From: Actinomadura rayongensis
Lineage (GTDB): Bacteria; Actinomycetota; Actinomycetes; Streptosporangiales; Streptosporangiaceae
Direction of reading: 5' to 3'
Assembly: GCF_009831215.1 (NCBI RefSeq)
Contig: NZ_WUTW01000002.1
Coordinates: 1,103,444 to 1,167,443, forward strand
DNA: 64,000 nt
In this document: piece by piece, positions 1 to 64,000 of the stretch
How positions within the stretch are numbered: position 1 is the stretch's first letter
How the letters are laid out: each line of letters begins with the position of its first letter
Notes under the pieces: model-generated
What the model saw: the letters and a program-made list of their open reading frames with translations, nothing else
Databases searched by the model: none
What the model was told of the DNA's origin: nothing
Translations under genes and position numbers: made by a program

Positions 1-1365
1 CGCCGCCCTCTCGGGGATCTCCGCCCCGCGTCCCCGTTCGAGGTCGTTTCGGTGGCGTTCAGTCCGGACGGCCGGACGATCGCCGCCGGCGGCACCTCGG
101 GGGGCGTCGAACACGCGAGGGTCGTGCTGTGGGACGTCGAGTCCCGCCGTCCCCGCGGCGCTCCCCTCGACGGCGTCGTCTCGCCCGTCTCGTCGGTGGC
201 GTTCAGCCCGGACGGCAGGACCCTCGCCGCCAGCATGGACACGCGCCGCGCGTGGGGGGCGTCCTTGTGGGACGTCGCGTCCGGACGCCACATCGGCGAT
301 CTCCGCACCGAGAAGTACACCGGCCAGCTCTACGCGGTCGCGTTCAGCCCGGACGGCGAAACCGTCGCCACCGGCGGTACGGACGGGATCGTGCGGTTCT
401 GGGACGCGGAGTCCCGCGACCCGGCCGGCGAGCCCCTCGACGGCAACACCGCCGCGATCTTCTCGGTGGCGTTCAGCCCGGACGGGAAGACCGTCGCGTC
501 CGGCGGCGACGACGGAGCCGTGCGCTGGTGGGACGTGGAGACCCGCCGTCCCGTCGACGCGACCATCGCCGACGAGTCCGGCCCGGTCAGGTCGGTGGTG
601 TACAGCCCGGACGGCACCAAGCTCGCCTTCTGCAGTAACCGCTCGGAGGTGCGGGTGCGGAACGCGGTGCGCCGCCATCACATCGCCGGCCCCCTCTCCC
701 GACCGCACAGCCCGGTCGAATCGGTGGCGTTCAGCCCCGACGGGCTCACGGTCGCGACCGGCTGCGGCGGTCACCTCGACGGGACGGTGTGGCTGTGGTT
801 CCTGCCGTCCCGTGAAGGCGCCGGTGATCCCACCACGACCCGCCCGCTCCACGTCCACAAGAGCCCGGTCAGGTCGGTGGCGTTCCGTCCGTACGGCTGG
901 ACCCTCGTCACCGGCGGCGAGGACGGCGCGGTGCGGTTGTGGGACGTGGAGTCCCGCCGTCCGCTCGGCGATCCGCTCACCGGGCACACCGGCCCGGTTC
1001 GGTCGGTGGTCTTCAGCCCGGACGGGACGACCGTCGCCTCCGGCGGCGAGGACGGGACGCTGCGGCTGTGGGACGCGGAGACCCGCCGTCCGCTCGGCGA
1101 CCCCGTCACCGGGCACGTCGGCCCGGTCCTGTCGGTGGTCTTCAGCCCGGACGGGACGACCCTCGCCTCCGGCGGCGAAGACGGCACGCTGCGGCTGTGG
1201 GACGCGGAGACCCGCCGTCCTCTCACCGACGCCGTCACCGGCCACACCGGCCCAGTCCAGTCGGTGGCGTTCAGCCCGGACGGCAGAACGCTCGCCAGCG
1301 GCGGGGGTCGCGGCGACGGGACGCTGCGGCTGTGGGACGCCGGGCGCGGCCCCGGGGTCCGTTGA
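1..1365 (+). CDS. WD40 repeat protein, C-terminal part (5' end outside window)
   Basis: The frame is open from the first base, so only the last 454 residues are present. About ten copies of the strand signature S-V-x-F-S-P-D-G, each followed by a G-G-x-D-G-x-x-R-x-W-D closing strand, recur every 42-45 residues and form a β-propeller. Such propellers are protein-binding platforms; in actinomycetes they often end larger STAND-type or kinase proteins, but the domain that would decide this lies upstream. The last blades (about 930-1360) are nearly identical in DNA, which indicates recent unit duplication. An ATG at 52 is not a credible start because a blade is already running before it. The stop codon lies inside the -35 element of the next gene. 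Confidence 0.9.
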   Translation, partial: RRPLGDLRPASPFEVVSVAFSPDGRTIAAGGTSGGVEHARVVLWDVESRRPRGAPLDGVVSPVSSVAFSPDGRTLAASMDTRRAWGASLWDVASGRHIGDLRTEKYTGQLYAVAFSPDGETVATGGTDGIVRFWDAESRDPAGEPLDGNTAAIFSVAFSPDGKTVASGGDDGAVRWWDVETRRPVDATIADESGPVRSVVYSPDGTKLAFCSNRSEVRVRNAVRRHHIAGPLSRPHSPVESVAFSPDGLTVATGCGGHLDGTVWLWFLPSREGAGDPTTTRPLHVHKSPVRSVAFRPYGWTLVTGGEDGAVRLWDVESRRPLGDPLTGHTGPVRSVVFSPDGTTVASGGEDGTLRLWDAETRRPLGDPVTGHVGPVLSVVFSPDGTTLASGGEDGTLRLWDAETRRPLTDAVTGHTGPVQSVAFSPDGRTLASGGGRGDGTLRLWDAGRGPGVR

Positions 1366-1390
1366 CGAGGTATGTGTAACAAGTTATATA
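1362..1390 (+). promoter_or_regulatory. Sigma-70-like promoter for the monooxygenase gene, probably leaderless
   Basis: TTGACG (1362-1367) and TATATA (1385-1390) are separated by 17 bases, which is close to the housekeeping consensus. The ATG of the next gene starts at 1397, six bases after the -10 element, where transcription would begin. No ribosome binding site precedes that ATG, so a leaderless mRNA is likely. The surrounding AT-rich stretch also holds the near-palindrome ATATG-N8-CATAT (about 1388-1405), a possible regulator site. Confidence 0.6.
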
Positions 1391-1396
1391 TGAAAC

Positions 1397-2797
1397 ATGT
1401 CATATGACGAGAACGGACGAGCCGTGGTGCTCGGCGCCGGGATCGCGGGGCTGCTGACCGCCCGGGTCCTGTCCGAGCACTACGACGAGGTCGTCGTGGT
1501 CGAACGGGACGAGCTTCCGGACCGTCCGGACCACCGGCGGTTCGTGCCCCAGTCGCACCACGCGCACGGGCTCCTGGGCTCGGGCCGCGAGGTGCTGGTC
1601 GCGCTGTTCCCCGGCTTCTCGGCGGAGATGGAGGCCGCCGGCGCGATCACCGCGGCGTCGAGCGGCCCGGAGATGGGCGATCGGTCGATCTTCGTCGTCC
1701 GGGGCGGAACGACGATCCGGATCCCCATCTGGTGGACCGGCGGCTTCTGCGCCAGCCGCGTCCTGATCGAGCACGCGGTCCGCGCCCGCGTCCGGGCGCT
1801 GCCGAACGTGACGATCCGCGACCGCACCCCCGCCCTCGGGCTGCTCACCAGCGCGTCCCGGCGCCTGGTCACCGGCGTCCGGACGCCCGACGGCGAGCTG
1901 GGCGCCGACCTGGTCGTCGACGCGTCCGGCCGCCGCTCGGCCCTGCCGGAATGGCTGGAGGAGATCGGATACCGGCCGCCGCCGGAGTCGGCGGTCCACT
2001 CCGACGTGCGGTACGCCAGCCTGGTCACCGAGCCCGACCCGGACTTCGCTCCCGAGTGGCTGATCGTCCTCGGCGCCCAGGCGGCGGGCGGCGCGTCCGT
2101 CGGCGGCGTCGTCCTCAGCATCGAGAACGGCCTGCTGCACATCTCGCTGGGCACGACCGGCGGGCGGGCGCCGCTGCCCACCGCCATCGACGAGCTGCGC
2201 GCCGTCGCCGACCGGACGACCGCGCCGGTCACGGCCGAAGCGCTCCGCCGCTCGACGCCCGTCGGCCCGGTCCGGACGTTCCACGTGCGCACGAACGTCC
2301 GCCGCTACTACGACCGGATGAGCGAGATGCCGGCCGGGCTCGTCGCGCTCGGGGACGCCGCCAGCGCGTCCAACCCGATCTACGGCCAGGGCATGAGCGT
2401 GGCCGCGCTGTCGGCGGTCGCCCTCGGCCGCCTGCTCACCGCCGAGGACGGCGCGGTGCGGCCGGGCTTCGAGCGGCGCGCGGCCCGGGCGATCGCCGCC
2501 ACCTCGTCCGGGGCCTGGCGGCTCGCGCTCGGCGAGGACCTGCGCTACGGATGCCGCACTGAGGGCGTCCGGACGCCGCTGTCGGTCCGTTTCGACGCGG
2601 GCTACCGCAACCGGCTGGAACGGGCGGCGGCGCTGGATCCGGAGGTGGCGATGGCTTTCAACGATGTGCTCAATCTCCATCGTCCGTTGTCGTCGCTCGG
2701 TTCGCCGCGCATCGCCCGGCGGGTGCTGCGGCCGTTGCGCGACCGCAATCCCGCCGTGTTGTCCGAGACCGTCGTCGCCGTGCTCGGCCTTTCCTGA
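1397..2797 (+). CDS. FAD-dependent monooxygenase / oxidoreductase
   Basis: The 466-residue protein opens with an FAD-binding Rossmann motif (LGAGIAGLLTA, about residues 12-22) followed by an acidic strand end (VVVVERD). It has the second FAD motif G-D-A-A-S-x-x-N-P-x-x-G-Q-G-M-S near residue 320. This pattern fits aromatic hydroxylase and geranylgeranyl-reductase-like flavoproteins, which oxidise or reduce lipophilic or aromatic substrates in the cytosol. The substrate cannot be read from the sequence. An α/β hydrolase follows after 14 bases, and a PadR regulator after that. These three probably form one transcription unit, as in drug- or phenolic-compound-responsive clusters; this role is inference. 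Confidence 0.85.
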   Translation: MSYDENGRAVVLGAGIAGLLTARVLSEHYDEVVVVERDELPDRPDHRRFVPQSHHAHGLLGSGREVLVALFPGFSAEMEAAGAITAASSGPEMGDRSIFVVRGGTTIRIPIWWTGGFCASRVLIEHAVRARVRALPNVTIRDRTPALGLLTSASRRLVTGVRTPDGELGADLVVDASGRRSALPEWLEEIGYRPPPESAVHSDVRYASLVTEPDPDFAPEWLIVLGAQAAGGASVGGVVLSIENGLLHISLGTTGGRAPLPTAIDELRAVADRTTAPVTAEALRRSTPVGPVRTFHVRTNVRRYYDRMSEMPAGLVALGDAASASNPIYGQGMSVAALSAVALGRLLTAEDGAVRPGFERRAARAIAATSSGAWRLALGEDLRYGCRTEGVRTPLSVRFDAGYRNRLERAAALDPEVAMAFNDVLNLHRPLSSLGSPRIARRVLRPLRDRNPAVLSETVVAVLGLS

Positions 2798-2811
2798 ACG
2801 GAGAGCGCGTC

Positions 2812-3696
2812 ATGTTCCTGCCGCAGTTCGTGGACGCCGACGACGTCCTGCTCCACGTCGAGGCCGACGGCCCCGACGACGGCCCGGCCGTCCTCTTCCT
2901 GCACGGCTGGCCCGACCTGTGGTTCACCTTCGAGCCGCAGATGAACGCGCTGGTCGAACAGGGTTACCGGGTGCTCGCGCCGGATCAGCGCGGATACGGC
3001 CTGTCGTCCAAGCCCGCCACGGTCGCCGATTACGCGATGCCCAAACTGACCAGGGACATCGTGCTGCTCATCGAGCGCCAGAAGCTCGGGCCGATCCATC
3101 TCGTCGGGCACGACTGGGGCGGCGCGGTCGCGTGGGCGCTGGCCATCGAGCGGCCCGATCTGGTGCGCTCGCTCACCGTCGTCAACTGCCCGCATCCGCA
3201 GGTGTTCGCCGAAGCGCTGCTGCGCAGGCCGTCGCAGATGCTGCGGAGCTGGTACATGCTGGCGTTCCAGATTCCCGGCCTCGCGGAGGCGGTGCTCGGC
3301 GCCCGCGACGGCGCGGTCCTCGCGTCGATGCTCAGGCGCGGCGCCCGCCTCAGCGACGCCGACCTGAAGCGGCACCGCGCCGTCTGGCGTCATCCGGGGA
3401 CCGTCCAACGGCCCCTGCTCTGGTACCGCGCGATGTTCCGGACCGTGCTGCCGTCGATCCGCGCCGCACGCTCCCGGTCCGACAGGCCCGAGATGACGGT
3501 GCGCGTGCCGACCCAGATCATCTGGGGGCGCCGGGACGGCGCGTTCGACCGGAATCTCGCCGCGCCGAGCGCCGCTATGTGCGTGGAGTCCGAACTGCAC
3601 TGGCTCGACACCCGGCACTGGCCCCATCGCGAAGAACCCCGGCGCGTGACCGAACTTCTCACGGCCTGGTGCGCGCGGCACGCCGACCGGATCTGA
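2812..3696 (+). CDS. α/β hydrolase, epoxide-hydrolase-like
   Basis: The 294-residue protein has the oxyanion motif H-G-W-P-D (about residue 29), DQRGYGLSSKP, and the nucleophile elbow G-H-D-W-G-G (about residue 102). An Asp rather than Ser nucleophile is characteristic of epoxide hydrolases and haloalkane dehalogenases. The general-base His is probably in TRHWPHRE near the C-terminus. A good ribosome binding site (GGAGAG) lies before ATG 2812. It sits 14 bases after the flavin monooxygenase gene. An oxygenase that makes an epoxide or lactone followed by a hydrolase that opens it is a plausible pairing, but that is inference. A related enzyme fused to DUF309 occurs at 13627-15018. Confidence 0.85.
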   Translation: MFLPQFVDADDVLLHVEADGPDDGPAVLFLHGWPDLWFTFEPQMNALVEQGYRVLAPDQRGYGLSSKPATVADYAMPKLTRDIVLLIERQKLGPIHLVGHDWGGAVAWALAIERPDLVRSLTVVNCPHPQVFAEALLRRPSQMLRSWYMLAFQIPGLAEAVLGARDGAVLASMLRRGARLSDADLKRHRAVWRHPGTVQRPLLWYRAMFRTVLPSIRAARSRSDRPEMTVRVPTQIIWGRRDGAFDRNLAAPSAAMCVESELHWLDTRHWPHREEPRRVTELLTAWCARHADRI

Positions 3697-3735
3697 GCCA
3701 TTGATATCCTTCCCGAACACGCCGGAAGGAATTCG

Positions 3736-4311
3736 ATGCTCAAATTCGCCCTGCTCGGCCTGCTGCTGCGGCAATCGATGACGGGATATGACCTGGCCGC
3801 GGTGATACGCAACAGCATCAACTTCATCTGGCCCGCCCAGCTCAGCCAGATCTACCGCACTTTGGGCCAGCTCGAGGACGACGGACTGGTCGTCTCCGAA
3901 GTGGTCCCGCAGCAGGGCCGGCCCGATCGCCGCGTGTATTCGGTCACCGACGCGGGACAACGGGCGTTCGAGGCGTGGAACGGTGAACTGGTCACCGAAC
4001 TCGACCCGATCCGCGTGCCGTTCCTCGTCCGTTTCTTCTTCGGCGGCACCCGGCCGCCGCAGGACCTCGTGACCCAGCTCCGGGTGATGCGCGATCTGCA
4101 CCTCAAGGCCCGGGACCAGCTCGCCGACGAGATTCCCGACTACATCGCCGAATTCGCGGCGAGCGACAACTCGACCGAACTCGACCCACTGATCTGGGAC
4201 TCGGTGCGCCGGGCCGGCGAGATGGTCGCCCAGACGTGGGTCGACTGGGCGGACGAGACCATCGAACGCCTGGAGCGGGCCGCCGGGCAATCGCCGCCGA
4301 CGGGCGATTGA
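3736..4311 (+). CDS. PadR family transcriptional regulator
   Basis: The 191-residue protein has the PadR winged helix at its N-terminus: L-L-G-L-L-L-R-Q-S-M-T-G-Y-D-L, then a region with IYRTLGQLEDDGLV and a wing containing R-P-D-R-R-V-Y-S-V-T. A coiled, acidic C-terminal dimerisation domain (Vir_act_alpha_C type) follows. The start is well placed behind GGAAGGA. PadR proteins usually repress neighbouring detoxification genes until a phenolic or drug ligand binds, so the monooxygenase and hydrolase just upstream are the likely targets. The near-palindrome in the 1385-1405 promoter region is a candidate site. Confidence 0.9.
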   Translation: MLKFALLGLLLRQSMTGYDLAAVIRNSINFIWPAQLSQIYRTLGQLEDDGLVVSEVVPQQGRPDRRVYSVTDAGQRAFEAWNGELVTELDPIRVPFLVRFFFGGTRPPQDLVTQLRVMRDLHLKARDQLADEIPDYIAEFAASDNSTELDPLIWDSVRRAGEMVAQTWVDWADETIERLERAAGQSPPTGD

Positions 4312-4337
4312 CCCGACCCCCGCTTCCCAGATAAACA
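4308..4337 (+). promoter_or_regulatory. Possible promoter upstream of the HEAT gene cluster
   Basis: TTGACC (4308-4313) overlaps the stop of the PadR gene and lies 18 bases before TAAACA (4332-4337). The next ATG is at 4371, behind a GGAAGTGGGG stretch. The spacing is acceptable but the -10 match is weak. Confidence 0.35.
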
Positions 4338-4370
4338 TAGTTGTTCTCTGATGGAAGTGGGGATTCTGGC

Positions 4371-4751
4371 ATGGAGCTGAAGCCGGTCGCGCTGTACCGC
4401 GAGATGTATCAGGGCGAGCGCGAGGATCTGCCGTCGATCCAGAACGCGACCGCAAGGATCGTGGAGCCGGACCGGGCGCGGATCCTGGACTATATGCGCA
4501 AGACCCCGCAGGGCTTCAGCGTGATGGAATCGCTGCCGAACCTGTTCCGGCCCGGCGAGTACATTCCGGGCGCCCCATCGCTCAACACCGATGGAATCTG
4601 GGTGTGGCGCACGGACAGTCTGGTGTATTTGACGGCCCGTACGCTCGTCCTTCCCGCCCTTTTCGTCGAGCACGTCCGGGAGCGCGACTACGTCCCCGCC
4701 GAGGTCGAGTGGACCGACGAGCTGAGCACCGCCGTCCGGCGCTGGTGGTGA
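4371..4751 (+). CDS. Hypothetical protein, translationally coupled to HEAT protein
   Basis: This 126-residue, mostly charged, soluble protein has no family I recognise. It begins MELKPVALYREMYQGE and ends in a Trp-rich tail (VRRWW). No signal peptide or membrane segment is visible. ATG 4371 is preferred over a TTG at 4341 because GGAAGTGGGG lies 9 bases before it. Its TGA overlaps the GTG start of the following HEAT gene (GTGA), which implies coupled translation and perhaps a shared complex. A small partner or immunity-like protein for the HEAT proteins is possible but unsupported by homology. Confidence 0.7.
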   Translation: MELKPVALYREMYQGEREDLPSIQNATARIVEPDRARILDYMRKTPQGFSVMESLPNLFRPGEYIPGAPSLNTDGIWVWRTDSLVYLTARTLVLPALFVEHVRERDYVPAEVEWTDELSTAVRRWW

Positions 4752-7021
4752 ACGCGGACGCCGAGCACCGGCCGGGCGAGCTGCTGGACGCGGCGCGGGC
4801 GATGTCCCGGCGGCGGTCGGCCGTCCCCGCGCTGCTGCCCGCCGTCGCCGGGTTCGCCGACGACCCGTCCCCGGACCACCGGATCCTGGCGCTCCGGATC
4901 CTGGACATGTGCGGCCCCGCCGCCCGTCCCTGGGCCGACGTGGCCGCCGCGCACCTCACCGCGGACCGCGAACCGGACGCCGTCGCGCGGCGGTACGCGC
5001 TCATGGCGCTGAGCCGGATGGGCGACGAGCGCGCCGTGCCGCCGCTGGCGGACCTGCTCGCCGCCGGCCATGACGGGTTCCTCGTCGACCTGCCCGACGG
5101 CGAGCGCGGCCGGGAGGCCAACGAACCCAACCTCGCCGAGGCGCTGGCCCCCTTCGCCGCGCACGCCGCCGTGCTCCTGGACCCGCTGCTGGCCCGCATC
5201 AGGGCGACGCCGCCCGCGGAGCGCGCCGGCTACTACGCGATCATCAACCGGTGGCAGGACGACGGCGCCAACGTCGCCTCGCGCCTTCTTCGGCTCCTCG
5301 ATGACGACGACCCGCTCGCGGGCGTCGAAGACCTCATCTGGGTGCGGACGGGAACGCTCGCCCCACGCCACAAGGAAAGGCTCGAAGAACGGCTTCGCCT
5401 GCCCGAGCACGTGACCGACGGCACCCGTCTCGACCCGTTCGACTTCCTCCGGATCACCGGCGACGACGGCCCTCTCCGGCGAATGATCGGCCCGTCCGAC
5501 TGGAGCGGGTTCCCCAGACAGCGCCCCGAGAACAGGGCGCGGAACATGATCAACGCGAGCATCGCTCTGGGGCCGCCGCTCGCCCGCCGGTTCGCCGACT
5601 CCGCGCGCGACGCGTTCCGCGCCGCGCTCCGCGGAGAAATCCGGTCTCCGTTCACCGAACCCTGCGACCCCGTGTGGCTGGCCCGCGCGGTGTGGAAGCT
5701 CACCGGCGACCCGAGCGAGATCATCGACCCGTTGACCCGGCTCGCCGAGACGTCCCGGCACCGGGGTTTCGACCCCGAGCCGCTGCTGTTGATCGCCGAG
5801 GCCCGGACAGGCTCCCGTCCGATGCACGAATATTACGCACGGCAACTGTCCCATGGCGCGTCCACGTGCATCCGCGAGGGGAATTACCGCGATGCCCTGC
5901 GCCTTCTGAAAGCGCTCTGGGACAACGTCGCCACGCCTTACTACCACCACATCACGCTGCTGCTGGCCGACCTGCTGCCTCTCTGCCCGCCGGCGAGCAG
6001 CCGTCCGCCGAACGTCCTCACGGCCCTGGAACTCCTCGCCGACATCGCCGCCGCCGATCCCCGCGCGATCGCGCCCGCCTATCCCTTCTTGCAGGCCGCG
6101 ACCGACGCCGACGAACGTCCGCTGACCCGCTGGTACTCCCGTCCGTCGGGCGCCCCGCAATGGCGCGCGGTCCTGGACGACGACGCCCTCCGCGCCGCGG
6201 CCGGGGCGATTCCGCGCCCGCTGACGGACGAGGAATGGCGACGGATCCGCGGGATCTGCTTCGTGAGCTTCTTCGACGTCCGCATGGAGTGCATGTACGG
6301 GCCGGAAAAGGTTTTGGAACTCTGGGAGCCCGACCGGGTACGGCATTTCCTGCACGACGTCGAGCGGATCACAGTGGAGACGGAGCGCCGCAAGGGCGGG
6401 GGGTTTCTCGTGTCCTTCCGCCCGCGGACGGCGGCCGTGCTCCTGCCCCTTCTGGTCGAGGCCGCTCTCGATCCGTCCGCGCCCGACCGTCCGTCGGTGC
6501 TGCTGACGATCGAGTACATCGTCAGGATGGCGCACCGGTCGGATGAGCAGGGCAACCACGTGACCCACCCGATGGAGCCCGACGCGGACTGGGACGACGC
6601 CTTCGACCGTGCGATGCAGGATCTGGTCCCGCTCCTCGACGACGCGGCCCACGCCGACGACGCGGTCACGATCCTGTCCTACGCCGTCCACCGCATCCCC
6701 GCCGACAAGGCGGACGGTCTCCTCCGATGCCTCGTGACGCGAAACCCGATCCTCGGCGCCGTTTCGCAGGACGACCTGGTGCGGGTGATCGGTGAGCTGG
6801 CGGCGAACGCCGATGTGTGGCGCGACGAGGCGGTGGACTGGCTCCGCGAACTCATGGACGGCACCCCGGACCCGGAACCGGACTTTGCGCTGGATCGGGA
6901 AGCCTGGAACGCATGGTGCGATCGGAATCCCGGCAGGAAAGAACCCGATGCCGTCCCCCTCACACTGCCGACCGTGACCGCGCTGCGGAAAGCGTTGCCC
7001 GAACTCGCCGACCCGCGCTGA
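4748..7021 (+). CDS. HEAT-repeat-type protein, module order B-A
   Basis: The 757-residue protein is built of paired amphipathic helices of the HEAT/armadillo kind, which usually form solenoid scaffolds for protein contacts. Residues about 18-105 (SRRRSAVPALLPAV, ALRILDMCGPAARP, ALSRMGDERAVPPL) match residues about 287-370 of the next protein. Its C-terminal part (LPLLVEAALDP near 566, DEAVDWLREL near 693) matches the N-terminal part of the next protein (LPFLVEAANDP, DEALTWLRTL). The two paralogues therefore carry the same two modules in opposite order. The GTG start at 4748 overlaps the upstream stop. No enzymatic motif is visible. Confidence 0.8.
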   Translation: MNADAEHRPGELLDAARAMSRRRSAVPALLPAVAGFADDPSPDHRILALRILDMCGPAARPWADVAAAHLTADREPDAVARRYALMALSRMGDERAVPPLADLLAAGHDGFLVDLPDGERGREANEPNLAEALAPFAAHAAVLLDPLLARIRATPPAERAGYYAIINRWQDDGANVASRLLRLLDDDDPLAGVEDLIWVRTGTLAPRHKERLEERLRLPEHVTDGTRLDPFDFLRITGDDGPLRRMIGPSDWSGFPRQRPENRARNMINASIALGPPLARRFADSARDAFRAALRGEIRSPFTEPCDPVWLARAVWKLTGDPSEIIDPLTRLAETSRHRGFDPEPLLLIAEARTGSRPMHEYYARQLSHGASTCIREGNYRDALRLLKALWDNVATPYYHHITLLLADLLPLCPPASSRPPNVLTALELLADIAAADPRAIAPAYPFLQAATDADERPLTRWYSRPSGAPQWRAVLDDDALRAAAGAIPRPLTDEEWRRIRGICFVSFFDVRMECMYGPEKVLELWEPDRVRHFLHDVERITVETERRKGGGFLVSFRPRTAAVLLPLLVEAALDPSAPDRPSVLLTIEYIVRMAHRSDEQGNHVTHPMEPDADWDDAFDRAMQDLVPLLDDAAHADDAVTILSYAVHRIPADKADGLLRCLVTRNPILGAVSQDDLVRVIGELAANADVWRDEAVDWLRELMDGTPDPEPDFALDREAWNAWCDRNPGRKEPDAVPLTLPTVTALRKALPELADPR

Positions 7022-7138
7022 GCGCGTCGGCGCGAATTCACCTGAACACTTCTGCCTCATTGGACTGACAATGCAGCCTCATTCGACGCCCCCGGGCCCC
7101 TGCAACGGGCGACCGCCCGGCCCGGGCCAGGACGCACG

Positions 7139-9385
7139 GTGGACGACGTGAGCCCGGAGCGGACGGCCCGGTTCCATCGGGAGGTCGACTGGTCGAAGGT
7201 CCTGGACCCGTACGGCATCAGACGCTACGGGTGGCACGTCCTGGAGGATCTTTGGGCTTCCGACCGTCACCGGGCGGAACAGGCGCTGAAGGACCTGCGC
7301 ACCGCGTGTCTGGGCGATGGCAGCGCGGTGTGGCCCGCGGCGGCCGAGGTGCTGCCGTTCCTGGTCGAAGCGGCCAACGATCCGGCTGTGAAGAACCGCG
7401 CGGCGATCGTGCGGATGATCGATGCCATCGCCGTCACGGGGAACACCGCCGCCGGGGCGGCCCCGGCCGGGGAGGGCCGCTGGTACCCGCACGTCGACCC
7501 GGCCTGGCGGGCCGCGTGGGACCGGGCGGCCCCGCTGCTGGTGCCGTCGCCGCGCGACCCCGCCGACGTCAGGGCGGCCAAGGCCGCCGCGCTGGGCGAG
7601 GCCGCCGGTCGCGCCGACGATCTCGTCGCCGTGCTCCGGGAGCGCTGTGCCCGTGAGCCCGACGGGACGGTGGCCGGGCTGCTGGTCGAGAGCGTGGGCA
7701 AACTCGCCCGCCATGCCGTGCGCCGGCGGGACGAGGCGTTGACCTGGTTGCGGACGCTCCGGGACGAAGAAGACGACCTCCGCGACAGCGCCGTCTCCGG
7801 CCTGGAACTGGCGCTGACCGGCCACGAACCCGGCAGCGCCGCGTCCAACGTCTTTGCCACCGAGACGGAAGCCGTCCCGCTCGACCGGGAACTCGGCGCG
7901 GCCGTGCTCGGACGGGTTCCGTTCGCCCACATGCTGCTGGCCCGTGGCCGCACCAGTCAGCGTGACGTCGGCCTGCGGCTCGCCGCGTCGCTGATGTCCC
8001 GGTGGCGCTCGGCCGTTCCCGACCTCCTGCCCGGCGTCGCCCGCCGGGTCGACGACTCCGGATCCGAGAACCGGGCCCTCGCCCTGCGGATCCTCGCCAT
8101 GTGCGGACCGGCCGCGCGTCCCTTCGCCGACCGCGTCGCCGCGCACATCACCGAAGCCGACGAACCGGACGCCGTCGCTCGATGCCACGCGGTCTGGGCC
8201 CTGTCCCGGATGGGCGACGACAGGTGCGTCACCCCGCTGGCACGGGTGCTGACCCAGCCCGGCAGCGGCTTTCATGTCGAATATCGGTACCACGACAGAT
8301 CGGTCCCTTGGAGCGGTCACGAGATCAACCTGGTGGACGCGCTCGCCCCTTTCTCCGCGCACGCCGAAACGTTTCTCGAACCGCTGCTCGCCCGGATCCA
8401 CAACGCCCTTCCGGACTGGCGGTACGGGATGTACGGGATCATCCGCGATTGGCAGCGCGACGGCGCGGACCTCGTTCCCCACCTGCTCGACCTTCTCGAC
8501 CGCGGGGATCCGCTCGCCGACGTCAGCGCGCTGCGGCGCGTCCACCAGGGCGTCGTCTCGGAACGCCACCGGGAACTGCTCCGCGAGAAAGTCGTGCCGA
8601 CCCTCCCGTTGCGGCACGAATATCCCGACCGGCTCGACGCGTTCGACTTCAAGGCGCTGACCGGTGACGACGGCCCGCTGCGCGCCCTGCTGGCGTCGCT
8701 GACGCGATCAGCGGACGGAGAGGCGTCGCGCGCGCTGCTGCTCCGTGTCTGCGGAGCCCTCGGCCCGGCCGCCGCCCCGGTGGTCGGCCACCTGCGCGAG
8801 ACGTTCCTGGCCGGCCCGCGATCGGGTGACCCGGTGAGCGTGGCCCGGGCACTGTGGCGGATCACGGGCGATCCGGACGAAGTCCAGCTCGTCCTGCGGA
8901 GAGCCGCCGCCGACTGTTTCACGTTCCAGCGCCTTCTCCTGCTCGCCGAGATAGCCGAGACTCATCCGTCCCTTGCGGAGACCGTCGTCCCGAAGCTGCG
9001 CGATTTCTGCGCGCGAAAGACCAGCCCTTTCCGCTCTGGCACTCGCGAAGCCATGCAGATCGCGCGGGCCTTGTGGACGTTGACCGGCGACCCGCAGCAG
9101 GCCGCGCCGCCGCTGATCGAACTGTTCGGCACCTGCCGCCCGCCGGGATTCGTTTATCCCAGCGTCCTGGAGCCCCTGGCGCTCCTCGCCGAAGTCGCCG
9201 CCGCCGATCCGGAATCGGTGGCCCCCGCGATTCCGGCCCTCCGAGCATTGATCGACGCCGACGAACGCCCGATCATGCACGACCAGTGGCGCTCGGTCCG
9301 CGACGACGAGGCCCAGATCGCCGCAGCCCGAGCGGTCCTGGACGCCGTCCAGAAAACGGGCAGGCAGGCGGAATCCGCCTCTTGA
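7139..9385 (+). CDS. HEAT-repeat-type protein, module order A-B
   Basis: This 748-residue helical-repeat protein is a paralogue of the gene at 4748-7021. The N-terminal module (about residues 5-205) contains LPFLVEAANDP and DEALTWLRTL; the larger C-terminal module starts with SRWRSAVPDLLPGV near residue 287 and ends with DADERPIMHD near 706. GTG 7139 and GTG 7148 are both possible starts; neither has a strong ribosome binding site. The 117-base gap from the previous gene contains no obvious terminator, so co-transcription is possible. It ends one base before the end of the convergent membrane-protein gene. Function unknown; a scaffold role is inferred from the fold only. Confidence 0.8.
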   Translation: MDDVSPERTARFHREVDWSKVLDPYGIRRYGWHVLEDLWASDRHRAEQALKDLRTACLGDGSAVWPAAAEVLPFLVEAANDPAVKNRAAIVRMIDAIAVTGNTAAGAAPAGEGRWYPHVDPAWRAAWDRAAPLLVPSPRDPADVRAAKAAALGEAAGRADDLVAVLRERCAREPDGTVAGLLVESVGKLARHAVRRRDEALTWLRTLRDEEDDLRDSAVSGLELALTGHEPGSAASNVFATETEAVPLDRELGAAVLGRVPFAHMLLARGRTSQRDVGLRLAASLMSRWRSAVPDLLPGVARRVDDSGSENRALALRILAMCGPAARPFADRVAAHITEADEPDAVARCHAVWALSRMGDDRCVTPLARVLTQPGSGFHVEYRYHDRSVPWSGHEINLVDALAPFSAHAETFLEPLLARIHNALPDWRYGMYGIIRDWQRDGADLVPHLLDLLDRGDPLADVSALRRVHQGVVSERHRELLREKVVPTLPLRHEYPDRLDAFDFKALTGDDGPLRALLASLTRSADGEASRALLLRVCGALGPAAAPVVGHLRETFLAGPRSGDPVSVARALWRITGDPDEVQLVLRRAAADCFTFQRLLLLAEIAETHPSLAETVVPKLRDFCARKTSPFRSGTREAMQIARALWTLTGDPQQAAPPLIELFGTCRPPGFVYPSVLEPLALLAEVAAADPESVAPAIPALRALIDADERPIMHDQWRSVRDDEAQIAAARAVLDAVQKTGRQAESAS

Positions 9386-9386
9386 G

Positions 9387-10001
9387 TCAGGACGACGGGT
9401 CGTGGCCGAAGCCGGCGGTCACCGCTAGGAGCAGAACGGCCACGACGGCCAGAGACGGGAGAATGAGTTCCGTGCCGTGCGGAACATCGGCCGCCGGACG
9501 GGGATCCACCCGGTCGTCGGGGTCCCAGGTGAGGCGGAGGGTCGAACCGGTCCGCGCGGCCTTCTCGATGTTCAGTTCGGTGGGGCCGCCGGACGGGCAG
9601 CGCAGCCGGTGAACGTGCCCGGTGATGGTCGAATTGCCCCCTTCCGGGGCTCCGTTGAGGACGGTCGCGGACGTTTTGCGCACGTCGTCCACCCGACACG
9701 CGCCGCTGACGCCGCGTACTCCCAAAACGCGGTCCTCCGCGGCGTTGTGGATGAAGAACCCGCAGAACGGGAGAGCGAGCAGAAGCAGGACGGGAGTCGC
9801 CATATGGCCGGAGACGGCGAAGGCGACGCAGAGGCCCAGGGCGGTGGCCGCCAGGGCGACGACCACGCCCAGCCAGGAGAACCCGCCGGGCCCGTAGAAA
9901 TCCAGCCAGCCCATGGCGACATAGCCGCCGATCGCGACTGCCGCCGCGCCGGTGGATGCGCCCGCCCGGATCATCGATGCCGCCACGCCCATCAGACGCA
10001 C
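9387..10001 (-). CDS. Hypothetical membrane protein
   Basis: The 204-residue protein has hydrophobic segments near residues 15-30, 43-62 and 66-85, a polar extracytoplasmic-looking domain (about 88-170) with two cysteines, and a final hydrophobic segment near 180-198. I recognise no family. It is convergent with the HEAT gene: the two stop codons are one base apart, so there is no room for a separate terminator. The start is the first ATG of the frame and no strong ribosome binding site is seen. Confidence 0.65.
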   Translation of the reverse strand: MRLMGVAASMIRAGASTGAAAVAIGGYVAMGWLDFYGPGGFSWLGVVVALAATALGLCVAFAVSGHMATPVLLLLALPFCGFFIHNAAEDRVLGVRGVSGACRVDDVRKTSATVLNGAPEGGNSTITGHVHRLRCPSGGPTELNIEKAARTGSTLRLTWDPDDRVDPRPAADVPHGTELILPSLAVVAVLLLAVTAGFGHDPSS

Positions 10002-10131
10002 TGAAGAACGATCGCGTTTGAGTGAGACCGGCCACTAACACCGGCCCGGCGCCGAGCACGCCTCACCCTCCGCAGCGCGAAGGCCGCCTGATCGGCGCAC
10101 CGTCACCGCCGGGACACGTACCCTGGTGCGC

Positions 10132-10881
10132 ATGGCGAGGGCGGAGACTCCCGCGGCGCGGGCGAAGCGGTTTGCGGGCGAGTCGCGGGTGGGCCTGGTA
10201 CGGCGGGCACGGAAGATGGACCGGATCCTCCAGGAGACGTACCCGGACGCGCACTGCGAGCTGGACTTCCGCAACCCGTTCGAGCTGCTGGTCGCGACGG
10301 TCCTGTCCGCGCAGACGACGGACGTGCGCGTCAACCTGACGACGCCGGACCTGTTCGCCAAGTACCCGACGCCCGAGGACATGGCGGCGGCGAACCCGGA
10401 GGAAATGGAAGAGATCCTCCGACCCACCGGCTTCTACCGCGCCAAGACCAAGTCCGTGCTGGGCCTGTCGTCGGCACTGGTGGAGCGCTTCAAAGGCGAG
10501 GTGCCGAAGAAGCTCGACGACCTCGTCACGCTCCCCGGCGTCGGCCGCAAAACCGCCAACGTCGTCCTCGGCAACGCGTTCGGCGTGCCGGGGCTGACGG
10601 TGGACACGCATTTCGGACGGCTCGTCCGCCGGTTCGGCTGGACGGACGAGGAGGAGCCCGAGAAGGTCGAGTCCGCCATCGCTGAGCTGTTCCCCCGCCG
10701 CGACTGGACGATGCTGTCGCACCGGCTGATCTGGCACGGTCGGCGGATCTGCCACGCGCGGCGTCCGGCCTGCGGGGCGTGCCCGCTCGCCGACCTGTGC
10801 CCGTCCTACGGCACCGGCCCGGTGGATCACGACGCTGCGGCCAAGCTCGTCAAGACCGGACCGCCGCCGAAGACCACCTGA
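10132..10881 (+). CDS. nth: Endonuclease III, DNA glycosylase/AP lyase
   Basis: Endonuclease III removes oxidised pyrimidines and nicks the DNA at the abasic site in base excision repair. The 249-residue protein has the helix-hairpin-helix L-P-G-V-G-R-K-T-A with the catalytic Lys (about residue 141), the catalytic Asp in VDTHFGR (about 158), and a C-terminal [4Fe-4S] cluster C-x6-C-x2-C-x5-C (about 209-225). The N-terminal extension rich in Arg is common in actinobacteria. ATG 10132 is chosen; GTG 10126 is in frame just upstream. It begins a conserved block (nth, Nudix, marP, ephE-like, holin-like) known from mycobacteria, but the thioredoxin-like gene usually found after nth is absent here. 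Confidence 0.95.
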
Positions 10882-11139
10882 CGCGGGCGTGGCCGGTCCC
10901 GGCCGCCGGTTCCCGGGCCGGTCGCGGCGCGGCCGTGGTGAATCTCCTGTTCGCGTGGCGGGACGAGGCGTCGGGACGCGTGCCGCGTTCCGACCGGGAG
11001 CGCACAGCGTGCGAAGCCCGTCCTCTTCGTCCTCTATGGGGGATTGGCTCTGATCGGTGCGGGGAATGGCGCGGCCGGGAGCCGAACACCGTGAGACGCT
11101 CCAGGGAAGTTCCGCCGTACCGAGGAGGTTGTTCCACCC

Positions 11140-11787
11140 GTGACCGACGTTCCGGCCTGGCTCGACCGATTCCGCCGTGAGGCGCCGCGGCTGCGCGTGC
11201 CCGAAGCGCTGCGTCCGCCGCCGGGCGCGGGACGGGCCGCCGCCGTGCTGATCCTGTTCGGCTCGGGCCCGTCGGGACCGGACGTCCTGCTCACCGAACG
11301 CGCCGCCACCCTCACCAAGCACGCCGGCCAGCCCGCCTTCCCCGGCGGGCGCATCGACCCCGGCGACGACGGCCCGGTCGCGGCGGCGCTGCGGGAGGCG
11401 CAGGAGGAGGCGGGCGTCGTCCCGGACGGCGTGGACGTCCTGCTCACCCTCCCCGAGCTGTACCTTTCGCACAGCGAGCACCGCGTGACGCCCGTCGCCG
11501 CGTGGTGGCGCGAGCCGTCGGAGATCGCGCCCGGCCATCCCGGCGAGGTCGCGACCGTGGCGCGCGTGCCCATCGCGGACCTGACGGATCCGGCGAACCG
11601 GACGACCGTCCGGCACCCGGCCGGGCTCACGCTCGGCCCCGCGTTCAAGGTCGGCGGGATGGTCGTGTGGGGGTTCACCGCCGCACTGCTGGACCAGGTG
11701 CTGGAGGCCGGCGGCTGGAACCGGCCGTGGGACACCGGCCAGGTCGAAGATCTACCCTCCGTTGCGCTGGACGTGACCCGTCCGTAG
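11140..11787 (+). CDS. Nudix hydrolase, CoA pyrophosphatase-like
   Basis: The 215-residue protein contains a Nudix box (G-G-R-I-D-P-G-D then REAQEEAGV, about residues 68-92) and the upstream L-L-T-E-R-A-x-x-L-x-K-H-A-G-Q signature of the CoA/acyl-CoA pyrophosphatase subfamily (UPF0035). Such enzymes cleave CoA into adenosine bisphosphate and phosphopantetheine. GTG 11140 follows GAGGAGG by about 11 bases. In Mycobacterium tuberculosis the equivalent gene (Rv3672c) lies directly before marP, as here. The 258-base gap after nth, where the thioredoxin-like gene would be expected, shows no open frame. Confidence 0.9.
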   Translation: MTDVPAWLDRFRREAPRLRVPEALRPPPGAGRAAAVLILFGSGPSGPDVLLTERAATLTKHAGQPAFPGGRIDPGDDGPVAAALREAQEEAGVVPDGVDVLLTLPELYLSHSEHRVTPVAAWWREPSEIAPGHPGEVATVARVPIADLTDPANRTTVRHPAGLTLGPAFKVGGMVVWGFTAALLDQVLEAGGWNRPWDTGQVEDLPSVALDVTRP

Positions 11788-11854
11788 CCCTGGACGGCGA
11801 TGGATCACGTCCCGATGTCGTCCGCTGAGGGGACGTGCGCGGTCACGTGATCCC

Positions 11855-11871
11855 TATACGGTGAAGCGGTG
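11855..11871 (+). promoter_or_regulatory. Possible leaderless promoter of marP with flanking inverted repeat
   Basis: TATACG (11855-11860) lies 8 bases before the GTG start at 11869, so an RNA starting there would have almost no leader. No convincing -35 element is seen. A perfect 9-base inverted repeat, GGATCACGT near 11802 and ACGTGATCC ending near 11853, brackets the region just upstream and could be a regulator site. Confidence 0.35.
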
Positions 11872-13065
11872 CTCGGCGACCACCTTCTCGACCTGATCCT
11901 CATCGGGCTCCTCGCGCTGTTCGCGGTCTCGGGGTACCGGCAGGGCTTCATCGTGAGCCTGCTGAGCTTCGTCGGCTTCATCGGCGGCGGCGTGATCGGC
12001 GTGCTCATCGCGCCGCCGATCGCCGAGGCGACCGTCAGCGGCAGCGCGCAGCAGGCGCTGCTCGCCATCGTCGTGGCGTTCCTCGCGGCGACGCTCGGGC
12101 AGCTCATCGCGTCGTCGCTCGGCGCCGTCCTGCGCAACCGGGTGACGGGGGTGAACGCCCGCGCGGTGGACGCCGCGGGCGGCGCGATCGTCAGCTCGCT
12201 GTCCCTGCTGATCGTGGCGTGGTTCTTCGGGACGCTGATGTTCAACTCCGAGTTCACGCCCGTCCGGCGGCAGGTGAAGACGTCCTCGATCCTCGGCGGC
12301 ATCAACACGATCATGCCGTCGCAGGCCGAGGGCTGGTTCGGCTCGTTCAAGCAGTTCGTGTGGAGCAGCGAGTTCCCGCAGGTCTTCAACGGGCTCGGCG
12401 GCGAGTCGGTCGCCGAGGTGCCGCCGCCGGACGACGCGATCCTCAACACCGAGGCGTTGCAGGCCGCCAAGCGCAGCATCGTCAAGGTCGTCAGCACGGC
12501 GCCGGAGTGCCAGCGCCGCATCGAGGGCACCGGCTTCGTGTTCGCGCCGGGGAAGGTCATGACGAACGCGCACGTGGTGGCGGGCGCGCGCGGCGCCTCG
12601 ACGATCGCCGCGCTGGACGGTTCGCGGGTGCGCGGCCGGGTCGTCCTCTACGACCCGAAGCGCGACGTGGCCGTGCTGAACGTCCCGGGCCTCAAGGCGC
12701 CCGCGCTGAAGTTCGCCGGGACGGCCCGCGTCCGCGACGACGCCATCATCGCCGGCTTCCCCAAGAACCACCCCTTCACGGCCGGCGCCGCCCGGATCCG
12801 CGCCCGCCAGATCGCGCGCGGCCCGGACATCTACCACGCGGGCCAGGTGAAGCGCGAGATCTACGCGATCCGCGGCACCGTCGAACCGGGCAACTCCGGC
12901 GGCCCGCTCCTCTCCTCCGACGGCCGCGTCTTCGGCGTGATCTTCGCCGCCGCCCTCGACACCCCGTCCACCGGCTACGCCCTCACCGCCGCCGAAGTGA
13001 CCCCCGACGCCCAAGCCGCCCAATCCGCCACAACCCCGGTCCCCACCGGCCAGTGCTCCGACTGA
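11869..13065 (+). CDS. marP: MarP-like membrane-anchored periplasmic serine protease
   Basis: The 398-residue protein has four hydrophobic segments at its N-terminus (about residues 5-25, 30-52, 62-85, 105-125; CvpA-like domain). A chymotrypsin-fold protease domain follows: catalytic His in TNAHVVAG, Asp in the DPKRDVAVL region, and Ser in E-P-G-N-S-G-G-P. This is the architecture of MarP (Rv3671c), which protects mycobacteria against acid by processing cell-wall hydrolases. A Cys in the protease domain and the C-terminal QCSD could form the regulatory disulphide known from MarP. Gene order (Nudix, marP, ephE-like) supports the call. The GTG start is probably leaderless. Confidence 0.9.
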   Translation: MLGDHLLDLILIGLLALFAVSGYRQGFIVSLLSFVGFIGGGVIGVLIAPPIAEATVSGSAQQALLAIVVAFLAATLGQLIASSLGAVLRNRVTGVNARAVDAAGGAIVSSLSLLIVAWFFGTLMFNSEFTPVRRQVKTSSILGGINTIMPSQAEGWFGSFKQFVWSSEFPQVFNGLGGESVAEVPPPDDAILNTEALQAAKRSIVKVVSTAPECQRRIEGTGFVFAPGKVMTNAHVVAGARGASTIAALDGSRVRGRVVLYDPKRDVAVLNVPGLKAPALKFAGTARVRDDAIIAGFPKNHPFTAGAARIRARQIARGPDIYHAGQVKREIYAIRGTVEPGNSGGPLLSSDGRVFGVIFAAALDTPSTGYALTAAEVTPDAQAAQSATTPVPTGQCSD

Positions 13066-13626
13066 CAGCCGTCTGAACGCACGTCGCTCCCGACTCTCCT
13101 TGCCCATACATGGGCGCCCGTCCGCAGTCACCCACCTCCACGTCGGCGCACTAGGCCCGCCTGCACCCCCCACGTCCGCATCCGCACGTCCGCCCGCGCC
13201 CAACGTCCGCACGCTCGCATGCGTAAAACCCGCCACCAGCATCCGCGAGCCCGCCTGCGTACGACACCCGGCTAAGCCCTGTGCGCTCGTCTGCCCCGAA
13301 CATCTACCGAGCCCGCCCGCACACGACGTGCCCGGCGGCTCCGGCTGTGGATCGTGCTCGGCTTCACAAACCCGTCCAGCGCACCGAACCGTCCCACCAC
13401 GCGCCTGGCGCCACGCCTGCTTCGGCCGCCGCCCAGAGCGGTAGCTCAGCTTCCCTCGCGCTTCGCCCTCTGCGCGCCTGGACGGGTCGGCGCGCGGCAC
13501 CGCGCTTCCGTCGCACGTTCAATCCTCCAGGTGGCGCTGCGCTTCTCACGCCAGACGGCGTAGCGCCTGCCGACGTCGCTTCAGCCCGGCGCGTTCGCCG
13601 GGCGCCTGCCCGGACGGTGCGGTCGA
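13066..13626. other. Non-coding spacer between convergent marP and hydrolase-DUF309 genes
   Basis: No gene is apparent in 561 bases. The stretch is C-rich on the plus strand, with irregular reiterations of ACGTCCGCA and GCCCGCCTGC between about 13120 and 13320. It resembles, less regularly, the post-stop repeat arrays of the tad region. A hairpin near 13585 closes it. Confidence 0.5.
13585..13602. terminator. Hairpin between convergent genes, possible terminator
   Basis: CCCGGCG (13585-13591) and CGCCGGG (13596-13602) form a perfect 7-bp stem with a 4-base loop, 25 bases past the end of the minus-strand hydrolase gene. There is no T tract, as is common in high-GC actinobacteria. Confidence 0.4.
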
Positions 13627-15018
13627 TCAGGCCGTGAGGCGGAGCGTGACGGGCGTGTCGGGGGTCAGCTCGACATCGGGACGCGCGAGCAGCGCCCGGG
13701 TCGTCCGGACGATGCCCGCCGCGTCGATGCCGTGCGGCGCGTCCGACGTCCAGGCCGCCAAGGAGTCCGTCGCGCGGACGAGGAGGGCGCGGGCGCCGCG
13801 GGGGTTGCCGCGCCGCAGGTGCGTGACGCCGACCGCGATCTGCGCGAGCGCGCGCCAGAGTTCGCGTTCGTCCGGCGGCGCGGCCTTCCAGACGGCTTCG
13901 AGCACTTCGTGGGCGTGGAACGGACGGTCCTCGTCCAGGAGGCGTTGCGCGAGGGCCAAGCCGCGCGCCGGGTCGGGGTCGAGGTCGTCCGGCATCGTCG
14001 GGACGCCGGTCGCGCCGTGCGGCAGCGGACGACCGTAGGCGTCGCGCGGACGGGCGTTGCGCGCGCGTCCCTCGGTGTCGCGGTCGCGCATCGTCAGTTG
14101 CTCCGGTTCGGGATCGGCGAGCCAGCCGAGCAGGTGCGCGTCGAACGCCTCGGGCCGCTCCTGGTGCGGGAAGTGCCCGGCGCCGTCGATCAGCTTCCAC
14201 CGGTAGGGCGCGGTGACGTAACGGCCGGAGCCCTGCGCGGTAGCGGGCAGCGTGCAGCGGTCCAGCGCGCCGTGGAGTTGCAGCGTCGGTACGTGGATCT
14301 GGGCGCGCATCCGCCGGGCGTAGCGCAGACCGTCCGGACGGGCCAACGACCGAACGAGCCACCGGTGATACTCCATCGCACAGTGCGCCACGCCGGGAAT
14401 CTGGAACGCCCGACGGGCCAGCGACTCGGTGCGCTCGTCCGGGAACCCGGGCCCGGACCAATCGCGCAGCAGCCGACCGACGAGCGCGGCGTCGTCGCGG
14501 ACGAGCCGCTTCTCCGGCAGCACCGGCACCTGGAACGCGGCCGTGTGCCGCGCCGCCCACGCCTGCCCGCGCGGATCGGTCAGCACGGCCCGCCGCAGCC
14601 GCAGCGGATGCGGCGCCCCGACCACCGCGAGCCGGTTCACGGTCTTCGGGTGCTGGACGGCCATCGTCCAGCCGAGCAGCCCGCCCCAGTCGTGCCCAAC
14701 GACGCACGCGTTCGCCTCGCCGAGCGCCCGGACGAGCCCCGCCGCGTCGGCCGCGAGCGTCACGAGGTCGTAGCCGCGCGGCGGTTTGTCGCTGCCGCCG
14801 TAGCCGCGCAGGTCGACGGCCGCCACGCGGTACCCGGCCGCGGCGAGCGACACGACCTGGTGGTGCCAGGACCACCAGAACTGCGGGAATCCGTGCAGAA
14901 GGAGGACGAGCGGCCCCTCACCGGCCACGACGACATGGAACCGGGTGCCGCCCGCGCTGACCATCCGGTGCGTCCACGGGCCGTCGATCTCGACGATCGA
15001 CGCGTCGTGCCCGGCCAT
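13627..15018 (-). CDS. EphE-like α/β hydrolase fused to a DUF309 domain
   Basis: Residues 1 to about 300 form an α/β hydrolase with H-G-F-P-Q-F-W, D-L-R-G-Y-G-G-S-D-K-P and the Asp nucleophile in G-H-D-W-G-G (about residue 114), as in epoxide hydrolases such as mycobacterial EphE (Rv3670). From residue about 310 the protein becomes a DUF309 protein: RDRDTEGRARNARPRD, FHAHEVLEAVWK and ELWRALAQIAVGVTHL are hallmarks of the free-standing family. The junction (14089-14100) reads CTGACGATGCGC: an out-of-frame TGA lies just before an in-frame ATG at 14091, as if two adjacent genes were joined by a small indel. The internal ATG could still be used as a start. Confidence 0.85.
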   Translation of the reverse strand: MAGHDASIVEIDGPWTHRMVSAGGTRFHVVVAGEGPLVLLLHGFPQFWWSWHHQVVSLAAAGYRVAAVDLRGYGGSDKPPRGYDLVTLAADAAGLVRALGEANACVVGHDWGGLLGWTMAVQHPKTVNRLAVVGAPHPLRLRRAVLTDPRGQAWAARHTAAFQVPVLPEKRLVRDDAALVGRLLRDWSGPGFPDERTESLARRAFQIPGVAHCAMEYHRWLVRSLARPDGLRYARRMRAQIHVPTLQLHGALDRCTLPATAQGSGRYVTAPYRWKLIDGAGHFPHQERPEAFDAHLLGWLADPEPEQLTMRDRDTEGRARNARPRDAYGRPLPHGATGVPTMPDDLDPDPARGLALAQRLLDEDRPFHAHEVLEAVWKAAPPDERELWRALAQIAVGVTHLRRGNPRGARALLVRATDSLAAWTSDAPHGIDAAGIVRTTRALLARPDVELTPDTPVTLRLTA

Positions 15019-15021
15019 CGC

Positions 15022-15453
15022 TCACTCCGTCGGCGCGGGTGTGTCCGGCTCGCCGCGGTGCCGGAGCATCGAAAGGTCGTCCCGGAGCGTCCGCCGGGTG
15101 CGCCGGGCGCCGTCGATCTTCCTGATGCGCAGGTAGCCGAACGCGATGAGCCCGGCCGCGAGCAGCAGGTACAGCCCCGCGACGATCAGGAACGCCGCCC
15201 AGTGCCAGATCCCGAGCGCCACCAGCCCGTAGGCGAGGGAGATCGACAGCAGGATCACGATGAGCCCGGCGATCAGCCCGGCGACGGCGAACATGACGCT
15301 GCCGAGCGCCGCCTTCTTGGCGTCGTTCTTGATCTCCAGCTTGGCCAGTTCCATCTCGGCCCGGACCAGGCCGGAGATGTTGCTGGACGCGAGCGCGACG
15401 AGGTCGCCGAGGGACTTGTCCTCGATGCGCTCGCCCGGAAGTGCCTCGGACAT
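15022..15453 (-). CDS. Phage-holin-family-like membrane protein (Rv3669-like)
   Basis: The 143-residue protein has a charged N-terminus ending in an amphipathic helix (SSNISGLVRAEMELAKLEIK) and two long hydrophobic segments (about residues 50-72 and 80-108), then an Arg-rich tail. This is the actinobacterial 'phage holin family' (PF07332) layout; despite the name these are chromosomal membrane proteins of unknown role. ATG 15453 is preferred over an upstream GTG because AAGGAG lies 8 bases before it. Its stop is 3 bases before the start of the hydrolase-DUF309 gene, so the two are an operon, as Rv3669-ephE are in mycobacteria. Confidence 0.85.
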   Translation of the reverse strand: MSEALPGERIEDKSLGDLVALASSNISGLVRAEMELAKLEIKNDAKKAALGSVMFAVAGLIAGLIVILLSISLAYGLVALGIWHWAAFLIVAGLYLLLAAGLIAFGYLRIRKIDGARRTRRTLRDDLSMLRHRGEPDTPAPTE

Positions 15454-15540
15454 ATCGCTCTCTCCTTCCACGGCCCCGGAGTGCGGGACCGCTCCCAGCC
15501 TGTCAGCCGGGCGCGTCGTCCGGCCACCGGCGACACGGGT

Positions 15541-16764
15541 TCAGACGACGGGACCGTCCGGCGCGGGACCGGCCCGCCGACGTGCCCGCAGCCGGAAGAC
15601 GACGGCGGCCGTCACCGAGGCGACGAGACTCGCGATCAGGACGGACGTCGTCACGTGCGTGAACCGTGCCGCGTCCCCATAGGCCAGGCCGCCGATCAGC
15701 AGGGAGACGGTGAACCCGACGCCCGCGAGAACGGCGACTCCCGCGAGATCGCCCCAGTGCAGTTCCTCCCCGAACGTCGCGAGGCGCAGCCGTACCGCCG
15801 CCCACGCGCCGCCGAGGACGCCCACGAACTTACCGATCACGAGCGCCGCGATCACCCCCAGGGCCACACGGTCCGCGAAGACCGCACGCAGCGCGGGCGC
15901 GTCGAGCGTCACACCGGCGGACAGGAACGCGAACACCGGCACGCACACCCCCGCCGACAGGGGCCGCAGAAGGTGGTCGGCACGCTCGGCGTTGGTCGGA
16001 CGGTCGTCCGGGGTCTCGCGGCACGACGTCAGCATCCCGAGCGCGACGCCCGCAACGGTGGCATGGACGCCGCTGCGAAGAACGAAATACCAGGCCAGCA
16101 CCGCGAGCGGCGCGTACACCAGCGGCGACCTGACCCCTCTCGCCTGGAGGACCGCGTACGCGACGAGGCACAGGACGCCCAGCAGCAACGGCCCCGGACG
16201 CAGCCGCTCGGTGTAGAACACGGCGATGATCGTGATGGCGATGAGGTCGTCCACGACGGCGAGCGTCAGCAGGAACGCGCGCAGGGCGGACGGCGCGCCG
16301 GGGAACGCCACCGCCAGGACGGCCAGCGCGAACGCGATGTCGGTCGCGGTCGGAATCGCCCAGCCGCGCGCCGCACCGCTCGTCCCGGCCGTCACCGCCA
16401 GATAGATCAGCGCCGGAACCGCAACACCGGCCGCCGCCGCAAACACCGGAAGCGCCGCGTCCCTCGGATTGCGCAGCTCGCCGTGCGTCAACTCCTCCCG
16501 CAGCTCCAGCCCGGCGATGAAGAAGAACAGAGCAAGAAGCCCGTCCGACGCCCAGTGCTCGACCGTCATATGAGCGAGCCCAAGCACGCCCGGGCCGAAC
16601 TCCACCAAGCGAAGATGCTCGTAGCCCGTCGCCAGAGGCGTGTTGACCAGCACCAGCGCCGCCAACGCCGCAAGCAGCATCACGACCCCGCCGACGGTCT
16701 CGGTACGCAACGCCTCGGCGACGTTGCGCCGATAGCGCAGACCGATGAATCGGCGTGCCGACAT
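15541..16764 (-). CDS. nhaA: Na+/H+ antiporter NhaA
   Basis: NhaA exchanges two protons for one sodium ion across the inner membrane and protects against salt and alkali. The 407-residue protein has about twelve hydrophobic segments and the family signatures F-F-F-I-A-G-L-E-L-R-E-E, WAIPTATDIAFALAVLA and L-A-V-V-D-D-L-I-A-I, which carry the transport aspartates. The length matches the family (about 390-440). The ATG start follows no strong ribosome binding site. It lies 87 bases upstream of the holin-like gene on the same strand, and an array of short repeats separates it from tadC behind it. Confidence 0.95.
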   Translation of the reverse strand: MSARRFIGLRYRRNVAEALRTETVGGVVMLLAALAALVLVNTPLATGYEHLRLVEFGPGVLGLAHMTVEHWASDGLLALFFFIAGLELREELTHGELRNPRDAALPVFAAAAGVAVPALIYLAVTAGTSGAARGWAIPTATDIAFALAVLAVAFPGAPSALRAFLLTLAVVDDLIAITIIAVFYTERLRPGPLLLGVLCLVAYAVLQARGVRSPLVYAPLAVLAWYFVLRSGVHATVAGVALGMLTSCRETPDDRPTNAERADHLLRPLSAGVCVPVFAFLSAGVTLDAPALRAVFADRVALGVIAALVIGKFVGVLGGAWAAVRLRLATFGEELHWGDLAGVAVLAGVGFTVSLLIGGLAYGDAARFTHVTTSVLIASLVASVTAAVVFRLRARRRAGPAPDGPVV

Positions 16765-16930
16765 GGATCTCCCACAGATCGGACGACAAAGGACCCCGGC
16801 GGCCCCACAGGCTCACACCGGCGCCGACCAGACTTCCCGGCACACCTGCCATCACCGTACCCTCAACGCCCCCATACCCCACATTCCTCACCCCCTCCCA
16901 CAGCCCACGACGACCTCCACGGCCCACCCC

Positions 16931-17173
16931 GGCAGTCCGCAACTCCTCACGACCGTCCAGGGCTCACGACTGACTCCCGCAACTCACCACGGCCTACCGC
17001 GCGTCAGCACGGGACCCCGCGCATCACCACGGGGTACCGCGCATCACCGCTGGACGCCGCAGCTCGCCACAGGCCCCGCAACTCACAACGGGCTCCGCAA
17101 CTCACGACGGGCTCCGCAACTCACGACGGGCTCCGCAACTCACGACGGATTCCCGCAACTCACCACGGGACGC
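16931..17173. repeat. Degenerate 19-20 bp tandem repeat array starting in the tadC stop region
   Basis: About twelve copies of a 19-20 base unit (core CCGCAACTCACSACGG) run head to tail. Three neighbouring copies are exact: 17091-17109, 17110-17128 and 17129-17147. The copy nearest tadC (about 17155-17170) contains the last Trp codon and TGA of tadC, so the array seems to have grown from the gene's 3' end. The copies are contiguous, so this is not a CRISPR array. The remaining 165 bases towards nhaA hold no gene. Confidence 0.8.
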
Positions 17174-17900
17174 CGAGCGACGAGGCCAGGCCCGCGATCG
17201 ACGGAACGATCCCCAGCAGCACGAACGCCGGAAGAAAGCACGCGCCGAGCGGCGCGAGCACATGGACGCCGGCGGCGCGCGCCCGCTTCACCGCCTCCAC
17301 GTGCGCCTCGGCGCGGCGGTCGCGAGCCAGCCGGGTCAGGGACGGCGCCAGCGTCGCGCCGCTCGATGCGGCCCGCGCGACCGTCCGGGCCAGCGGCGCG
17401 AGCACGGGATCCGCCGCCAACGCACCCCACGCGTCCACCGGATCGGCCCCGAGCCGAATACGCGCTGCCACACCGTCGAACTCGTCGCCGAGCGGACCGG
17501 GCAACGCACCGGCGACCGCGCGCACGGCTTCCTCCCAACTCGTCCCCCCGCGCAGACAGGCGGCCAGCAGATCGACGGCGATCGGCAGATCCGCGACGAG
17601 TCGCGCCCGCCGACGCCGCTCATCGGCCGAGCCGAGCCGCCGGAACATCCGCGCCACGCCGAACGCGACACCAAGCCCGACAAACAGCCCCGTCGCACCG
17701 CCCACAACCAGCGCGCCAGTAACCCCGGCGAGCACAACGGCCCCGCGCCGCAACGCCCGATCACGACCCTCGTCCACCGGACGCACGACCTCGACCCGCC
17801 GAGCCGCCCGCCGAACACACCGCTCAGCGGCCCCCACCCCACGCGGCACCAAGAACCCGCTCACGGCGAAGCACCCCACGGCGATCCCCGCAGCAATCAC
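17160..17900 (-). CDS. tadC: TadC-like pilus assembly membrane protein (type II secretion F family)
   Basis: The 246-residue protein has hydrophobic segments at about residues 2-20, 55-85 and 220-240 and a cytoplasmic T2SS-F domain (ADLPIAVDLLAACLRGG near 105, then RAASSGATLAPSLTRLA near 175). TadC-type proteins form the inner-membrane platform of Flp pilus machines together with TadB and the TadA ATPase. A strong GAGGAGGTGAGGAT precedes GTG 17900. In most actinobacteria tadB and tadC abut or overlap; here 569 bases of degenerate repeats separate them. Confidence 0.85.
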   Translation of the reverse strand: MIAAGIAVGCFAVSGFLVPRGVGAAERCVRRAARRVEVVRPVDEGRDRALRRGAVVLAGVTGALVVGGATGLFVGLGVAFGVARMFRRLGSADERRRRARLVADLPIAVDLLAACLRGGTSWEEAVRAVAGALPGPLGDEFDGVAARIRLGADPVDAWGALAADPVLAPLARTVARAASSGATLAPSLTRLARDRRAEAHVEAVKRARAAGVHVLAPLGACFLPAFVLLGIVPSIAGLASSLGVPW

Positions 17901-18469
17901 ATCCTCACCTCCTCAGACTTCCATCCACCAAGATCAACGGCCCAATCACCCACCACCCCGCACAGCGCCTCTCCCACACCAAGCCCCAACCGCCCCGGCA
18001 GCCCCAACCGCTCTGGCAGCCCTAACTGCCCCAAGCTCAGGCAACAGCGCCCGCGACGAACCGGCAGCCCGGCGCTGGCCCGTGACCCGAGCGCGTACCC
18101 GAGCGGGCGCGCCCCTGCGGACCGGACCGGGACGCCAGGCCAAGCCGAGCCGTAACGCAAAGCCGCGTCCGAGCGAGCGCGTCCCCGCCAAACGGATCCA
18201 GAAGCCGATCCCGACCCCAGCCCGTGACGCGAGCGCGCGCCCAAGCAGGCGCGTCTCTACGAACCGGTTCGAGACACCAACCCGGGCCGCCTGGCCGCGA
18301 TGCGGGGCCGCGTCCGAGCGATCGCGTCCCTGCGAGATCGATTCGGACGCCAAGCTGGGGGGCTTGGCCATAGCGCGGAGTCGTGTCAGAGCGGGCCCAT
18401 CCCGGCAAGACGATCCGGACACCGAGCGTGGTCATGGGTCTCTGACTCGAGGTCGTGTCCGTGCGGACG
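17901..18469. repeat. Degenerate ~70 bp tandem repeats between tadB and tadC
   Basis: From the tadB stop (18470) to about 18050, five to six diverged units of about 70 bases follow each other. Each has a C-G-C-G-T-C-C-G-A-G-C-G core followed by a C-C-G-G-A-C-G-C-C-A-type element; examples start near 18120, 18190, 18265, 18330 and 18400. The unit nearest tadB overlaps its last codons. From about 17975 to 18050 a shorter CCCCGGCAGCCCCAAC-type unit recurs. Open frames across it give repetitive Arg/Gly/Ala peptides and are not genes. Confidence 0.65.
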
Positions 18470-19171
18470 TCATCGGACCTCCTCTGCTGCTCGCGCGAGC
18501 CGTCGCGTCCACCACAGGCCCGTCACGTCGAGGGACAGGCCGAGGGTCAGGCATGCTCCGCCGGGGAGCGAGCCGAAGAGGAAGCCGAGCGGGTCGGCGC
18601 CCATTCCGGCCGCCATGGCCAGGCCGAGCAGCGGCAGGGCGGCGAGCAGCCGTGCGGTGGCGCGCGGTCCCGCCAGCTGCGTCGCGATCTCCTGCCGTTG
18701 CGCCTGCTCGTCCCGCAGCGCCTTCGCGAGCCCGTCGAGGACGGAGCCGAGCGTTCCGCCGCGCTCCGCGCCGATCCGCCAGCACGCCGCGAGCAGCCGC
18801 AGTCCCTCCGCGCCGGGTGACGCCGCGAGGTGTTCGAGCCGTGCGAAGGGCGGGTCGGGACCGGACGTCGGCAACTGCCGGGCGACGCGGGGGTCGAGTC
18901 CGGCGACGGCGGTTGCGTACGCGTCGCCGGGCGTCCGCCCGACCGTGAGTTCGGCCGCCATCGCGTCGCACAGTTCGATGACGGCGACGCGCCACCGTTC
19001 GGGCTCGCGACGCCGGTCACGAATGGCGGCGACCCGCGTCCGCGCGGCGTCGGCGATCTCCCCGACGTTCGGCTCATGGCCCAGCGTCCGCGCGAGCCGC
19101 AGGACGGCCGGTCGAGGCCCCAGCAACGTCCAGACCGCTGCGGCCATGCACATCATCACCAGCATGATCAC
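18470..19171 (-). CDS. tadB: TadB-like pilus assembly membrane protein
   Basis: The 233-residue protein has a short N-terminal hydrophobic anchor, a T2SS-F-type cytoplasmic domain (LLAACWRIGAERGGTLGSVLDGLA) and C-terminal hydrophobic segments (LAALPLLGLAMAAGMGADPL and the next stretch). It pairs with TadC as the membrane platform of the Flp/Tad system. GTG 19171 lies 6 bases behind GGAGGG and is preferred over a TTG further up. It is about 80 bases downstream of tadA on the same strand. Confidence 0.85.
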   Translation of the reverse strand: MIMLVMMCMAAAVWTLLGPRPAVLRLARTLGHEPNVGEIADAARTRVAAIRDRRREPERWRVAVIELCDAMAAELTVGRTPGDAYATAVAGLDPRVARQLPTSGPDPPFARLEHLAASPGAEGLRLLAACWRIGAERGGTLGSVLDGLAKALRDEQAQRQEIATQLAGPRATARLLAALPLLGLAMAAGMGADPLGFLFGSLPGGACLTLGLSLDVTGLWWTRRLARAAEEVR

Positions 19172-19250
19172 GGTTTGTCCCTCCAAGTTGCGTCGATGGT
19201 CGAGCCGGGTCGCGCCCCGTCCGCACGACCCGCCGATCGGTGCGCGGAAG

Positions 19251-20423
19251 TCATGACGGCTCTCTCCCGGTCGTCCAGCGGCGGCCGAGACGGGTGGCCA
19301 GTGCGCGGGCGCCGGCGCCGGCGATCACCTCGCCAGCGGCCGTGAACGAGAACGCCGGGATCACCCCGACCAGGCCGTCGGACGCTCGGTCGAGCACACA
19401 GATCTCAGCGACGCGGCGCGCCCCGCCATCCGGCGCCCGGACCAGGTGGACGATCACGTCGAGCGCAGCGGCGAGCTGACTGTGCACGGCCTCCCGGCTC
19501 AGCCCCGCCGCGCACGCCAGCGCCTCCAGCCGCGCGGGAACGTCGGCGGCGGCGTTCGCGTGCAACGTGCCGCAACCACCCTCGTGGCCCGTGTTCAAGG
19601 CGTTCAGCAGGTCCGAGACCTCGATTCCACGCACCTCGCCCACCACCAACCGGTCCGGGCGCATCCGCAGCGCCTGGCGGACGAGATCGCGCAAGGTGAC
19701 GCCGCCCGCGCCCTCGATGTTCGGCGGCCGTGCCTCCAGGCGCACGACGTGCGGATGGTCGGGACGCAGCTCGGCGGAGTCCTCGACGAGGACCATCCGT
19801 TCGCCCGGATCGACGCGCCCGAGCAGACAGCTCAGCAGTGTCGTCTTCCCGGTGCCCGTGCCGCCGGTGATCAAAAAGGCGACCCGGGCGTCGATCAGCG
19901 CGGCGAGCAGGTCCGCGCCCTCCGGCGGGACGGTCCCGGCCGCGACCAGTTCGTCCAGCGTGAACGCGCGGCGGCGCGGAAGCCGCAGCGACAGGCACGT
20001 GCCGCCCGCCGCGACCGGTGGCAGGACGGCGTGGAGCCGCACACCGCCCGGCAATCGCGCGTCCGCGCAGGGCGCCGCGTCGTCCAGGCGGCGGCCGGCC
20101 GTGGCGGTGAGCCGCTGCGCGAGCCGCCGGACGCTCGCTTCGTCCGGGAAGCGCACGCCGGTCCGGGTGAGGCCGTCGCCCGCGTCGATCCACACCTCGT
20201 TCGGCCCGTTGACGAGGACGTCCGTCACGCCGGGCCGCCGCAGCAGCGGTTCGAGCGGTCCGGCCCCGACGAAGTCGGCGTGCAACGAATCGGTGAGGGC
20301 GAGCACTTCGCTGTCCCCGAGCAGCCGGTCCTCGGCCCGCACGGCCGCCGCGACGCGTCCCGCCGTCGGCTCGTCCCCGGTGTCCGCGAGCCGTCCCCGG
20401 ACGGCCTCCGACAATCTCCGCAC
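19251..20423 (-). CDS. tadA: TadA/CpaF-type secretion ATPase
   Basis: This is the motor ATPase of the Tad pilus or secretion machine. The 390-residue protein has the CpaF N-terminal domain (GPLEPLLRRPGVTDVLVNGP), Walker A G-G-T-G-T-G-K-T-T (about residue 187), an Asp box (VLVEDSAELRP) and Walker B with VVGEVRG. The His-box region GHEGGCGTLHA is also present. GTG 20423, 6 bases behind GAGGGAG, is chosen; the frame stays open for 38 more codons upstream (to 20537), so a longer protein is possible. It is preceded by ssd and followed by tadB and tadC, as in Rv3660c-Rv3657c of mycobacteria. Confidence 0.9.
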   Translation of the reverse strand: MRRLSEAVRGRLADTGDEPTAGRVAAAVRAEDRLLGDSEVLALTDSLHADFVGAGPLEPLLRRPGVTDVLVNGPNEVWIDAGDGLTRTGVRFPDEASVRRLAQRLTATAGRRLDDAAPCADARLPGGVRLHAVLPPVAAGGTCLSLRLPRRRAFTLDELVAAGTVPPEGADLLAALIDARVAFLITGGTGTGKTTLLSCLLGRVDPGERMVLVEDSAELRPDHPHVVRLEARPPNIEGAGGVTLRDLVRQALRMRPDRLVVGEVRGIEVSDLLNALNTGHEGGCGTLHANAAADVPARLEALACAAGLSREAVHSQLAAALDVIVHLVRAPDGGARRVAEICVLDRASDGLVGVIPAFSFTAAGEVIAGAGARALATRLGRRWTTGREPS

Positions 20424-20665
20424 GATATCTCCCTCGTCTCGACCCGCACCCGGCGCCCTGTCTGCACGTTCTCGCTGGCATTGGGGGCATTTGGCAATGA
20501 ATGTCTTGTCCATGCGTCCCCACGCGCGTTCGGACATGGCCGTTCGTGATCAGCCCGACGTCCATTGCGCCGACGGCCCATCCGCCCGTCCCCCTCGGTC
20601 CGGCCGCACACGGAATGTCGCAAGTTGACGCCGCGTTCCGGTAGCCGCCGCGACAGATCGCGCGG

Positions 20666-21730
20666 TCAGGCGGCCCTGCGCTGGACGGACGGCACCGATA
20701 TCGGGACCTCCGACAACAGGTAGTCGCAGAGCGCCCGCATCGGACCGCGCCGCAACCCCCGTTCCAGATCGCCGTCCTCCGTCAGGACCGCGAGCCGCTC
20801 GTCGCGCTCCAGCACCCCGGCGGCGGGCAGCGCCACGCACTCCGCCACGATGTCCGGCGTCAGCCCGGCGGGGGACGGCAGCCCGACGACGAGCCGCAGG
20901 TCCGCCGTCAGCTCGGCCAGCTCGGGCGCCCACCGCGCGGCGGCCATCGTCGGCCGGACCTCGGCGGGCACGAGCAGGAACGTCACCGCCGCGGTGCGCA
21001 ACGCCGTCTGGCCGACCAGGTCCGGACGGCGCGGAACGTCCACCACGGTCAGTTCGTAGCCGCGCACGGCCGCGTCCAGCACGGCGGACGCCGCCGCCTC
21101 CGGCACCGGGCCGCCCGGATCGCCGGTGAGCACGGACAGTGCGCCGACCCTGGGCAGCGACTCCCGCAGCAGCGACGCGCTCAGCCGCCCCCGCCGTTCG
21201 GTGAGCCCGGCCCAGCGGACGCCGTCGTCCTCCTCGACACCGAGCATCTGGTCGAGCCCGCCGCCGAGCGGATCGGCGTCGACGAGCAGGGTCCGCGTCC
21301 CGTCGCGGGCGGCGGTCATCGCGAGCGCGGCAGCGAGGACGGTCGTCCCGGCGCCGCCCCGCGCCCCGCACACGCACACCATCACCCCCTCCCCGCCGGC
21401 GGGTTCGGCGCTGGCGGCGAGCGCGTCGACCACGACCGGCTCGTCGGCGGGCAGGACGGCGACCTGCTGCGCGCCGACGTCGACGGCGCGGCGGTACAGG
21501 TCGGGGTCGGGGGCGCGGGCGACGAGGACGACGTCGCTCCGGTGCGGGACGCCCGCCAGGTCGTCGGCGAGGTCGTCCCCGACGAGGACGAGCCCGGGCC
21601 GCCGCCACCCGACCCGGGCCGCCGCGGACTGCCGGACGACCTCGGCCGAGGCGCCCGCCGCGGCGGCGAGTCGGAGCAGGTCGTCGCCGAGCGGGCCGTC
21701 GGCGGTCGCGATCAGCGCGGTGCTGTTCAT
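20666..21730 (-). CDS. ssd: Ssd/CpaE-like septum-site or pilus-localisation ATPase
   Basis: The 354-residue protein has an N-terminal receiver-like domain and a MinD/ParA-type ATPase domain with a deviant Walker A (C-G-A-R-G-G-A-G-T-T-V, about residue 122) and LLVDADPLGGGLDQ. Length and position match actinobacterial Ssd (Rv3660c) and TadZ/CpaE proteins, which place the Tad machinery or influence septum formation. ATG 21730 has a clear CTGGAGGGA ahead of it. The 242-base gap to tadA contains no obvious gene. Which of the two proposed roles applies cannot be read here. Confidence 0.8.
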   Translation of the reverse strand: MNSTALIATADGPLGDDLLRLAAAAGASAEVVRQSAAARVGWRRPGLVLVGDDLADDLAGVPHRSDVVLVARAPDPDLYRRAVDVGAQQVAVLPADEPVVVDALAASAEPAGGEGVMVCVCGARGGAGTTVLAAALAMTAARDGTRTLLVDADPLGGGLDQMLGVEEDDGVRWAGLTERRGRLSASLLRESLPRVGALSVLTGDPGGPVPEAAASAVLDAAVRGYELTVVDVPRRPDLVGQTALRTAAVTFLLVPAEVRPTMAAARWAPELAELTADLRLVVGLPSPAGLTPDIVAECVALPAAGVLERDERLAVLTEDGDLERGLRRGPMRALCDYLLSEVPISVPSVQRRAA

Positions 21731-21857
21731 GATCCCTCCAGGAGGTTCGGAGGGCTCCAGCATCGGACGGCGCGCGGCGCGAGCGAAAGTCCGTCCCCAA
21801 CCTGTGGATAACCGGGTGGGCGGGCCGCTGCCGAACCGCCCACCCGGTCCCAAAATG

Positions 21858-21892
21858 GGCGACCCCCGCCGGGGGGGAGAGCGGGGGTCGCC
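21858..21892. terminator. Strong hairpin in the ssd leader region
   Basis: GGCGACCCCCGC (21858-21869) and GCGGGGGTCGCC (21881-21892) form a perfect 12-bp stem with an 11-base loop, about 130 bases upstream of the ssd start. It may be a terminator for RNA entering from upstream, or a leader structure or attenuator of ssd. No T tract follows on either strand. Confidence 0.5.
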
Positions 21893-22003
21893 GTGCGGTC
21901 CGACTCCGGGGGGGTAGAGCCGGACCGTTTCTCAGGAAAGTCTTAGGGGCGTAGATCACTACGGGCGCACGCCAGTAGTACCTACAGGAGACGCAAAGTC
22001 ACC

Positions 22004-22018
22004 GCCTACAGTGTAGGC
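22004..22018. promoter_or_regulatory. Perfect 7-bp palindrome, possible operator
   Basis: GCCTACA and TGTAGGC are separated by a single G. The site lies in the AT-richer part of the ssd upstream region, about 275 bases from the start codon. The cognate regulator is unknown. Confidence 0.35.
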
Positions 22019-22383
22019 AGATACAACATATGCTGCCCGACTGTTACGACTTCCGTCGAGCCACAATGTCACCCCTGGGGCGACTTTTCTTCTTGATCAG
22101 CGGGATCGGCTGCCCTCCGTGATCGGGAATCTCGGGCACGTCGGACAAATCAACCACGGAACCTATTGATCGTTACCGTCCGCGCCGGGAAAAACAAACG
22201 ATCACCGACCGTGATCACTAAACGGACTGCCACTTCGGCACACTCAGGCACGAACCAGGCGTTTCGCTAGTCAATTCGCCGGGAATTCGCCCAGCTCATC
22301 CGGGATGCCCGAGGCGCCGTCGCCCGCCCCGACCAGCGGGGAAAGCCTTGACCAGCGTCCGGTCAACCCGCTGGACGCCCCGC

Positions 22384-23001
22384 TCAACCGCGGACGTCGA
22401 GACCGAGCGCGACGGCGAGCGCCATCGCCTGCACCGGGTCGATGACCGCGCCCCGCAGCCCGACGGTCGCCGGATCCATCGCCGGCAGTACCGAACCCCG
22501 GAGATCACACCCCGACAGATCCGCCTGATGCACCCACGCCCCCGACAGATCGCAGCGCACCACCGTCGCGCCCGCCAGCCGCGCGCCGGTGAGGTCGGCT
22601 TCGCGCAGCCGGACGTCCGCGAAGTCGGCCCGCCGCAGGTCGGCCCCCGGGAGCCCGACGAACGACCAGTCGCCGCCGCGGACCTTCATGAGGTCGTGCG
22701 AGCAGTCGTCGAACATCGACCCGACGACCTTGCACCCGGTGAACGTCGCGTCGAAGAAGGAGCAGCGTACGAACGTGCAGTTGACGAACGCCCCGTCCGT
22801 GTGCGCGGACACGTTGAACCGGACGTTCCGGAACACGCACTCGGTGAAGACGGCCCCGTCGCCGGCAGCCTCGGTCATGTCGACGTCCGAGAACAGCACG
22901 CGCGTGTGCTCCTCGCCGCTCAGATCGCGCGAGTCCCAGTCGGCGGAGCGGACGGTCGTCTCGGTGGGGGCGGCAGGCGCCCCGGTGCGTCGTTCGGCCA
23001 C
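22384..23001 (-). CDS. Pentapeptide repeat protein
   Basis: The 205-residue protein carries two runs of A(D/N)LXX-like pentapeptides: a Cys/Phe-rich set (FTECVF, FVNCTF, FFDATF, FTGC) at about residues 45-105 and a canonical set (ADLRRADFADVRLREADL) at about 120-165. Such repeats fold into a right-handed quadrilateral β-helix; some family members mimic DNA and protect gyrase, but nothing here shows that role. GTG 23001 is chosen because the repeat domain is complete from there. It lies 35 bases downstream of the Fic-like gene on the same strand. Confidence 0.85.
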   Translation of the reverse strand: MAERRTGAPAAPTETTVRSADWDSRDLSGEEHTRVLFSDVDMTEAAGDGAVFTECVFRNVRFNVSAHTDGAFVNCTFVRCSFFDATFTGCKVVGSMFDDCSHDLMKVRGGDWSFVGLPGADLRRADFADVRLREADLTGARLAGATVVRCDLSGAWVHQADLSGCDLRGSVLPAMDPATVGLRGAVIDPVQAMALAVALGLDVRG

Positions 23002-23036
23002 GCGACCGACCGTACGCGGTACCGGTGACAGACCCG

Positions 23037-23828
23037 TCAGCCGCGCATGAACGCCTCGCAGATGGCCTGCGAGTCGCGTGCGGCGGCGGCCGTCGCGGCG
23101 GCACAGTGCGCCACCCACGCCGCCACCCCGTCCTGACCTCCCGCGGCATAACCGCGCAACGCTTCACCGTAGGCGCCCGACAGTTCGGCATGGCCCGTCT
23201 CGGGCGCGGTGAGCGACTTCGGGTCGAAGCCGCGCGCGACGAGCGTGAGGCGCTGCGCGGCGCGGGCGATGATCCCGTCCCCCCAGCCGAACGGCCGCAG
23301 CGTCGCCAGCTCGCCGTGGACGATCGCCGCTACGACCAGCGCCGGAGCCTTCGTCGGCGCCGTCAGCAGGCCGCTGAGCTGGTCGAGGCGGGCCGCGACC
23401 ACCGCGGGCGGCGGCGGGTCGCCGAGCCCGGCCGGGTCCGTGGACGGCTTGCCCTCGGCGCGCGGACGGCCGAGCGCGTCGGCGTCCACCGCGTCCGCCG
23501 CGGCGAGGACGTGCAGCCGCGCGAGGACCTGGCGGGGGGCCTGCCGCCACGTCTCGGCGAGCGTCCCGAGTTCGGCGGACACCCGCAGGGAGCCCTGCAC
23601 GATGGGGTCGGACGGGTTCTCGGTCGTACGCAGCTCGTCCAACGTGACGGACGCGCCTTCGAGCACGGCGGATGCACGCGCGCCCCTCAGTGCCGACTCG
23701 GTCGATACCTCGGCGCTACGACGCCGCAGGATGCGATGGCCGAGGAGACGGTCGACGGCCTTGCGCGCGTCGGCGACGGCGTCGGCCACACCGGGAAGGT
23801 CCGCAACGGAGGCGAGGGCATCGGTCAC
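23037..23828 (-). CDS. Degenerate Fic/DOC-like protein
   Basis: The 263-residue protein has an N-terminal segment with ARASAVLEGASVTLDELR, as in Fic N-terminal domains, and a later LRPFGWGDGIIARAAQRL that aligns with the Fic core motif H-P-F-x-x-G-N-G-R-x-x-R. The catalytic His and the second Arg-Asn elements are replaced, so AMP transfer by the standard mechanism is unlikely. It may be a structural or regulatory relative. GTG 23828 fits the domain start; the frame is open further upstream. It is divergent from acsA and probably co-transcribed with the pentapeptide gene. Confidence 0.6.
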   Translation of the reverse strand: MTDALASVADLPGVADAVADARKAVDRLLGHRILRRRSAEVSTESALRGARASAVLEGASVTLDELRTTENPSDPIVQGSLRVSAELGTLAETWRQAPRQVLARLHVLAAADAVDADALGRPRAEGKPSTDPAGLGDPPPPAVVAARLDQLSGLLTAPTKAPALVVAAIVHGELATLRPFGWGDGIIARAAQRLTLVARGFDPKSLTAPETGHAELSGAYGEALRGYAAGGQDGVAAWVAHCAAATAAAARDSQAICEAFMRG

Positions 23829-24059
23829 GGTGCAGACCCTATGCGGTTCGCGCCGCCGATCTGACTGCGGGCGGTTGGATAGGCACAGCAGAGAAGGCAA
23901 CAGCCCGGACGGGTGTGGCGCGCATCACATAGCATCCCGTTCGGAGTCAGGAGCCACCGGCGCCCCCGGCCCGCCACAGGGGCGTTGCCTTGTACTGCGC
24001 GCGAACTCCTGTTGGAGTGGGTCGGCCGGGAACTTCACCCTCGTCAGCAAGGAGTACGT

Positions 24060-26027
24060 GTGAGCGAGAGCCAGAAAACACTGTCGAACCTCCTGCGGGA
24101 GACGCGGCGGTTCCCCCCGCCGGCCGAGCTCGCCGAGTCCGCGAACGTGACCGCGGCGGCCTATGAGGAGGCCGCGAACGACCGGCTGGGTTTCTGGGAG
24201 CGCCAGGCCGACCGCCTGGCGTGGTCCAAACGGTGGGACGAGGTCCTGGACTGGACGAACCCGCCGTTCGCCCGATGGTTCGTCGGCGGTGAACTGAACG
24301 TCGCCTACAACTGTGTGGACCGCCATGTGGAGGCGGGCCTGGGTGCCAAGGTCGCCTACCACTGGGAGGGTGAGCCCGGTGACACCCGCACCCTTACGTA
24401 CGCCGACCTCCGCCGCGAGGTGAGCAAGGCCGCCAACGCGCTGCTGGAGCTGGGCGTCCGCAAGGGCGACCGGGTCGCGATCTACCTCCCGATGATCCCC
24501 GAACTGCCGATCGCGATGCTGGCGTGCGCGCGCATCGGCGCGACCCACTCGGTGGTGTTCGGCGGGTTCTCCGCGGACGCGCTGCGCACCCGGATCGACG
24601 ACGCGCAGGCCCGTGTGGTGATCACCGCGGACGGCGGGTACCGGCGCGGCAAGCCGTCCGCGCTGAAGCCGACCGTCGACGAGGCGGTCGCGGACGCACC
24701 GAGCGTCGAGCACGTCCTGGTGGTCCGGCGCACCGGTGAGGACGTCGCCGAGACCGACCGCGACGTGTGGTGGGAGGACGTGGTCGAACGCCAGTCCGAC
24801 CAGCACACGCCCGAGCCCGTGGACGCCGAGCACCCGCTGTTCATCCTGTACACGTCCGGGACGACCGGGAAGCCCAAGGGGATCCTGCATACGTCCGGCG
24901 GCTACCTCACGCAGACGGCCTACACCCACTGGGCGGTGATGGACCTCAAGCCGGAGAAGGACGTGTACTGGTGCTCGGCCGACATCGGCTGGGTGACCGG
25001 GCACTCTTACATCGTCTATGGTCCGCTGGCCAACGGTGCGACCAGCGTCATGTACGAGGGCACCCCCGACACCCCGCACCGGGGCCGCTGGTGGGACGTC
25101 ATCGCCAAGTACAAGGTGACGACATTCTATACGGCGCCGACTGCCATCCGGACGTTCATGAAGTGGGGCGACGACATCCCGGCGCGGTACGACCTGTCGT
25201 CGCTGCGGGTTCTCGGCTCCGTGGGAGAGCCGATCAACCCGGAGGCGTACGTCTGGTACCGCGAGCACATCGGCGCGAACCGCACGCCGGTGGTGGACAC
25301 GTGGTGGCAGACCGAGACCGGCGCGATCATGATCAGTCCGCTGCCCGGCGTGACCGAGGGCAAGCCGGGCGCGGCGATGCGTCCGCTGCCGGGCATCGTC
25401 GCCGACGTCGTGGACGACCATGGTGAGTCGGTACCGAACGGCGGCGGTGGGTTCCTCGTGCTCAAGGAGCCGTGGCCGTCGATGCTGCGCACCATCTGGG
25501 GCGACGATGAGCGGTACGTCAAGACGTACTGGTCCCGGTTCGACGGCATGTACTTCGCCGGGGACGGTGCCAAGAAGGACGAGGACGGCGACCTGTGGCT
25601 CCTCGGCCGCGTGGACGACGTCATGCTCGTGTCCGGGCACAACATTTCGACCACCGAGGTGGAGTCCGCGCTGGTCTCGCACCCGAAGGTCGCCGAGGCG
25701 GCCGTCGTCGGATCGACCGACCCGGTGACGGGGCAGGCGATCGTGGCGTTCGTCATCCCGCGCGGCGCGGCGGGCGAGGAGGTCGAGGGCGAGGCGTTCT
25801 TGCAGGAGCTGCGCGAGCACGTCTCCCGCAAGCTCGGGCCGATCGCCAAGCCGCGCCAGATCATGATCGTCCCCGAGCTGCCCAAGACCCGCTCGGGCAA
25901 GATCATGCGGCGGCTGCTGCGCGACGTGGCGGAGAACCGGAGCATCGGCGACGTGTCGACGCTCGCCGACGGCACGGTCATGGACCTGATCTCGGCCAAG
26001 CTCCCCGACGCGAAGCCTGAAGACTGA
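24060..26027 (+). CDS. acsA: Acetyl-coenzyme A synthetase
   Basis: AcsA activates acetate to acetyl-CoA through acetyl-AMP. The 655-residue protein has the AMP-binding P-loop [11 protein letters not shown] (about residue 263), [10 protein letters not shown] (about 413), and the C-terminal [11 protein letters not shown] whose Lys is the site controlled by reversible acetylation in this family. The GTG start lies 6 bases after AAGGAG. An upstream in-frame extension to 23913 has no support. A strong rho-independent terminator follows. Position next to the tad genes matches other actinobacteria. Confidence 0.95.
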
Positions 26028-26039
26028 ACGCTCTAAGGC

Positions 26040-26082
26040 GGGGCGGAATGCGGCTGTACGTCCGCGTTCCGCCCCGTTTTTT
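26040..26082 (+). terminator. Rho-independent terminator of acsA
   Basis: A 14-bp stem (26040-26053 with 26062-26075, one G-U pair) with an 8-base loop is followed by TTTTTT (26077-26082), starting 13 bases after the acsA stop. Confidence 0.9.
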
Positions 26083-26188
26083 CGTGCCCGCTTATCCACA
26101 GAACTGAGTTCGACTTTCTCTCGACGTCGGCCGTGAGCAGGCTGAAGTCCGGGCGCCGAGCCGTGCGCCCCGGAGGGAGGGAGAAGTC

Positions 26189-26371
26189 ATGCGCAGGTGG
26201 AAACGGTGCCGGAGCCACGCGCGGGACCTCGGCATGTCCACGGCCGAGTACGCGATCGGGACGGTCGCGGCGGCGGCCCTCGCCGGGATCCTCTACAAGG
26301 TCCTCACGACGGACGCGGTGAGAACCGCCTTGCTGGGCGTCGTGCAGCAGGCGCTCCGGCTCGGGGAATGA
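26189..26371 (+). CDS. DUF4244 small membrane protein of the tad locus
   Basis: This 60-residue protein begins with a basic segment and then M-S-T-A-E-Y-A-I-G-T-V-A-A-A-A-L-A-G-I-L, a Flp-pilin-like class III signal with Glu at the +5-like position and a hydrophobic stalk. It matches the DUF4244 family seen in actinobacterial tad loci (Rv3656c/3657c region) and is the probable major pilin. A strong GGAGGGAGGGAG precedes the ATG. Its TGA overlaps the ATG of tadE (ATGA), so the two are co-translated. Confidence 0.85.
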   Translation: MRRWKRCRSHARDLGMSTAEYAIGTVAAAALAGILYKVLTTDAVRTALLGVVQQALRLGE

Positions 26372-26751
26372 GGCGCCGTCGTGACGCGGGCATGGCGACG
26401 GCCGAGATCGCGATGGCGCTCCCCGCGCTGGTCCTGGTGGCGGCGATCGTGCTGTGGGGTGTGGCGGTGGCGTCCGTTCGACTCGCCTGCTCCGATGCCG
26501 CCCGCGGCGGCGCGCGGGCCGCCGCGCGCGGCGAGTCGCTCGCCGCGGTGCGGTCGCTCGTGGAGCACGCCGTGCCGCCGGGAGCGAGGGTGACCGTGCA
26601 CCGTGACGGTGAGGCGTCGCGGGTGGAGGTGGCCGTTCCGGTTCCGCCTCCCGTCGCGGCGGGCCTTCCGGCACTGACCGTGACGGCGCGCGCGGTGGCC
26701 GCCACCGAACCGGGAGCCGACTCCGTCCCGGTAACCGACCTCTCCCCTTGA
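26368..26751 (+). CDS. TadE-like pseudopilin
   Basis: The 127-residue protein has a short basic leader, then M-A-T-A-E-I-A-M-A-L-P-A-L-V-L-V, a prepilin-like cleavage region with Glu and one transmembrane helix. A small extracytoplasmic domain with Ser/Ala/Arg-rich sequence follows. TadE proteins are minor pseudopilins of the Flp system. The ATG overlaps the previous stop. A G-rich hexamer-like repeat array starts right after the TGA. Confidence 0.85.
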   Translation: MRRRRDAGMATAEIAMALPALVLVAAIVLWGVAVASVRLACSDAARGGARAAARGESLAAVRSLVEHAVPPGARVTVHRDGEASRVEVAVPVPPPVAAGLPALTVTARAVAATEPGADSVPVTDLSP

Positions 26752-27250
26752 CGGACGGGACACGGCCCCCGGCGGCCGGCCCGGGTCCCTCACACCGGGG
26801 GACCCGGGCTCCCACCGCCATCCGCACGGGCACGGGCCGCGCGGCGCCGCGCGCGAGGACGGGCACGGGGACTGGCGCGGGGACGAGCGCGAGGCCGGGC
26901 AGCGGCGAGGGCACGGGCGTAGGAACAGGCAGGAGGACGGGCGCGGGCACGAGGACGGGCGCGACACAGGCGCGGGCACAGGCGCGAGGACAGGCATGGA
27001 GGCGGACGCGGGAACGAGCGCGGGAACGAGCGCGGGAACGAGCGCGGGAACGAGCGCGGGAACGAGCGCGGGAACGAGCGCGGGAACGAGCGCGGGAACA
27101 AGCGCAAGGACGGGCATGGGCGAGAGGGCGGGACGAGGCCGGGCACAGACGCGGACACGGGCGTAGGTACGGGGGCGTAGGCACGGGCACGAGTGCGAGG
27201 GAGCAGGTGCGAGGGCGGGCTTGGGCGCGAGGGCGGGCACGGGCGTAGGC
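26752..27250. repeat. Post-stop repeat array of tadE with seven perfect 12-mers
   Basis: The whole 500 bases are built from variants of a six-base unit (GGGCAC, GGACGG, GGGCGC, GAGCGC). At 27011-27094 seven perfect copies of GGAACGAGCGCG follow each other, with a variant eighth copy. Translation gives monotonous Arg-Glu-Arg-Ala peptides in several frames, typical of a low-complexity repeat and not of a gene. The rest of the spacer up to 27529 is G-rich and holds a hairpin. Confidence 0.8.
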
Positions 27251-27315
27251 GCGGATGGGGCGGGGCGGTCTCTGCCTGCCGTTCTGGTGCGCGGGAGGAG
27301 TTCGCCGTTGGTCAG

Positions 27316-27338
27316 ACGGCCCTGCGTCAGGGCCGTCG
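27316..27338. terminator. Hairpin between tadE array and next tad gene
   Basis: GACGGCCCTG and CAGGGCCGTC form a perfect 10-bp stem with a 3-base loop (27316-27325, 27329-27338). It may end tadE transcription; no T tract follows. Confidence 0.45.
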
Positions 27339-27529
27339 TGGATGAGGACGAACGGAGTCGCGGGCTTTGCGGACGGGCGTGATCCGCTTTCACGGCGTTG
27401 TCCGTGGCCCGTCGTTCCCTCGCATCGGCGGGACGCAGTGGGGTGCGTCCGCGTCGGCGGGATGCGGTCGATGCGGCGGATGCGGTGAACGTAGTCAGGA
27501 GACAGTCTGAGCAGGGAGGAGAGTGAAGA

Positions 27530-27895
27530 GTGAGGCTAGGGGACGATCGCGGGTCGGGGACGGTGTGGGTCGTGGCCTTCATGGGTGTCGTCTGGTTCGT
27601 GGGGGTGGCTGCCATGGCCGTCGGCGGTATCCGGGGGGTTCGGGCGCGGGCGGAGTCGGCGGCGGATCTCGCCGCGTTGGCCGGGGCGGGGCAGACAGGC
27701 GGGGACGTCCGGATGTGCCGCAGGGCGTGGGACGTCGCGGTCGCCTCGGGTGGGCGGCTGGCTTCGTGCGCCGTTCACGGCGGGATCGTGGATGTTGCGG
27801 TGGTGGCGAGCGTGCCGATGCCGTTGGGGTTGGGCGAGCGGCGGATCGTCTCGCGGTCGCGGGCTGGTCCCGTCCGGAGCGACCGCGTACCCTGA
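27530..27895 (+). CDS. Rv3654c-like TadE-like protein of the tad locus
   Basis: The 121-residue protein starts R-L-G-D-D-R-G-S-G-T-V-W-V-V-A, then one hydrophobic helix and an ARAESAADLAALAGA segment. This combination marks the 'helicase/secretion neighbourhood TadE-like' family (Rv3654c). Two Cys pairs (CRRAW, LASCAV) may form a disulphide outside the cell. GTG 27530 follows GGAGGAGAG. In most relatives it sits directly after tadE; here nearly 780 bases of repeats separate them. Confidence 0.8.
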   Translation: MRLGDDRGSGTVWVVAFMGVVWFVGVAAMAVGGIRGVRARAESAADLAALAGAGQTGGDVRMCRRAWDVAVASGGRLASCAVHGGIVDVAVVASVPMPLGLGERRIVSRSRAGPVRSDRVP

Positions 27896-28106
27896 GCACG
27901 GTCCGTTGCACTTCCTGTCAATAGGTGCGAAGTTGAGGGGTGTTAGCTGCGTCTTTGTCATCGTTCCGTGACGTCAAACGCCTGACGGTGGGTTACGCTG
28001 CGGTAATCCCAAGGCAGTCGACGCACGCGGTGACCCCCGCCGCCCCCCAATCCGCAGCGCGACGCCGGAGCACCGTCGGCAGGCCATCCGAGGAGGGACT
28101 GAGATC

Positions 28107-29672
28107 GTGACCGCGATTCGCAGGATCGGTGCGGTGATGCTCGTTGCACCCCTCGCGATGGGCATCCCGGTCTTCGTCGGCGCCGCGCCCGCCTCGGCGG
28201 CCACGGCCGTCACGGCCCCGGCGAACGGCGCGATCGTCCGCAGCGGCAGCTCCGTGACGGCCAAGGCGACGTTCGACGGCTCGTTCGTGCCCGTGTCCGG
28301 CGAGCTGCACGTCACGACGCCCGCCGGCGGCGATATCCTGGTCGATCGCGGCATGGCGTTCCTCGGCCCGGCCAGCCTTTCGGGCAACGTCGACATCCGG
28401 CGCAACGGCAAGTACACGTTGACGGTGCGCCGGGCCGGACGCACGGCATCGACCAGCACGTTCACCGTCCGGATCCCACCGGCGCGGCCGAGCGGGCTGT
28501 CGGCGACGGCGGCGGGCGGCAAGCTCAAGGTGAGCTGGGCGCGCGGCGGTGAGAGCGACATCAACGGCTACAACGTCAACGCGTCGGGCGTCGGGTCGCA
28601 GTCCGGGGGCGTGAGCAAGTTCTGCTCGGGGGCCGCGTGCTCCGCGACGTTCGCCGTCGGGACGACCGGGACCGTGAAGGTGAGCGTCCTGGCCAAGCGG
28701 CCCAACGGCATGGGCGGGACGGTGTCGTCGGCCGCCGCGTCCACGAGCGTCACGATCAAGGGCGGGACTGGTGGCGGAGGCGGCGGGTCCGCGCCGCTGC
28801 CGACGTCCGGTGCCGTGCCGCCGCTGCCCACGACCGGCAACGCGCCGCAGACGCCGCTGACGAACCTCAACGGGCAGTCGCCGGTCACGCTGCCGTCCGT
28901 CCAGCCGGACGGCGCGACGCCCGGGTACGCCTACCCCGCTCCGCAGGTCGCCGGGCAGAGCACGCCGACCGCCGACAACGCCGTTCCGATGGGGCCCATC
29001 GAGTGGAGCCGGAACATCGGGATCGCACTCGTCCTGCTGGTGATCGCCGCGCACCTCGGGATGTGGACGCGACGGCTCCGCGTCGCGCAGGCCGGCGTCA
29101 GCAGCAAGGGCATGGCGGCACGGATGGCGCGCAGCGGGACCGGCCGCCGGCGGGTGAGCAAGACGCGGGAGAGCATCTCCGAGGCGGAGACGCTGGCGCG
29201 CACGGCGGTGCTCACGCTCGGAAAGCCGAAGGGCGCGGCGGACGCCAAGCCCGCCGCCGACACCGAACCCGCTCCGACCGGCATGTTCCGCAAGCCCGAA
29301 GGCGACGTGAAGATGCCCCGGTTCGACGCGCCGCCGGAGAAGCCCGCGTCGCCTGAGGCGTCCGCACCGGCTGGGCCGACTGCGCCGTTCGACCCGTCCA
29401 CGCCGTTCGACCCGCCCGCGCTGTCCGGGCCGTTCGCGCCGTCTGAACCGTCCCCGCTGGCTGAGCCGCTCACGCCGCCCGCTCCCGCCGTCGCCGCTCC
29501 GCAGCAGCCGAACGAGTCCACGATCTTCGCGGCGGCCAAGCCGGCCGCCAAGCCCGTCCGTCGCCGTCCCGCGAAGCTCGGCAAGCCGAAGGGCGGTCGC
29601 GGCGCTCGTCCGTCCCGGACCCCGGTCGGTGTGCCCGGCCCCGACGACCGCAAGTCCCGCAACGAGCTGTAG
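28107..29672 (+). CDS. Secreted or membrane-anchored fibronectin-III-like protein with Pro-rich tail
   Basis: The 521-residue protein has an N-terminal signal peptide ending near A-P-A-S-A-A, a β-rich domain (to about 115) and a fibronectin-type-III-like domain (RPSGLSATAAGGKLKVSW onwards, about 130-215, with two Cys). A Gly/Pro/Thr linker, one transmembrane helix (about 308-325) and a long cytoplasmic tail rich in Pro, Ala and Lys follow. GTG 28107 lies behind GAGGAGGGA. The topology suggests an envelope protein with an outward binding domain and a disordered inner tail; its partner is unknown. It may belong to the neighbouring pilus system, which is inference. Confidence 0.75.
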   Translation: MTAIRRIGAVMLVAPLAMGIPVFVGAAPASAATAVTAPANGAIVRSGSSVTAKATFDGSFVPVSGELHVTTPAGGDILVDRGMAFLGPASLSGNVDIRRNGKYTLTVRRAGRTASTSTFTVRIPPARPSGLSATAAGGKLKVSWARGGESDINGYNVNASGVGSQSGGVSKFCSGAACSATFAVGTTGTVKVSVLAKRPNGMGGTVSSAAASTSVTIKGGTGGGGGGSAPLPTSGAVPPLPTTGNAPQTPLTNLNGQSPVTLPSVQPDGATPGYAYPAPQVAGQSTPTADNAVPMGPIEWSRNIGIALVLLVIAAHLGMWTRRLRVAQAGVSSKGMAARMARSGTGRRRVSKTRESISEAETLARTAVLTLGKPKGAADAKPAADTEPAPTGMFRKPEGDVKMPRFDAPPEKPASPEASAPAGPTAPFDPSTPFDPPALSGPFAPSEPSPLAEPLTPPAPAVAAPQQPNESTIFAAAKPAAKPVRRRPAKLGKPKGGRGARPSRTPVGVPGPDDRKSRNEL

Positions 29673-30100
29673 CAGTCCCACCCCCGTCCAGTCCCGCCAA
29701 GCGGGGAGAGATGCGGTCCCACGCGCATGGGCGCGTAGCGTCGCCGATCCGGTTGATCTCCCGTTGTTCGGACGCGGTCACGCGCGCGTGAGCGCGCAGC
29801 CCGTGGTGCTCCTTCGCGCGTCCTGACGTTCGCGCAGTCCCGCTCGCGTGAGCGCATCGTGATCCGTGACCTCCTGCACGCCCAACTGGAGCACGCGGCC
29901 CCGCGCACGCGGGCGCGTAACACCGGTGCTGGCCGGGCTGTGGCCGCCTGAGAAGCCTTCCGTCGGCGCGCGGTCTTGAGCCCGGAGGCGTACGTGAGTG
30001 CGTAATCGTTCAGGGTCGGGAGCATGCTGCTGGATGTCGGCGTGTCTCGCGCGGGCGGGTGCTTAACGGGCTGCGCTTGTCCGGCCTCTTGGAAGGGTGA
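29673..30100. repeat. Degenerate ~60 bp repeat array after the FnIII gene
   Basis: From just after the TAG, diverged units of about 60 bases follow one another. Each has a C-G-G-T-C-C-C/A-C-G-C-G-type head and a GCGxGxGxGCGC semi-palindrome; examples are near 29712, 29774, 29835 and 29892. No terminator with a T tract is visible. Confidence 0.6.
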
Positions 30101-30575
30101 GTGCGGCGGTGTGTGAAGGTACGGCGAGCTGCAACGTGCCTTGGGTCGGCCAGGGCGTGCGGCGTCCAGCCGGTATGTGGATCAGCGACGAGATATTGCC
30201 GCTTCGTCCCAGGCCTGCCTGATTTGCTCGCCAGCTTCCGCGGGTGTCTGAGTGCTCATTTGGCTTGGGCTGGGCCGTGCGCGGTCCGCTTGCTCGGCGG
30301 GTGGGCGTACTGCTGGGGGTTCGCGAATTGGTTAGTTATGCGGTGATGTGGGTTCTTGGGGGCTGTTGGGTGGGGGCTTGCGGGGTGGATGCGGGTGGTT
30401 ACTGGGTGCTTTCGTGAGTGGAATGGCTGGTCAGAGAGGTGTTGGTGGACGAGTTCGTCGTTCGGGTGGGGTTTTGATCATGAAGTGATGGCGCTGGGCG
30501 GGGATGGGGGCTAGGCTCCCGAACCGGCAGAGAGTTCTCCCGGTTTGTCCCGGTAACGGAGAGGAGACGCTCCGC
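30101..30575. other. Non-coding G+T-rich stretch
   Basis: No gene is supported. The plus strand is unusually rich in G and T (for example 30300-30480), and GC is lower than in the neighbouring genes. The last 60 bases must contain the promoter of the LapA-like gene, but no clear consensus is seen. Confidence 0.5.
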
Positions 30576-30956
30576 ATGATCTTTTTGGGGCTTGTGCTCG
30601 TGGCGGTCGCTGTGTCGACCGGCGTGGCCGTCGTCATGGAGAATTCCGATCCGGCGACGCTGTCGGCCTTTGGGAAGAGTGTCCCGGGTGTCGACAATGA
30701 GTGGCAGGTCTTCTTGGCCGGTGCCGTGGTCGCTCTCCTGTTCGTGCTGGGGGTGAGCGTCGCCATGTCCGGCATGCGGCGTTCGCTTGACCTGCGGCGC
30801 GAATTGCGCGATCTGCGGGACGAGCATGAGGAGGTGCTGTCCACGATGGAGATGGAGAAGCGGCAGCTTCAGCGTGAGTTGGCCAAGGCGCGGCAGAACG
30901 GTGGCGGTGCGGCTCCGGCCGTCCCCGCGCAGCGTGTTGCGCCACCGCTGGGCTGA
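30576..30956 (+). CDS. LapA-domain-like small membrane protein with coiled coil
   Basis: The 126-residue protein has two transmembrane helices (about residues 2-22 and 46-66) joined by a short outer loop, then a charged heptad-like helix (about 72-110) and a Pro/Ala tail. The layout fits the lipopolysaccharide-assembly-protein-A-like (DUF1049) family; in Gram-positive bacteria its role is unknown. ATG 30576 follows GGAGAGGAGACG. The last nine codons are part of the first unit of a tandem repeat array that continues beyond the stop. Confidence 0.7.
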   Translation: MIFLGLVLVAVAVSTGVAVVMENSDPATLSAFGKSVPGVDNEWQVFLAGAVVALLFVLGVSVAMSGMRRSLDLRRELRDLRDEHEEVLSTMEMEKRQLQRELAKARQNGGGAAPAVPAQRVAPPLG

Positions 30957-31345
30957 CCCTTCTGGCGTCGACTGCCTCGCGGTCACCGGCCGGCTTCTAT
31001 TCCCCGGCCGTCCTCCGCAGCGTGTTGTGCCGCGCTCGGCTGGCCTTGGCGGCGTCGACTGCATCGCGGTCACCATCGACGTCTGTTCCGGCGGTACCCC
31101 GCAGCGCGTCGTGCCGCGCTCCGCTGGCCTTGCTGGCGTCGACTGCATCGCGGTCACCGCCGACGTCTGTTCCGGCGGTGACCCGCAGCGTGTTGTGCCG
31201 CGCTCGGCTTGCTGGCGTTGACTGCATCGCGGTCACTGGCGGCGTCTGTTCCGGCTGTTCCCGTGCAGCGTGTTGTGCCGCCGCTCGGATGGCCCCGCTG
31301 ACGCCGACTGCCTCGCGGTTGCTTGCCGGCGTCTGTGGGGTTGTG
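30929..31345. repeat. Five tandem copies of an ~84 bp unit starting inside the LapA-like gene
   Basis: Units begin with GCAGCGTGTTGTGCCGC at 30929, 31017, 31101, 31185 and 31265, giving spacings of 88, 84, 84 and 80 bases. Each also contains GGCGTCGACTGCATCGCGG. The first copy starts in the last nine codons of the LapA-like gene and runs through its stop, so the coding 3' end looks like the founder. The array fills the space up to the convergent helicase gene. Confidence 0.85.
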
Positions 31346-31367
31346 GCGTCGGCTTAGGATGCGGCGG

Positions 31368-33707
31368 TCAGTGCGGTGCTGTGCCTTGCCTGCTGCCTGT
31401 TTGGTCAGGTGGGGTGGGGGCGTGGCGTAGGAGTTCGGCTAGCAGGTCCAGAGCGCCGACTTTGTCCAGGGGCTCGTTGCCGTTGCCGCACTTCGGTGAC
31501 TGGATGCAGGACGGGCAGCCCGACATGCACTCGCAGGACGCGATCGCGTCGCGGGTCGCGTGGAGCCATTCGGCCGCGTCCTCGTAGCCGCGCTCGGCGA
31601 ACCCCGCGCCGCCCTCGTGTCCGTCGTAGACGAAGACCGTGAGCAGGCCCGTGTCGGGGTGGAGGGCGGTGGAGACGCCGCCGATGTCCCAGCGGTCGCA
31701 CGTGGCGAACAGGGGCAGCAGGCCGATCGACGCGTGTTCGGCGGCGTGCGCGGCGCCGGCCACGTCCAGGTCGCCGAGCGCCTCGACGTGCGGCTGCGCG
31801 AGCGTCCACCAGACGGCGCGCGTCCGCAGTGTGCGCGGCGGCAGGTCCAGCGGCTTCTCGCCCACCATCTCCCCGGTCTGCACCCGGCGCATCTGGTAGG
31901 CGACGACCTGGCGCGTCACCTCGACCGTCCCGAAGTTCAGCGTGGCCGCCCCCCAGGACGCGCTGCGCAGCGGCTCGACGATCCGGATGTCGGTGACGTC
32001 CCGCGCCGTGGTCGAATAGTCCGGTTCGGCGGCCGAGACCAGGGCCACCGCGTCGTCCAGGTCCAGGGTCTGGACGACGAACGACTCGCCCTGGTGCAGG
32101 TACACGGCCCCTTCGTGGACGGTGGTGTGCGCGGACGCCTCGTCCACGGTCCCGAGCAGCCGTCCCGTCCCGGACTCCACCACCTGGATCGGTTCGCCGC
32201 CCGCGCCCCGGATGTCGGCGAGGTCCGTGGCGCGTTCGCGGCGCGTCCAGTACCAGCCGGTCGGCCGGTGCCGCAGCAGACCGCGGCGGACGAGGTCGGG
32301 CAGCAGTGCGGCGGCCGTGGGACCGAACAGTTCGGTGTCCGCCGCGGTGAGCGGCAGTTCGGCCGCGGCGGCGCACAGATGCGGCTCCAGGACGTACGGA
32401 TTGTCCGGATCGAGCACGGTCGCCTCGACCGGCGTGCCGAAGATCGCGCGCGGATGGTGGACGAGGAACGTGTCGAGCGGGTCGTCGCGGGCGACGAGGA
32501 CGGTGAGCGAATCCTGTCCGGCGCGTCCGGCGCGTCCCGCCTGCTGCCACAGCGACGCGCGCGTCCCGGGCCAGCCGCAGACGAGGACGGCGTCGAGCCC
32601 GGACACGTCCACCCCGAGTTCGAGCGCGTTCGTGCTGGCCAGCCCGACGAGCGTCCGGGAGCGCAGCGACTCCTCCAGCGCCCGCCGCTCCTCCGGCAGG
32701 TAGCCCGCGCGGTAGGCGGCGACCTGCGCGGCAAGCTCCGGCGCGGCCTCGGCGAGCGCCCGCTTCGCCCCGAGTGCGACCGATTCGGCACCGCGCCGGG
32801 ACCGGACGAACGCGAGCGTCTGCACGTCCTCCACGACGAGGTCGGCGAGCAGCGCGGCGGCCTCGGCGGTCGCCGTCCGCCGGACGGGCGCGCCCCGCTC
32901 GCCGCGCAGCTCGGTGAGCGGCGGCTCCCAGAGCGCGAAGGTGGCGGGGCCGCGCGGGGAGGCGTCGTCGTCCACCGCGACGACGGGCACGCCGACCAGC
33001 CGGGACGCGGCGGCGGCGGGCTCGGACGTCGTCGCGGACGCCAGGACGAACGTCGGCTCGGCCCCGTACCGCGCGCAGACGCGCCGCAGCCGCCGCAGGA
33101 CCTGCGCGACGTGCGAGCCGAACACGCCCCGGTAGCCGTGCGCCTCGTCCACGATCACATAGCGCAGCCGACGGAGAAAACTGGCCCAGCGGGCATGCCC
33201 CGGCAGCAGCGATCGATGCAGCATGTCGGGATTCGTCAGGACATAGTTCGCGTTCTGCCGGATCCATGTCCGCTCGTCGCGCGGCGTGTCGCCGTCGTAC
33301 GCCGCGGCGCGCAACCGCGTCAGCCGCAACGCCCGCAGCGCGCGCACCTGGTCGGCGGCCAGCGCCTTGGTCGGCGCGAGGTAGAGGACGGTCCCCGCCG
33401 CGTCCTCGTCATAGATCGCGGCGACGGCGGGTAGGAGGTAGCCGAGTGACTTTCCCGACGCTGTTCCGGTGGCGAGAATCACGGATCGTCCCGCGCGGGC
33501 GTGCTCGGCGGCGGTGACCTGATGCTTCCACGGAGCCTCGATGCCGGCGGCGGCGAGCCGTCCGACGAGGAGCTCCGGCGCCCAGGTCGGCCAGGCCGCA
33601 GAACGCCCCGGACGTGCGGGAACGTGCTCGACATGGGTAACCCGGGCACGGCGGGACGGATCGGCCAGAAGCCGGTCGAGGGGAGAAGAAGATCTTTGGA
33701 CGCCCAT
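31368..33707 (-). CDS. DEAD/DEAH-box helicase with DUF1998/MrfA-like C-terminus (Rv3649-like)
   Basis: The 779-residue superfamily 2 protein has Walker A A-T-G-T-A-S-G-K-S (about residue 73), the DEAH box in VIVDEAHGYRG (about 185), and helicase C motifs around QQAGRAGRAGQ (about 400). A C-terminal DUF1998-type zinc cluster C-E-C-x3-C-x2-C-x5-C (about 745) is also present. Relatives include Rv3649 and Bacillus MrfA, which repairs mitomycin lesions. ATG 33707 gives the family length; the frame is open 184 codons further upstream but that region is the divergent promoter and bldG. Convergent with the LapA-like gene. Confidence 0.9.
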   Translation of the reverse strand: MGVQRSSSPLDRLLADPSRRARVTHVEHVPARPGRSAAWPTWAPELLVGRLAAAGIEAPWKHQVTAAEHARAGRSVILATGTASGKSLGYLLPAVAAIYDEDAAGTVLYLAPTKALAADQVRALRALRLTRLRAAAYDGDTPRDERTWIRQNANYVLTNPDMLHRSLLPGHARWASFLRRLRYVIVDEAHGYRGVFGSHVAQVLRRLRRVCARYGAEPTFVLASATTSEPAAAASRLVGVPVVAVDDDASPRGPATFALWEPPLTELRGERGAPVRRTATAEAAALLADLVVEDVQTLAFVRSRRGAESVALGAKRALAEAAPELAAQVAAYRAGYLPEERRALEESLRSRTLVGLASTNALELGVDVSGLDAVLVCGWPGTRASLWQQAGRAGRAGQDSLTVLVARDDPLDTFLVHHPRAIFGTPVEATVLDPDNPYVLEPHLCAAAAELPLTAADTELFGPTAAALLPDLVRRGLLRHRPTGWYWTRRERATDLADIRGAGGEPIQVVESGTGRLLGTVDEASAHTTVHEGAVYLHQGESFVVQTLDLDDAVALVSAAEPDYSTTARDVTDIRIVEPLRSASWGAATLNFGTVEVTRQVVAYQMRRVQTGEMVGEKPLDLPPRTLRTRAVWWTLAQPHVEALGDLDVAGAAHAAEHASIGLLPLFATCDRWDIGGVSTALHPDTGLLTVFVYDGHEGGAGFAERGYEDAAEWLHATRDAIASCECMSGCPSCIQSPKCGNGNEPLDKVGALDLLAELLRHAPTPPDQTGSRQGTAPH

Positions 33708-33950
33708 CAGGTTTTCAGTGTGCCAGCATGGGCAAAACCAGGGGAACGCCTCGGCGCCGACGGCCTCACCCCCCTGCCATGACCGGCAGATCGCCAGGTC
33801 AGACGGGATGGCGCGAAGTTTCGCCTGTCTGGGCGATAACGTGCGTCCAGGACGCCGGAGCGTGGTTGAATCTCGGGCGAAGTTCCGTTCGCCGGGCCGC
33901 CCGCCGCGGTATGAGCGGAATCGAATGTGCTGTACGGCGCTGGAGGATCT

Positions 33951-34304
33951 GTGGACCTGAAGGTGAACGACTACACCACCGACGATGGCCTGACCGTCAT
34001 CACGGTGGAGGGCGAGATCGACGTCTACACGGCGCCGAAGCTTCGCGAGAAGCTGATCGACCTGGTGAACAAGGGCAAGTTCCACCTGCTGGTGGACATG
34101 GAGAAGGTCGAGTTCCTCGACTCGACCGGTCTCGGCGTGCTCGTCGGCGGGCTCAAGCGCGTCCGTGCCCACGACGGTTCGCTGGAGCTCGTCTGCACCC
34201 AGGAGCGCATCCTCAAGATCTTCCGGATCACGGGGCTCACCAAGGTCTTCGGCATTCACACCTCGATCGCCGAAGCCGAGGAGAAGCGCAAGGGCGCCAA
34301 GTAG
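33951..34304 (+). CDS. bldG: BldG-like STAS-domain anti-anti-sigma factor
   Basis: The 117-residue STAS protein has [15 protein letters not shown], the phosphorylatable Ser in [13 protein letters not shown] and [16 protein letters not shown], all nearly identical to what I know of Streptomyces BldG. BldG-type proteins control sigma factors for development and stress by partner switching with an anti-sigma kinase. GTG 33951 follows GGAGG closely. The next gene, 15 bases on, encodes the matching kinase-like partner. The neighbouring helicase on the other strand is the same as in Streptomyces (SCO3550-3548). Confidence 0.95.
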
Positions 34305-34319
34305 GCGGCTCCCGCTGAG

Positions 34320-34790
34320 ATGGCGATCGTCGAACTCTCATTCAGTGCGCTGCCGGTCCATGTCCGCACGGCCCGTCTGATCGTCACCGCGGTGGCCCGC
34401 CGCAGTGGCGTCGAGGAGGCCCTGCTGGACGAGGTCCGGCTCGCGGTGGGCGAAGCATGCTCCCGCGCGGTGGAGGCGCACCGCCGCAACTGCCCGGACG
34501 AACCCGTGCACCTGGAGCTCAAGGGCGAGAACGGCCGGTTCGAGGTGACGGTGACCGACGCCGTGCCCGGCGAGGACATCTCCGGGCCGGGGCGCCGCGA
34601 GGGCTCCGACGCGTCCTCGGGCGACCTGACCTCGGTCGGCACCCCGGAGGACCTGGCGTTCGCGCTGGCGAACGGGACGGTGGACCTCGGGCTCGCCGTC
34701 ATCGAGGGCCTGGCCGACGACGTGGAGATCAGCACCTCCCCGAAGGGCGTGCAGATCCGCATGAGCTGGCCCGCCGAGGAGGCGAGCTGA
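34320..34790 (+). CDS. Anti-sigma factor with GHKL ATPase domain, BldG partner
   Basis: The 156-residue protein shows the histidine-kinase-like ATPase pattern: LLDEVRLAVGEACSRAV (N box) and then V-T-V-T-D (G1 region), with G-L-A-V-I-E-G-L-A-D-D in the later G2 position. It resembles RsbW-type anti-sigma factors and SCO3548, which is encoded next to bldG in Streptomyces. It would phosphorylate the BldG Ser and bind a sigma factor when BldG is phosphorylated. The usual Asn-x-x-x-Asn of the N box is E-A-C-S-R here, as in the SCO3548 group. Confidence 0.85.
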   Translation: MAIVELSFSALPVHVRTARLIVTAVARRSGVEEALLDEVRLAVGEACSRAVEAHRRNCPDEPVHLELKGENGRFEVTVTDAVPGEDISGPGRREGSDASSGDLTSVGTPEDLAFALANGTVDLGLAVIEGLADDVEISTSPKGVQIRMSWPAEEAS

Positions 34791-35020
34791 AGCACCCGGC
34801 CGACGGCCGCGCCGAAGCTCCCGCTCAACGGCGCGCGCCGACGGCCGTCCCGCTCCCCTGTCGCGCACCCTGCCCGGTGAGGCCGACACCGCCCCACCGG
34901 GCAGCCGACGCGCGCCACTAACCCACGCCCGCCCGCCGCGCGGCTGTTGATCCCGGGCCGCGACGCGGGACGGCGTTCGCGCCGGGCGTCGCCGCCCGCA
35001 CGGCGCCTCGGAGCGCGGCG

Positions 35021-35599
35021 TCAGCAGCCGTTGGCCGTGACGGACCCGTTGAACGGGACGTTCTCCCCGGACACGGTGAATCGCCCGCCGACCTTGAAGG
35101 TGTAGTTCCCGGCGCCGCTGCACTTGAAGGTGAACCGGTCAGCGAGGACGAGCGTGAACTCGCCGCCGCTGTTGCCGGAGAAATCGCCCGAATACTGCGG
35201 GTTCGCGGGGCCGCTCGGCTGCTCGTCCCACACCTTGTACGGCCCCCACGGCGTGTATTCGAGGTGGTACTTGCCGGGCTTGCTCTCGGGTTCGAGCCGT
35301 TCGCCGTCCTTGGTGATGAGGTAGGTGCCGTCGACCGAACAGGTGTTCCGGGACCAGACCATGACCCCGTGCCAGCACTCGGCCTCCAGCGTCCCGTGCG
35401 ACCAGCCGGTCGCCGTCGGCTCCAGGCACAGCCGCCACACGGCGCTGCTCTGCCCGTTCTCGGAGCGGCTGTCGGTCTTCGCGGTGCACACCTCTTCGCG
35501 TGCGGCGCTCCGCTCGCCCGCCACGGCCGCGTGGCCCGGAAAGACCATCCCGCCCGCGCACACGGCGGAAGCACCCACCGCCAACAGACGACGAACCAT
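35021..35599 (-). CDS. Secreted protein of unknown function
   Basis: The 192-residue protein has a signal peptide (MVRRLLAVGASAVCAGG, cleavage near A-V-A-G) and a mature part with six cysteines that could form disulphides, aromatic residues and β-strand-like sequence. No family is recognised. It lies alone on the minus strand, with about 230 bases of featureless sequence separating it from the bldG pair. Confidence 0.65.
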   Translation of the reverse strand: MVRRLLAVGASAVCAGGMVFPGHAAVAGERSAAREEVCTAKTDSRSENGQSSAVWRLCLEPTATGWSHGTLEAECWHGVMVWSRNTCSVDGTYLITKDGERLEPESKPGKYHLEYTPWGPYKVWDEQPSGPANPQYSGDFSGNSGGEFTLVLADRFTFKCSGAGNYTFKVGGRFTVSGENVPFNGSVTANGC

Positions 35600-35821
35600 G
35601 AATCGCTACCCCCGATCGGTACGACACGACGGCGAGACCGCCGTCCAGCGGCGGTAACTATACACACACGAACAATCACTTAACGTAGTTCACATCTGCA
35701 AGCGCCGATGGCTCCCGGAACCGCCCGTGGGCTGGGCCGGCCCGGAACAGGTGCGGCGAAAGCTGCATACCGGGCGTGTATTCCCGCTAGCTTGGTTCCG
35801 CCCGAAAACCGGTAGCTGAGG

Positions 35822-36367
35822 ATGGTCGTGAGCAATTACGTCGTGCGACTCGGTGGCGGCGCGCTGGCGCTGGCCGCTGTCTTCGCCTTGTCCGCGTGCA
35901 AGGACGGCGCGAAGACCGATGACGTCACGTCCGGGCCGCAGGGTGGGACGCCGACGGTGAGTTCCGTGCCGTCGACGCCCAGCGTGCGGCCTTCGGCGCC
36001 GTCGCCGACCTCGGTGCCCAGGACCGTCGATGCGGCGATCGCGCGTTATCTGACCGCTGTGCGGGCGCTCGGCACGGGTGACCTGACGACCTTGTGCGCC
36101 ATCGCCGGGCCGGCGGCCAAGCGGGCCGAGGTCCAGGGGTTCGGCAAGTGCCGGACCACCTTCGCCATCACGCGGAGCATGTTCTCCGACGCGCAGTTGG
36201 CGGCGCTGCAGACCGCGACCGTCAACAAGGCGATGGTGACACGGCGGGCCAACGGCGACGTGGACGTCCCGGCGCGCGCCGTCGTCGCCGCCACGCGGTT
36301 CACCGCGCGCGACCTGAGCGATCTGACGTTGTCCTACCGCCACGGCAACTGGTTCATCATCGACTGA
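35822..36367 (+). CDS. Putative lipoprotein
   Basis: The 181-residue protein has a lipobox L-S-A-C (Cys at about residue 26), a Ser/Pro/Thr linker (to about 65) and a compact C-terminal domain (about 68-181) that begins TVDAAIARYLTAVRALGTGD and ends YRHGNWFIID. The layout resembles NTF2-like lipoproteins of actinobacteria. ATG 35822 follows GGTAGCTGAGG. Confidence 0.75.
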   Translation: MVVSNYVVRLGGGALALAAVFALSACKDGAKTDDVTSGPQGGTPTVSSVPSTPSVRPSAPSPTSVPRTVDAAIARYLTAVRALGTGDLTTLCAIAGPAAKRAEVQGFGKCRTTFAITRSMFSDAQLAALQTATVNKAMVTRRANGDVDVPARAVVAATRFTARDLSDLTLSYRHGNWFIID

Positions 36368-36451
36368 TGCCGCGTCCCGTCCGGCGGTGGACGGCCGACG
36401 GCCCGCATGCTCGACGGCGTGGCGCCGTCCGAACGCCCGGGATCGGTGAGG

Positions 36452-36520
36452 AGTTCTTCCGGACGTGCCGACTCGTGCATGGCCGTCCCATTCCATGGCG
36501 AATCGTCATCGTTCAGACGA
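36452..36520. repeat. Left copy of a 69-bp direct repeat
   Basis: This 69-base block matches 39020-39088 without gaps and with 8 mismatches (about 88% identity). On the minus strand it holds the leader and first ten codons (MHESARPEEL) of the small gene that is complete at 38836-39048. After that the reading frame diverges, so this is a truncated remnant. The rest of 36368-36660 shows no gene. Confidence 0.75.
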
Positions 36521-36660
36521 CGCATGCGCCCGGGCTTCGCGTATGGGGCCAGGCGATCGGCCGCGTCTTCCTCCGCTTTCACCGTGAGTGCGCAACGTGA
36601 CTGCCCGCAGGCACGATCTTGGAGCGGGGAAGCGGCTTTCGCCTCGAGCTGCCTTCCGTA

Positions 36661-37623
36661 CTAGGCCCCTTCAGGTTCAGGAATCCGCCACGTGATCGAA
36701 AATCGTTGCTCTGGCGGAAGGTTTGGTCGGCCTACCACGGCGCCCTCTTCGACGAGGTAGGCGAAGACCAGCCAGTGGGCTTCCTCGGAGACTTCGTCCC
36801 AACTCTCCGGTGAAAGCGTCATGACTTCTCGCATGAGACTCGGATCCGACTCGGCACGCAGAACCCTCTCCCGCTCCTCGTCGTCGATATCGCCGTCATC
36901 GTGAAATGCTTTGATCGAGCGCGCCAGAAGGTTCGGCTCGGTGCGCAGGCGCCGAACCATCTGCTCGCAAACGAAGTCGAAGACCTCTTGAGCCTCGTCT
37001 TCGTTCAATTCATCCGTAGCCGACCGATAACCGAACGGGGCACCGTGCTCCCCACCGAGGTAGTCACCCTTCAGAATACGCAGGAGAGCGTGCAGGAAGA
37101 ATTCGGCGCCGGACTCTTCGATGACCCGAAGAGCGACCTTCACCCAGTCCTCTTCAGCGATCAGCGGTTCGTGAGGGGCGACGAGGGCGGGATCGATCTC
37201 GACTGCATTGAAGGGATTGATCAACATGCCGGCGACCATCTCGGGCGTCCAAGTTCCATCCTCGCCGCCCCAGCCCTGGAGGAACAACTCGCGGGCAGAT
37301 TTCAGAGAACCCGCATCGCCTTCCTTCACCGCACGCCAGAGCGGCAGGAAGCGTGCCACCTCGGCCTGCGGGTCCCGCGGCGGATGACATGACTCGGCGA
37401 GCACCGAGACGATCGACTCGACAGTCTCCCAGCGAGGCTCGCGCAGGCCATTGAGCGCGGACCGTACACCCTCATGACTGACCGTCGCGGGGTACGCGCC
37501 TCTCCTGATCGCATCGCTGACACGGCGATGGCTGGGACGCCCCGCCGCTCGGTGAAGCTCTTGGAGCGCCTTCGTCAGATCATCGAGGGCCTTCCGCCCT
37601 TGCTGGTCCGGTGCGGCCGACAT
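36661..37623 (-). CDS. HTH-domain protein with acidic helical C-terminus
   Basis: The 320-residue protein starts with an XRE-like helix-turn-helix of the kind found in actinobacterial STAND and effector proteins (LQELHRAAGRPSHRRVSDAI, then SHEGVRSALNGLREPRWETV, then FLPLWRAV). The remaining 200 residues are acidic, helical and unlike any family I recognise. It is divergent from the zinc-cluster gene at 37809; the 185-base spacer has an 8-base inverted repeat. GC is lower than in the core genes, which suggests acquired DNA. Confidence 0.7.
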   Translation of the reverse strand: MSAAPDQQGRKALDDLTKALQELHRAAGRPSHRRVSDAIRRGAYPATVSHEGVRSALNGLREPRWETVESIVSVLAESCHPPRDPQAEVARFLPLWRAVKEGDAGSLKSARELFLQGWGGEDGTWTPEMVAGMLINPFNAVEIDPALVAPHEPLIAEEDWVKVALRVIEESGAEFFLHALLRILKGDYLGGEHGAPFGYRSATDELNEDEAQEVFDFVCEQMVRRLRTEPNLLARSIKAFHDDGDIDDEERERVLRAESDPSLMREVMTLSPESWDEVSEEAHWLVFAYLVEEGAVVGRPNLPPEQRFSITWRIPEPEGA

Positions 37624-37643
37624 GAACGGTGACCTCGCTTCCC

Positions 37644-37745
37644 GGTGTCAGATTTTGTCAGCAGCTTAGACGCCGAGGCGGCTGATCAAGCCAGCTTTCG
37701 TCAAGTCCGACGACGGCTCGCCAGAAGCTGACACCTTCGAGAAAG
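37644..37745. promoter_or_regulatory. Inverted repeat in the divergent HTH/zinc-protein promoter region
   Basis: GGTGTCAG (37644-37651) and CTGACACC (37738-37745) are perfect inverted copies at either side of the spacer between the divergent genes. A further GTCAGCAGCT (about 37657-37666) lies beside the left half. Both could be binding sites for the HTH protein. Confidence 0.4.
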
Positions 37746-37808
37746 CTCCAGCGAAGATGGGTCACGGCGAAGCCGAGAAACCTTGTGCTGCGACTCGATG
37801 GAGGGATC

Positions 37809-38531
37809 ATGCATATACCTGCGTACGCACGTCGGGAGCTGCTGGACGCCATGCCGTCCGAGCCGAGCGAGGAGCAGGCGCGGGGCTCGAACTGTTTCCT
37901 CTGCGACACACCGTTCGCCGTCGCCCGGGAACGGCCGATCGAGGTGGTGTCGGGCGAGAACGGCTCGTTGCACGCGTGCCGAGGTTGCCTGACGGCGTTC
38001 GTGGCCAAAGTTCGCCGCCAGCGCCACGCCGCGGCTGAACACGCCGCCCACGAGGAGAACAGCAAGACCCCGCCGCTGCTCACGCGCTACCTCACGTCCA
38101 TCGACAACGTCCGGCGCGCAGGCGAGGCGGTGCAACACCTCGCCGAGAACGGAGAACTCGAACCGCCTCAACTCGCTTGGCTCATGGTCTCGCTCGAATC
38201 GGCGCACGATTGGGCCGCCGAGGAGAGAAGCGACATAGCGGACACACAGGCTACAAAGCAGGCCGAACTCGACCTTTTTATCCAAATGGTCCAGGTCAGA
38301 AGCCTCGCCGCAAATATCCTGATCTACCACGTCATCAACGAGGCTTCCCCGGCTGAGCCCGAGCTGTGCGCCGAAATGGAGTGCCCACCGGAATGCCAGG
38401 GACGCCATGACGCCGAGCACATCGACTGCGGCCCGGACAGCATCTACGAGGAATTGGCCGAACAACACGGCGTTCTCATACGAGACATGGACAAGATTCG
38501 GTACGCCAACAGCAAGCAGGAACCCTCATGA
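37809..38531 (+). CDS. Cysteine-rich (zinc-binding-like) protein of unknown function
   Basis: The 240-residue protein has a C-x2-C (NCFLCDTPF, about residue 30) and a second C-x2-C (HACRGCLTAF, about 57), a likely zinc knuckle. It then has a long acidic helical part and a Cys-rich end (CAEMECPPECQGRH). No family is recognised. ATG 37809 lies right behind GGAGGGATC. Its stop overlaps the start of a 54-residue membrane protein (ATGA). Confidence 0.65.
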   Translation: MHIPAYARRELLDAMPSEPSEEQARGSNCFLCDTPFAVARERPIEVVSGENGSLHACRGCLTAFVAKVRRQRHAAAEHAAHEENSKTPPLLTRYLTSIDNVRRAGEAVQHLAENGELEPPQLAWLMVSLESAHDWAAEERSDIADTQATKQAELDLFIQMVQVRSLAANILIYHVINEASPAEPELCAEMECPPECQGRHDAEHIDCGPDSIYEELAEQHGVLIRDMDKIRYANSKQEPS

Positions 38532-38692
38532 GATGGGATGACATAACGCTCTTCATACTCGCCGGATTCGGGGTCCTCACTCTGCTGATCAGTCAGCTAA
38601 GGGAACTACTGGGAAAGATTCCCGGGCTGATACGAGATTTCCGAGCGGTCCGTCGAGCACTTGACGAGAGACACGAAGAAACGAGCGAATAA
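38528..38692 (+). CDS. 54-residue single-pass membrane protein
   Basis: The product starts MRWDDITLFILAGFGVLTLL with one hydrophobic helix (about residues 6-22), followed by a basic amphipathic tail ending in DERHEETSE. Its ATG overlaps the TGA of the zinc-cluster gene, which argues for a real, translationally coupled gene despite its size. Function unknown; it could anchor the upstream protein at the membrane. Confidence 0.6.
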   Translation: MRWDDITLFILAGFGVLTLLISQLRELLGKIPGLIRDFRAVRRALDERHEETSE

Positions 38693-38835
38693 GCGGTTTC
38701 GGCGACGGCGACCAAAAGCAGCTCGGGCGTAATTTCAAGAAGAGGAGGCGAAATAGCACCGGCGGGTTGCACTTCGATGAGTCGATCATCGACGCACTGG
38801 CTGCCCTGGCCGGGGGGTCGAGCGACCGGTGACGG

Positions 38836-39048
38836 CTACACCGTCGTCTCTCGGACGGCTCGGTTGGGCTTGCGCAGGAGCGTCCAGGTGTTGCCGCCGC
38901 CGTCGTCGTGGGTGACCTCGGGGCCGTGCAGGGCGAAGGTCGGGTAGCCGTCGTACGGGATCGCGGCCTCCAGGGCCGCCATCGCGGCGGCGCGGGACCA
39001 CAGGGTCCAGGGGGCGGGTAGTTCTTCCGGACGTGCTGGCTTGTGCAT
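38836..39048 (-). CDS. Small hypothetical protein (MHKPARPEEL family)
   Basis: The 70-residue protein has no recognised domain; it contains PWTLWSRAAAMAALEAAIPY and a Gly-rich GGGNTWTLL turn. The ribosome binding site is weak. Conservation of the start, leader and first ten codons in the truncated copy at 36452-36520 supports this start codon. It lies between the orphan module and a VOC-family gene. Confidence 0.5.
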   Translation of the reverse strand: MHKPARPEELPAPWTLWSRAAAMAALEAAIPYDGYPTFALHGPEVTHDDGGGNTWTLLRKPNRAVRETTV

Positions 39049-39088
39049 GGCCGTCCCATCGCGTGGCGGATCGTCGTCGTTCAGACGA
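39020..39088. repeat. Right copy of the 69-bp direct repeat
   Basis: It matches 36452-36520 with 61 of 69 identities and no gaps, at a distance of 2568 bases. The pair brackets the HTH, zinc-cluster and small membrane protein genes. Confidence 0.75.
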
Positions 39089-39172
39089 TGTGCGCGCCGT
39101 CGGGGTTCAGGAGCGGGTGCGGGTGAGCGGGCGGGATTTCGGTCGGCGCGAGAATGAGGTGAGGGGGTTGTC

Positions 39173-39607
39173 ATGGAGAGTTCGGAGCGGGGGTACGGGC
39201 CTGAGTGCGCGTCGCCGTTCGGGTTCGCGTTGCATCATGTGCAGTTGGCGATTCCGGCCGGGAGTGAGGACGCATGCCGGGCGTTCTACGTCGGTGTTCT
39301 GGGCATGACCGAGATCGAGAAGCCGCCGGTCCTGGCCGCGCGGGGCGGGCTGTGGGTCAGGGCGGAGACGTTGGAGATCCACCTCGGCGTCGAGGACGAC
39401 TTCCGGCCCGCGCGCAAAGCGCATCCGGGGATTCACGTCGGCGATCTGGACGGGCTCGCGCGTCGGCTCGCGAACAACGGCGTGCAGGTCACCTGGGACG
39501 ACGCTTTTCCAGGGCATAGGCGGTTCTTCGCGTTCGACCCCGTCGGCAACCGGCTCGAATTCCTCCACCGGGAGGTCGCCCCGCCCATAGGGGGAACGGT
39601 GGCGTGA
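39173..39607 (+). CDS. VOC/glyoxalase-like superfamily protein
   Basis: The 144-residue protein shows the βαβββ fold signs of the vicinal-oxygen-chelate superfamily: ALHHVQLAIPAG with a metal-ligand His, ACRAFYVGVLGM, then HPGIHVGDLDGLARRL and FFAFDPVGNRLEFLHRE with a C-terminal Glu ligand. These enzymes include glyoxalases, dioxygenases and antibiotic-binding proteins; the substrate is not evident. ATG 39173 lies behind GAGGTGAGGGGG. Confidence 0.85.
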   Translation: MESSERGYGPECASPFGFALHHVQLAIPAGSEDACRAFYVGVLGMTEIEKPPVLAARGGLWVRAETLEIHLGVEDDFRPARKAHPGIHVGDLDGLARRLANNGVQVTWDDAFPGHRRFFAFDPVGNRLEFLHREVAPPIGGTVA

Positions 39608-39811
39608 AAGCCCGACTCCGGTCCCGGCGGGGACGGGGGACGGGTCGCCGCGCGGGTCCGGTCGGGCGCGGCTGGTGGTGCGCGGGGAACCGGGTGGGGC
39701 GGGTGGTCGTCCGAGGGCGGGCGGCCCGTGCGGCAGGGACCTTCGACCCGTGGTCCGCGGCGTCCGCGGGCGCTTACCGTGGAGGTGGGCGGAACTTCTG
39801 AGGGAGTCACG

Positions 39812-40408
39812 ATGATCACGCGCGTGCGCGCCGGAGCGGCCGGGGTCGGCCGACTGCGCCGTCGGCTGGGGTTCGACCGCAATCCGTTGCGGCGTCCCGT
39901 CGACCGCGTGCAGTGGACGGTCGGTCTCGTGCTCCTCGGGCTGTTCCTCGTCGTCGCGCCGCTCGTCGCCGGGCGCACCGCGACGCGGACGTACGACGCG
40001 GGCGTGCGCACCGAGCGGGTGCAGGGCGCGTCCCGGTACCACGCCGTCGCGCGGGTCACGGACGTGAGGGTGAAGCAGGACGGCGGGCGCAACTCGTCCA
40101 AGTACGCCGTGCTGCGCTGGGACGCCCCCGACGGCACCATCCGCACCGCCGAGACCTGGGCCTGGTTCGGCGCGGCCCCCGGCGACCGGCGCGGCATCTG
40201 GGCCGACACCGACGGCCGGCTGACCGGACGCCCGCAGAAGCACGCCGAGACGATCGCGAACGCGTCCCTGGCCGGGATCGTCGCGACGGGTGCGGCGGGG
40301 CTGCCGTTCCTGGCCGCGTACCTGCTCGTCCGGCAGAGCTGCGACCGCCGCCGGAGGATCCAGTGGGAGACCGAGCTGGCGCGGCTCGGGCGGCACCGCA
40401 TCATCTGA
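39812..40408 (+). CDS. Rv1733c-like membrane protein
   Basis: The 198-residue protein has two transmembrane segments (about residues 36-54 and 150-170) flanking a polar domain with VTDVRVKQDG and YAVLRWDAPDG, the usual Rv1733c-family layout. The family is widespread in actinobacteria and of unknown function; some members are induced under low oxygen. ATG 39812 lies behind GAGGGAG, and the N-terminus is Arg-rich. Confidence 0.8.
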   Translation: MITRVRAGAAGVGRLRRRLGFDRNPLRRPVDRVQWTVGLVLLGLFLVVAPLVAGRTATRTYDAGVRTERVQGASRYHAVARVTDVRVKQDGGRNSSKYAVLRWDAPDGTIRTAETWAWFGAAPGDRRGIWADTDGRLTGRPQKHAETIANASLAGIVATGAAGLPFLAAYLLVRQSCDRRRRIQWETELARLGRHRII

Positions 40409-40489
40409 CGCGTGAGGTCGGCCACCGCCGCGTGACGTTCCCGCACGCCGGGGCGCTGTCAGGGGTGAGCGGTCCGCCCCCGACCCTCC

Positions 40490-40507
40490 TACTACAACTG
40501 AGTAGTA
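40490..40507. promoter_or_regulatory. BlaI-type operator of the first blaI-like gene
   Basis: TACTAC (40490-40495) and GTAGTA (40502-40507) are a perfect inverted repeat with a 6-base spacer, 60 bases upstream of the regulator's start. TACTACA/TGTAGTA half-sites are those known for BlaI/MecI repressors, so autoregulation is likely. Confidence 0.75.
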
Positions 40508-40566
40508 CATAGAATGGGCAACGATGTCCGTCGTCCCAGGCGGCGCGCGATGGAGGGGATCGAGAC

Positions 40567-40944
40567 GTGCCCACACCCGCAGGTGGCCGCCGCGGCAAGG
40601 GCGATCTGGAGGCCGAGGTCCTCGCGGTGCTGAGCGCGGCGGACGCTCCGCTCACCCCCCGCGACGTCGTGGAGCGCCTGCGCAGGGCCCCCGCGTACAC
40701 GACGGTGATGACCGTCCTCGTCCGGCTGCACGAGAAGGGCTCGGTGCGGCGCGTGCGGGCCGGACGCGCCTACGCCTACTCGTTCCTGCGCGACGACGCG
40801 TCCCGCCGCGCCGCGCAGATGCGGCACCTGCTCGGCGAGGAGGACGAGCGCGCCCGCGTGCTCGCCCGGTTCGTGGACGAGCTGTCCCCCGCCGACGAGC
40901 GCCTGCTGCTGCGCCTGCTCGGTCAGGACGACGAGCGGGGCTGA
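40567..40944 (+). CDS. BlaI/MecI/CopY-family repressor (first copy)
   Basis: The 125-residue winged-helix protein has LEAEVLAVLSAADAPLTPRD, a recognition region VVERLRRAPAYTTVMTVLVR and a wing KGSVRRVRAGRAYAY, followed by the C-terminal dimerisation helix. BlaI proteins repress β-lactam and cell-wall genes until cleaved by a BlaR1-type peptidase. GTG 40567 is the start. Its 3' end overlaps the convergent glycosyltransferase gene by 22 bases. The related second repressor is at 43195-43557. Confidence 0.9.
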   Translation: MPTPAGGRRGKGDLEAEVLAVLSAADAPLTPRDVVERLRRAPAYTTVMTVLVRLHEKGSVRRVRAGRAYAYSFLRDDASRRAAQMRHLLGEEDERARVLARFVDELSPADERLLLRLLGQDDERG

Positions 40945-42203
40945 TCGTCCAGCAGCGCGGCCCACTGGTCCGCGACGATCGACGGCGCGTACCGCGTGAC
41001 GGTCTCCACCGCGCGGCGGCCAAGGCGGATCCGCAGGTCGGCGTCGTCCATGAGGCGGCCCAGCGCGGACGCGAACGCGGCGACGTCCTTGGCCGGGACG
41101 AGCAGCCCGTCGTCGCCGTCGGTCATGACCTCGCGCGGCCCGGTCGGGCAGTCGAACGCGACGACCGCGAGGCCCTTGCTCATCGCCTCGATGAGGACCA
41201 GCGGCATCCCCTCGAACCGTGAGCTGAGCGCGTACACCGACGCGCGCGCCAGCTCCTCGCCCATCGCGGCGGTGCGGCCCATGAGGAACGCGCTGCCGGT
41301 CAGGCCGCGCGCCGCGATGTCGGCGCGCAGGGCGTCCTCCAGCCGGCCCGCGCCGAACACGCGCAGCTCCCAGCCGGGACGCCCGTCGGCGGCGCGCTCC
41401 CAGGCGGCCAGCAGCAGGTCGAAGCCCTTCTGCGGGACGAGCCGTCCGGCGGCGACGACGACCTTGGCGTGCGGGTCGGCGGGCGGGCCGTCCAGCGGCG
41501 GCACCGCGTTCGGGATGCAGCGCAGTTCCCGCACCTGCGGCAGTTCGCGTTCGTAGCTCGCGAGATCGGTCGGGGTGAGCGTGACGACGGTGTCGAGGCG
41601 TCCGTACCGGCGCGCGATCCGGGCGCGGACGTCCGCGCGGTGCCGCCCGAGGTTCATGTGCTCCTGCCCGATCGTCCGGACGCCGGGCGGCGCGAACGCC
41701 GCCGCCGCCAGGTTCAGGCTGGGCCGCGTCGTGATCAGCACGCCGCCGCGCAGCGACCGCAGGAAGCGCAGGAGCAGCAGGTCCGTCCAGAGCGAGCAGT
41801 GCTTGCGGGACGCCTCGCCGCGCGGCACCAGCACGCTCGGCACCCGGGACAGGACCTTGCGGACGAGCCCGGACGGCGGTTCGACGCGGTCGTCCAGGCA
41901 GGACACCGCGACGCCGTCCGGCAGCGGGAACGCGGGCGTGCGGCGGGTGCGGACCAGGCCGACGACCGCGACGTCGTACCGATCGGCGAGCGAGCCCGCG
42001 CAGTTCAGCACGGTCCGGATCGTCCCGCCCTGGCCGTACGCGTGCTGCACCAGGAACACGACACGCCGGGACGGTTCGGGCGCCCGCCGCGCGCGCCAGA
42101 GGTTCGCGGGCCACAGGAGCGCGCGCAGCGCGGGCTCGGCGACGGCCAGAAGCGCGCGCAGGAGCGTGCGCAGGACGAGACGGCGCCATTTCCGGATTGA
42201 CAC
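40923..42203 (-). CDS. GT4-family glycosyltransferase
   Basis: The 426-residue GT-B enzyme has the N-terminal GGTIRTVLN loop, a nucleotide-sugar domain with VVAAGRLVPQKGFDLLL and the E-x7-E motif in FEGMPLVLIEAM. Such enzymes add a hexose from a nucleotide sugar to cell-wall polymer, lipid or secondary-metabolite acceptors. The N-terminus is basic and amphipathic, which suggests membrane association. A perfect BlaI-like palindrome sits 13 bases before the start codon, so a BlaI protein probably controls it. That places it in a wall-stress regulon. Confidence 0.85.
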   Translation of the reverse strand: MSIRKWRRLVLRTLLRALLAVAEPALRALLWPANLWRARRAPEPSRRVVFLVQHAYGQGGTIRTVLNCAGSLADRYDVAVVGLVRTRRTPAFPLPDGVAVSCLDDRVEPPSGLVRKVLSRVPSVLVPRGEASRKHCSLWTDLLLLRFLRSLRGGVLITTRPSLNLAAAAFAPPGVRTIGQEHMNLGRHRADVRARIARRYGRLDTVVTLTPTDLASYERELPQVRELRCIPNAVPPLDGPPADPHAKVVVAAGRLVPQKGFDLLLAAWERAADGRPGWELRVFGAGRLEDALRADIAARGLTGSAFLMGRTAAMGEELARASVYALSSRFEGMPLVLIEAMSKGLAVVAFDCPTGPREVMTDGDDGLLVPAKDVAAFASALGRLMDDADLRIRLGRRAVETVTRYAPSIVADQWAALLDDQPRSSS

Positions 42204-42215
42204 GACCGACCCCCG

Positions 42216-42240
42216 ATCTACTACAAAAATTGTAGTAGAT
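42216..42240. promoter_or_regulatory. Perfect 25-bp BlaI-type palindrome upstream of the glycosyltransferase
   Basis: Two 11-base arms, ATCTACTACAA (42216-42226) and TTGTAGTAGAT (42230-42240), flank AAA. The core TACTACA/TGTAGTA matches the operator of the first blaI-like gene. It ends one base into the stop codon of the M56 peptidase gene and lies 13 bases before the glycosyltransferase start. Confidence 0.8.
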
Positions 42241-43193
42241 TATCCGCGCGACTGGGCAGTCCCCTGCCGTGCCCGGTGAATGACCTGGTGCAGATCGCTC
42301 GCCCGGTCCTGGACGCCCGTCACCGCGAGCACCGCCAGCAGCGCCACCGCCGCGACGAGCCCGTGCCGGTGGGGCGGCGGCGGGGCGAGCAGCGCGGCGA
42401 CCCGGCGCGGCACCGGGCCGGGACGCGTCCGGGACCGGCGGCACAGCGGCGGCGCGCCGATGCCGAGCACGACCCGTCCGGGGTCGCGCGCGGCGGCCAG
42501 CGCGGCCTTGCCGATCGCGCGGGCGGCGCGGCGCCGGTCGCCCGCGGTCGCGGCGGCGCGCTCGTCCGCCCACCGCTCGGTCGTGTACGTCACCGCCGCC
42601 CGAAGCGGCCACAATGCCGGGTTCGCGGCGCTCGCCACCCGGACGACCGCGCGGAACAGATGGTGACCCCCGGCCAGGTGGGCGCGCTCGTGAGCGAGCA
42701 GGACGCGCCGCTCGGGCTCGGTGAGCAGCGCCAGCATCCCGGTCGACACGACGATGCGTCCCGGACGGCCGGGCAGCGCGAACGCCTCGACGCCCGCGTC
42801 CTCGACCACGGACACGAGGCCGTCGCCGGGCAGGTCGCGGGCCGTCCGCGCGGCGGCCCGCAGCGCCCGGACCTCCCGGACGGCCGTCCGGGTGGCCGCG
42901 ACGAGCGCCGCGACCGTCAGCGCGCCCGCGACGGCCGCGACCGGCGGGCTCGTCGGGTCGTCGCGGTGCAGGACGCGCTGGGACAGGTCGGCGAGCGCGG
43001 CGATCAGCGGCAGCCGCAGCGCTCCGGCGAGCGCGAACAGCGCGAGCGTCGCCGTGCCGGTGAGGGCGAGGAGCGCGCCGGTCGCGGTGAGCAGCCAGGT
43101 CGCGGTGCGCGGCGGGAGCAGGCTCGACAGCGGACGGGCGGCCAGGCCCACGACGACGGGCACCGCGAGCGGCAGGCAGCCGTCCAGGTCCAC
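42240..43193 (-). CDS. M56 family (BlaR1-like) membrane metallopeptidase
   Basis: The 317-residue protein has several N-terminal transmembrane segments and the zinc motif H-E-R-A-H (LLAHERAHL, about residue 166), then a further hydrophobic segment near 280. M56 peptidases relay a signal across the membrane and cleave BlaI/MecI repressors. It lacks a penicillin-sensor domain, as is usual for actinobacterial members. GTG 43193 lies one base after the stop of the second BlaI gene, so the two are an operon. Confidence 0.85.
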   Translation of the reverse strand: MDLDGCLPLAVPVVVGLAARPLSSLLPPRTATWLLTATGALLALTGTATLALFALAGALRLPLIAALADLSQRVLHRDDPTSPPVAAVAGALTVAALVAATRTAVREVRALRAAARTARDLPGDGLVSVVEDAGVEAFALPGRPGRIVVSTGMLALLTEPERRVLLAHERAHLAGGHHLFRAVVRVASAANPALWPLRAAVTYTTERWADERAAATAGDRRRAARAIGKAALAAARDPGRVVLGIGAPPLCRRSRTRPGPVPRRVAALLAPPPPHRHGLVAAVALLAVLAVTGVQDRASDLHQVIHRARQGTAQSRG

Positions 43194-43194
43194 G

Positions 43195-43557
43195 TCACGC
43201 GCCTTCGAGGAGATCGCGCAGCAGCCGCTCGTCCTGGTCGGTGAGCGAGTCGACGAAGCGGGCGAGGACGGCCGCGCGGTCGGGGCGGCCGTCCATCACC
43301 GCGCGCATCCGGCGGGCGGCGAGGCCCGGTTCGTCGCTGATCGGCGCGTAGCTGTACGCGCGGCCCTCTTTCGCGCGCACGAGCAGGCCCTTGGCGTGCA
43401 GCCGGGTCAGGATCGTGACGACCGTCGTGTACGCCAGCTCCTCGCCGAGCCGCGCCTGGACCGCGCTCGTCGTGAGCGGCACGCCCGCCCGGTGCAGGAC
43501 GGCCATGATCTTCGATTCGAGCGTGCCCGCCGCACGCCGCGCACCGCCGTTGGCCAT
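43195..43557 (-). CDS. BlaI/MecI/CopY-family repressor (second copy)
   Basis: The 120-residue winged-helix protein has LESKIMAVLHRAGVPLTTSA, ELAYTTVVTILTRLHAKGLL and AKEGRAYSYAPI, followed by a dimerisation helix (AVLARFVDSLTDQDERLLRDL) similar to the first copy. The frame is open upstream to 44118 but ATG 43557 with GGGGGTG before it fits the family length. It has its own inverted repeat operator 23 bases upstream. It is followed directly by the M56 peptidase, its likely cognate sensor. Confidence 0.9.
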   Translation of the reverse strand: MANGGARRAAGTLESKIMAVLHRAGVPLTTSAVQARLGEELAYTTVVTILTRLHAKGLLVRAKEGRAYSYAPISDEPGLAARRMRAVMDGRPDRAAVLARFVDSLTDQDERLLRDLLEGA

Positions 43558-43579
43558 CGAGCACCCCCGCACAAACGGC

Positions 43580-43599
43580 CTTCTACCCATCCGTAGAAG
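43580..43599. promoter_or_regulatory. Operator-like inverted repeat of the second blaI-like gene
   Basis: CTTCTAC (43580-43586) and GTAGAAG (43593-43599) are perfect inverted copies with a 6-base spacer. The half-site differs from the TACTAC sites at 40490 and 42216, which suggests a separate specificity for the second repressor. Confidence 0.6.
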
Positions 43600-43619
43600 A
43601 ACAGTTTGACATGGGTGTC

Positions 43620-44228
43620 TCACCGCGGGGCTCCGGGTCGGCGGAGCGCCGCGGCCGTCACGGCGACCGCCCCGGCCGCGAGCAGCCAGCCGCCGACGAC
43701 GTCCGACGGCCAGTGGACGCCCAGCCAGATCCGCGTGACGCCGACCGCGACGGCCCAGGTCACGGCGGCGGCGACGACGATCGTCCGGCGCGGGCCGCGC
43801 AGCTGCGCGCAGGCGGCCCAGACCAGGAGCCCGGCCGCCGTCGCGGCGGTCGTGGTGTGGCCGGACGGAAAGGCGAAGCCGCCAGCGTGGACGGCCCAGT
43901 CGGCGGCCGACGGGCGCGGGCGCTCGATCGCGTCCGCCAGCACCCGCCGGACGACCGCCACGACCAGCAGGAACAGCGCCGCGCCGACGGCACCGCGCAC
44001 GCGGCGATAGACGAGCATCCCCGCCCCGGCCGCCACCGCGTACGGGACGACGCCGACGCCGGTGGACGTCACCACGACGGCCGCGTCCCGCACCGCGCCA
44101 GGACGGTGCGCGACGCACCAGTCGTGCAGCGCGCGGTCCACGCCGAACGGCTGGCCGTGCCGCGCCAGGACGGCCGCGAAGACCGCCGCCAGGGCGAGAA
44201 GGACGGGCACCACCGCTCGGAGGATCAT
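43620..44228 (-). CDS. PAP2-family membrane phosphatase
   Basis: The 202-residue protein has about six transmembrane segments and the three PAP2 signature motifs: DAIERPRP (first, with the usual Lys not conserved), F-P-S-G-H-T-T (second) and TRIWLGVHWPSD (third, with the catalytic His). Such enzymes dephosphorylate lipid phosphates such as undecaprenyl pyrophosphate or phosphatidic acid. ATG 44228 lies behind AAGGTGG. Its position beside the BlaI/M56 genes fits a cell-envelope role. Confidence 0.85.
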   Translation of the reverse strand: MILRAVVPVLLALAAVFAAVLARHGQPFGVDRALHDWCVAHRPGAVRDAAVVVTSTGVGVVPYAVAAGAGMLVYRRVRGAVGAALFLLVVAVVRRVLADAIERPRPSAADWAVHAGGFAFPSGHTTTAATAAGLLVWAACAQLRGPRRTIVVAAAVTWAVAVGVTRIWLGVHWPSDVVGGWLLAAGAVAVTAAALRRPGAPR

Positions 44229-44427
44229 CGTCGCCACCTTATGCGGACGATTTTGACGGCCCGGTAGCAAGGGGATTGCGCATCGAATCTGACGGAGTCA
44301 GACGGAGGGTAGCTGACCTGCGCGGATGCCGTGTAGCCACCTCATGAAGTGGGGAGCCGTAGGGGCGGGGATGCTGGGGTTGGCTCCCTGTGGTGGCTCC
44401 CGCTGTCCGCTCGCGTCGGACAGTGGG

Positions 44428-44476
44428 CAGACCCCCCGGGGAGAGAAAGGGGAGGCTTGATCCCCCGGGGGGTCTG
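44428..44476. repeat. Inverted repeat 1 of three
   Basis: CAGACCCCCCGGGG (44428-44441) and CCCCGGGGGGTCTG (44463-44476) form a perfect 14-bp stem with a 21-base loop. Confidence 0.85.
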
Positions 44477-44519
44477 TGCTCACAGGGCTTGCACTCTCAG
44501 CGTGTGTCGCCTTGTGAGC

Positions 44520-44552
44520 GCTCCCCGGACTGTCCCTGTTGGTCCGGGGAGC
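44520..44552. repeat. Inverted repeat 2 of three
   Basis: GCTCCCCGGAC (44520-44530) and GTCCGGGGAGC (44542-44552) form a perfect 11-bp stem with an 11-base loop. Confidence 0.85.
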
Positions 44553-44561
44553 CCGTGGTTA

Positions 44562-44626
44562 CCTCCGGCCGGACGGGACTTGCTTCGTCGGGCCACACGG
44601 GACAGTGGCAACCGTCCGGCCGGAGG
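44562..44626. repeat. Inverted repeat 3 of three
   Basis: CCTCCGGCCGGACGG (44562-44576) and CCGTCCGGCCGGAGG (44612-44626) form a perfect 15-bp stem with a 35-base loop. It ends 4 bases before the stop codon of the first element gene. Confidence 0.85.
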
Positions 44627-44629
44627 GGT

Positions 44630-45043
44630 TCAATCGGCGGGTTTCCATTGCCATGCGGTCGCACGCTGGCAGTGGTGGCAGACGTACAGATCCCACTTTT
44701 TCGCGGCGGCGCGCATTGCTTCGATCGCCTCTTTGAGGTCGATGTGAGTCGTGACAGGGGTGAAGGACTGCCATGCGCGAGTCATCGCGTTGCACGTCCG
44801 TCCCTTCGTGCCGGTCACCGATCGCAGTCCGGATAGATGTACGGTCTTGCTGCTGACCATGATCGTGTAGCCCGGTTCGCGCTCTACGTCGGTGTAAATT
44901 TTGCGTAGTTGGTCAATGGCAAGGGCATTGACTTTTGTGATCATTCCTTCCAGTAGTCCCGCGTTTCGCATGGCTTCTTGATAGGCGGCTCCGACCAGGT
45001 CTAAGGCGTGACCAAGGTTGGGGATTCGCTCGTATGTGCTCAT
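44630..45043 (-). CDS. Hypothetical element protein with C-H-H-C pair
   Basis: The 137-residue protein has an N-terminal helical part (NLGHALDLVGAAYQEAM) and ends YVCHHCQRATAWQWKPAD, one C-x2-C pair that could bind metal. I recognise no family. Its ATG at 45043 shares bases with the stop of the next gene upstream (TGATG), so it is the last cistron of a minus-strand operon. Confidence 0.6.
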   Translation of the reverse strand: MSTYERIPNLGHALDLVGAAYQEAMRNAGLLEGMITKVNALAIDQLRKIYTDVEREPGYTIMVSSKTVHLSGLRSVTGTKGRTCNAMTRAWQSFTPVTTHIDLKEAIEAMRAAAKKWDLYVCHHCQRATAWQWKPAD

Positions 45044-45348
45044 CAGCAGGTGTCCCGGTGGCGGTAGGCGGGAAGTTTGAAACGTGCGGCGCGCTCGTCC
45101 TCGTGCTGCATGAGACGCGCAAGTTCCTCGTGCGTCGCTGCGATCACGAAATACAGAAGGCCCGCCTTCTCTTGGGCGTAGGTGAGCGGTGCGCGCAGTC
45201 TGCACGACCACGTGCCGTCGCGGGAAAGGCGGGGCTTGCACCACCGGCTTTCTTGGAGTTCCGATGACGTGGCCTTGGCACTGCGTTGCTGGTCGTCCTT
45301 GGCAGCGAAGTATCGGCCGATGTGCGGGGGAAGACTCGATCTCTTCAT
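45043..45348 (-). CDS. Hypothetical element protein
   Basis: The 101-residue basic, soluble protein (MKRSSLPPHIGRYFAAKDDQ) contains THEELARLMQHEDERAARF, a charged helix. No family is recognised. It overlaps the downstream gene by the TGATG arrangement and lies 75 bases after the previous cistron. Confidence 0.55.
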   Translation of the reverse strand: MKRSSLPPHIGRYFAAKDDQQRSAKATSSELQESRWCKPRLSRDGTWSCRLRAPLTYAQEKAGLLYFVIAATHEELARLMQHEDERAARFKLPAYRHRDTC

Positions 45349-45423
45349 GCCGTGTGTCCTATCTTCGGCGGTGATCGCGACCCCGGAGGGTTGACCTTCC
45401 GCCGTGCGGAGTGAATGGGAGCG

Positions 45424-45729
45424 TCACCCGAACCCGAGGATAATCCGAATTGCACGCACGGTTCCCACGTAATCCGATACGCGTCCGATAGCTGAGCCGT
45501 TCTCGCGTCGGATAAACGTCCACTGACCGCCGATGAAGTCCGCGCAGACCTCTACCGCGAAACCTCGCTTGACGTTGGTGACTTCCAAGTACACCAACCC
45601 TCGGTGATCAACCGTCTTCACGGACAGGGACGGGTCGCTCAACGCGGTCCGGAGACCTCCGAGATACATTCGGCGTGCGTTCGGCAGGCGCCCCCATTCG
45701 CCTGCCTGTTCCGGCGTTCGCGCGGTCAT
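45424..45729 (-). CDS. Hypothetical element protein
   Basis: The 101-residue protein has predicted β-strands (LVYLEVTNVKRGFAVEVCAD, then GGQWTFIRRENG) and no recognised family. Its ATG overlaps the stop of the upstream small gene (ATGA), which supports the start. Confidence 0.6.
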   Translation of the reverse strand: MTARTPEQAGEWGRLPNARRMYLGGLRTALSDPSLSVKTVDHRGLVYLEVTNVKRGFAVEVCADFIGGQWTFIRRENGSAIGRVSDYVGTVRAIRIILGFG

Positions 45730-45953
45730 GCGCTCCGACCAATCGTCAGTTCGGAGACTCCAAGCGACTCACAACCGGCCGTGTACTCACTGGAGTTGCG
45801 AGGGCGGCAGAGTGTGACGGCGGAGTCTCGCGCTCCCTTCGGTGGGTCGGCGCGCACCAGAAGCGTGATCGTCTCGGCGGGTGTGACCGGTTTGGGTGGA
45901 GGCGCAGATTTCACGGGGGTTCCTGCCCTGGTCGGTGTTCGTGTGCCACCCAT
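45726..45953 (-). CDS. Small hypothetical element protein, start uncertain
   Basis: From ATG 45953 the product is 75 residues, with a Thr/Pro-rich N-terminus and two Cys (TLCRPR, TAGCESL). A TTG at 46052 would add 33 residues; neither start has a clear ribosome binding site. The ATGA overlap with the next gene is the main evidence. It is divergent from the XRE regulator gene at 46080. Confidence 0.45.
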   Translation of the reverse strand: MGGTRTPTRAGTPVKSAPPPKPVTPAETITLLVRADPPKGARDSAVTLCRPRNSSEYTAGCESLGVSELTIGRSA

Positions 45954-46025
45954 GAAGCCACTTGCCGAAGCGGTGCGCAGCTTGAGCGCCGCGAACGCTC
46001 CAGATGTGTCATCCTTGAGGGACTG

Positions 46026-46066
46026 CACGCAAGTCACGCAAGGGCCACGCAAGTCGGCTCAAGTCG
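46026..46066. promoter_or_regulatory. Iterated CACGCAAG sites before the XRE regulator
   Basis: CACGCAAG occurs at 46026-46033, 46035-46042 and 46046-46053, and a related CTCAAGTCG follows at 46058-46066. The sites lie 14-54 bases before the regulator's start, between divergent genes. They are candidate operators for the XRE protein. Confidence 0.45.
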
Positions 46067-46079
46067 AAAGGTAGGCAAG

Positions 46080-46904
46080 GTGGCAGATCAGTTGCGCCGG
46101 AAGCGCTCCGGAGACAGATCGGCACCCACACCAGCAAAAAAAGCCTTCGGTGAACATCTGCGCGGACTCCGCGAAAAACTCAAAATCAAACAAGCGGCTC
46201 TCGCAGCAGCAACGAACGTCACGGAGTCTGCCGTAAGCAAGATCGAAAACGGCAGGCATCGCCCGAGTCCGGATTTTGTGGAGAAGGCAGACAAATACCT
46301 CAACGCGAGCGGATCTCTCATCCGACTCTGGGATAACCTCTCGCAGGACGGATATCCCGCTAGCGTATGGTTCGACTGGCAGGAGTCGGAAGAACACGCG
46401 GATATCCTTGAAAGTTATCAACTGAGCGTCTTGTCGGGACTCGCGCAAACACGCGCGTACATGACGGTCCTGCTCAAGGGCGACGCGAAGGAGATCGAAA
46501 AGCGACTAGCACGGCAAGCCGTACTCACACGGGAAGACCCCCGACCTCCCAACGTCGTATTTCTCGTAGACGAACAGGTTCTTTACCGGAAAGTCGGCGA
46601 CGTAGAAGTTATGCGCGAGCAACTGGAACACTTGCTTGCGCTCGGCGACCTTCCCAATGTCACCGTACAGATTGTTCGATCAAGCGGAGACCACCTGGGG
46701 AACGGAAGCAGTTTCGTAGTTGGTACAATGGACGATGCCGGGCAAGTCGCCTACGTGGAAAACTCGCTAAGAGGCTTCACTGTAGACGATCGTCACGATC
46801 TGACGGTCCTGCATGGAATCCTGATCGAACTCAGGGCTAACGCGCTTCCCGTGGACCAATCACGGGAGTTCATTCGGAAGGTGATTGCAGAGCGATGGAC
46901 TTGA
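46080..46904 (+). CDS. XRE-family regulator with DUF5753 domain
   Basis: The 274-residue protein has an XRE helix-turn-helix (FGEHLRGLREKLKIKQAALA then NVTESAVSKIENGRH, about residues 21-60) and a DUF5753 domain (WFDWQESEEHADILESYQ onwards). The latter is found only in actinobacterial regulators, nearly always next to DUF397 genes. GTG 46080 lies behind AAAGGTAGG. It overlaps the DUF397 gene by ten bases. Such pairs are related to the Streptomyces WhiJ/AbaA-orf switches and to toxin-antitoxin-like modules; which acts here is unknown. Confidence 0.9.
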   Translation: MADQLRRKRSGDRSAPTPAKKAFGEHLRGLREKLKIKQAALAAATNVTESAVSKIENGRHRPSPDFVEKADKYLNASGSLIRLWDNLSQDGYPASVWFDWQESEEHADILESYQLSVLSGLAQTRAYMTVLLKGDAKEIEKRLARQAVLTREDPRPPNVVFLVDEQVLYRKVGDVEVMREQLEHLLALGDLPNVTVQIVRSSGDHLGNGSSFVVGTMDDAGQVAYVENSLRGFTVDDRHDLTVLHGILIELRANALPVDQSREFIRKVIAERWT

Positions 46905-47080
46905 TTGAACTGACTTGGCGAAAGGCCAAGAGAAGCCTTGGCAATGGAGGCGAATGCGTCGAACTCGCTAACACGGCCGAAACCGTCCTTGTGCGCGACA
47001 GCAAGAACCCGGACGGGCCGAAGGTTCCCCTTCCTCGGCAGAAGTTCCGGGAATTCATCGGAGCGGTTAAGAACCTCTAG
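46895..47080 (+). CDS. DUF397 protein, partner of the XRE regulator
   Basis: The 61-residue protein has all DUF397 hallmarks: LTWRKAKRSLGNGGECVELA, VLVRDSKNPDGP and FREFIGAVK. DUF397 proteins bind and modulate their cognate DUF5753/XRE regulator. The gene overlaps the regulator gene's end and is followed by a terminator. Confidence 0.95.
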   Translation: MDLIELTWRKAKRSLGNGGECVELANTAETVLVRDSKNPDGPKVPLPRQKFREFIGAVKNL

Positions 47081-47110
47081 CCGAACCGGCGGTACCCGCT
47101 TCGCCTACAG

Positions 47111-47145
47111 AGCGCCCCTTGTTCAAACGAATGGGGGGCGTTTCT
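47111..47145 (+). terminator. Terminator after the XRE/DUF397 operon
   Basis: CGCCCC (47113-47118) pairs with GGGGCG (47135-47140) and the stem is followed by TTTCTG. It begins about 30 bases after the DUF397 stop. Confidence 0.55.
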
Positions 47146-47218
47146 GCTGTCCGGTGTACCGGGGAAGGGCGGGGTTCCCATTTGGGACCTTCGCCCGGCC
47201 TTTTCGCCCGACAGTACG

Positions 47219-47668
47219 CTATCTTGCGCCCGCCGACCGGCTCTCGATAAGCGAGTGAATCGCGAAGGCGAGTTCGAGGAAGTACCGGCGTGAGTGGTTG
47301 TCCCGCCGGAACGTGTCTGGCTGTATACCGATGGCGCGTGCGGCTTGGCGTCTGCGTTCCTCGACCGAAAGCACTGCGGTACCGGACGCGAGTCCGAGCA
47401 TGATACGCAGAGCGCTTCCGACCGCCGGGCCGTCATGTTCTTCAACGGCTGTTATCCCTTTGCGAATGAGGTCTTCCGCTATAGCGGCTCGTGTCATATT
47501 TGATTCCTCGTCCCCGTTGGGCGGTACGAGAAGGTCAATGACGGTAGGCGTGAAGACGGTGAGGTTCGCCGCGAGCGCGCCATGCCGGACTGTCGCGCGT
47601 AGCGCCTCGTGAACCTGTTCCCGACTCGGTGGCGGTGTCGTGTCGGCGGGCTGATCGTCACTGATCAT
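47219..47668 (-). CDS. Hypothetical helical protein
   Basis: From ATG 47668 (13 bases behind GGGGGAG) the product is 149 residues; an upstream ATG at 47716 would give 165. The C-terminal half (SVEERRRQAARAIGIQPDTF then HSRRYFLELAFAIHSLI) resembles a helical motif that recurs in actinobacterial effector and conflict-related proteins, but I cannot name a family. It is divergent from the transfer genes to its right. Confidence 0.6.
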   Translation of the reverse strand: MISDDQPADTTPPPSREQVHEALRATVRHGALAANLTVFTPTVIDLLVPPNGDEESNMTRAAIAEDLIRKGITAVEEHDGPAVGSALRIMLGLASGTAVLSVEERRRQAARAIGIQPDTFRRDNHSRRYFLELAFAIHSLIESRSAGAR

Positions 47669-47942
47669 CGGACTTGAGGGCTCCCCCTGTTCGCGGCGTC
47701 TTCCGGTGACCTGCATCTTTGCGGGCCATCGGTGGGAAACTTTCGTACCCGACCCATACTAGATCATCTTCCGCTGACCTGCACCGATGCCAATAACTGC
47801 CACGTTTTCCCTCACTTGGTAACTTCCTAACTGACTGCCGTGAGGGACGCCCGTCGGCCTGCCCTTAAATGTGGCTTGTCTCAAACGGACGTGTTCTCGC
47901 ACCATCGGTATTGATGAAACACCAGCCGATGGGAGACGCAAC

Positions 47943-48122
47943 ATGCGCATGTACTACCGACGCCCGTGGATGGGCCGAATCCTCGCGTTCCTCATTGCAA
48001 TCCCTGTTCTCGCGTACGTGGGTCGCCTCGTCAGCGAGTGGCTGATCCCGGTCCTCCCTCTAGTCGGTGCGGCCATTCTCGTCATCGTGTTTTGGGCGGT
48101 CGGATTCCGCCGCCGTTACTAG
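47943..48122 (+). CDS. Small membrane protein of the transfer operon
   Basis: The 59-residue protein has a basic N-terminus (MRMYYRRPWMGR), two hydrophobic segments (about residues 12-28 and 33-53) and a basic end (FRRRY). ATG 47943 follows GGGAGACG. It lies directly before the coupling ATPase and probably shares its membrane complex. Confidence 0.65.
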   Translation: MRMYYRRPWMGRILAFLIAIPVLAYVGRLVSEWLIPVLPLVGAAILVIVFWAVGFRRRY

Positions 48123-48132
48123 GCGGCCGACG

Positions 48133-50373
48133 TTGACCTACCAGGAATCGGCAATTTTTGTGCTCGCAGTCGCGGGTTTGTGCGCCGTGATCGTCGTGAC
48201 AGGGGATTGGGTGGACCGCCGGAAGTGGCGTGCGGGTTTGGTCGCCTACAGGATGCGGCTTCCCGCCGATCTCTCGGTGGAGACGGTAACGGCGGCCCTG
48301 TACTTGATCGGTCCGCTTTCGGGTCGGTGGCCGGTTGTCGTAGAAGTACGCGGAACGGCTCGGGGCATCACGCATCACATACTCATTCAGGCGCATCTAG
48401 CGCCAGCAATGATCACGAGGCTGACGGCAGCGATGCCAGGGCTTCGCCTTGAAGAAGATCCGGAAGGGTTGGAATATCCAAGGTTCCGCCGCGCGCGTGA
48501 ACTCCGGAGTAGTAGACGATGGCGGACGCTCGACTACGGGCACGGCGAAAGCGCTATCGCTGGCGTGCTCGCAACGATGTACCCACTCGGGTCCGACGAA
48601 CTGATCTGCGTGCAATGGGTCGTCTCGGCTACCCGGCGCGTGAAAGTGGCGCGCGGTGCGCCCGACGACATCGCTAAGGCCATTGCAGAGAAGAACCGGT
48701 TTCCGTTGCTGGACGCGGCCGGACGGGTTGCGGTGCGCGCGTCGCACCGCTCACGCGCGGCGCTGCTGTTGGCGGGTGTCCTCGGTGGCCTGTCGGCTGT
48801 GAGCGGCCCTGAGACGCGCATACGGACACGCGCCTTGCCGACACGAGTAGTCGCGCGGCGAGCTGCGCGCCGCGCGATTCCGGTCACGTCCGCATGGTGG
48901 CCGATGCTGTTGTCTGCGGCCGAAGCGGCGGCGCTGCTGGCGTTGCCGACACAGGGACTCACCGTCCCCGGTCTCAGCGTCGGGTCCGCGCGCCAGTTGC
49001 CGCCGTCGTCGCGAATGCGGCGGACGGGTCTCGTCATCGCTGACAGCAACTATCCGGGGATGGAATCCCGGCCATTGGCGCTTACGGCAGATGACCGGCT
49101 AAGGCACGTCATGATTCAAGGGCCGACCGGATCAGGCAAATCCGTTCTTCTCGCCAATCTGATATTGCAGGATATCGACGCCGGCCGTGGGGTGCTGGTA
49201 ATTGACCCAAAAGCCGACCTGATTGAGGACATCGCGGCCCGGATTCCCGACAACAGAATTGATGATGTCGTGGTGATCGACGCTGCGGCGCTAAACTATC
49301 CGACCGGCTTCAACCTGCTTTCCGTTAACACATCTGATGAGCACGCACGGGAACTCATGGTGGACCAAGTTGTTCACGTGTTCGCTTCCTTGTGGCGCGA
49401 TTCGTGGGGACCGCGAACAGCGGACGTCATGCGCAATTGCCTATTGACGCTGGCGTACACCAGAGCGCCCGGGGGACGAGCTTTCACGGTCGTTGAGATA
49501 CCGGCCCTGCTCACCGACGACGAATTTCGCCGAAGCATCCTGCGGCAACCGATTCCGGATGCCGTGCGCGGATTCTGGTCCGCATACGACGCGATGAGCG
49601 AGCCCGATCGGGCACAAGTCATCGGACCCTCAATGAACAAGATCCGGGCGATCTCCACTCGCACCGCGCTGCGTCTGATGCTCGGACAGAGCAACGGCGT
49701 TGACCTGTCCACCCTGTACCGCGACAACCGCATCATTCTCGTGCCTTTGCAGAAAGGCAGGATCGGGCCGGACGCCGCGCATTTGCTCGGTGCGCTTCTC
49801 GTCTCGACCCTGTGGCAGATCACGCTTAGTCGGGCGTCCGTTCCAGCGGACCGCCGACGCGCAACGTTCGCCTACCTTGATGAATTTCAGGAATTCATGC
49901 ATTTCGGGAGAGCGGACGATTTCGCCGAAATGCTCGCACAAGCGCGCGGGCTCGGACTGGGCGTCAACATGGCTTACCAGTACCTAGACCAACTGAGCGC
50001 AGATGTCACAAACGCGGTACTCGGAACCGTCCGTACCCAAGTCACTTTCCAGGTGGAATACCGCGACGCTTCCACGCTCGCGCCGCGTTTTGCGCCATTG
50101 ACCCGAGACGACCTTGGAGCGCTGGACGCATTCGAGATCGCCATGCGCCCTTGTATTGACGCGCGGACGGCATCACCCGTGACCGGGCGGACGCGACCTC
50201 TAGGCGAACCGCTGAGAGACGGACGCGACTTCATCCGCGAAAGCGCACAGCGGTTCGGGACGCTCCGCGCGGACGTCGAAACGGAAATCGCTGAGCGCGT
50301 CAAGCCGCGCATCCGCGTCGTCCCGGAAACAAGAATCGGCCGATCCACTGATCAGAAACGACGTGGGAGCTAG
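48133..50373 (+). CDS. VirD4/TraG-like conjugative coupling ATPase
   Basis: The protein (746 residues from TTG 48133) has one N-terminal transmembrane helix, a Walker A G-P-T-G-S-G-K-S (about residue 330) and VLVIDPKADLIEDI. Walker B follows in F-A-Y-L-D-E-F-Q (about 580), then AQARGLGLGVNMAYQYLDQL, typical of the TraM-recognition part of type IV coupling proteins. Such hexameric ATPases bring relaxase-bound DNA to the transfer channel. The start is uncertain: the frame is open from 48067, but TTG 48133, 11 bases after the previous stop, keeps the membrane helix. Actinomycete elements more often use FtsK-like TraB, so the VirD4 type is notable. Confidence 0.8.
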   Translation: MTYQESAIFVLAVAGLCAVIVVTGDWVDRRKWRAGLVAYRMRLPADLSVETVTAALYLIGPLSGRWPVVVEVRGTARGITHHILIQAHLAPAMITRLTAAMPGLRLEEDPEGLEYPRFRRARELRSSRRWRTLDYGHGESAIAGVLATMYPLGSDELICVQWVVSATRRVKVARGAPDDIAKAIAEKNRFPLLDAAGRVAVRASHRSRAALLLAGVLGGLSAVSGPETRIRTRALPTRVVARRAARRAIPVTSAWWPMLLSAAEAAALLALPTQGLTVPGLSVGSARQLPPSSRMRRTGLVIADSNYPGMESRPLALTADDRLRHVMIQGPTGSGKSVLLANLILQDIDAGRGVLVIDPKADLIEDIAARIPDNRIDDVVVIDAAALNYPTGFNLLSVNTSDEHARELMVDQVVHVFASLWRDSWGPRTADVMRNCLLTLAYTRAPGGRAFTVVEIPALLTDDEFRRSILRQPIPDAVRGFWSAYDAMSEPDRAQVIGPSMNKIRAISTRTALRLMLGQSNGVDLSTLYRDNRIILVPLQKGRIGPDAAHLLGALLVSTLWQITLSRASVPADRRRATFAYLDEFQEFMHFGRADDFAEMLAQARGLGLGVNMAYQYLDQLSADVTNAVLGTVRTQVTFQVEYRDASTLAPRFAPLTRDDLGALDAFEIAMRPCIDARTASPVTGRTRPLGEPLRDGRDFIRESAQRFGTLRADVETEIAERVKPRIRVVPETRIGRSTDQKRRGS

Positions 50374-50413
50374 GTCGAGAAAAGCGCAATGTTCGGTGTC
50401 GCAGTCGGCGTGG

Positions 50414-50462
50414 CCTGGGGTGATACCTCCGGGCAACACGATACCGGCCACATCACCCCAGG
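50414..50462. repeat. Inverted repeat between coupling ATPase and replication-relaxation gene
   Basis: CCTGGGGTGAT (50414-50424) and ATCACCCCAGG (50452-50462) form a perfect 11-bp stem with a 27-base loop. It lies 40 bases after the ATPase stop and 160 before the relaxation gene. It could be a terminator or an origin of transfer or replication. Confidence 0.6.
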
Positions 50463-50622
50463 TCACAGCGCTTCCTTCCTCCTCCCCTCCTGCTGAAATT
50501 CTTACCCTCACCCGGCCCGGCCTCTCATCCTCCACTTCCCGCCCCCCAATGTTCCCACTTTGCCGACCTGTGGGAATTCGCCAAGTAAATGAAATTGAAA
50601 ACAAACAGAAGGGACGGACACG

Positions 50623-51441
50623 TTGATTCCACCATCGAACACATTTGAGCGTGCGGTCTGGCTTGAAATGCGGCTCAATGACCGTGACTTGTCGATTCTC
50701 GAAACCGTTTACCGGCTCGGATTGGTAACCGGTTCGCAAATCGAGCGACTGTACTTCTCCGGCATGGCCAGCCGATTCACGGTGCGCAAGCGGGTCATGC
50801 ACCGGCTTGTGGAAAGCCGTGCGCTCGTCATTCTTCCGCGACGTGTTGGGGGAAACTTCGGCGGAAGCAGTCCGGCGATTTACGCGATTGACCCGGCCGG
50901 TTCGATGCTCATTCGGACCATTCACGGGATCCCGGAAAGGCAAAAGAAGGTGATCGGAGGACGTGTTTCACCGCGTCTGCACTCGCATATTCTGGCCGTT
51001 TCGGAAATTTACGTGCAGCTCATCGAGTCGTCCCGGAGACTGCCGTTCGCAGTCGCGGAGTTCCAAACCGAGCCGGAATCCTGGTGGACCACCGATCTCG
51101 GTGACGTCGTCAAGCCCGACGCCTATGCGGCCCTTGTCAGGCGCAATCACCAGGTCACGGATCACTGGTGGATTGAGGTCGATCGAGGCACGGAAGGCGT
51201 TCCTGTCCTACAAGAGAAGATGCGCAATTATCTGCGCATTGCGCAGTCCGACGCCACCGGTCCGGGCGGCGTTATTCCGCGTGTCCTCTTCTCTACTCCC
51301 GACAATCGACGCACGGGAGCACTCACCCGTGCGGCGCGCGAATTCCCGGCCCCTGCTGACCGGCTTTTCGTGATCTGCTCCCAAGGTCTGGCGACGGTAG
51401 ACGGACTAACGCGCGACCTTTTCCGGGACGACGAACAATGA
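50623..51441 (+). CDS. Replication-relaxation family protein
   Basis: The 272-residue protein begins with a winged-helix segment (RLNDRDLSILETVYRLGLVT, then SRFTVRKRVMHRL) and continues with the family's catalytic-like domain, including VKPDAYAALV and HWWIEVDRGTEG. This is PF13814, found on actinobacterial plasmids and integrative elements, where it is linked to DNA nicking, replication or transfer. TTG 50623 lies 9 bases behind AAGGGA and gives the expected N-terminus. Its TGA overlaps the next ATG. Confidence 0.85.
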   Translation: MIPPSNTFERAVWLEMRLNDRDLSILETVYRLGLVTGSQIERLYFSGMASRFTVRKRVMHRLVESRALVILPRRVGGNFGGSSPAIYAIDPAGSMLIRTIHGIPERQKKVIGGRVSPRLHSHILAVSEIYVQLIESSRRLPFAVAEFQTEPESWWTTDLGDVVKPDAYAALVRRNHQVTDHWWIEVDRGTEGVPVLQEKMRNYLRIAQSDATGPGGVIPRVLFSTPDNRRTGALTRAAREFPAPADRLFVICSQGLATVDGLTRDLFRDDEQ

Positions 51442-51905
51442 CACGCTTTCCGGCTGCGATCGTCGCCGGTTGGTCGGCGGCGCTGGCCGTAACCTATGCG
51501 CTCGCCGCACTCGCGGCCGTTCAGTTCCCGATTTTCACGGACGCATTCGACTCGCCGCACCGCCCGATCGTTCCCGTCCTGTCGGCAACGCTGGCCGCAT
51601 GGGTCGCGCAAACGTCTGCTGAAATCGGCCTCGCGCTCGCGCGTCCGGCTCAGTACCCGGACTACGGCGCTTTCACGTGGCTCGTCTCACCGGCTTTCGA
51701 GTGGCTGCGCGGACCCACCTTCCGCCGCTACATCTCAACCATCCTGTTCATCCTGCCGTTGAGCACGTTCCCCGCTGTTGTCTTCCTTGGGGCAACGACG
51801 ATTCCCGAATGGCTCTGGATCGGCATAGCGTCGTTCGCCGCTACCGGTCACATACTCGCCGCAGTGCGCCAAGCACAGAAATGGAAGGTCTTCGATGAAA
51901 GGTAA
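51438..51905 (+). CDS. Membrane protein of the transfer operon
   Basis: The 155-residue protein has four hydrophobic segments (about residues 5-28, 43-62, 100-122, 123-140) and a cytoplasmic-looking tail. No family is recognised. It is coupled by ATGA to the replication-relaxation gene and overlaps the DUF4282 gene downstream, so it probably belongs to the transfer apparatus. Confidence 0.7.
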   Translation: MTRFPAAIVAGWSAALAVTYALAALAAVQFPIFTDAFDSPHRPIVPVLSATLAAWVAQTSAEIGLALARPAQYPDYGAFTWLVSPAFEWLRGPTFRRYISTILFILPLSTFPAVVFLGATTIPEWLWIGIASFAATGHILAAVRQAQKWKVFDER

Positions 51906-52200
51906 CTCCCTGTCCGCCGCGCTCACCGAAACACAGTTTCAGCGTTTCGTGACTCCGACAATCGTCTCAGTCCTGTACCGCGTGACGCGCATTACGGCGG
52001 CTCTGTGGGTCAGCATCCTTCTTGCCGTCATCATCGCTTTTCGCTCGTGGCTCGGACCGGTCGCAACGGCGGCATTCGTCACGCTTCTTCCGCTCGGGTG
52101 GATCGTCTTCGTTATGGCCGTGCGCGTTGCGCTTGAAGCGGTGGCAATTGGATTTGCGATTCACGCGGAAATCCAGCGGATCAACCCGGAAAAGGAGTAG
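51895..52200 (+). CDS. DUF4282-like membrane protein
   Basis: The 101-residue protein has FQRFVTPTIVSVLYRVTRIT, two transmembrane helices and a closing RVALEAVAIGFAIHAEIQRI. This is the pattern of the DUF4282 family, membrane proteins of unknown function. It overlaps the previous gene by ten bases and is followed after 2 bases by a lipoprotein gene. Confidence 0.75.
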   Translation: MKGNSLSAALTETQFQRFVTPTIVSVLYRVTRITAALWVSILLAVIIAFRSWLGPVATAAFVTLLPLGWIVFVMAVRVALEAVAIGFAIHAEIQRINPEKE

Positions 52201-52202
52201 CC

Positions 52203-52952
52203 ATGTCACCACGTAGACGCCTAGGGGTCGCGTTCGCCCCGGCGGTCGTCCTGGCGGTCGTCCTGGCGGCGTCCGCGTGCGGAGGGAGTCACCAGCCGCC
52301 CGGCCGGTTCTCACCCGTCTTGCCGACCGGCCCCAGCTCTGTGCGGCCGTCCACGGGCAGCACAGCGCCGTGCGCGCCAGTCGGCAACGGCGCGGGATGC
52401 GCCGCGAACGGTCAACGCCTGCGGGATGTCCTGCGTCTCATGCTCACCCGTGCCGACGTGTCCCGACGCGACTTGCCGGACTACCGCGCCGAGACCGACA
52501 GCGCGCGAGTTGACGCGCTGTGCGGATGGACCGACGACGCGCCTACCGGAGTCCATGCCGGAGAACTTCGGGTCTTCGGCCAGCGCTGGAACGACTACAT
52601 TCGGGGAATGGGCAGCGACTTGCGCCGTTCCCTCTATCAGTCCGCACTTGAATTCGAGACCACCGAAAAAGCCGCCGCATACTTCGACCAGATTTCCAGA
52701 AATTGCAAGGCAGCGGCCGGCAAAAATGGGACCCTAAAATTCGGCTGGAAGTATTTTCGCCGGGTCGAATCATTGGGATGCACGAAAGGCGGAACGTGCG
52801 AAAAAGTCTCTTACGTCCTCACGCGCGGACCGCTCATGCTCACCATGACTTTCGCGGAAGTCTCATCCGGTCCGCACCACGAAAGCCCGCAGAAAACCTG
52901 GCAGCGCGCCGACCGATACTTTGCGACCATCACGGGGAGAATTCATGACTGA
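52203..52952 (+). CDS. Putative lipoprotein of the mobile element
   Basis: The 249-residue protein has a signal peptide with lipobox A-S-A-C (Cys at about residue 26), a Pro/Ser/Thr linker and a C-terminal domain (about 70-249) with four further cysteines. The domain resembles DUF3558-like actinobacterial lipoproteins but I cannot confirm this. It lies in the transfer operon; a surface role such as mating contact or exclusion is inference. Its stop overlaps the start of the excisionase-like gene. Confidence 0.7.
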   Translation: MSPRRRLGVAFAPAVVLAVVLAASACGGSHQPPGRFSPVLPTGPSSVRPSTGSTAPCAPVGNGAGCAANGQRLRDVLRLMLTRADVSRRDLPDYRAETDSARVDALCGWTDDAPTGVHAGELRVFGQRWNDYIRGMGSDLRRSLYQSALEFETTEKAAAYFDQISRNCKAAAGKNGTLKFGWKYFRRVESLGCTKGGTCEKVSYVLTRGPLMLTMTFAEVSSGPHHESPQKTWQRADRYFATITGRIHD

Positions 52953-53196
52953 CCGGCACGACCCAGACAGCATTTCAGGCGAACCCACCGACGACGCGAC
53001 AAGCGAACTCCGCGTCTTCACGGTCTTGGAGGTTGCCGAACTTCTCGGCGTTTCGAGGGATACCGTTTTCGCGCTGCTGCGTACGGGTGAACTCCGCTCC
53101 ATCCGTATCCGGGAGCGCGGACGGCGTGTGACGCACGGCCAGTTGCGCGCCTACCTCAAGCGCCAGGAAGACGGTGCAGACAGCGACAGCGCCTAG
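52945..53196 (+). CDS. Excisionase-like HTH (HTH_17) protein
   Basis: The 83-residue protein has the excisionase-type winged helix FTVLEVAELLGVSRDTVFAL, then GELRSIRIRERGRRVTHGQL. Such small proteins bend DNA at the attachment site to favour excision. ATG 52945 follows GGGGAGAATTC. It is convergent with the integrase gene, from which a bidirectional terminator separates it. Confidence 0.85.
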   Translation: MTDRHDPDSISGEPTDDATSELRVFTVLEVAELLGVSRDTVFALLRTGELRSIRIRERGRRVTHGQLRAYLKRQEDGADSDSA

Positions 53197-53260
53197 CGCT
53201 CTCTCAGAGCCTCGCGCAGCGCGTCCCGCGTGAGACTCCCTAAGCCGTCGTGGAAGGACG

Positions 53261-53297
53261 CAGAAACGCCCCTGACGAACCGTCAGGGGCGTTTCTG
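53261..53297. terminator. Bidirectional terminator between excisionase and integrase genes
   Basis: CAGAAACGCCCCTGACG (53261-53277) and CGTCAGGGGCGTTTCTG (53281-53297) form a perfect 17-bp stem with a 3-base loop. Short A and T runs in the arms supply partial T tracts in both directions. It serves both convergent genes. Confidence 0.9.
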
Positions 53298-53305
53298 TGC
53301 GCTGC

Positions 53306-54463
53306 CTACGCCGCTAGGCCGTGCGCAGCCTGAGCGAACACAGCGTCGATCACGCTTGCCGACTGCTGGTGAACCGGTGCGAGAACCTTGCGGTAATGAC
53401 GCTCAAGCGTCTTGAGCGTGTGCCCGCACATGTCCGCGATAATCTCGCGCGCGATGCCGTGATGGCTCATCACAGAAACGAACGTGGTGCGCGTCTCGCG
53501 TAGCGTCCACTCGGCAGGGTTGGCGATACCGGCCGCAGCGATCAAGGCGCGAAACTCATGCCGCGCGGTCAAGGCGGTGTAGGCGCTTCCATCGGGGCGC
53601 GTGAACACCGGCGTTTCCTTTGACACGATTTGGCCGCGCGCGGCGAACTCCGCGCGCTGGACCTTCCGCCAATCCATGAGAGCGGTAACGGAAACTCCGC
53701 CGAGCGTCAGCCCTCGGCGGCTGTTCTCCGTCTTAAGCTTCCCATCGGTTCGCGCAGCGCGCTCGACATAAACCGTGGGTTCTTCCGAGTCCAGATCCAG
53801 CCATTCCCACGTCAGTCCGTTCAGCTCATCAATCCGAAGCCCGGACGTGAGCGCCAACGCCAGATACCCGCCGAACCGCTGGTGCGGAGACAGGCACGTC
53901 TTGAGGATCGAGTCCGTCTGAGCCACGCTGAAAGACTTGCTTTCGCGCAACCCATCTTTCGTTCCCTGCGGACGCGCGACAGGAAGGCTCACGTTCTCCT
54001 TGACGTACCGGTACACGATGGCGCGATTGATCGCTTTCGTCAGTAGCGCGTGAACCTTGCGCAAGGATTCGGGGCAAAGCTGCGTGGCCATCTCCACAAG
54101 CCACACAGACACGTGCAGAGGCTCAAGGTCCTTAATTTTGATCGCACCGATTTTCGATACGTGAGTCTTGACGAAACTTCGGTAACTCCGGATCGTCCGG
54201 GGCGCCTTCCCTCCGCGCTCCAGTTCATCTACGTATTCGGTGACTACCCGGAGAACGGTAACCGATCGGTCGGTGGCGACCTTGTCATCAATGTCTTTGG
54301 CAAGCTTCGCAAGCTTGTCCTTCACAACGGCCTTAGTGGGACCCTTGCGCTTGGGACGGTTCCGCGTGCCGTCGGCCTTCAACCCCAGATCAAGGACGCC
54401 GGTGAAGCCCTTGCCCTCCGGGTAGATGCTGGCCTTGTAGCCGTTCACGAGTAGAGTACTCAT
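53306..54463 (-). CDS. int: Tyrosine-family site-specific integrase
   Basis: The 385-residue recombinase has an N-terminal AP2-like arm-binding part, a SAM-like core-binding domain (TIRSYRSFVKTHVSKIGAIK) and a catalytic domain. The first Arg is in T-S-G-L-R-I-D-E-L, the Lys is near TENSRRG, the R-E-T-R segment stands at the usual H-x-x-R box, and G-H-T-L-K-T-L-E-R-H-Y carries the nucleophile Tyr. It inserts and excises the element by recombination at att sites. The box II His is missing, as in some actinomycete integrases. Its start, not its stop, faces the presumed right end of the element. Confidence 0.9.
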   Translation of the reverse strand: MSTLLVNGYKASIYPEGKGFTGVLDLGLKADGTRNRPKRKGPTKAVVKDKLAKLAKDIDDKVATDRSVTVLRVVTEYVDELERGGKAPRTIRSYRSFVKTHVSKIGAIKIKDLEPLHVSVWLVEMATQLCPESLRKVHALLTKAINRAIVYRYVKENVSLPVARPQGTKDGLRESKSFSVAQTDSILKTCLSPHQRFGGYLALALTSGLRIDELNGLTWEWLDLDSEEPTVYVERAARTDGKLKTENSRRGLTLGGVSVTALMDWRKVQRAEFAARGQIVSKETPVFTRPDGSAYTALTARHEFRALIAAAGIANPAEWTLRETRTTFVSVMSHHGIAREIIADMCGHTLKTLERHYRKVLAPVHQQSASVIDAVFAQAAHGLAA

Positions 54464-54765
54464 CAGACGCCACCAGTCCTTCCACGACGCGGTGTGTGTC
54501 AGGAAGGGTCGGACGTTCCAGCGTCCGGCCCTTCCGCCTGTTGAGAGCCTTCGAGAGCTAGAACGGCCTTGCGACTCCGGGCGTTCCGGGACCCATGATC
54601 ATGGCTCCCGTGATGGCTCTCTCAGCACTCATCTTCTGTTGTTCCCCCAGGTCATCCGGGGGTACCCACGGTAGCCGCGCTACCGGCCCGGTGGGGATGT
54701 CGCGGTCGACCCCGTCCGGGCGGTCTTGATGCACTGGGAATCCGCCGAACCGCAGGAGGAACGCC
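54464..54765. other. Non-coding right side of the mobile element
   Basis: No gene is seen in 302 bases. It holds a strong hairpin (54502-54535), a small palindrome GGTAG-N5-CTACC near 54670, and a rise in GC towards the right where the chromosome-like genes resume. The attachment site may lie here, but no duplicate was found at 44.2-44.4 kb. Confidence 0.5.
54502..54535. repeat. Hairpin upstream of the integrase gene
   Basis: GGAAGGGTCGGACG (54502-54515) and CGTCCGGCCCTTCC (54522-54535) form a 14-bp stem with one G-U pair and a 6-base loop, 40 bases upstream of the integrase start. It could be an integrase arm site or a terminator. Confidence 0.6.
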
Positions 54766-54966
54766 ATGACCGCACCGTCCACCCCGCCGCGCCGCCGCGG
54801 CCGTCACCTGGACGGCGCCGCGCTCGCGGGCGGGCTCGCCGCCATCGTCGCGCCCGACCTCGGCGCCGCCCGCTGCCACGCCTGCGGCGAGGACGGCATC
54901 CGCGCCGCCGCGCCGTTGCGCGCCGACGCGCGCCACTGCCCGTCCTGCGGCGCGCCCCGCCCCTAG
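54766..54966 (+). CDS. Small zinc-ribbon-like protein
   Basis: The 66-residue protein has two C-x2-C pairs, RCHACGED and HCPSCGAP, about 20 residues apart, a typical zinc ribbon. The start has a strong AGGAGGA. No further domain is present, so a DNA- or protein-binding role is only inferred. It is convergent with the HTH gene to its right. Confidence 0.65.
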   Translation: MTAPSTPPRRRGRHLDGAALAGGLAAIVAPDLGAARCHACGEDGIRAAAPLRADARHCPSCGAPRP

Positions 54967-54996
54967 CCGCCGACCGGACCGCCGGCGGGCGTGCCG

Positions 54997-55272
54997 CTAC
55001 TCGGTGTGGCGGGCGGCGCCCGCGCGGGCGCGGCGCTGGGCCTGGCCGCCCGCGCCCTTCTTCGGCGCGTCCGAGGCCGCCGGGTCCTCCCAGGGGCGGC
55101 GCAGGCACTGCCGGACGGCCTCCCACGAGTAGCGGAAGTCCTTGCCGGTCTTGAGCGCGGGGAGCTGACCGGCGTTGGCCATCCGCCGCACCGTCTGCGG
55201 GGACAGGGCGAGTCTGGCCGCCAGCTCGGCGGTGGTGAGCACGTCGGGGTCGCGGGCGGGCGGCTCGGTCAT
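54997..55272 (-). CDS. MerR-like/excisionase-type HTH DNA-binding protein
   Basis: The 91-residue protein carries an HTH_17 domain (VLTTAELAARLALSPQTVRR, then NAGQLPALKTGKDFRYSWEA) and a basic Ala/Gly-rich tail. ATG 55272 lies 7 bases after AGGAG; upstream in-frame ATGs are less likely. Such proteins act as excisionases or simple regulators; its position just outside the integrase side may mean it belongs to an older element. Confidence 0.75.
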   Translation of the reverse strand: MTEPPARDPDVLTTAELAARLALSPQTVRRMANAGQLPALKTGKDFRYSWEAVRQCLRRPWEDPAASDAPKKGAGGQAQRRARAGAARHTE

Positions 55273-55439
55273 GCGGAACTCCTGGCCTCGGGAGGCGTCG
55301 TCCGGCGGGGGACGGCCGGGGCGGACGACGGTCGTGCGCTCCGCCATCTTGCCACGCAGCGTGACCGAATGACAACCCTTCGTCGGGTGACGGGGGATGT
55401 CCAGCGGTTTCACCGTTCCGTCGCCGCCCGCCCGGGAGC

Positions 55440-56141
55440 CTAACCGCGTTCCGGGACGACCTGTTCGGACCGGTCGCGCTTGGTGTAGAGGTCCCAGTAG
55501 TGGTCGGCCAGGTCCTCCGGTGCGACGACCGGCCCGCCGCGCCCGTGCTCGGCCGCGGCCCGGTGCGCGGCGCTGCCCTCGATCCACGCGCCGATCGTCA
55601 GCGTCCCCGCGTAGACGCCCTGGTCGGCGAGTTCGGCGTGCAGCGACTGGATCCAGTTGCGCGCCGCCGCCATGACCGGCCCGACGCCGCTCATGCCGGG
55701 CGCGCCGGCCAGCGCGGACACGCCCTGGGCCAGCAGGAACGCGCCGTCGCCGCGCGCGACCATCCCCGGGACGACGGCGCGGGCGACCTCGACGGGCGTG
55801 TAGAGGTGCAGGTCCATGAGGCCGCGCAGCGTCGCGGCGGCGAGCCCGGCGGCGGGGGCGAACGGCGGGGCGGAGCCGATGGGGGCGTACTCCACGACGT
55901 CGATGGGCCCGAGCCGTCCGGTGATCGCGTCGACGAGCGCGGGGACGCCCGCGGGCTCGGCGAGGTCGGCGGGGAACGCGGCGGCGCGGATCCCCTCCTG
56001 GTCCAGGATCTCGACCAGGGCGCCGAGGGGTTCGGGGCGGCGGCCGACGAGCGCGACGTCGAACCCCTCGCGGCCGAACCGGCGGGCCGTGGCGGCGCCG
56101 AGGCCGGGTCCGGCGCCGAGCACGGCGATGGTCTTGGGCAT
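55440..56141 (-). CDS. SDR-fold oxidoreductase-like protein lacking the Tyr-Lys pair
   Basis: The 233-residue Rossmann protein has V-L-G-A-G-P-G-L-G-A-A-T-A at its N-terminus and the order of a classical short-chain dehydrogenase, including VVEYAPIGSAP in place of the N-A-G motif. Where Y-x3-K should stand it has MSGVGPVMAAARN, so normal SDR chemistry is doubtful. ATG 56141 is chosen. It is divergent from a TetR gene, and palindromes lie between them, so it is probably the regulated target. Confidence 0.8.
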   Translation of the reverse strand: MPKTIAVLGAGPGLGAATARRFGREGFDVALVGRRPEPLGALVEILDQEGIRAAAFPADLAEPAGVPALVDAITGRLGPIDVVEYAPIGSAPPFAPAAGLAAATLRGLMDLHLYTPVEVARAVVPGMVARGDGAFLLAQGVSALAGAPGMSGVGPVMAAARNWIQSLHAELADQGVYAGTLTIGAWIEGSAAHRAAAEHGRGGPVVAPEDLADHYWDLYTKRDRSEQVVPERG

Positions 56142-56155
56142 GGGGGACTCCCGGT

Positions 56156-56213
56156 AAGTTGATGGAACCGTCAAGTTCGACGGTAGCAGCTAATTTGAGA
56201 CGACCATCAAGTT
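56156..56213. promoter_or_regulatory. Palindromic operator region between SDR-like and TetR genes
   Basis: ACCGTC (56167-56172) and GACGGT (56179-56184) are perfect inverted copies around AAGTTC. An outer imperfect pair, AAGTTGATGG (56156-56165) and CCATCAAGTT (56204-56213), encloses them. This is typical of TetR sites that control both divergent genes. Confidence 0.65.
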
Positions 56214-56224
56214 ATGGGGGGCCG

Positions 56225-56869
56225 ATGACCGCCAAGCCGCGCCTGCGCGCGGACGCGCAGCGCAGCGTCGCCAAGCTCACCGCCGCCGCGGTCGAGCTGT
56301 TCTCCGAACGCGGCCTGGACTGCCCGCTGGAGGAGATCGCCCGCCGCGCCGGGGTGAGCACCGGGACGCTCTACCACCGCTTCGGGACGCGCGAGGCGCT
56401 GATCGACGCGGTCGTGCCGGACGTCGCCGCCGCCAAGCTCGACGCCGTCGTCCGGCACGCCGAGGAGGGCGCCGAGCCGTGGGACCGGTTCGTCCGGTAC
56501 GTGGAGGGCATCGGGGCGCTGATGGCCGACGACCCCGCGCTCGGCGACGTCGTCACCCGCCGCTTCGCCGACACGCCCCGGCTCGCGGCCGTCTGCGCGG
56601 AATCCTTCGCGCGCGGCCACGCGTTCGCGGCGGCGGCGCGGGCGGACGGGTCGCTGCGCGCCGACTTCAGCCCGCACGACCTCGTGCTCGTCTTCGAGGC
56701 GGTCGCCGCGCAAGCCGCCGCCGTCCGGCACGCCGCGCCGGACGCCTGGCGGCGCGGGCTGGCGTTCACGCTCGACGGGCTGCGCGCCGCCGCCGCGCGT
56801 CCGCTGCCGGTCGGGCCGCTGACCGCCGAGCAGGCCGCCGCGGCGGCCCACCGCGCGGATCAGAAGTAG
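56225..56869 (+). CDS. TetR family transcriptional regulator
   Basis: The 214-residue protein has the TetR helix-turn-helix: KLTAAAVELFSERGLDCPLE, then IARRAGVSTGTLYHRFGTRE, followed by a ligand-binding helical domain of the TetR_C_33-like kind. ATG 56225 follows GGGGGG. It probably represses itself and the divergent SDR-like gene. Its 3' end overlaps the convergent PLP-enzyme gene by ten bases. Confidence 0.9.
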   Translation: MTAKPRLRADAQRSVAKLTAAAVELFSERGLDCPLEEIARRAGVSTGTLYHRFGTREALIDAVVPDVAAAKLDAVVRHAEEGAEPWDRFVRYVEGIGALMADDPALGDVVTRRFADTPRLAAVCAESFARGHAFAAAARADGSLRADFSPHDLVLVFEAVAAQAAAVRHAAPDAWRRGLAFTLDGLRAAAARPLPVGPLTAEQAAAAAHRADQK

Positions 56870-58062
56870 GTGCGGATGAGGTCCACGACGGTGTAGGCGT
56901 CGTCCACGACCGGGATGACCTGCCACTTGTCGAACGCCGTGCACGGGTGGGAGATCCCGAAGCAGACCAGATCGCCCGGACGGACGCCGTCGCCCGCCAC
57001 GAACGCGTGGTGGTCGGCCGTGCCGGTGACGCGCAGGCCGTCGGCGGGCTCGGCCGTGCCGTCCGGACGGCGGACGCGCAGCGGCACGGGCAGCCCGGCG
57101 TCGTAGGGCGCCTCCCGCTTGCCCATCCCGACGATCGCGAGGCCCGGTTCGGGCACGGACGTCACCTGCGCCCACAGTTCCAGCGCCGCGTCCAGCGAGC
57201 CGGGGACGCGGTTGAACGGCGTCTTCTCGACATACAGCCCGTGGTCGTGCGACACGTACGCGCCGCTGCGCAGGACGACCGTGAGGTCGTGCCCGGGCAG
57301 CCAGTCGCCGCCGAGCCGGTCCGCGACCAGGTCGAAGTAGGCGCTGCCGCCCGCGCTGACGATCACGTGGTCCGGCAGCAGGCCGGCGAGTGCGCAGGTG
57401 GCCTCGCGGAGGGCGTCCAGGTAGGCGGCGGCGCCGTCCGGGTCGGTGAACATGCCCTCGTAGCCGGACACGCCGGCCAGCTCGGTGCCGGGCGCGTCCA
57501 CGACGGCCCGCGCCACCTTCGTCAGCTCGGCGACGGTCCGGCAGCCGGTGCGCCCGTCCGCGTGGCCCAGCTCGACCAGGACGCGGAACGGGCGCGGCCC
57601 GGCGGCGTCCGCCAGCGCGGCGACGCCGTCCAGCGAGTCGGCGTAGAGCAGCACGTCGAAGCCGTCGGCGATCTCGGCGGCGAGCCAGCGCAGCGCGGTC
57701 GGGTCCAGCAGTTCGTTGGCGAGCAGGACGCGCGGCACCCCGAACCGCCGGTAGGCGAGCACCTGGTTCGCGGTGGCGGCCGTGATGCCCCACGCGCCCG
57801 CGCGGAGCTGCGCGGCGAACACCGACGGCGCCATCGTCGTCTTGCCGTGCGGCGCGAACGCCAGGCCGTGCCGGTCGGCGAACGCGGCGAGCGTCGCGAT
57901 GTTGCGGTCCAGCGCGGCGCGGCGCGCGACCAGGACCGGCCAGGTGAACGGGCCGCCGAACAGGGGGTGGCGGGCGGCGGCGAACGCGGACGCGGCGACC
58001 GGGCCGCCCGGAAGCCAGAGGCCCTTGGTCCGCCAGTCCACGACCTCGTCGGGGATGTCCAC
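56860..58062 (-). CDS. D-threonine aldolase / D-serine deaminase-like PLP enzyme
   Basis: The 400-residue fold-type III enzyme has the PLP-Lys motif P-H-G-K-T-T-M-A-P (about residue 73) of the alanine racemase N-terminal barrel. Its C-terminal D-serine-dehydratase-like domain has the metal ligands in DHHAF and ISHPC. Such enzymes split or deaminate D-amino acids; the substrate is not evident. GTG 58062 lies 6 bases behind GGAGG; an upstream ATG at 58131 lacks support. Confidence 0.8.
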   Translation of the reverse strand: MDIPDEVVDWRTKGLWLPGGPVAASAFAAARHPLFGGPFTWPVLVARRAALDRNIATLAAFADRHGLAFAPHGKTTMAPSVFAAQLRAGAWGITAATANQVLAYRRFGVPRVLLANELLDPTALRWLAAEIADGFDVLLYADSLDGVAALADAAGPRPFRVLVELGHADGRTGCRTVAELTKVARAVVDAPGTELAGVSGYEGMFTDPDGAAAYLDALREATCALAGLLPDHVIVSAGGSAYFDLVADRLGGDWLPGHDLTVVLRSGAYVSHDHGLYVEKTPFNRVPGSLDAALELWAQVTSVPEPGLAIVGMGKREAPYDAGLPVPLRVRRPDGTAEPADGLRVTGTADHHAFVAGDGVRPGDLVCFGISHPCTAFDKWQVIPVVDDAYTVVDLIRTYF

Positions 58063-58166
58063 CGGGAACCTCCGATCGGTCCGGCGCCGGAAAACCGCCC
58101 ACCTGGACGCAGCGCCACCGGACGGTAACATTACGGACTTTCGCGACTCTCCGGGAGGCGTGCCAG

Positions 58167-59480
58167 GTGATCAGCGAGGACATGGACGTCGTACGGGCCC
58201 GCGCGCTGCTCTCGGACTTCGCCGAGGACGCGTGGACCCACGTCGCATGGCTGATCGACGAGGTCGGGATGGACCACGACGCCTACGAACGGCGTCCGCT
58301 GGCACTGCTCGAACCGCTGGAGGACTACATCGCGGAGTTCCCCGACGACGACGCGGACGAGGACCCCTGGGTCGCCCTCCAGATCGCCCTCGCGGCCTAC
58401 CTCGCGGACGTCCTCATCCGGTCGCACGGCGCGCGGTGGGTCGTGGAGGACGTCCCCGGACGCCCCGCGCAGAGTTCCTTCGTCCTCCGCGTCACCGGCC
58501 TGGACGAGCGGACCCGCACGCTCGACCCCGCCGAACTCGTCCGGGAGCACTTCGACCCGGGCGACCCGGACGTGTACGCGCCGGTCGTCCACGGCCTGGA
58601 CCGGGCGCGGGTCACGCCGTGGCACGCCGGGACGGCGCCCGAGGGCCCGCCGACGCCGGTGCAGCGCTGGCTGCTCGGCCTCTGCGCCCACTTCGCGGCG
58701 ATCAACGGCTACCCGGTGGACCGGCTCGGCGGCTCCCCGGACGACCGGATCGGCGCGCTGCGGATGCTGTTCGAGGTGTGGGGCGCCTACGACGCCGACC
58801 TCCTGGACGAGCAGGTCCGCTTCCTGCTCCGGCACGGGATGCGCGCCGAGTTCGAGGAGGGCGCCGCCGTCGCCGCCGCGCTCGCCGACGACGAGCGGGA
58901 CGAGTACGTCCGGCTGCTGCGCGTCGCGCGTCGCATCGGGCTCGGCGAGGACGTGGGCGACGACGTCGGCCCGCTCGCGCGGCTCGTGGAGCTGCGGTAC
59001 GGGTCGGCGTCGGTGGATCTGCTGCCGCATCTCGTCCCGCTGCTGACCGGGGAGCGTCCGCCCGGGCCGGGCGCCGCCGAGCTGAACTGGTTCCTGACGC
59101 AGGCGCTCGGCCGTCCCGACTTCGCCGACGTGGAGGCCGACCGGCTGGAGCTGCACGCCGACCTCGCCTTCCAGGCCAACCGGGGCCGCTACCTGATCTG
59201 GGACGCCGGACGCGCCCTCATGGTGCTCCGCTGGGGCCACATGGTCGGCTGGCTCGACGCCGAGGACTGCTGGAGGCGCATCCTGCCCTCGGCGCGGGCC
59301 GTCCAGCAGCGGTACGTGTCGTGGCGGGACATGGCGGCCTGCTACTTGCAGGCGCGCTACCTCTGGGCGGGACGCGAACCGATCAACCAGGGTCGTTACG
59401 AGGACGTCGTCCGCGACCTCGCCGCCGACCCGGACGGGCCGTGGAGCCTCCCGTGGGACCTCCCGCTCGATCCCGACTAG
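58167..59480 (+). CDS. DUF1266 domain protein
   Basis: The 437-residue protein has an N-terminal part without recognised family (very acidic, EDYIAEFPDDDADEDPW), and a C-terminal domain with WDAGRALMVLRWGHMVGWLD and VSWRDMAACYLQARYLWAG, the hallmarks of DUF1266. DUF1266 proteins occur with YwqJ-like and conflict-related genes, but their activity is unknown. GTG 58167 follows GGGAGG. It is convergent with hmgA, 4 bases apart. Confidence 0.8.
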   Translation: MISEDMDVVRARALLSDFAEDAWTHVAWLIDEVGMDHDAYERRPLALLEPLEDYIAEFPDDDADEDPWVALQIALAAYLADVLIRSHGARWVVEDVPGRPAQSSFVLRVTGLDERTRTLDPAELVREHFDPGDPDVYAPVVHGLDRARVTPWHAGTAPEGPPTPVQRWLLGLCAHFAAINGYPVDRLGGSPDDRIGALRMLFEVWGAYDADLLDEQVRFLLRHGMRAEFEEGAAVAAALADDERDEYVRLLRVARRIGLGEDVGDDVGPLARLVELRYGSASVDLLPHLVPLLTGERPPGPGAAELNWFLTQALGRPDFADVEADRLELHADLAFQANRGRYLIWDAGRALMVLRWGHMVGWLDAEDCWRRILPSARAVQQRYVSWRDMAACYLQARYLWAGREPINQGRYEDVVRDLAADPDGPWSLPWDLPLDPD

Positions 59481-59484
59481 TGAC

Positions 59485-60669
59485 CTACCGCGACCAGGAC
59501 CAGGCATAGGACGGGTCCTCGCACGCCGTGGCCGCCTCGCCCAGCTCCAGCGGACGGAACGTGTCGACCATGACGGCCAATTCGTCGAAGAACTCAACGC
59601 CGATGCCCCGTTCGTAGGCGCCGGGCTGCGGACCGTGGGGGTGGCCTCCGGGGTGCAGGGACAGCGAGCCTTGCGCGATGCCCGAACCCTTGCGCGCCTC
59701 GTAGTCACCGCCGACGTAGACCATGACCTCGTCCGAATCGACGTTCGAGTGGTAGTACGGGACGGGTATCGCCAGCGGGTGGTAGTCCACCTTGCGCGGC
59801 ACGAAACTGCACACCACGAAGTTCGGCCCCTCGAACACCTGGTGGACGGGCGGCGGCTGGTGGACGCGGCCCGTCAGCGGCTCGAAGTCCCGGATGTTGA
59901 ACGTGTAGGGATAGAGGCAGCCGTCCCAGCCCACCACGTCGAACGGGTGCGCGGCGTAGGTGAGGCGGGTGCCCGCCAGGCCGGCGGACGTGCGGTGCTT
60001 GACGAGCACCTCCACGTCCGCGCCCTCGTGCTGGACCACGGCGTTCGGTGCGTGCAGGTCCCGTTCGCAGTAGGGCGCGCTCTCCAGGAACTGGCCGTAC
60101 CGCGACAGGTACCGCTTCGGCGGCGCAATGTGCCCGGACGCCTCGATCACGTACGCGCGCAGCGGCCGGTCCCCCGTCGGCACCCAGCGGTGCGTGGTGG
60201 ACGCGGGCAGCACCACGTAGTCGCCCTGCTCGGCCGGGAGCGCGCCGAAGACCGTCTCGACCGTCGCCGTCCCGGACTCGACGTAGACGACCTCGTCGCC
60301 GGTCGCGTTGCGGTAGAGCGGCGACGGGGCCGTCCCGGCGACGTACGACAGCCGCACGTCGGCGTTGCCGAGCACGAGACGGCGTCCGGTGACGACGTCG
60401 GTCCGCGCGTGCGCGGCCTCCGGGAACAGGTCGTGCAGCCGGAGGTGGCGCGGCTTCAGCGGATGGTTCGGGACCGTCCTCGCCTCGGGCGCCTCCCAGA
60501 CGCGGGAGTCCGTGATCGCCGACGGCAGGGAGCGGTGGTAGAGCAGCGACGCGTCGGACGAGAAGCCCTCCTCGCCCATCAGCTCCTCGTAGTACAGCGT
60601 GCCGGACGCGTCCCGGTGCTGCGTGTGGCGTTTGGGCGGTACGTCGCCGACCCGGCGGTAGTGGGCCAC
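59485..60669 (-). CDS. hmgA: Homogentisate 1,2-dioxygenase
   Basis: HmgA opens the ring of homogentisate in tyrosine and phenylalanine breakdown. The 394-residue cupin protein has the iron-ligand regions PYYHSNVDSDEVMVY (His and Glu) and LHPGGHPHGPQPG (His), and the N-terminal RHTQHRDASGTLYYEELMG found in the family. GTG 60669 follows GAGGAGGAACC. No other tyrosine-catabolism gene is next to it. Confidence 0.9.
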   Translation of the reverse strand: MAHYRRVGDVPPKRHTQHRDASGTLYYEELMGEEGFSSDASLLYHRSLPSAITDSRVWEAPEARTVPNHPLKPRHLRLHDLFPEAAHARTDVVTGRRLVLGNADVRLSYVAGTAPSPLYRNATGDEVVYVESGTATVETVFGALPAEQGDYVVLPASTTHRWVPTGDRPLRAYVIEASGHIAPPKRYLSRYGQFLESAPYCERDLHAPNAVVQHEGADVEVLVKHRTSAGLAGTRLTYAAHPFDVVGWDGCLYPYTFNIRDFEPLTGRVHQPPPVHQVFEGPNFVVCSFVPRKVDYHPLAIPVPYYHSNVDSDEVMVYVGGDYEARKGSGIAQGSLSLHPGGHPHGPQPGAYERGIGVEFFDELAVMVDTFRPLELGEAATACEDPSYAWSWSR

Positions 60670-60718
60670 GGTTCCTCCTCGGACGTGCTCCGTGATCCCT
60701 ACCCCGGCCGCCGGAGCG

Positions 60719-61156
60719 TCAGGCGTTCAGGCCGAAGAAGTGGCTCCCGCCGCCGATGATGAGGTGCCCGCCCTTGCCGACGGCGATCTGCGCGCCGCCC
60801 GAGGTGTTCTCCAGCCGGACGTCGGTGAACGTGACGTTCGCGTCGGGCGCGATGTCCAGCAGCGCGCGTGGACCGCTCCACTGGATGGCCGAGCCCGCGC
60901 CGTCCACCCCGGTGTCGCGCGTGACGCGCGGCAGCGCCGCCCGCGCCGCCGCCGGGGCCTTGACGGTGTACACGCACTCCTTCGCCAGATGGATCTCCCC
61001 GCCCGCGCGGAACGCCTTCGCAAGCGCCCTGGCGTCGCCGGTGCCCCCGTGGCACGGCACGACGCCCTTCGCCAGCGCGCGCGGAAGCGTGGTCTGCGGG
61101 GCCGCCAGCGCGAGCGCGGCGAGCGCCGTCCCGGTGAGACTGCGGCGGAGCTTCAT
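60719..61156 (-). CDS. Secreted short β-helix-like protein
   Basis: The 145-residue protein has a signal peptide (MKLRRSLTGTALAALALAA, cleavage near R-A-L-A) and a mature domain with two Cys and short regular strands (GGEIHLAKECVYTV, NVTFTDVRLENTSGGAQIAV, HLIIGGGSHFFG). These resemble two or three turns of a parallel β-helix as in pectate-lyase-like proteins, but too few for a complete enzyme. ATG 61156 follows GAGGGGGA. Confidence 0.65.
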   Translation of the reverse strand: MKLRRSLTGTALAALALAAPQTTLPRALAKGVVPCHGGTGDARALAKAFRAGGEIHLAKECVYTVKAPAAARAALPRVTRDTGVDGAGSAIQWSGPRALLDIAPDANVTFTDVRLENTSGGAQIAVGKGGHLIIGGGSHFFGLNA

Positions 61157-61497
61157 GGTCGTTCCCCCTCGCGACAGGATCATTACCTTGAGTGATGTTC
61201 CAACACGGAGAGTACGGAAAACGCGATGAGCGCACGGGGCGCCACCCCGAACCGGGTGGCGCCGCGTGCGCTCTCGTCGTCCCGGCGCGCAGGACGGGTC
61301 AGCCCCTGAACGACCCGTCCGGGTGTGCGCCGGCGAAACGCGGGCGGTGGCCGCTCCCCCCGAGACGGCCACCCGCACCGACTCTGTGAAGGTAGGGCCT
61401 ACTCCACGGTAAGTTCACGTGTTGTCATCACCCTGCGACGGACGGTCGATATCAAGCGACGAACGGCCACCCCTTCGGACGCCCGCCCGCCGGGTCG
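61157..61497. other. Non-coding spacer with a strong hairpin
   Basis: No gene is seen in 341 bases between two minus-strand genes. GGCGCCACCC (61238-61247) and GGGTGGCGCC (61254-61263) form a perfect 10-bp stem with a 6-base loop. It may terminate the flavoprotein operon or lie in the leader of the secreted-protein gene. Confidence 0.55.
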
Positions 61498-62703
61498 TTA
61501 GACGTGGGTGAGGTGGTCGGTGGGGCGGGGGCCGCGGGTGCGGGACGCGATGGCGCGGGCCAGGCGGGACGCCGCGAAGTCCGTTCCGTGGACGAAGCGC
61601 ATCACCGGGCCGAAGGACGCCGCCGCCGCGAGGCCCGCGAAGTACAGGTCCGGCGCGGACGACTGGAACGTCCGGTCCAGGCGCGGCGAGCCGTTCCAGC
61701 GGGCGAGGCCCGCGCGCAGAGCCGGGGCGAGGGCCGGGATGCGGTCCAGGTCCGGGACGAAGCCGGTCGCGGCGATGACGTGGTCGGCCGTGACGCGCTC
61801 GGGCCCGTCCGGGCCCTGGGTGAAGACGACGGCGCGGCCGGCGTCCTCGCGGGCGCGGGTGACGCGGTGGCCGAGCAGCGTCCGGACGCGCTCGTCGAAG
61901 CGGTCGCGCAGCCACCACGCGCCCGCCGGGCCGAGCGTGGTCGCGACGATCCGGCGCCGCGTCCGGTAGGGCAGGAGGCGGGTCGTGGCGGGCCGCTCGG
62001 ACCACAGCCACGTCCGCCAGCCGCGCCCGAGGCCGTGCAGCGGCGCGGACGGCAGCCGCCCGCCCGCCTCATGCGGAACCGTGTTCCACATGAGCCGGGA
62101 CGTCCGGGCGACGAGCGTCGGGCGCGCGCCCTGCTCGGCGAGCAGCACGGCCGTCTCCAGCGCGGACTGGCCCGCGCCGACGACCACGACGTCCCGGTCC
62201 CGGAACGCGCCGAGGTCGCGGTGGTCGGAGCTGTGCGACACCAAAGGCGCCGGAAGGTCCATCAGCTCGCCGGGGATGTGCGCGAACGGCCCCACGCCGA
62301 CCGCGACGACCACCGACGCCGTCCGCACCGTCTCGCCCGTCGCCAGCACGACCCGGTAGCCGGTGTGGTCCGGCTCGATCCGCTCCGCGCGGGTGACCTC
62401 GGCGGGCGGCGCGGCGCGCTCGGCGAACCAGCGGCCGTAGGCGGTGAACACCTCCAGCGGGACGGGGTCGCCGATGGCCGCCGCGTCCGGCGCGTAGTCC
62501 GGGAACGCCAGGCCGGGCAGCGGCGCGCCCAGGCTGGACGCGAACGGCTCCGACTTCAGGCACATCCCGACCGGCATGTGCTCGTCCCAGAACTGCATCG
62601 GCGTACCGATCAGCCTCGTCTCGACACCACGCTCCCGCAGATGCGCCGCCGCTGACAGGCCATAAGGACCCGCACCGACAACCACCGCACCGATCCGCGT
62701 CAT
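61498..62703 (-). CDS. FAD/NAD(P)-binding flavin monooxygenase-like protein
   Basis: The 401-residue protein has two Rossmann motifs, VVVGAGPYGLSAAAHL (FAD, about residue 8) and VVVVGAGQSALETAVLL (NADPH, about 168). It also has a late A-T-G-F-V-P-D (about 325), the plan of N-hydroxylating and Baeyer-Villiger-type flavin monooxygenases. The substrate is unknown. Its ATG overlaps the stop of the ATP-grasp gene (ATGA), so the two proteins probably act in one pathway, such as making a modified amino acid or peptide-like product. Confidence 0.85.
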   Translation of the reverse strand: MTRIGAVVVGAGPYGLSAAAHLRERGVETRLIGTPMQFWDEHMPVGMCLKSEPFASSLGAPLPGLAFPDYAPDAAAIGDPVPLEVFTAYGRWFAERAAPPAEVTRAERIEPDHTGYRVVLATGETVRTASVVVAVGVGPFAHIPGELMDLPAPLVSHSSDHRDLGAFRDRDVVVVGAGQSALETAVLLAEQGARPTLVARTSRLMWNTVPHEAGGRLPSAPLHGLGRGWRTWLWSERPATTRLLPYRTRRRIVATTLGPAGAWWLRDRFDERVRTLLGHRVTRAREDAGRAVVFTQGPDGPERVTADHVIAATGFVPDLDRIPALAPALRAGLARWNGSPRLDRTFQSSAPDLYFAGLAAAASFGPVMRFVHGTDFAASRLARAIASRTRGPRPTDHLTHV

Positions 62704-63878
62704 TTCAATCCTTTCGTCAGGACCCGGGCGACGCTCGCCCGGGCCATCGCGAAGAACGGGCCGGGATCGGCCCGGTCGAACCAGGCCGTCTCCCCGGACG
62801 CCGTCAGCTCCCGGAAGCGGCCGAGCGCGCCGGGCGTGCGCAGCGCCCGCCGCAGGTACTGGTTCTCCACCACGAGCGTCCGGCCGGGCCGGGGGACGGC
62901 CGGGGGCACCGCGCGGCCCGACGCGTCGAGGTGCAGGACGGCCGCGAGGTCCAGCCCGCGCCCGTCGGTGAACAGCCGGAACTGCGCGCCGAGCCGCGGG
63001 TTGACGTCCAGCAGCCGGTACACGCCCGCCGCCGCGTCGTAGCGGAAGTCCAGGTCCACGACGCCCCGGCAGCCGAGCGCGCCCGCGACGCCGGTCGCCA
63101 GCTCGTCCAGCTTCGGGTTGTGGACCCACTCGCCCGCGACCGTGTGGCCGGTGTGCTCGGGGTAGGCGACGTGCTTGCGCCCGGTCGCGCTGAACAGGCA
63201 CACGCCGGAACCGTCGAAATATGCCTGGTAGAACCAGTCGCCGCCGGGCGGGACGAGCCGCTGGAGCAACAGCGGCCCGGCCGCGTCCCCCGCCGCCGCG
63301 AACAACCGCTCGGCGTGCTCGGCGGAACGGACGAGCGTCGTGCTCCGCGCCCCCGGCGCCAGCAGCCACGGCCGCGCCCACTTGGCGATCAGCGGCAGGC
63401 CGAGCTTGGCGACCAGCTCGTCCAGGTGGTCGCGCGACCCGGGCCGGTGGCACTCGGGGACGGCGATGCCCCGCCGCTCGCACGCGTCCGTCAGCGCGGC
63501 CTTGTCGGCGACGCGGCGCGGCGTCCCGGACGGCGGCAGCACGAAATGCGCGGCCAGGGCGGAGGCGTGCTCGGCCGTGAAGATCGCCATGGCGTCGTCC
63601 AGCGGGACGAGCAGCGCGCGCCGCCCGATCCGCTCCGCGTCGGCCGCGAGCCGCGCCAGCAGCGCGCCCGGCCGCGCGGCGGACGGCTCCCCCGGCATCC
63701 GCGACCGCAGGTACCGCGATGCCGCCGCGGGCTGCGGCCGTCCGGCCAGGTCGGCGTGGACGGCGACGCCGCGCCGCCCGAACGACCGGATCGCCCCGAG
63801 CGTCCCGTGGTGGAACGGGTTCGGATCGGTGCGCAGCAGCAGGACGGGCAGCTCGGGGTCCAGCACGGGCGCTCTCAT
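62700..63878 (-). CDS. ATP-grasp ligase-like protein
   Basis: The 392-residue protein has an N-terminal Rossmann-like domain, ADKAALTDACERRGIAVP and PLIAKWARPW (ATP-binding Lys), then Mg-ligand motifs D-L-D-F-R-Y and L-L-D-V-N-P-R-L-G. ATP-grasp enzymes of this kind join a carboxylate to an amine or thiol through an acyl phosphate. Both its ends overlap neighbouring genes by ATGA, which points to a tightly co-translated biosynthetic operon. The acceptor is unknown. Confidence 0.85.
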   Translation of the reverse strand: MRAPVLDPELPVLLLRTDPNPFHHGTLGAIRSFGRRGVAVHADLAGRPQPAAASRYLRSRMPGEPSAARPGALLARLAADAERIGRRALLVPLDDAMAIFTAEHASALAAHFVLPPSGTPRRVADKAALTDACERRGIAVPECHRPGSRDHLDELVAKLGLPLIAKWARPWLLAPGARSTTLVRSAEHAERLFAAAGDAAGPLLLQRLVPPGGDWFYQAYFDGSGVCLFSATGRKHVAYPEHTGHTVAGEWVHNPKLDELATGVAGALGCRGVVDLDFRYDAAAGVYRLLDVNPRLGAQFRLFTDGRGLDLAAVLHLDASGRAVPPAVPRPGRTLVVENQYLRRALRTPGALGRFRELTASGETAWFDRADPGPFFAMARASVARVLTKGLK

Positions 63879-64000
63879 TTCACGGGGGGCGCGCCGAAGC
63901 CGGCGACGTCGAGGGTCAGGGCGGCGAGCGCGGCGTAGGTGACGTCCGCGTCGTAGGCGGTGGCGGCGCGGGCGGCGGCGACGCCCTCGGCGGCGGTGCG
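63875..64000 (-). CDS. C-terminal end of an unidentified operon gene (5' part outside window)
   Basis: The frame is open from the window edge to a TGA at 63875-63877 that overlaps the ATG of the ATP-grasp gene. The visible 41 residues are Ala-rich (ARAATAYDADVTYAALAAL) and end VAGFGAPPVK. They do not identify the family. It is the upstream cistron of the ATP-grasp/flavoprotein operon. Confidence 0.65.
   Translation of the reverse strand, partial: RTAAEGVAAARAATAYDADVTYAALAALTLDVAGFGAPPVK

Follow-up and report, generated by a model that had tools for sequence, protein, structure and literature searches.

Tandem-repeat arrays at gene 3' ends in Actinomadura rayongensis: probable independent minisatellite births in weakly constrained flanks

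Within one 14-kb region of the 64,000-nucleotide stretch of Actinomadura rayongensis DNA analysed here (the window), several genes appear to be followed directly by degenerate tandem arrays, which raises the question of whether DNA is copied by a process aimed at gene 3' ends, is kept there for a function, or persists there because such flanks are free to change. We detected arrays with Tandem Repeats Finder and an autocorrelation score, with 100 dinucleotide shuffles of each array as controls. An array of 19-bp units (16916..17169, minus strand) lies 3' of and across the stop of tadC (17160..17900, minus strand; Pfam T2SSF), with the stop codon (17160-17162) inside the first unit; it scored 62 against a shuffle maximum of 17. 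Downstream of tadB (18470..19186, minus strand; also T2SSF) is a degenerate 70-73 bp array (17982..18410, minus strand) with an 18-mer at its far end, which scored 35 against a maximum of 20. The gene named tadE from its position (26368..26751, plus strand; no Pfam match) is followed by a 12/24/36-bp array with about eight near-perfect central 12-mers (26824..27245, plus strand; 124 against 25). The LapA-like gene (lapA; 30576..30956, plus strand) adjoins an 84-bp array that begins within its last 14 codons (30914..31319, plus strand; 93 against 21). The FnIII protein gene (28107..29672, plus strand) is followed by a weak 60/61-bp periodicity (29710..29917, plus strand) that was marginal, at 18 against 16. 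The names of these last two genes come from the preliminary description, and neither gene had a Pfam match at E 0.001.

Four of the five arrays described after these genes (tadC, tadB, tadE, and lapA) are thus clear relative to shuffles, and that of FnIII is marginal. The description of the five genes as consecutive did not hold, given that tadA, cpaE, and acs are interspersed among them; the 3' gaps of these three genes all fell below the listing threshold of 22, with tadA and cpaE each scoring 9, and none of six other intergenic stretches of the region exceeded its own shuffle maximum. Inspection revealed no sequence common to the array units, in agreement with the shared architecture and unrelated sequences originally noted. 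Four strong arrays in 14.4 kb compare with a maximum of three 3'-flanked arrays per 14.4 kb in a contiguous 500-kb stretch of the same genome. The region is therefore dense but not extraordinary, and we rejected the notion of a special local cluster.

We compared the last 30 nt of each gene together with 25 nt of flank with the rest of its array, using 500 shuffles. The tails of tadC and lapA matched their own arrays above all 500 shuffles, whereas the observed score was reached by 203 shuffles for tadB, for which no tail was detectable in the array, by 97 for tadE, and by 368 for FnIII. When only the last 40 coding nucleotides were considered, lapA remained above all 500 shuffles but tadC did not (23 reached its score). 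At least three arrays (tadC, tadB, and lapA) had been said to contain the last codons of their genes, and two of the five did so when tested. A putative origin from the host gene's own end is supported by sequence comparison for tadC and lapA but is unsupported in this test for tadB, tadE, and FnIII. The proposal that each array was born from the 3' end of its own gene thus applies to some arrays, including others in the genome and genus, but found no support for these three. In one such case elsewhere, a 17-mer unit consists of the last 12 nt of the gene, with the stop, plus flank. In a wider test, the gene tail outperformed 40 control tails against the adjoining flank at 18 of 166 array-bearing ends (4 expected), of which at least three are doubtful as a result of coding-like repeats or runs of N. 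The same kind of flank match was found for 6 of 128 start-side heads (3.1 expected). The control tails and the 400 array-free ends in this test were random samples.

The same intergenic regions in relatives, whose comparison had been suggested at the outset, carry different arrays or none. In a close relative (G011; median protein identity with the window genome, G000, of 94.8%, one genome being compared per species), the tadB array is absent and window positions 17943-18448 have no counterpart; the tadC end also bears a 19-mer array, but of a differently homogenised 19-mer; and the tadE end bears other arrays, of 10- and 20-mers. No array like that of lapA was found in G011, A. atramentaria, or A. 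xylanilytica, and the same gene ends in other Actinomadura have different arrays or lack them. We scored gain or loss when an array reached a score of at least 25 in one species and less than 22 in the other, and its gap was longer by 40 bp or more. In a set of 167 conserved gaps, G000 and G011 showed eight such differences (4/20 convergent, 4/95 tandem, and 0/52 divergent), and all eight gaps with a one-species array and length gain adjoin a gene 3' end, although one (A 280022) may lie inside an uncalled gene. Two further gaps differed in score: the divergent gap A 21184 scored 25 in G011 and 12 in G000 with a length difference of only 19 bp, too small for it to be scored, and the tandem gap A 120176 scored 51 in G000 and 17 in G011 even though the G011 gap is the longer. 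The median difference in gap length between the two species was 53.5 bp for convergent gaps, compared with 4 bp for tandem and 2 bp for divergent gaps. One pair of convergent genes that overlap by 4 bp lies 108 bp apart in G011, with an 18-mer array in between, and an ATGA overlap is parted by a 39-mer array in G000.

The 3' end of tadE was a hotspot, with arrays in 15 of 38 loci; six other ends at this locus together gave 21 of 237 (Fisher p = 6.5e-6). Of the 15, L173 and L170 (with L177 as a further candidate) probably owe their scores to coding sequence that lies downstream. In the window and in L156, an array located between lapA and the helicase gene can score for both genes, and the 237 exclude nhaA, acs, and fn3 (two or three loci each, without arrays). 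The arrays differ between species, and those of L183 and L158 copy the tadE tail and stop. A coding array, represented by a 166-residue open reading frame running from the tadE stop, is unlikely, the units in relatives being 14, 20, and 104 bp.

Insertion of a dispersed mobile or family repeat (MIRU-, REP-, or MITE-like) 3' of genes would account for the tandem units in a stop/start overlap at A 398637 in G000, and a comparison of 40 arrays from G000 and G011 gave 12 pairs that matched at E 0.01, although these may include the same gap in both species. Several units, however, hold the tail of their own host gene, and the lapA array, the one array searched genome-wide, matched only itself in the 6.87-Mb genome. 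We therefore rejected a dispersed repeat for lapA and regard it as highly improbable for the arrays in general. The window genome is a 15-contig draft, and misassembly of repeats or GC-rich sequence might in principle have created arrays. The units have nevertheless diverged from one another, arrays are present in the single-contig genomes G020 and G006, and they occur 3' of tadB and lapA in a chromosome record (NZ_CP041244.1, L171), so that an artefact is hardly credible.

We took a census of gaps of 60-1500 bp, those of other lengths being dropped, with an array defined by a score of at least 25 and genes called by a home-made codon-usage caller in place of outside annotation. Arrays were found in 7/43 convergent, 16/184 tandem, and 1/99 divergent gaps in samples of G000; in 9/56, 9/212, and 3/132, respectively, in G011; and in 12/56, 63/386, and 6/123 in 65 Actinomadura loci (convergent versus divergent, Fisher p = 0.001, 0.001, and 0.002, respectively). 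Arrays in tandem gaps were closer to the 3' end in 13 of 16, 7 of 9, and 43 of 63 instances, respectively. The bias was weak or absent in G020 (3/12 convergent, 4/68 tandem, 2/18 divergent) and G006 (2/14, 0/41, 3/26). The lapA array itself is missing from the G000 count; lapA probably did not pass the cut-off of the gene caller, which would have left a gap of >1500 bp. Window positions 43001-55500 (the island) were excluded from the counts, as were 6 of the 71 fetched Actinomadura loci (each <10 kb), a set that includes paralogues and several loci per species. Coding sequence may account for some of the called arrays, and of 506 tiles of coding sequence (400 bp each), 23 also reached a score of 22. 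Best-scoring periods were multiples of three in more than one-third of arrays (23/45 and 44/80). The same architecture thus occurs throughout the genome and in other Actinomadura, at odds with a local mechanism confined to 14 kb.

Arrays occupy the positions of terminators, and some part genes that overlap in a sister species, as might be expected of selected 3'-UTR elements acting as terminators, RNA stabilisers, or insulators between convergent genes. Predicted RNA folding was nevertheless no more stable for 40 arrays (z = -0.57) than for 60 randomly sampled array-free 3' flanks (z = -1.29), leaving a terminator or structured RNA unsupported. GC skew ranged from -0.36 to 0.64, revealing no common strand bias, the units are mostly unrelated in sequence, and many orthologous ends in close relatives are free of arrays. 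The rate per 3' end was also not higher for convergent than for tandem gaps in G000 (7/86 versus 16/184) or the 65 loci (12/112 versus 63/386), although it was in G011 (9/112 versus 9/212). The suggestion of a selected 3'-UTR function thus found no support, and we consider it very unlikely.

Breaks or template switching at termination sites, or polymerase collisions, might instead direct tandem duplication to gene 3' ends. In favour of selection rather than targeting, the density of arrays in divergent gaps climbed with distance from start codons (0.63 to 1.78 per 10 kb in the two genomes, on only four and two arrays). With the 150 bp adjoining starts left out, however, divergent gaps still held fewer arrays for their length (7 in 31.5 kb) than convergent gaps did (32 in 51.0 kb), so that promoter avoidance of that size is not the whole explanation. 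The different arrays at tadE in many species also point in this direction, as does an excess of array-bearing 3' ends around the Actinomadura tad/lapA locus (74/496 versus 49/754 in samples of four genomes; Fisher p = 1.5e-6, in a comparison that pools draft genomes of many species under a single gene model). On the other hand, divergent gaps could also be emptied by long regulatory regions and uncalled genes, and the proportion of tail-including arrays is about that of random placement, roughly estimated at ~12% for a 40-bp unit in a 200-bp gap, with an observed excess of ~8%. We therefore consider such targeting unlikely. That Actinomadura possesses a duplication process that prefers 3' ends, copies terminal codons with the stop, lengthens gaps, parts overlaps, and repeatedly strikes ends such as that of tadE is similarly doubtful; such a preference would perhaps extend to other very GC-rich actinobacteria. 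The limited sample taken from G039, which belongs to another family, also points toward 3'-end preference.

The arrays resemble bacterial minisatellites, or VNTRs, in their degenerate head-to-tail units of tens of bases, intergenic position, and homogenised cores, as well as in gain, loss, and change of length or unit between close relatives. They differ in that births are seen across a sampled genome, with the single-copy state in a sister species, and in that some units correspond to the last codons and stop of the host gene. The MIRUs of mycobacteria are a single dispersed sequence family with tandem units at stop/start junctions. The arrangement at A 398637 is similar, but it was seen once and not at the five window arrays; unlike MIRUs, the lapA array is present at a single locus, and certain arrays can be recognised as duplicates of the end of the gene they follow. 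Short tandem duplication during break repair can generate a first copy of tens of bases without any repeat being present beforehand. Of 28 genomes searched, 26 encode Ku and 27 had no match to MutS_V. The absence of MutS and presence of NucS and Ku would fit such an origin, yet they are common to the related actinobacteria searched rather than specific to the genus.

We think it likely that the arrays are young minisatellites, born again and again, and independently, in 3' flanks under weak constraint, by tandem duplication followed by slippage, with selection shaping their accumulation at 3' ends. A stretch of ~10-140 bp near a gene 3' end would be duplicated head to tail. Where it includes the last codons and stop, the gene would stay intact in the first copy and the stop codon remain in the first unit, so that duplication across a stop would be harmless. 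Duplication over an ATGA stop/start overlap, or over overlapping convergent ends, would leave one gene served by the first copy and its neighbour by the last, and would push the two genes apart. Replication slippage or unequal exchange may then multiply, homogenise, and erode the copies. Births within promoters or coding frames would mostly be purged by selection, and survivors would accumulate at 3' ends. Given that 3' flanks tolerate tandem duplications and that length turnover is fastest in convergent gaps, most of the data can be accounted for with no process directed at 3' ends; selection, rather than targeting, would be the cause of the bias.

Tandem copying 3' of genes has occurred separately in different species, probably because the DNA there is free to change and not because it performs a special job. 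The arrays make the emergence of new intergenic DNA in bacteria countable, with genes that overlap or nearly touch in one species being separated by an array in its sister, and with some arrays readable as copies of their own gene end. If births are aimed at 3' ends, a link between termination and tandem duplication would be directly testable. If they are not, 3' flanks would serve as ready neutral sites for the measurement of duplication rates, and the arrays would be candidate strain markers.

Five genes in the window, tadC, tadB, tadE, the FnIII gene and lapA, had each been described as followed directly by a tandem array, and comparison of autocorrelation scores with those of 100 dinucleotide shuffles per region bore this observation out, in the case of FnIII just barely. 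Scores were 62 for tadC (shuffle maximum, 17), 35 for tadB (20), 124 for tadE (25), 18 for FnIII (16) and 93 for lapA (21), and none of six other intergenic stretches of the region exceeded its own shuffle maximum in this test. Tandem Repeats Finder placed arrays behind tadC (16977–17169, 19 bp), tadB (17982–18032, 18 bp), tadE (26824–27245, rows with periods of 12 to 65 bp) and lapA (30914–31319, 84 bp); the source genome comprises 6.87 Mb in 15 contigs and, judged by named homologues, is that of an Actinomadura. The core of the tadE array (27007–27105) is near-perfect, with 98% matches across about four 24-mers, which suggests recent expansion. Upstream of the cpaE/tad genes lies a 6C RNA (RF01066, 62.4 bits) at 21854–21929 on the reverse strand. 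Repeats of 129 bp (43 codons) also occur within a gene at 335–1340, which, from its unit length, likely encodes a putative beta-propeller repeat protein. The stretch at 44237–54997 is probably an acquired island, given that the caller trained on codon usage recovers hardly any genes there and that its long ORFs have lower third-position GC.

In the preliminary description at least three arrays seemed to derive from the end of their own gene, a number that fell to two in a shuffle test. When the last 30 nt of each gene plus 25 nt of flank were aligned to the remaining array, only tadC (27; shuffle maximum, 19) and lapA (35; 21) exceeded all 500 shuffles, and tadB, tadE and FnIII did not. Restricting the query to the final 40 coding nt left lapA above 500 of 500 shuffles, and 23 of 500 reached the tadC score. 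The lapA array starts at 30914, inside the last 14 codons of the gene (stop, 30954–30956), and the tadC stop (17160–17162) lies inside the 19-bp array.

In the sister species, G011, identity is 93% in both lapA and TadC, and the alignment across the region runs at 84–95%. The tadB array is cleanly absent from it (window 17943–18448 has no counterpart), the end of lapA is single copy, and the gap between lapA and the helicase gene measures 115 bp, versus 411 bp in the window. Behind tadE, 10- and 20-mers replace the 12-mer array of the window, and the 19-bp tadC arrays of the two species are each homogenised to a different 19-mer. In a further Actinomadura genome, G003, a 70-bp periodicity extends over no fewer than the final 45 nt of tadC, stop included, and no lapA array reaches threshold; A. 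flavalba carries different arrays behind tadB (8/16-mer) and lapA (31/59-mer), and the lapA–helicase gap of A. xylanilytica is nearly nil. A given gene end therefore acquires different arrays across species. The tadB–tadA interval of G011 (L063, G011:C1:990001-1010000, behind tadA) holds about 350 bp without window counterpart and no reported tandem repeat, and a 109-bp array of about 2.5 copies (L064, G011:C1:1015482-1015796) lies just past the stretch syntenic to window 31403–34916.

The tadE 3' end is a hotspot: of the 38 loci where it could be read, 15 scored at least 25 within 350 nt, compared with 21 of 237 other ends (tadC 4/35, tadB 5/35, tadA 0/33, cpaE 3/31, lapA 7/70, helicase 2/33; Fisher p = 6.5e-6). 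Cross-species matches suggest that, of these 15, L173 and L170 (perhaps also L177) owe their score to coding sequence further downstream, leaving 12 or 13 tadE loci. By eye, units at L183 and L158 copy the tadE tail and stop.

Gaps genome-wide, delimited with our own codon-usage caller, were counted as array-bearing at a score of at least 25. Arrays were found in 7/43 convergent, 16/184 tandem and 1/99 divergent gaps of the window's own genome, G000 (711.5 kb sampled), in 9/56, 9/212 and 3/132 of G011 (880 kb sampled), and in 12/56, 63/386 and 6/123 across 1.17 Mb of lapA neighbourhoods from 65 Actinomadura loci, with Fisher p values for convergent versus divergent gaps of 0.001, 0.001 and 0.002, respectively. 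Corresponding counts were 3/12, 4/68 and 2/18 in G020 and 2/14, 0/41 and 3/26 in G006, both single-contig Actinomadura genomes, and 0/5, 1/41 and 1/32 in G030 and 2/9, 3/43 and 0/27 in G039, from other families. A clear 3' bias therefore marks the G000/G011 pair and the locus set; in G020 and G006 the bias is weak or missing, and it may not be confined to Actinomadura. Among 506 coding tiles, each of 400 bp, 23 had a score of at least 22. Best-scoring periods were divisible by three in 23/45 arrays of G000 and G011 and 44/80 of the Actinomadura loci, more than one third, which suggests that part of the called arrays is coding or coding-like.

The comparison drew on 273 neighbouring gene pairs conserved between G000 and G011, which yielded 167 gaps measuring 60 bp or more in at least one of the two species: 20 convergent, 95 tandem and 52 divergent. 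A birth, defined as a score of at least 25 in one species and below 22 in the other with at least 40 bp of extra length, was recorded in eight gaps: four convergent, four tandem and no divergent, with one tandem case (G000 position A 280022) that may lie inside an uncalled gene. Two more one-sided gaps fell outside this definition: A 21184, which is divergent (G011 score 25, 19 bp longer), and A 120176, which is tandem and where the array-bearing gap is the shorter one. In one convergent pair the genes overlap by 4 bp in G000, and in G011 a gap of 108 bp carrying an 18-mer array lies between them. A 39-mer array in G000, with the stop in its first unit and the start in its last, opens what is an ATGA overlap in G011. 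By eye, the terminal codons and stop of the gene itself recur in 17-bp units at A 440034 and in units of about 50 bp at A 239032, where the best period is 115. Median length differences were 53.5 bp for convergent, 4 for tandem and 2 for divergent gaps, and differences above 80 bp occurred in 9/20, 18/95 and 4/52, respectively (convergent versus divergent, Fisher p = 0.0007).

A process aimed at 3' ends is a live rival to neutral duplication. With all seven genome sets pooled, the last 45 nt of each gene were compared with the flank that follows. This tail outmatched 40 control tails at 18 of 166 array-bearing 3' ends (expected, 4), at least three of them doubtful (coding-like repeats, runs of N), and at 12 of 400 sampled array-free ends (9.8); on the start side the counts were 6/128 with an array (3.1) and 16/400 in the array-free sample (9.8). 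By our own estimate, a 40-bp unit placed randomly in a 200-bp gap would take in part of the tail about once in eight times, so tail copies alone need no 3'-directed process. Array coverage is 0.2–0.4% within 25 nt of starts and 2–3% within 25 nt of stops, climbing to about 10% at 150–300 nt. When 150 bp next to each start are excluded, arrays per 10 kb in the pooled Actinomadura sets number 6.27 (convergent), 4.13 (tandem) and 2.22 (divergent). Promoter avoidance accounts for part of the convergent/divergent difference; the remainder could reflect regulatory regions that reach further, genes missed by the caller or a genuine 3' preference.

Arrays showed no extra structure relative to array-free flanks and no common GC skew, and their GC content was 0.77 versus 0.69 in those flanks. 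No MutS_V match turned up in 27 of 28 related genomes searched, and NucS was found in 28/28 and Ku in 26/28. This gene content leaves room for slippage that goes unrepaired, or for duplications from break repair, without demonstrating either. A first duplication would be followed by slippage. We conclude in favour of neutral duplications that survive at 3' ends.
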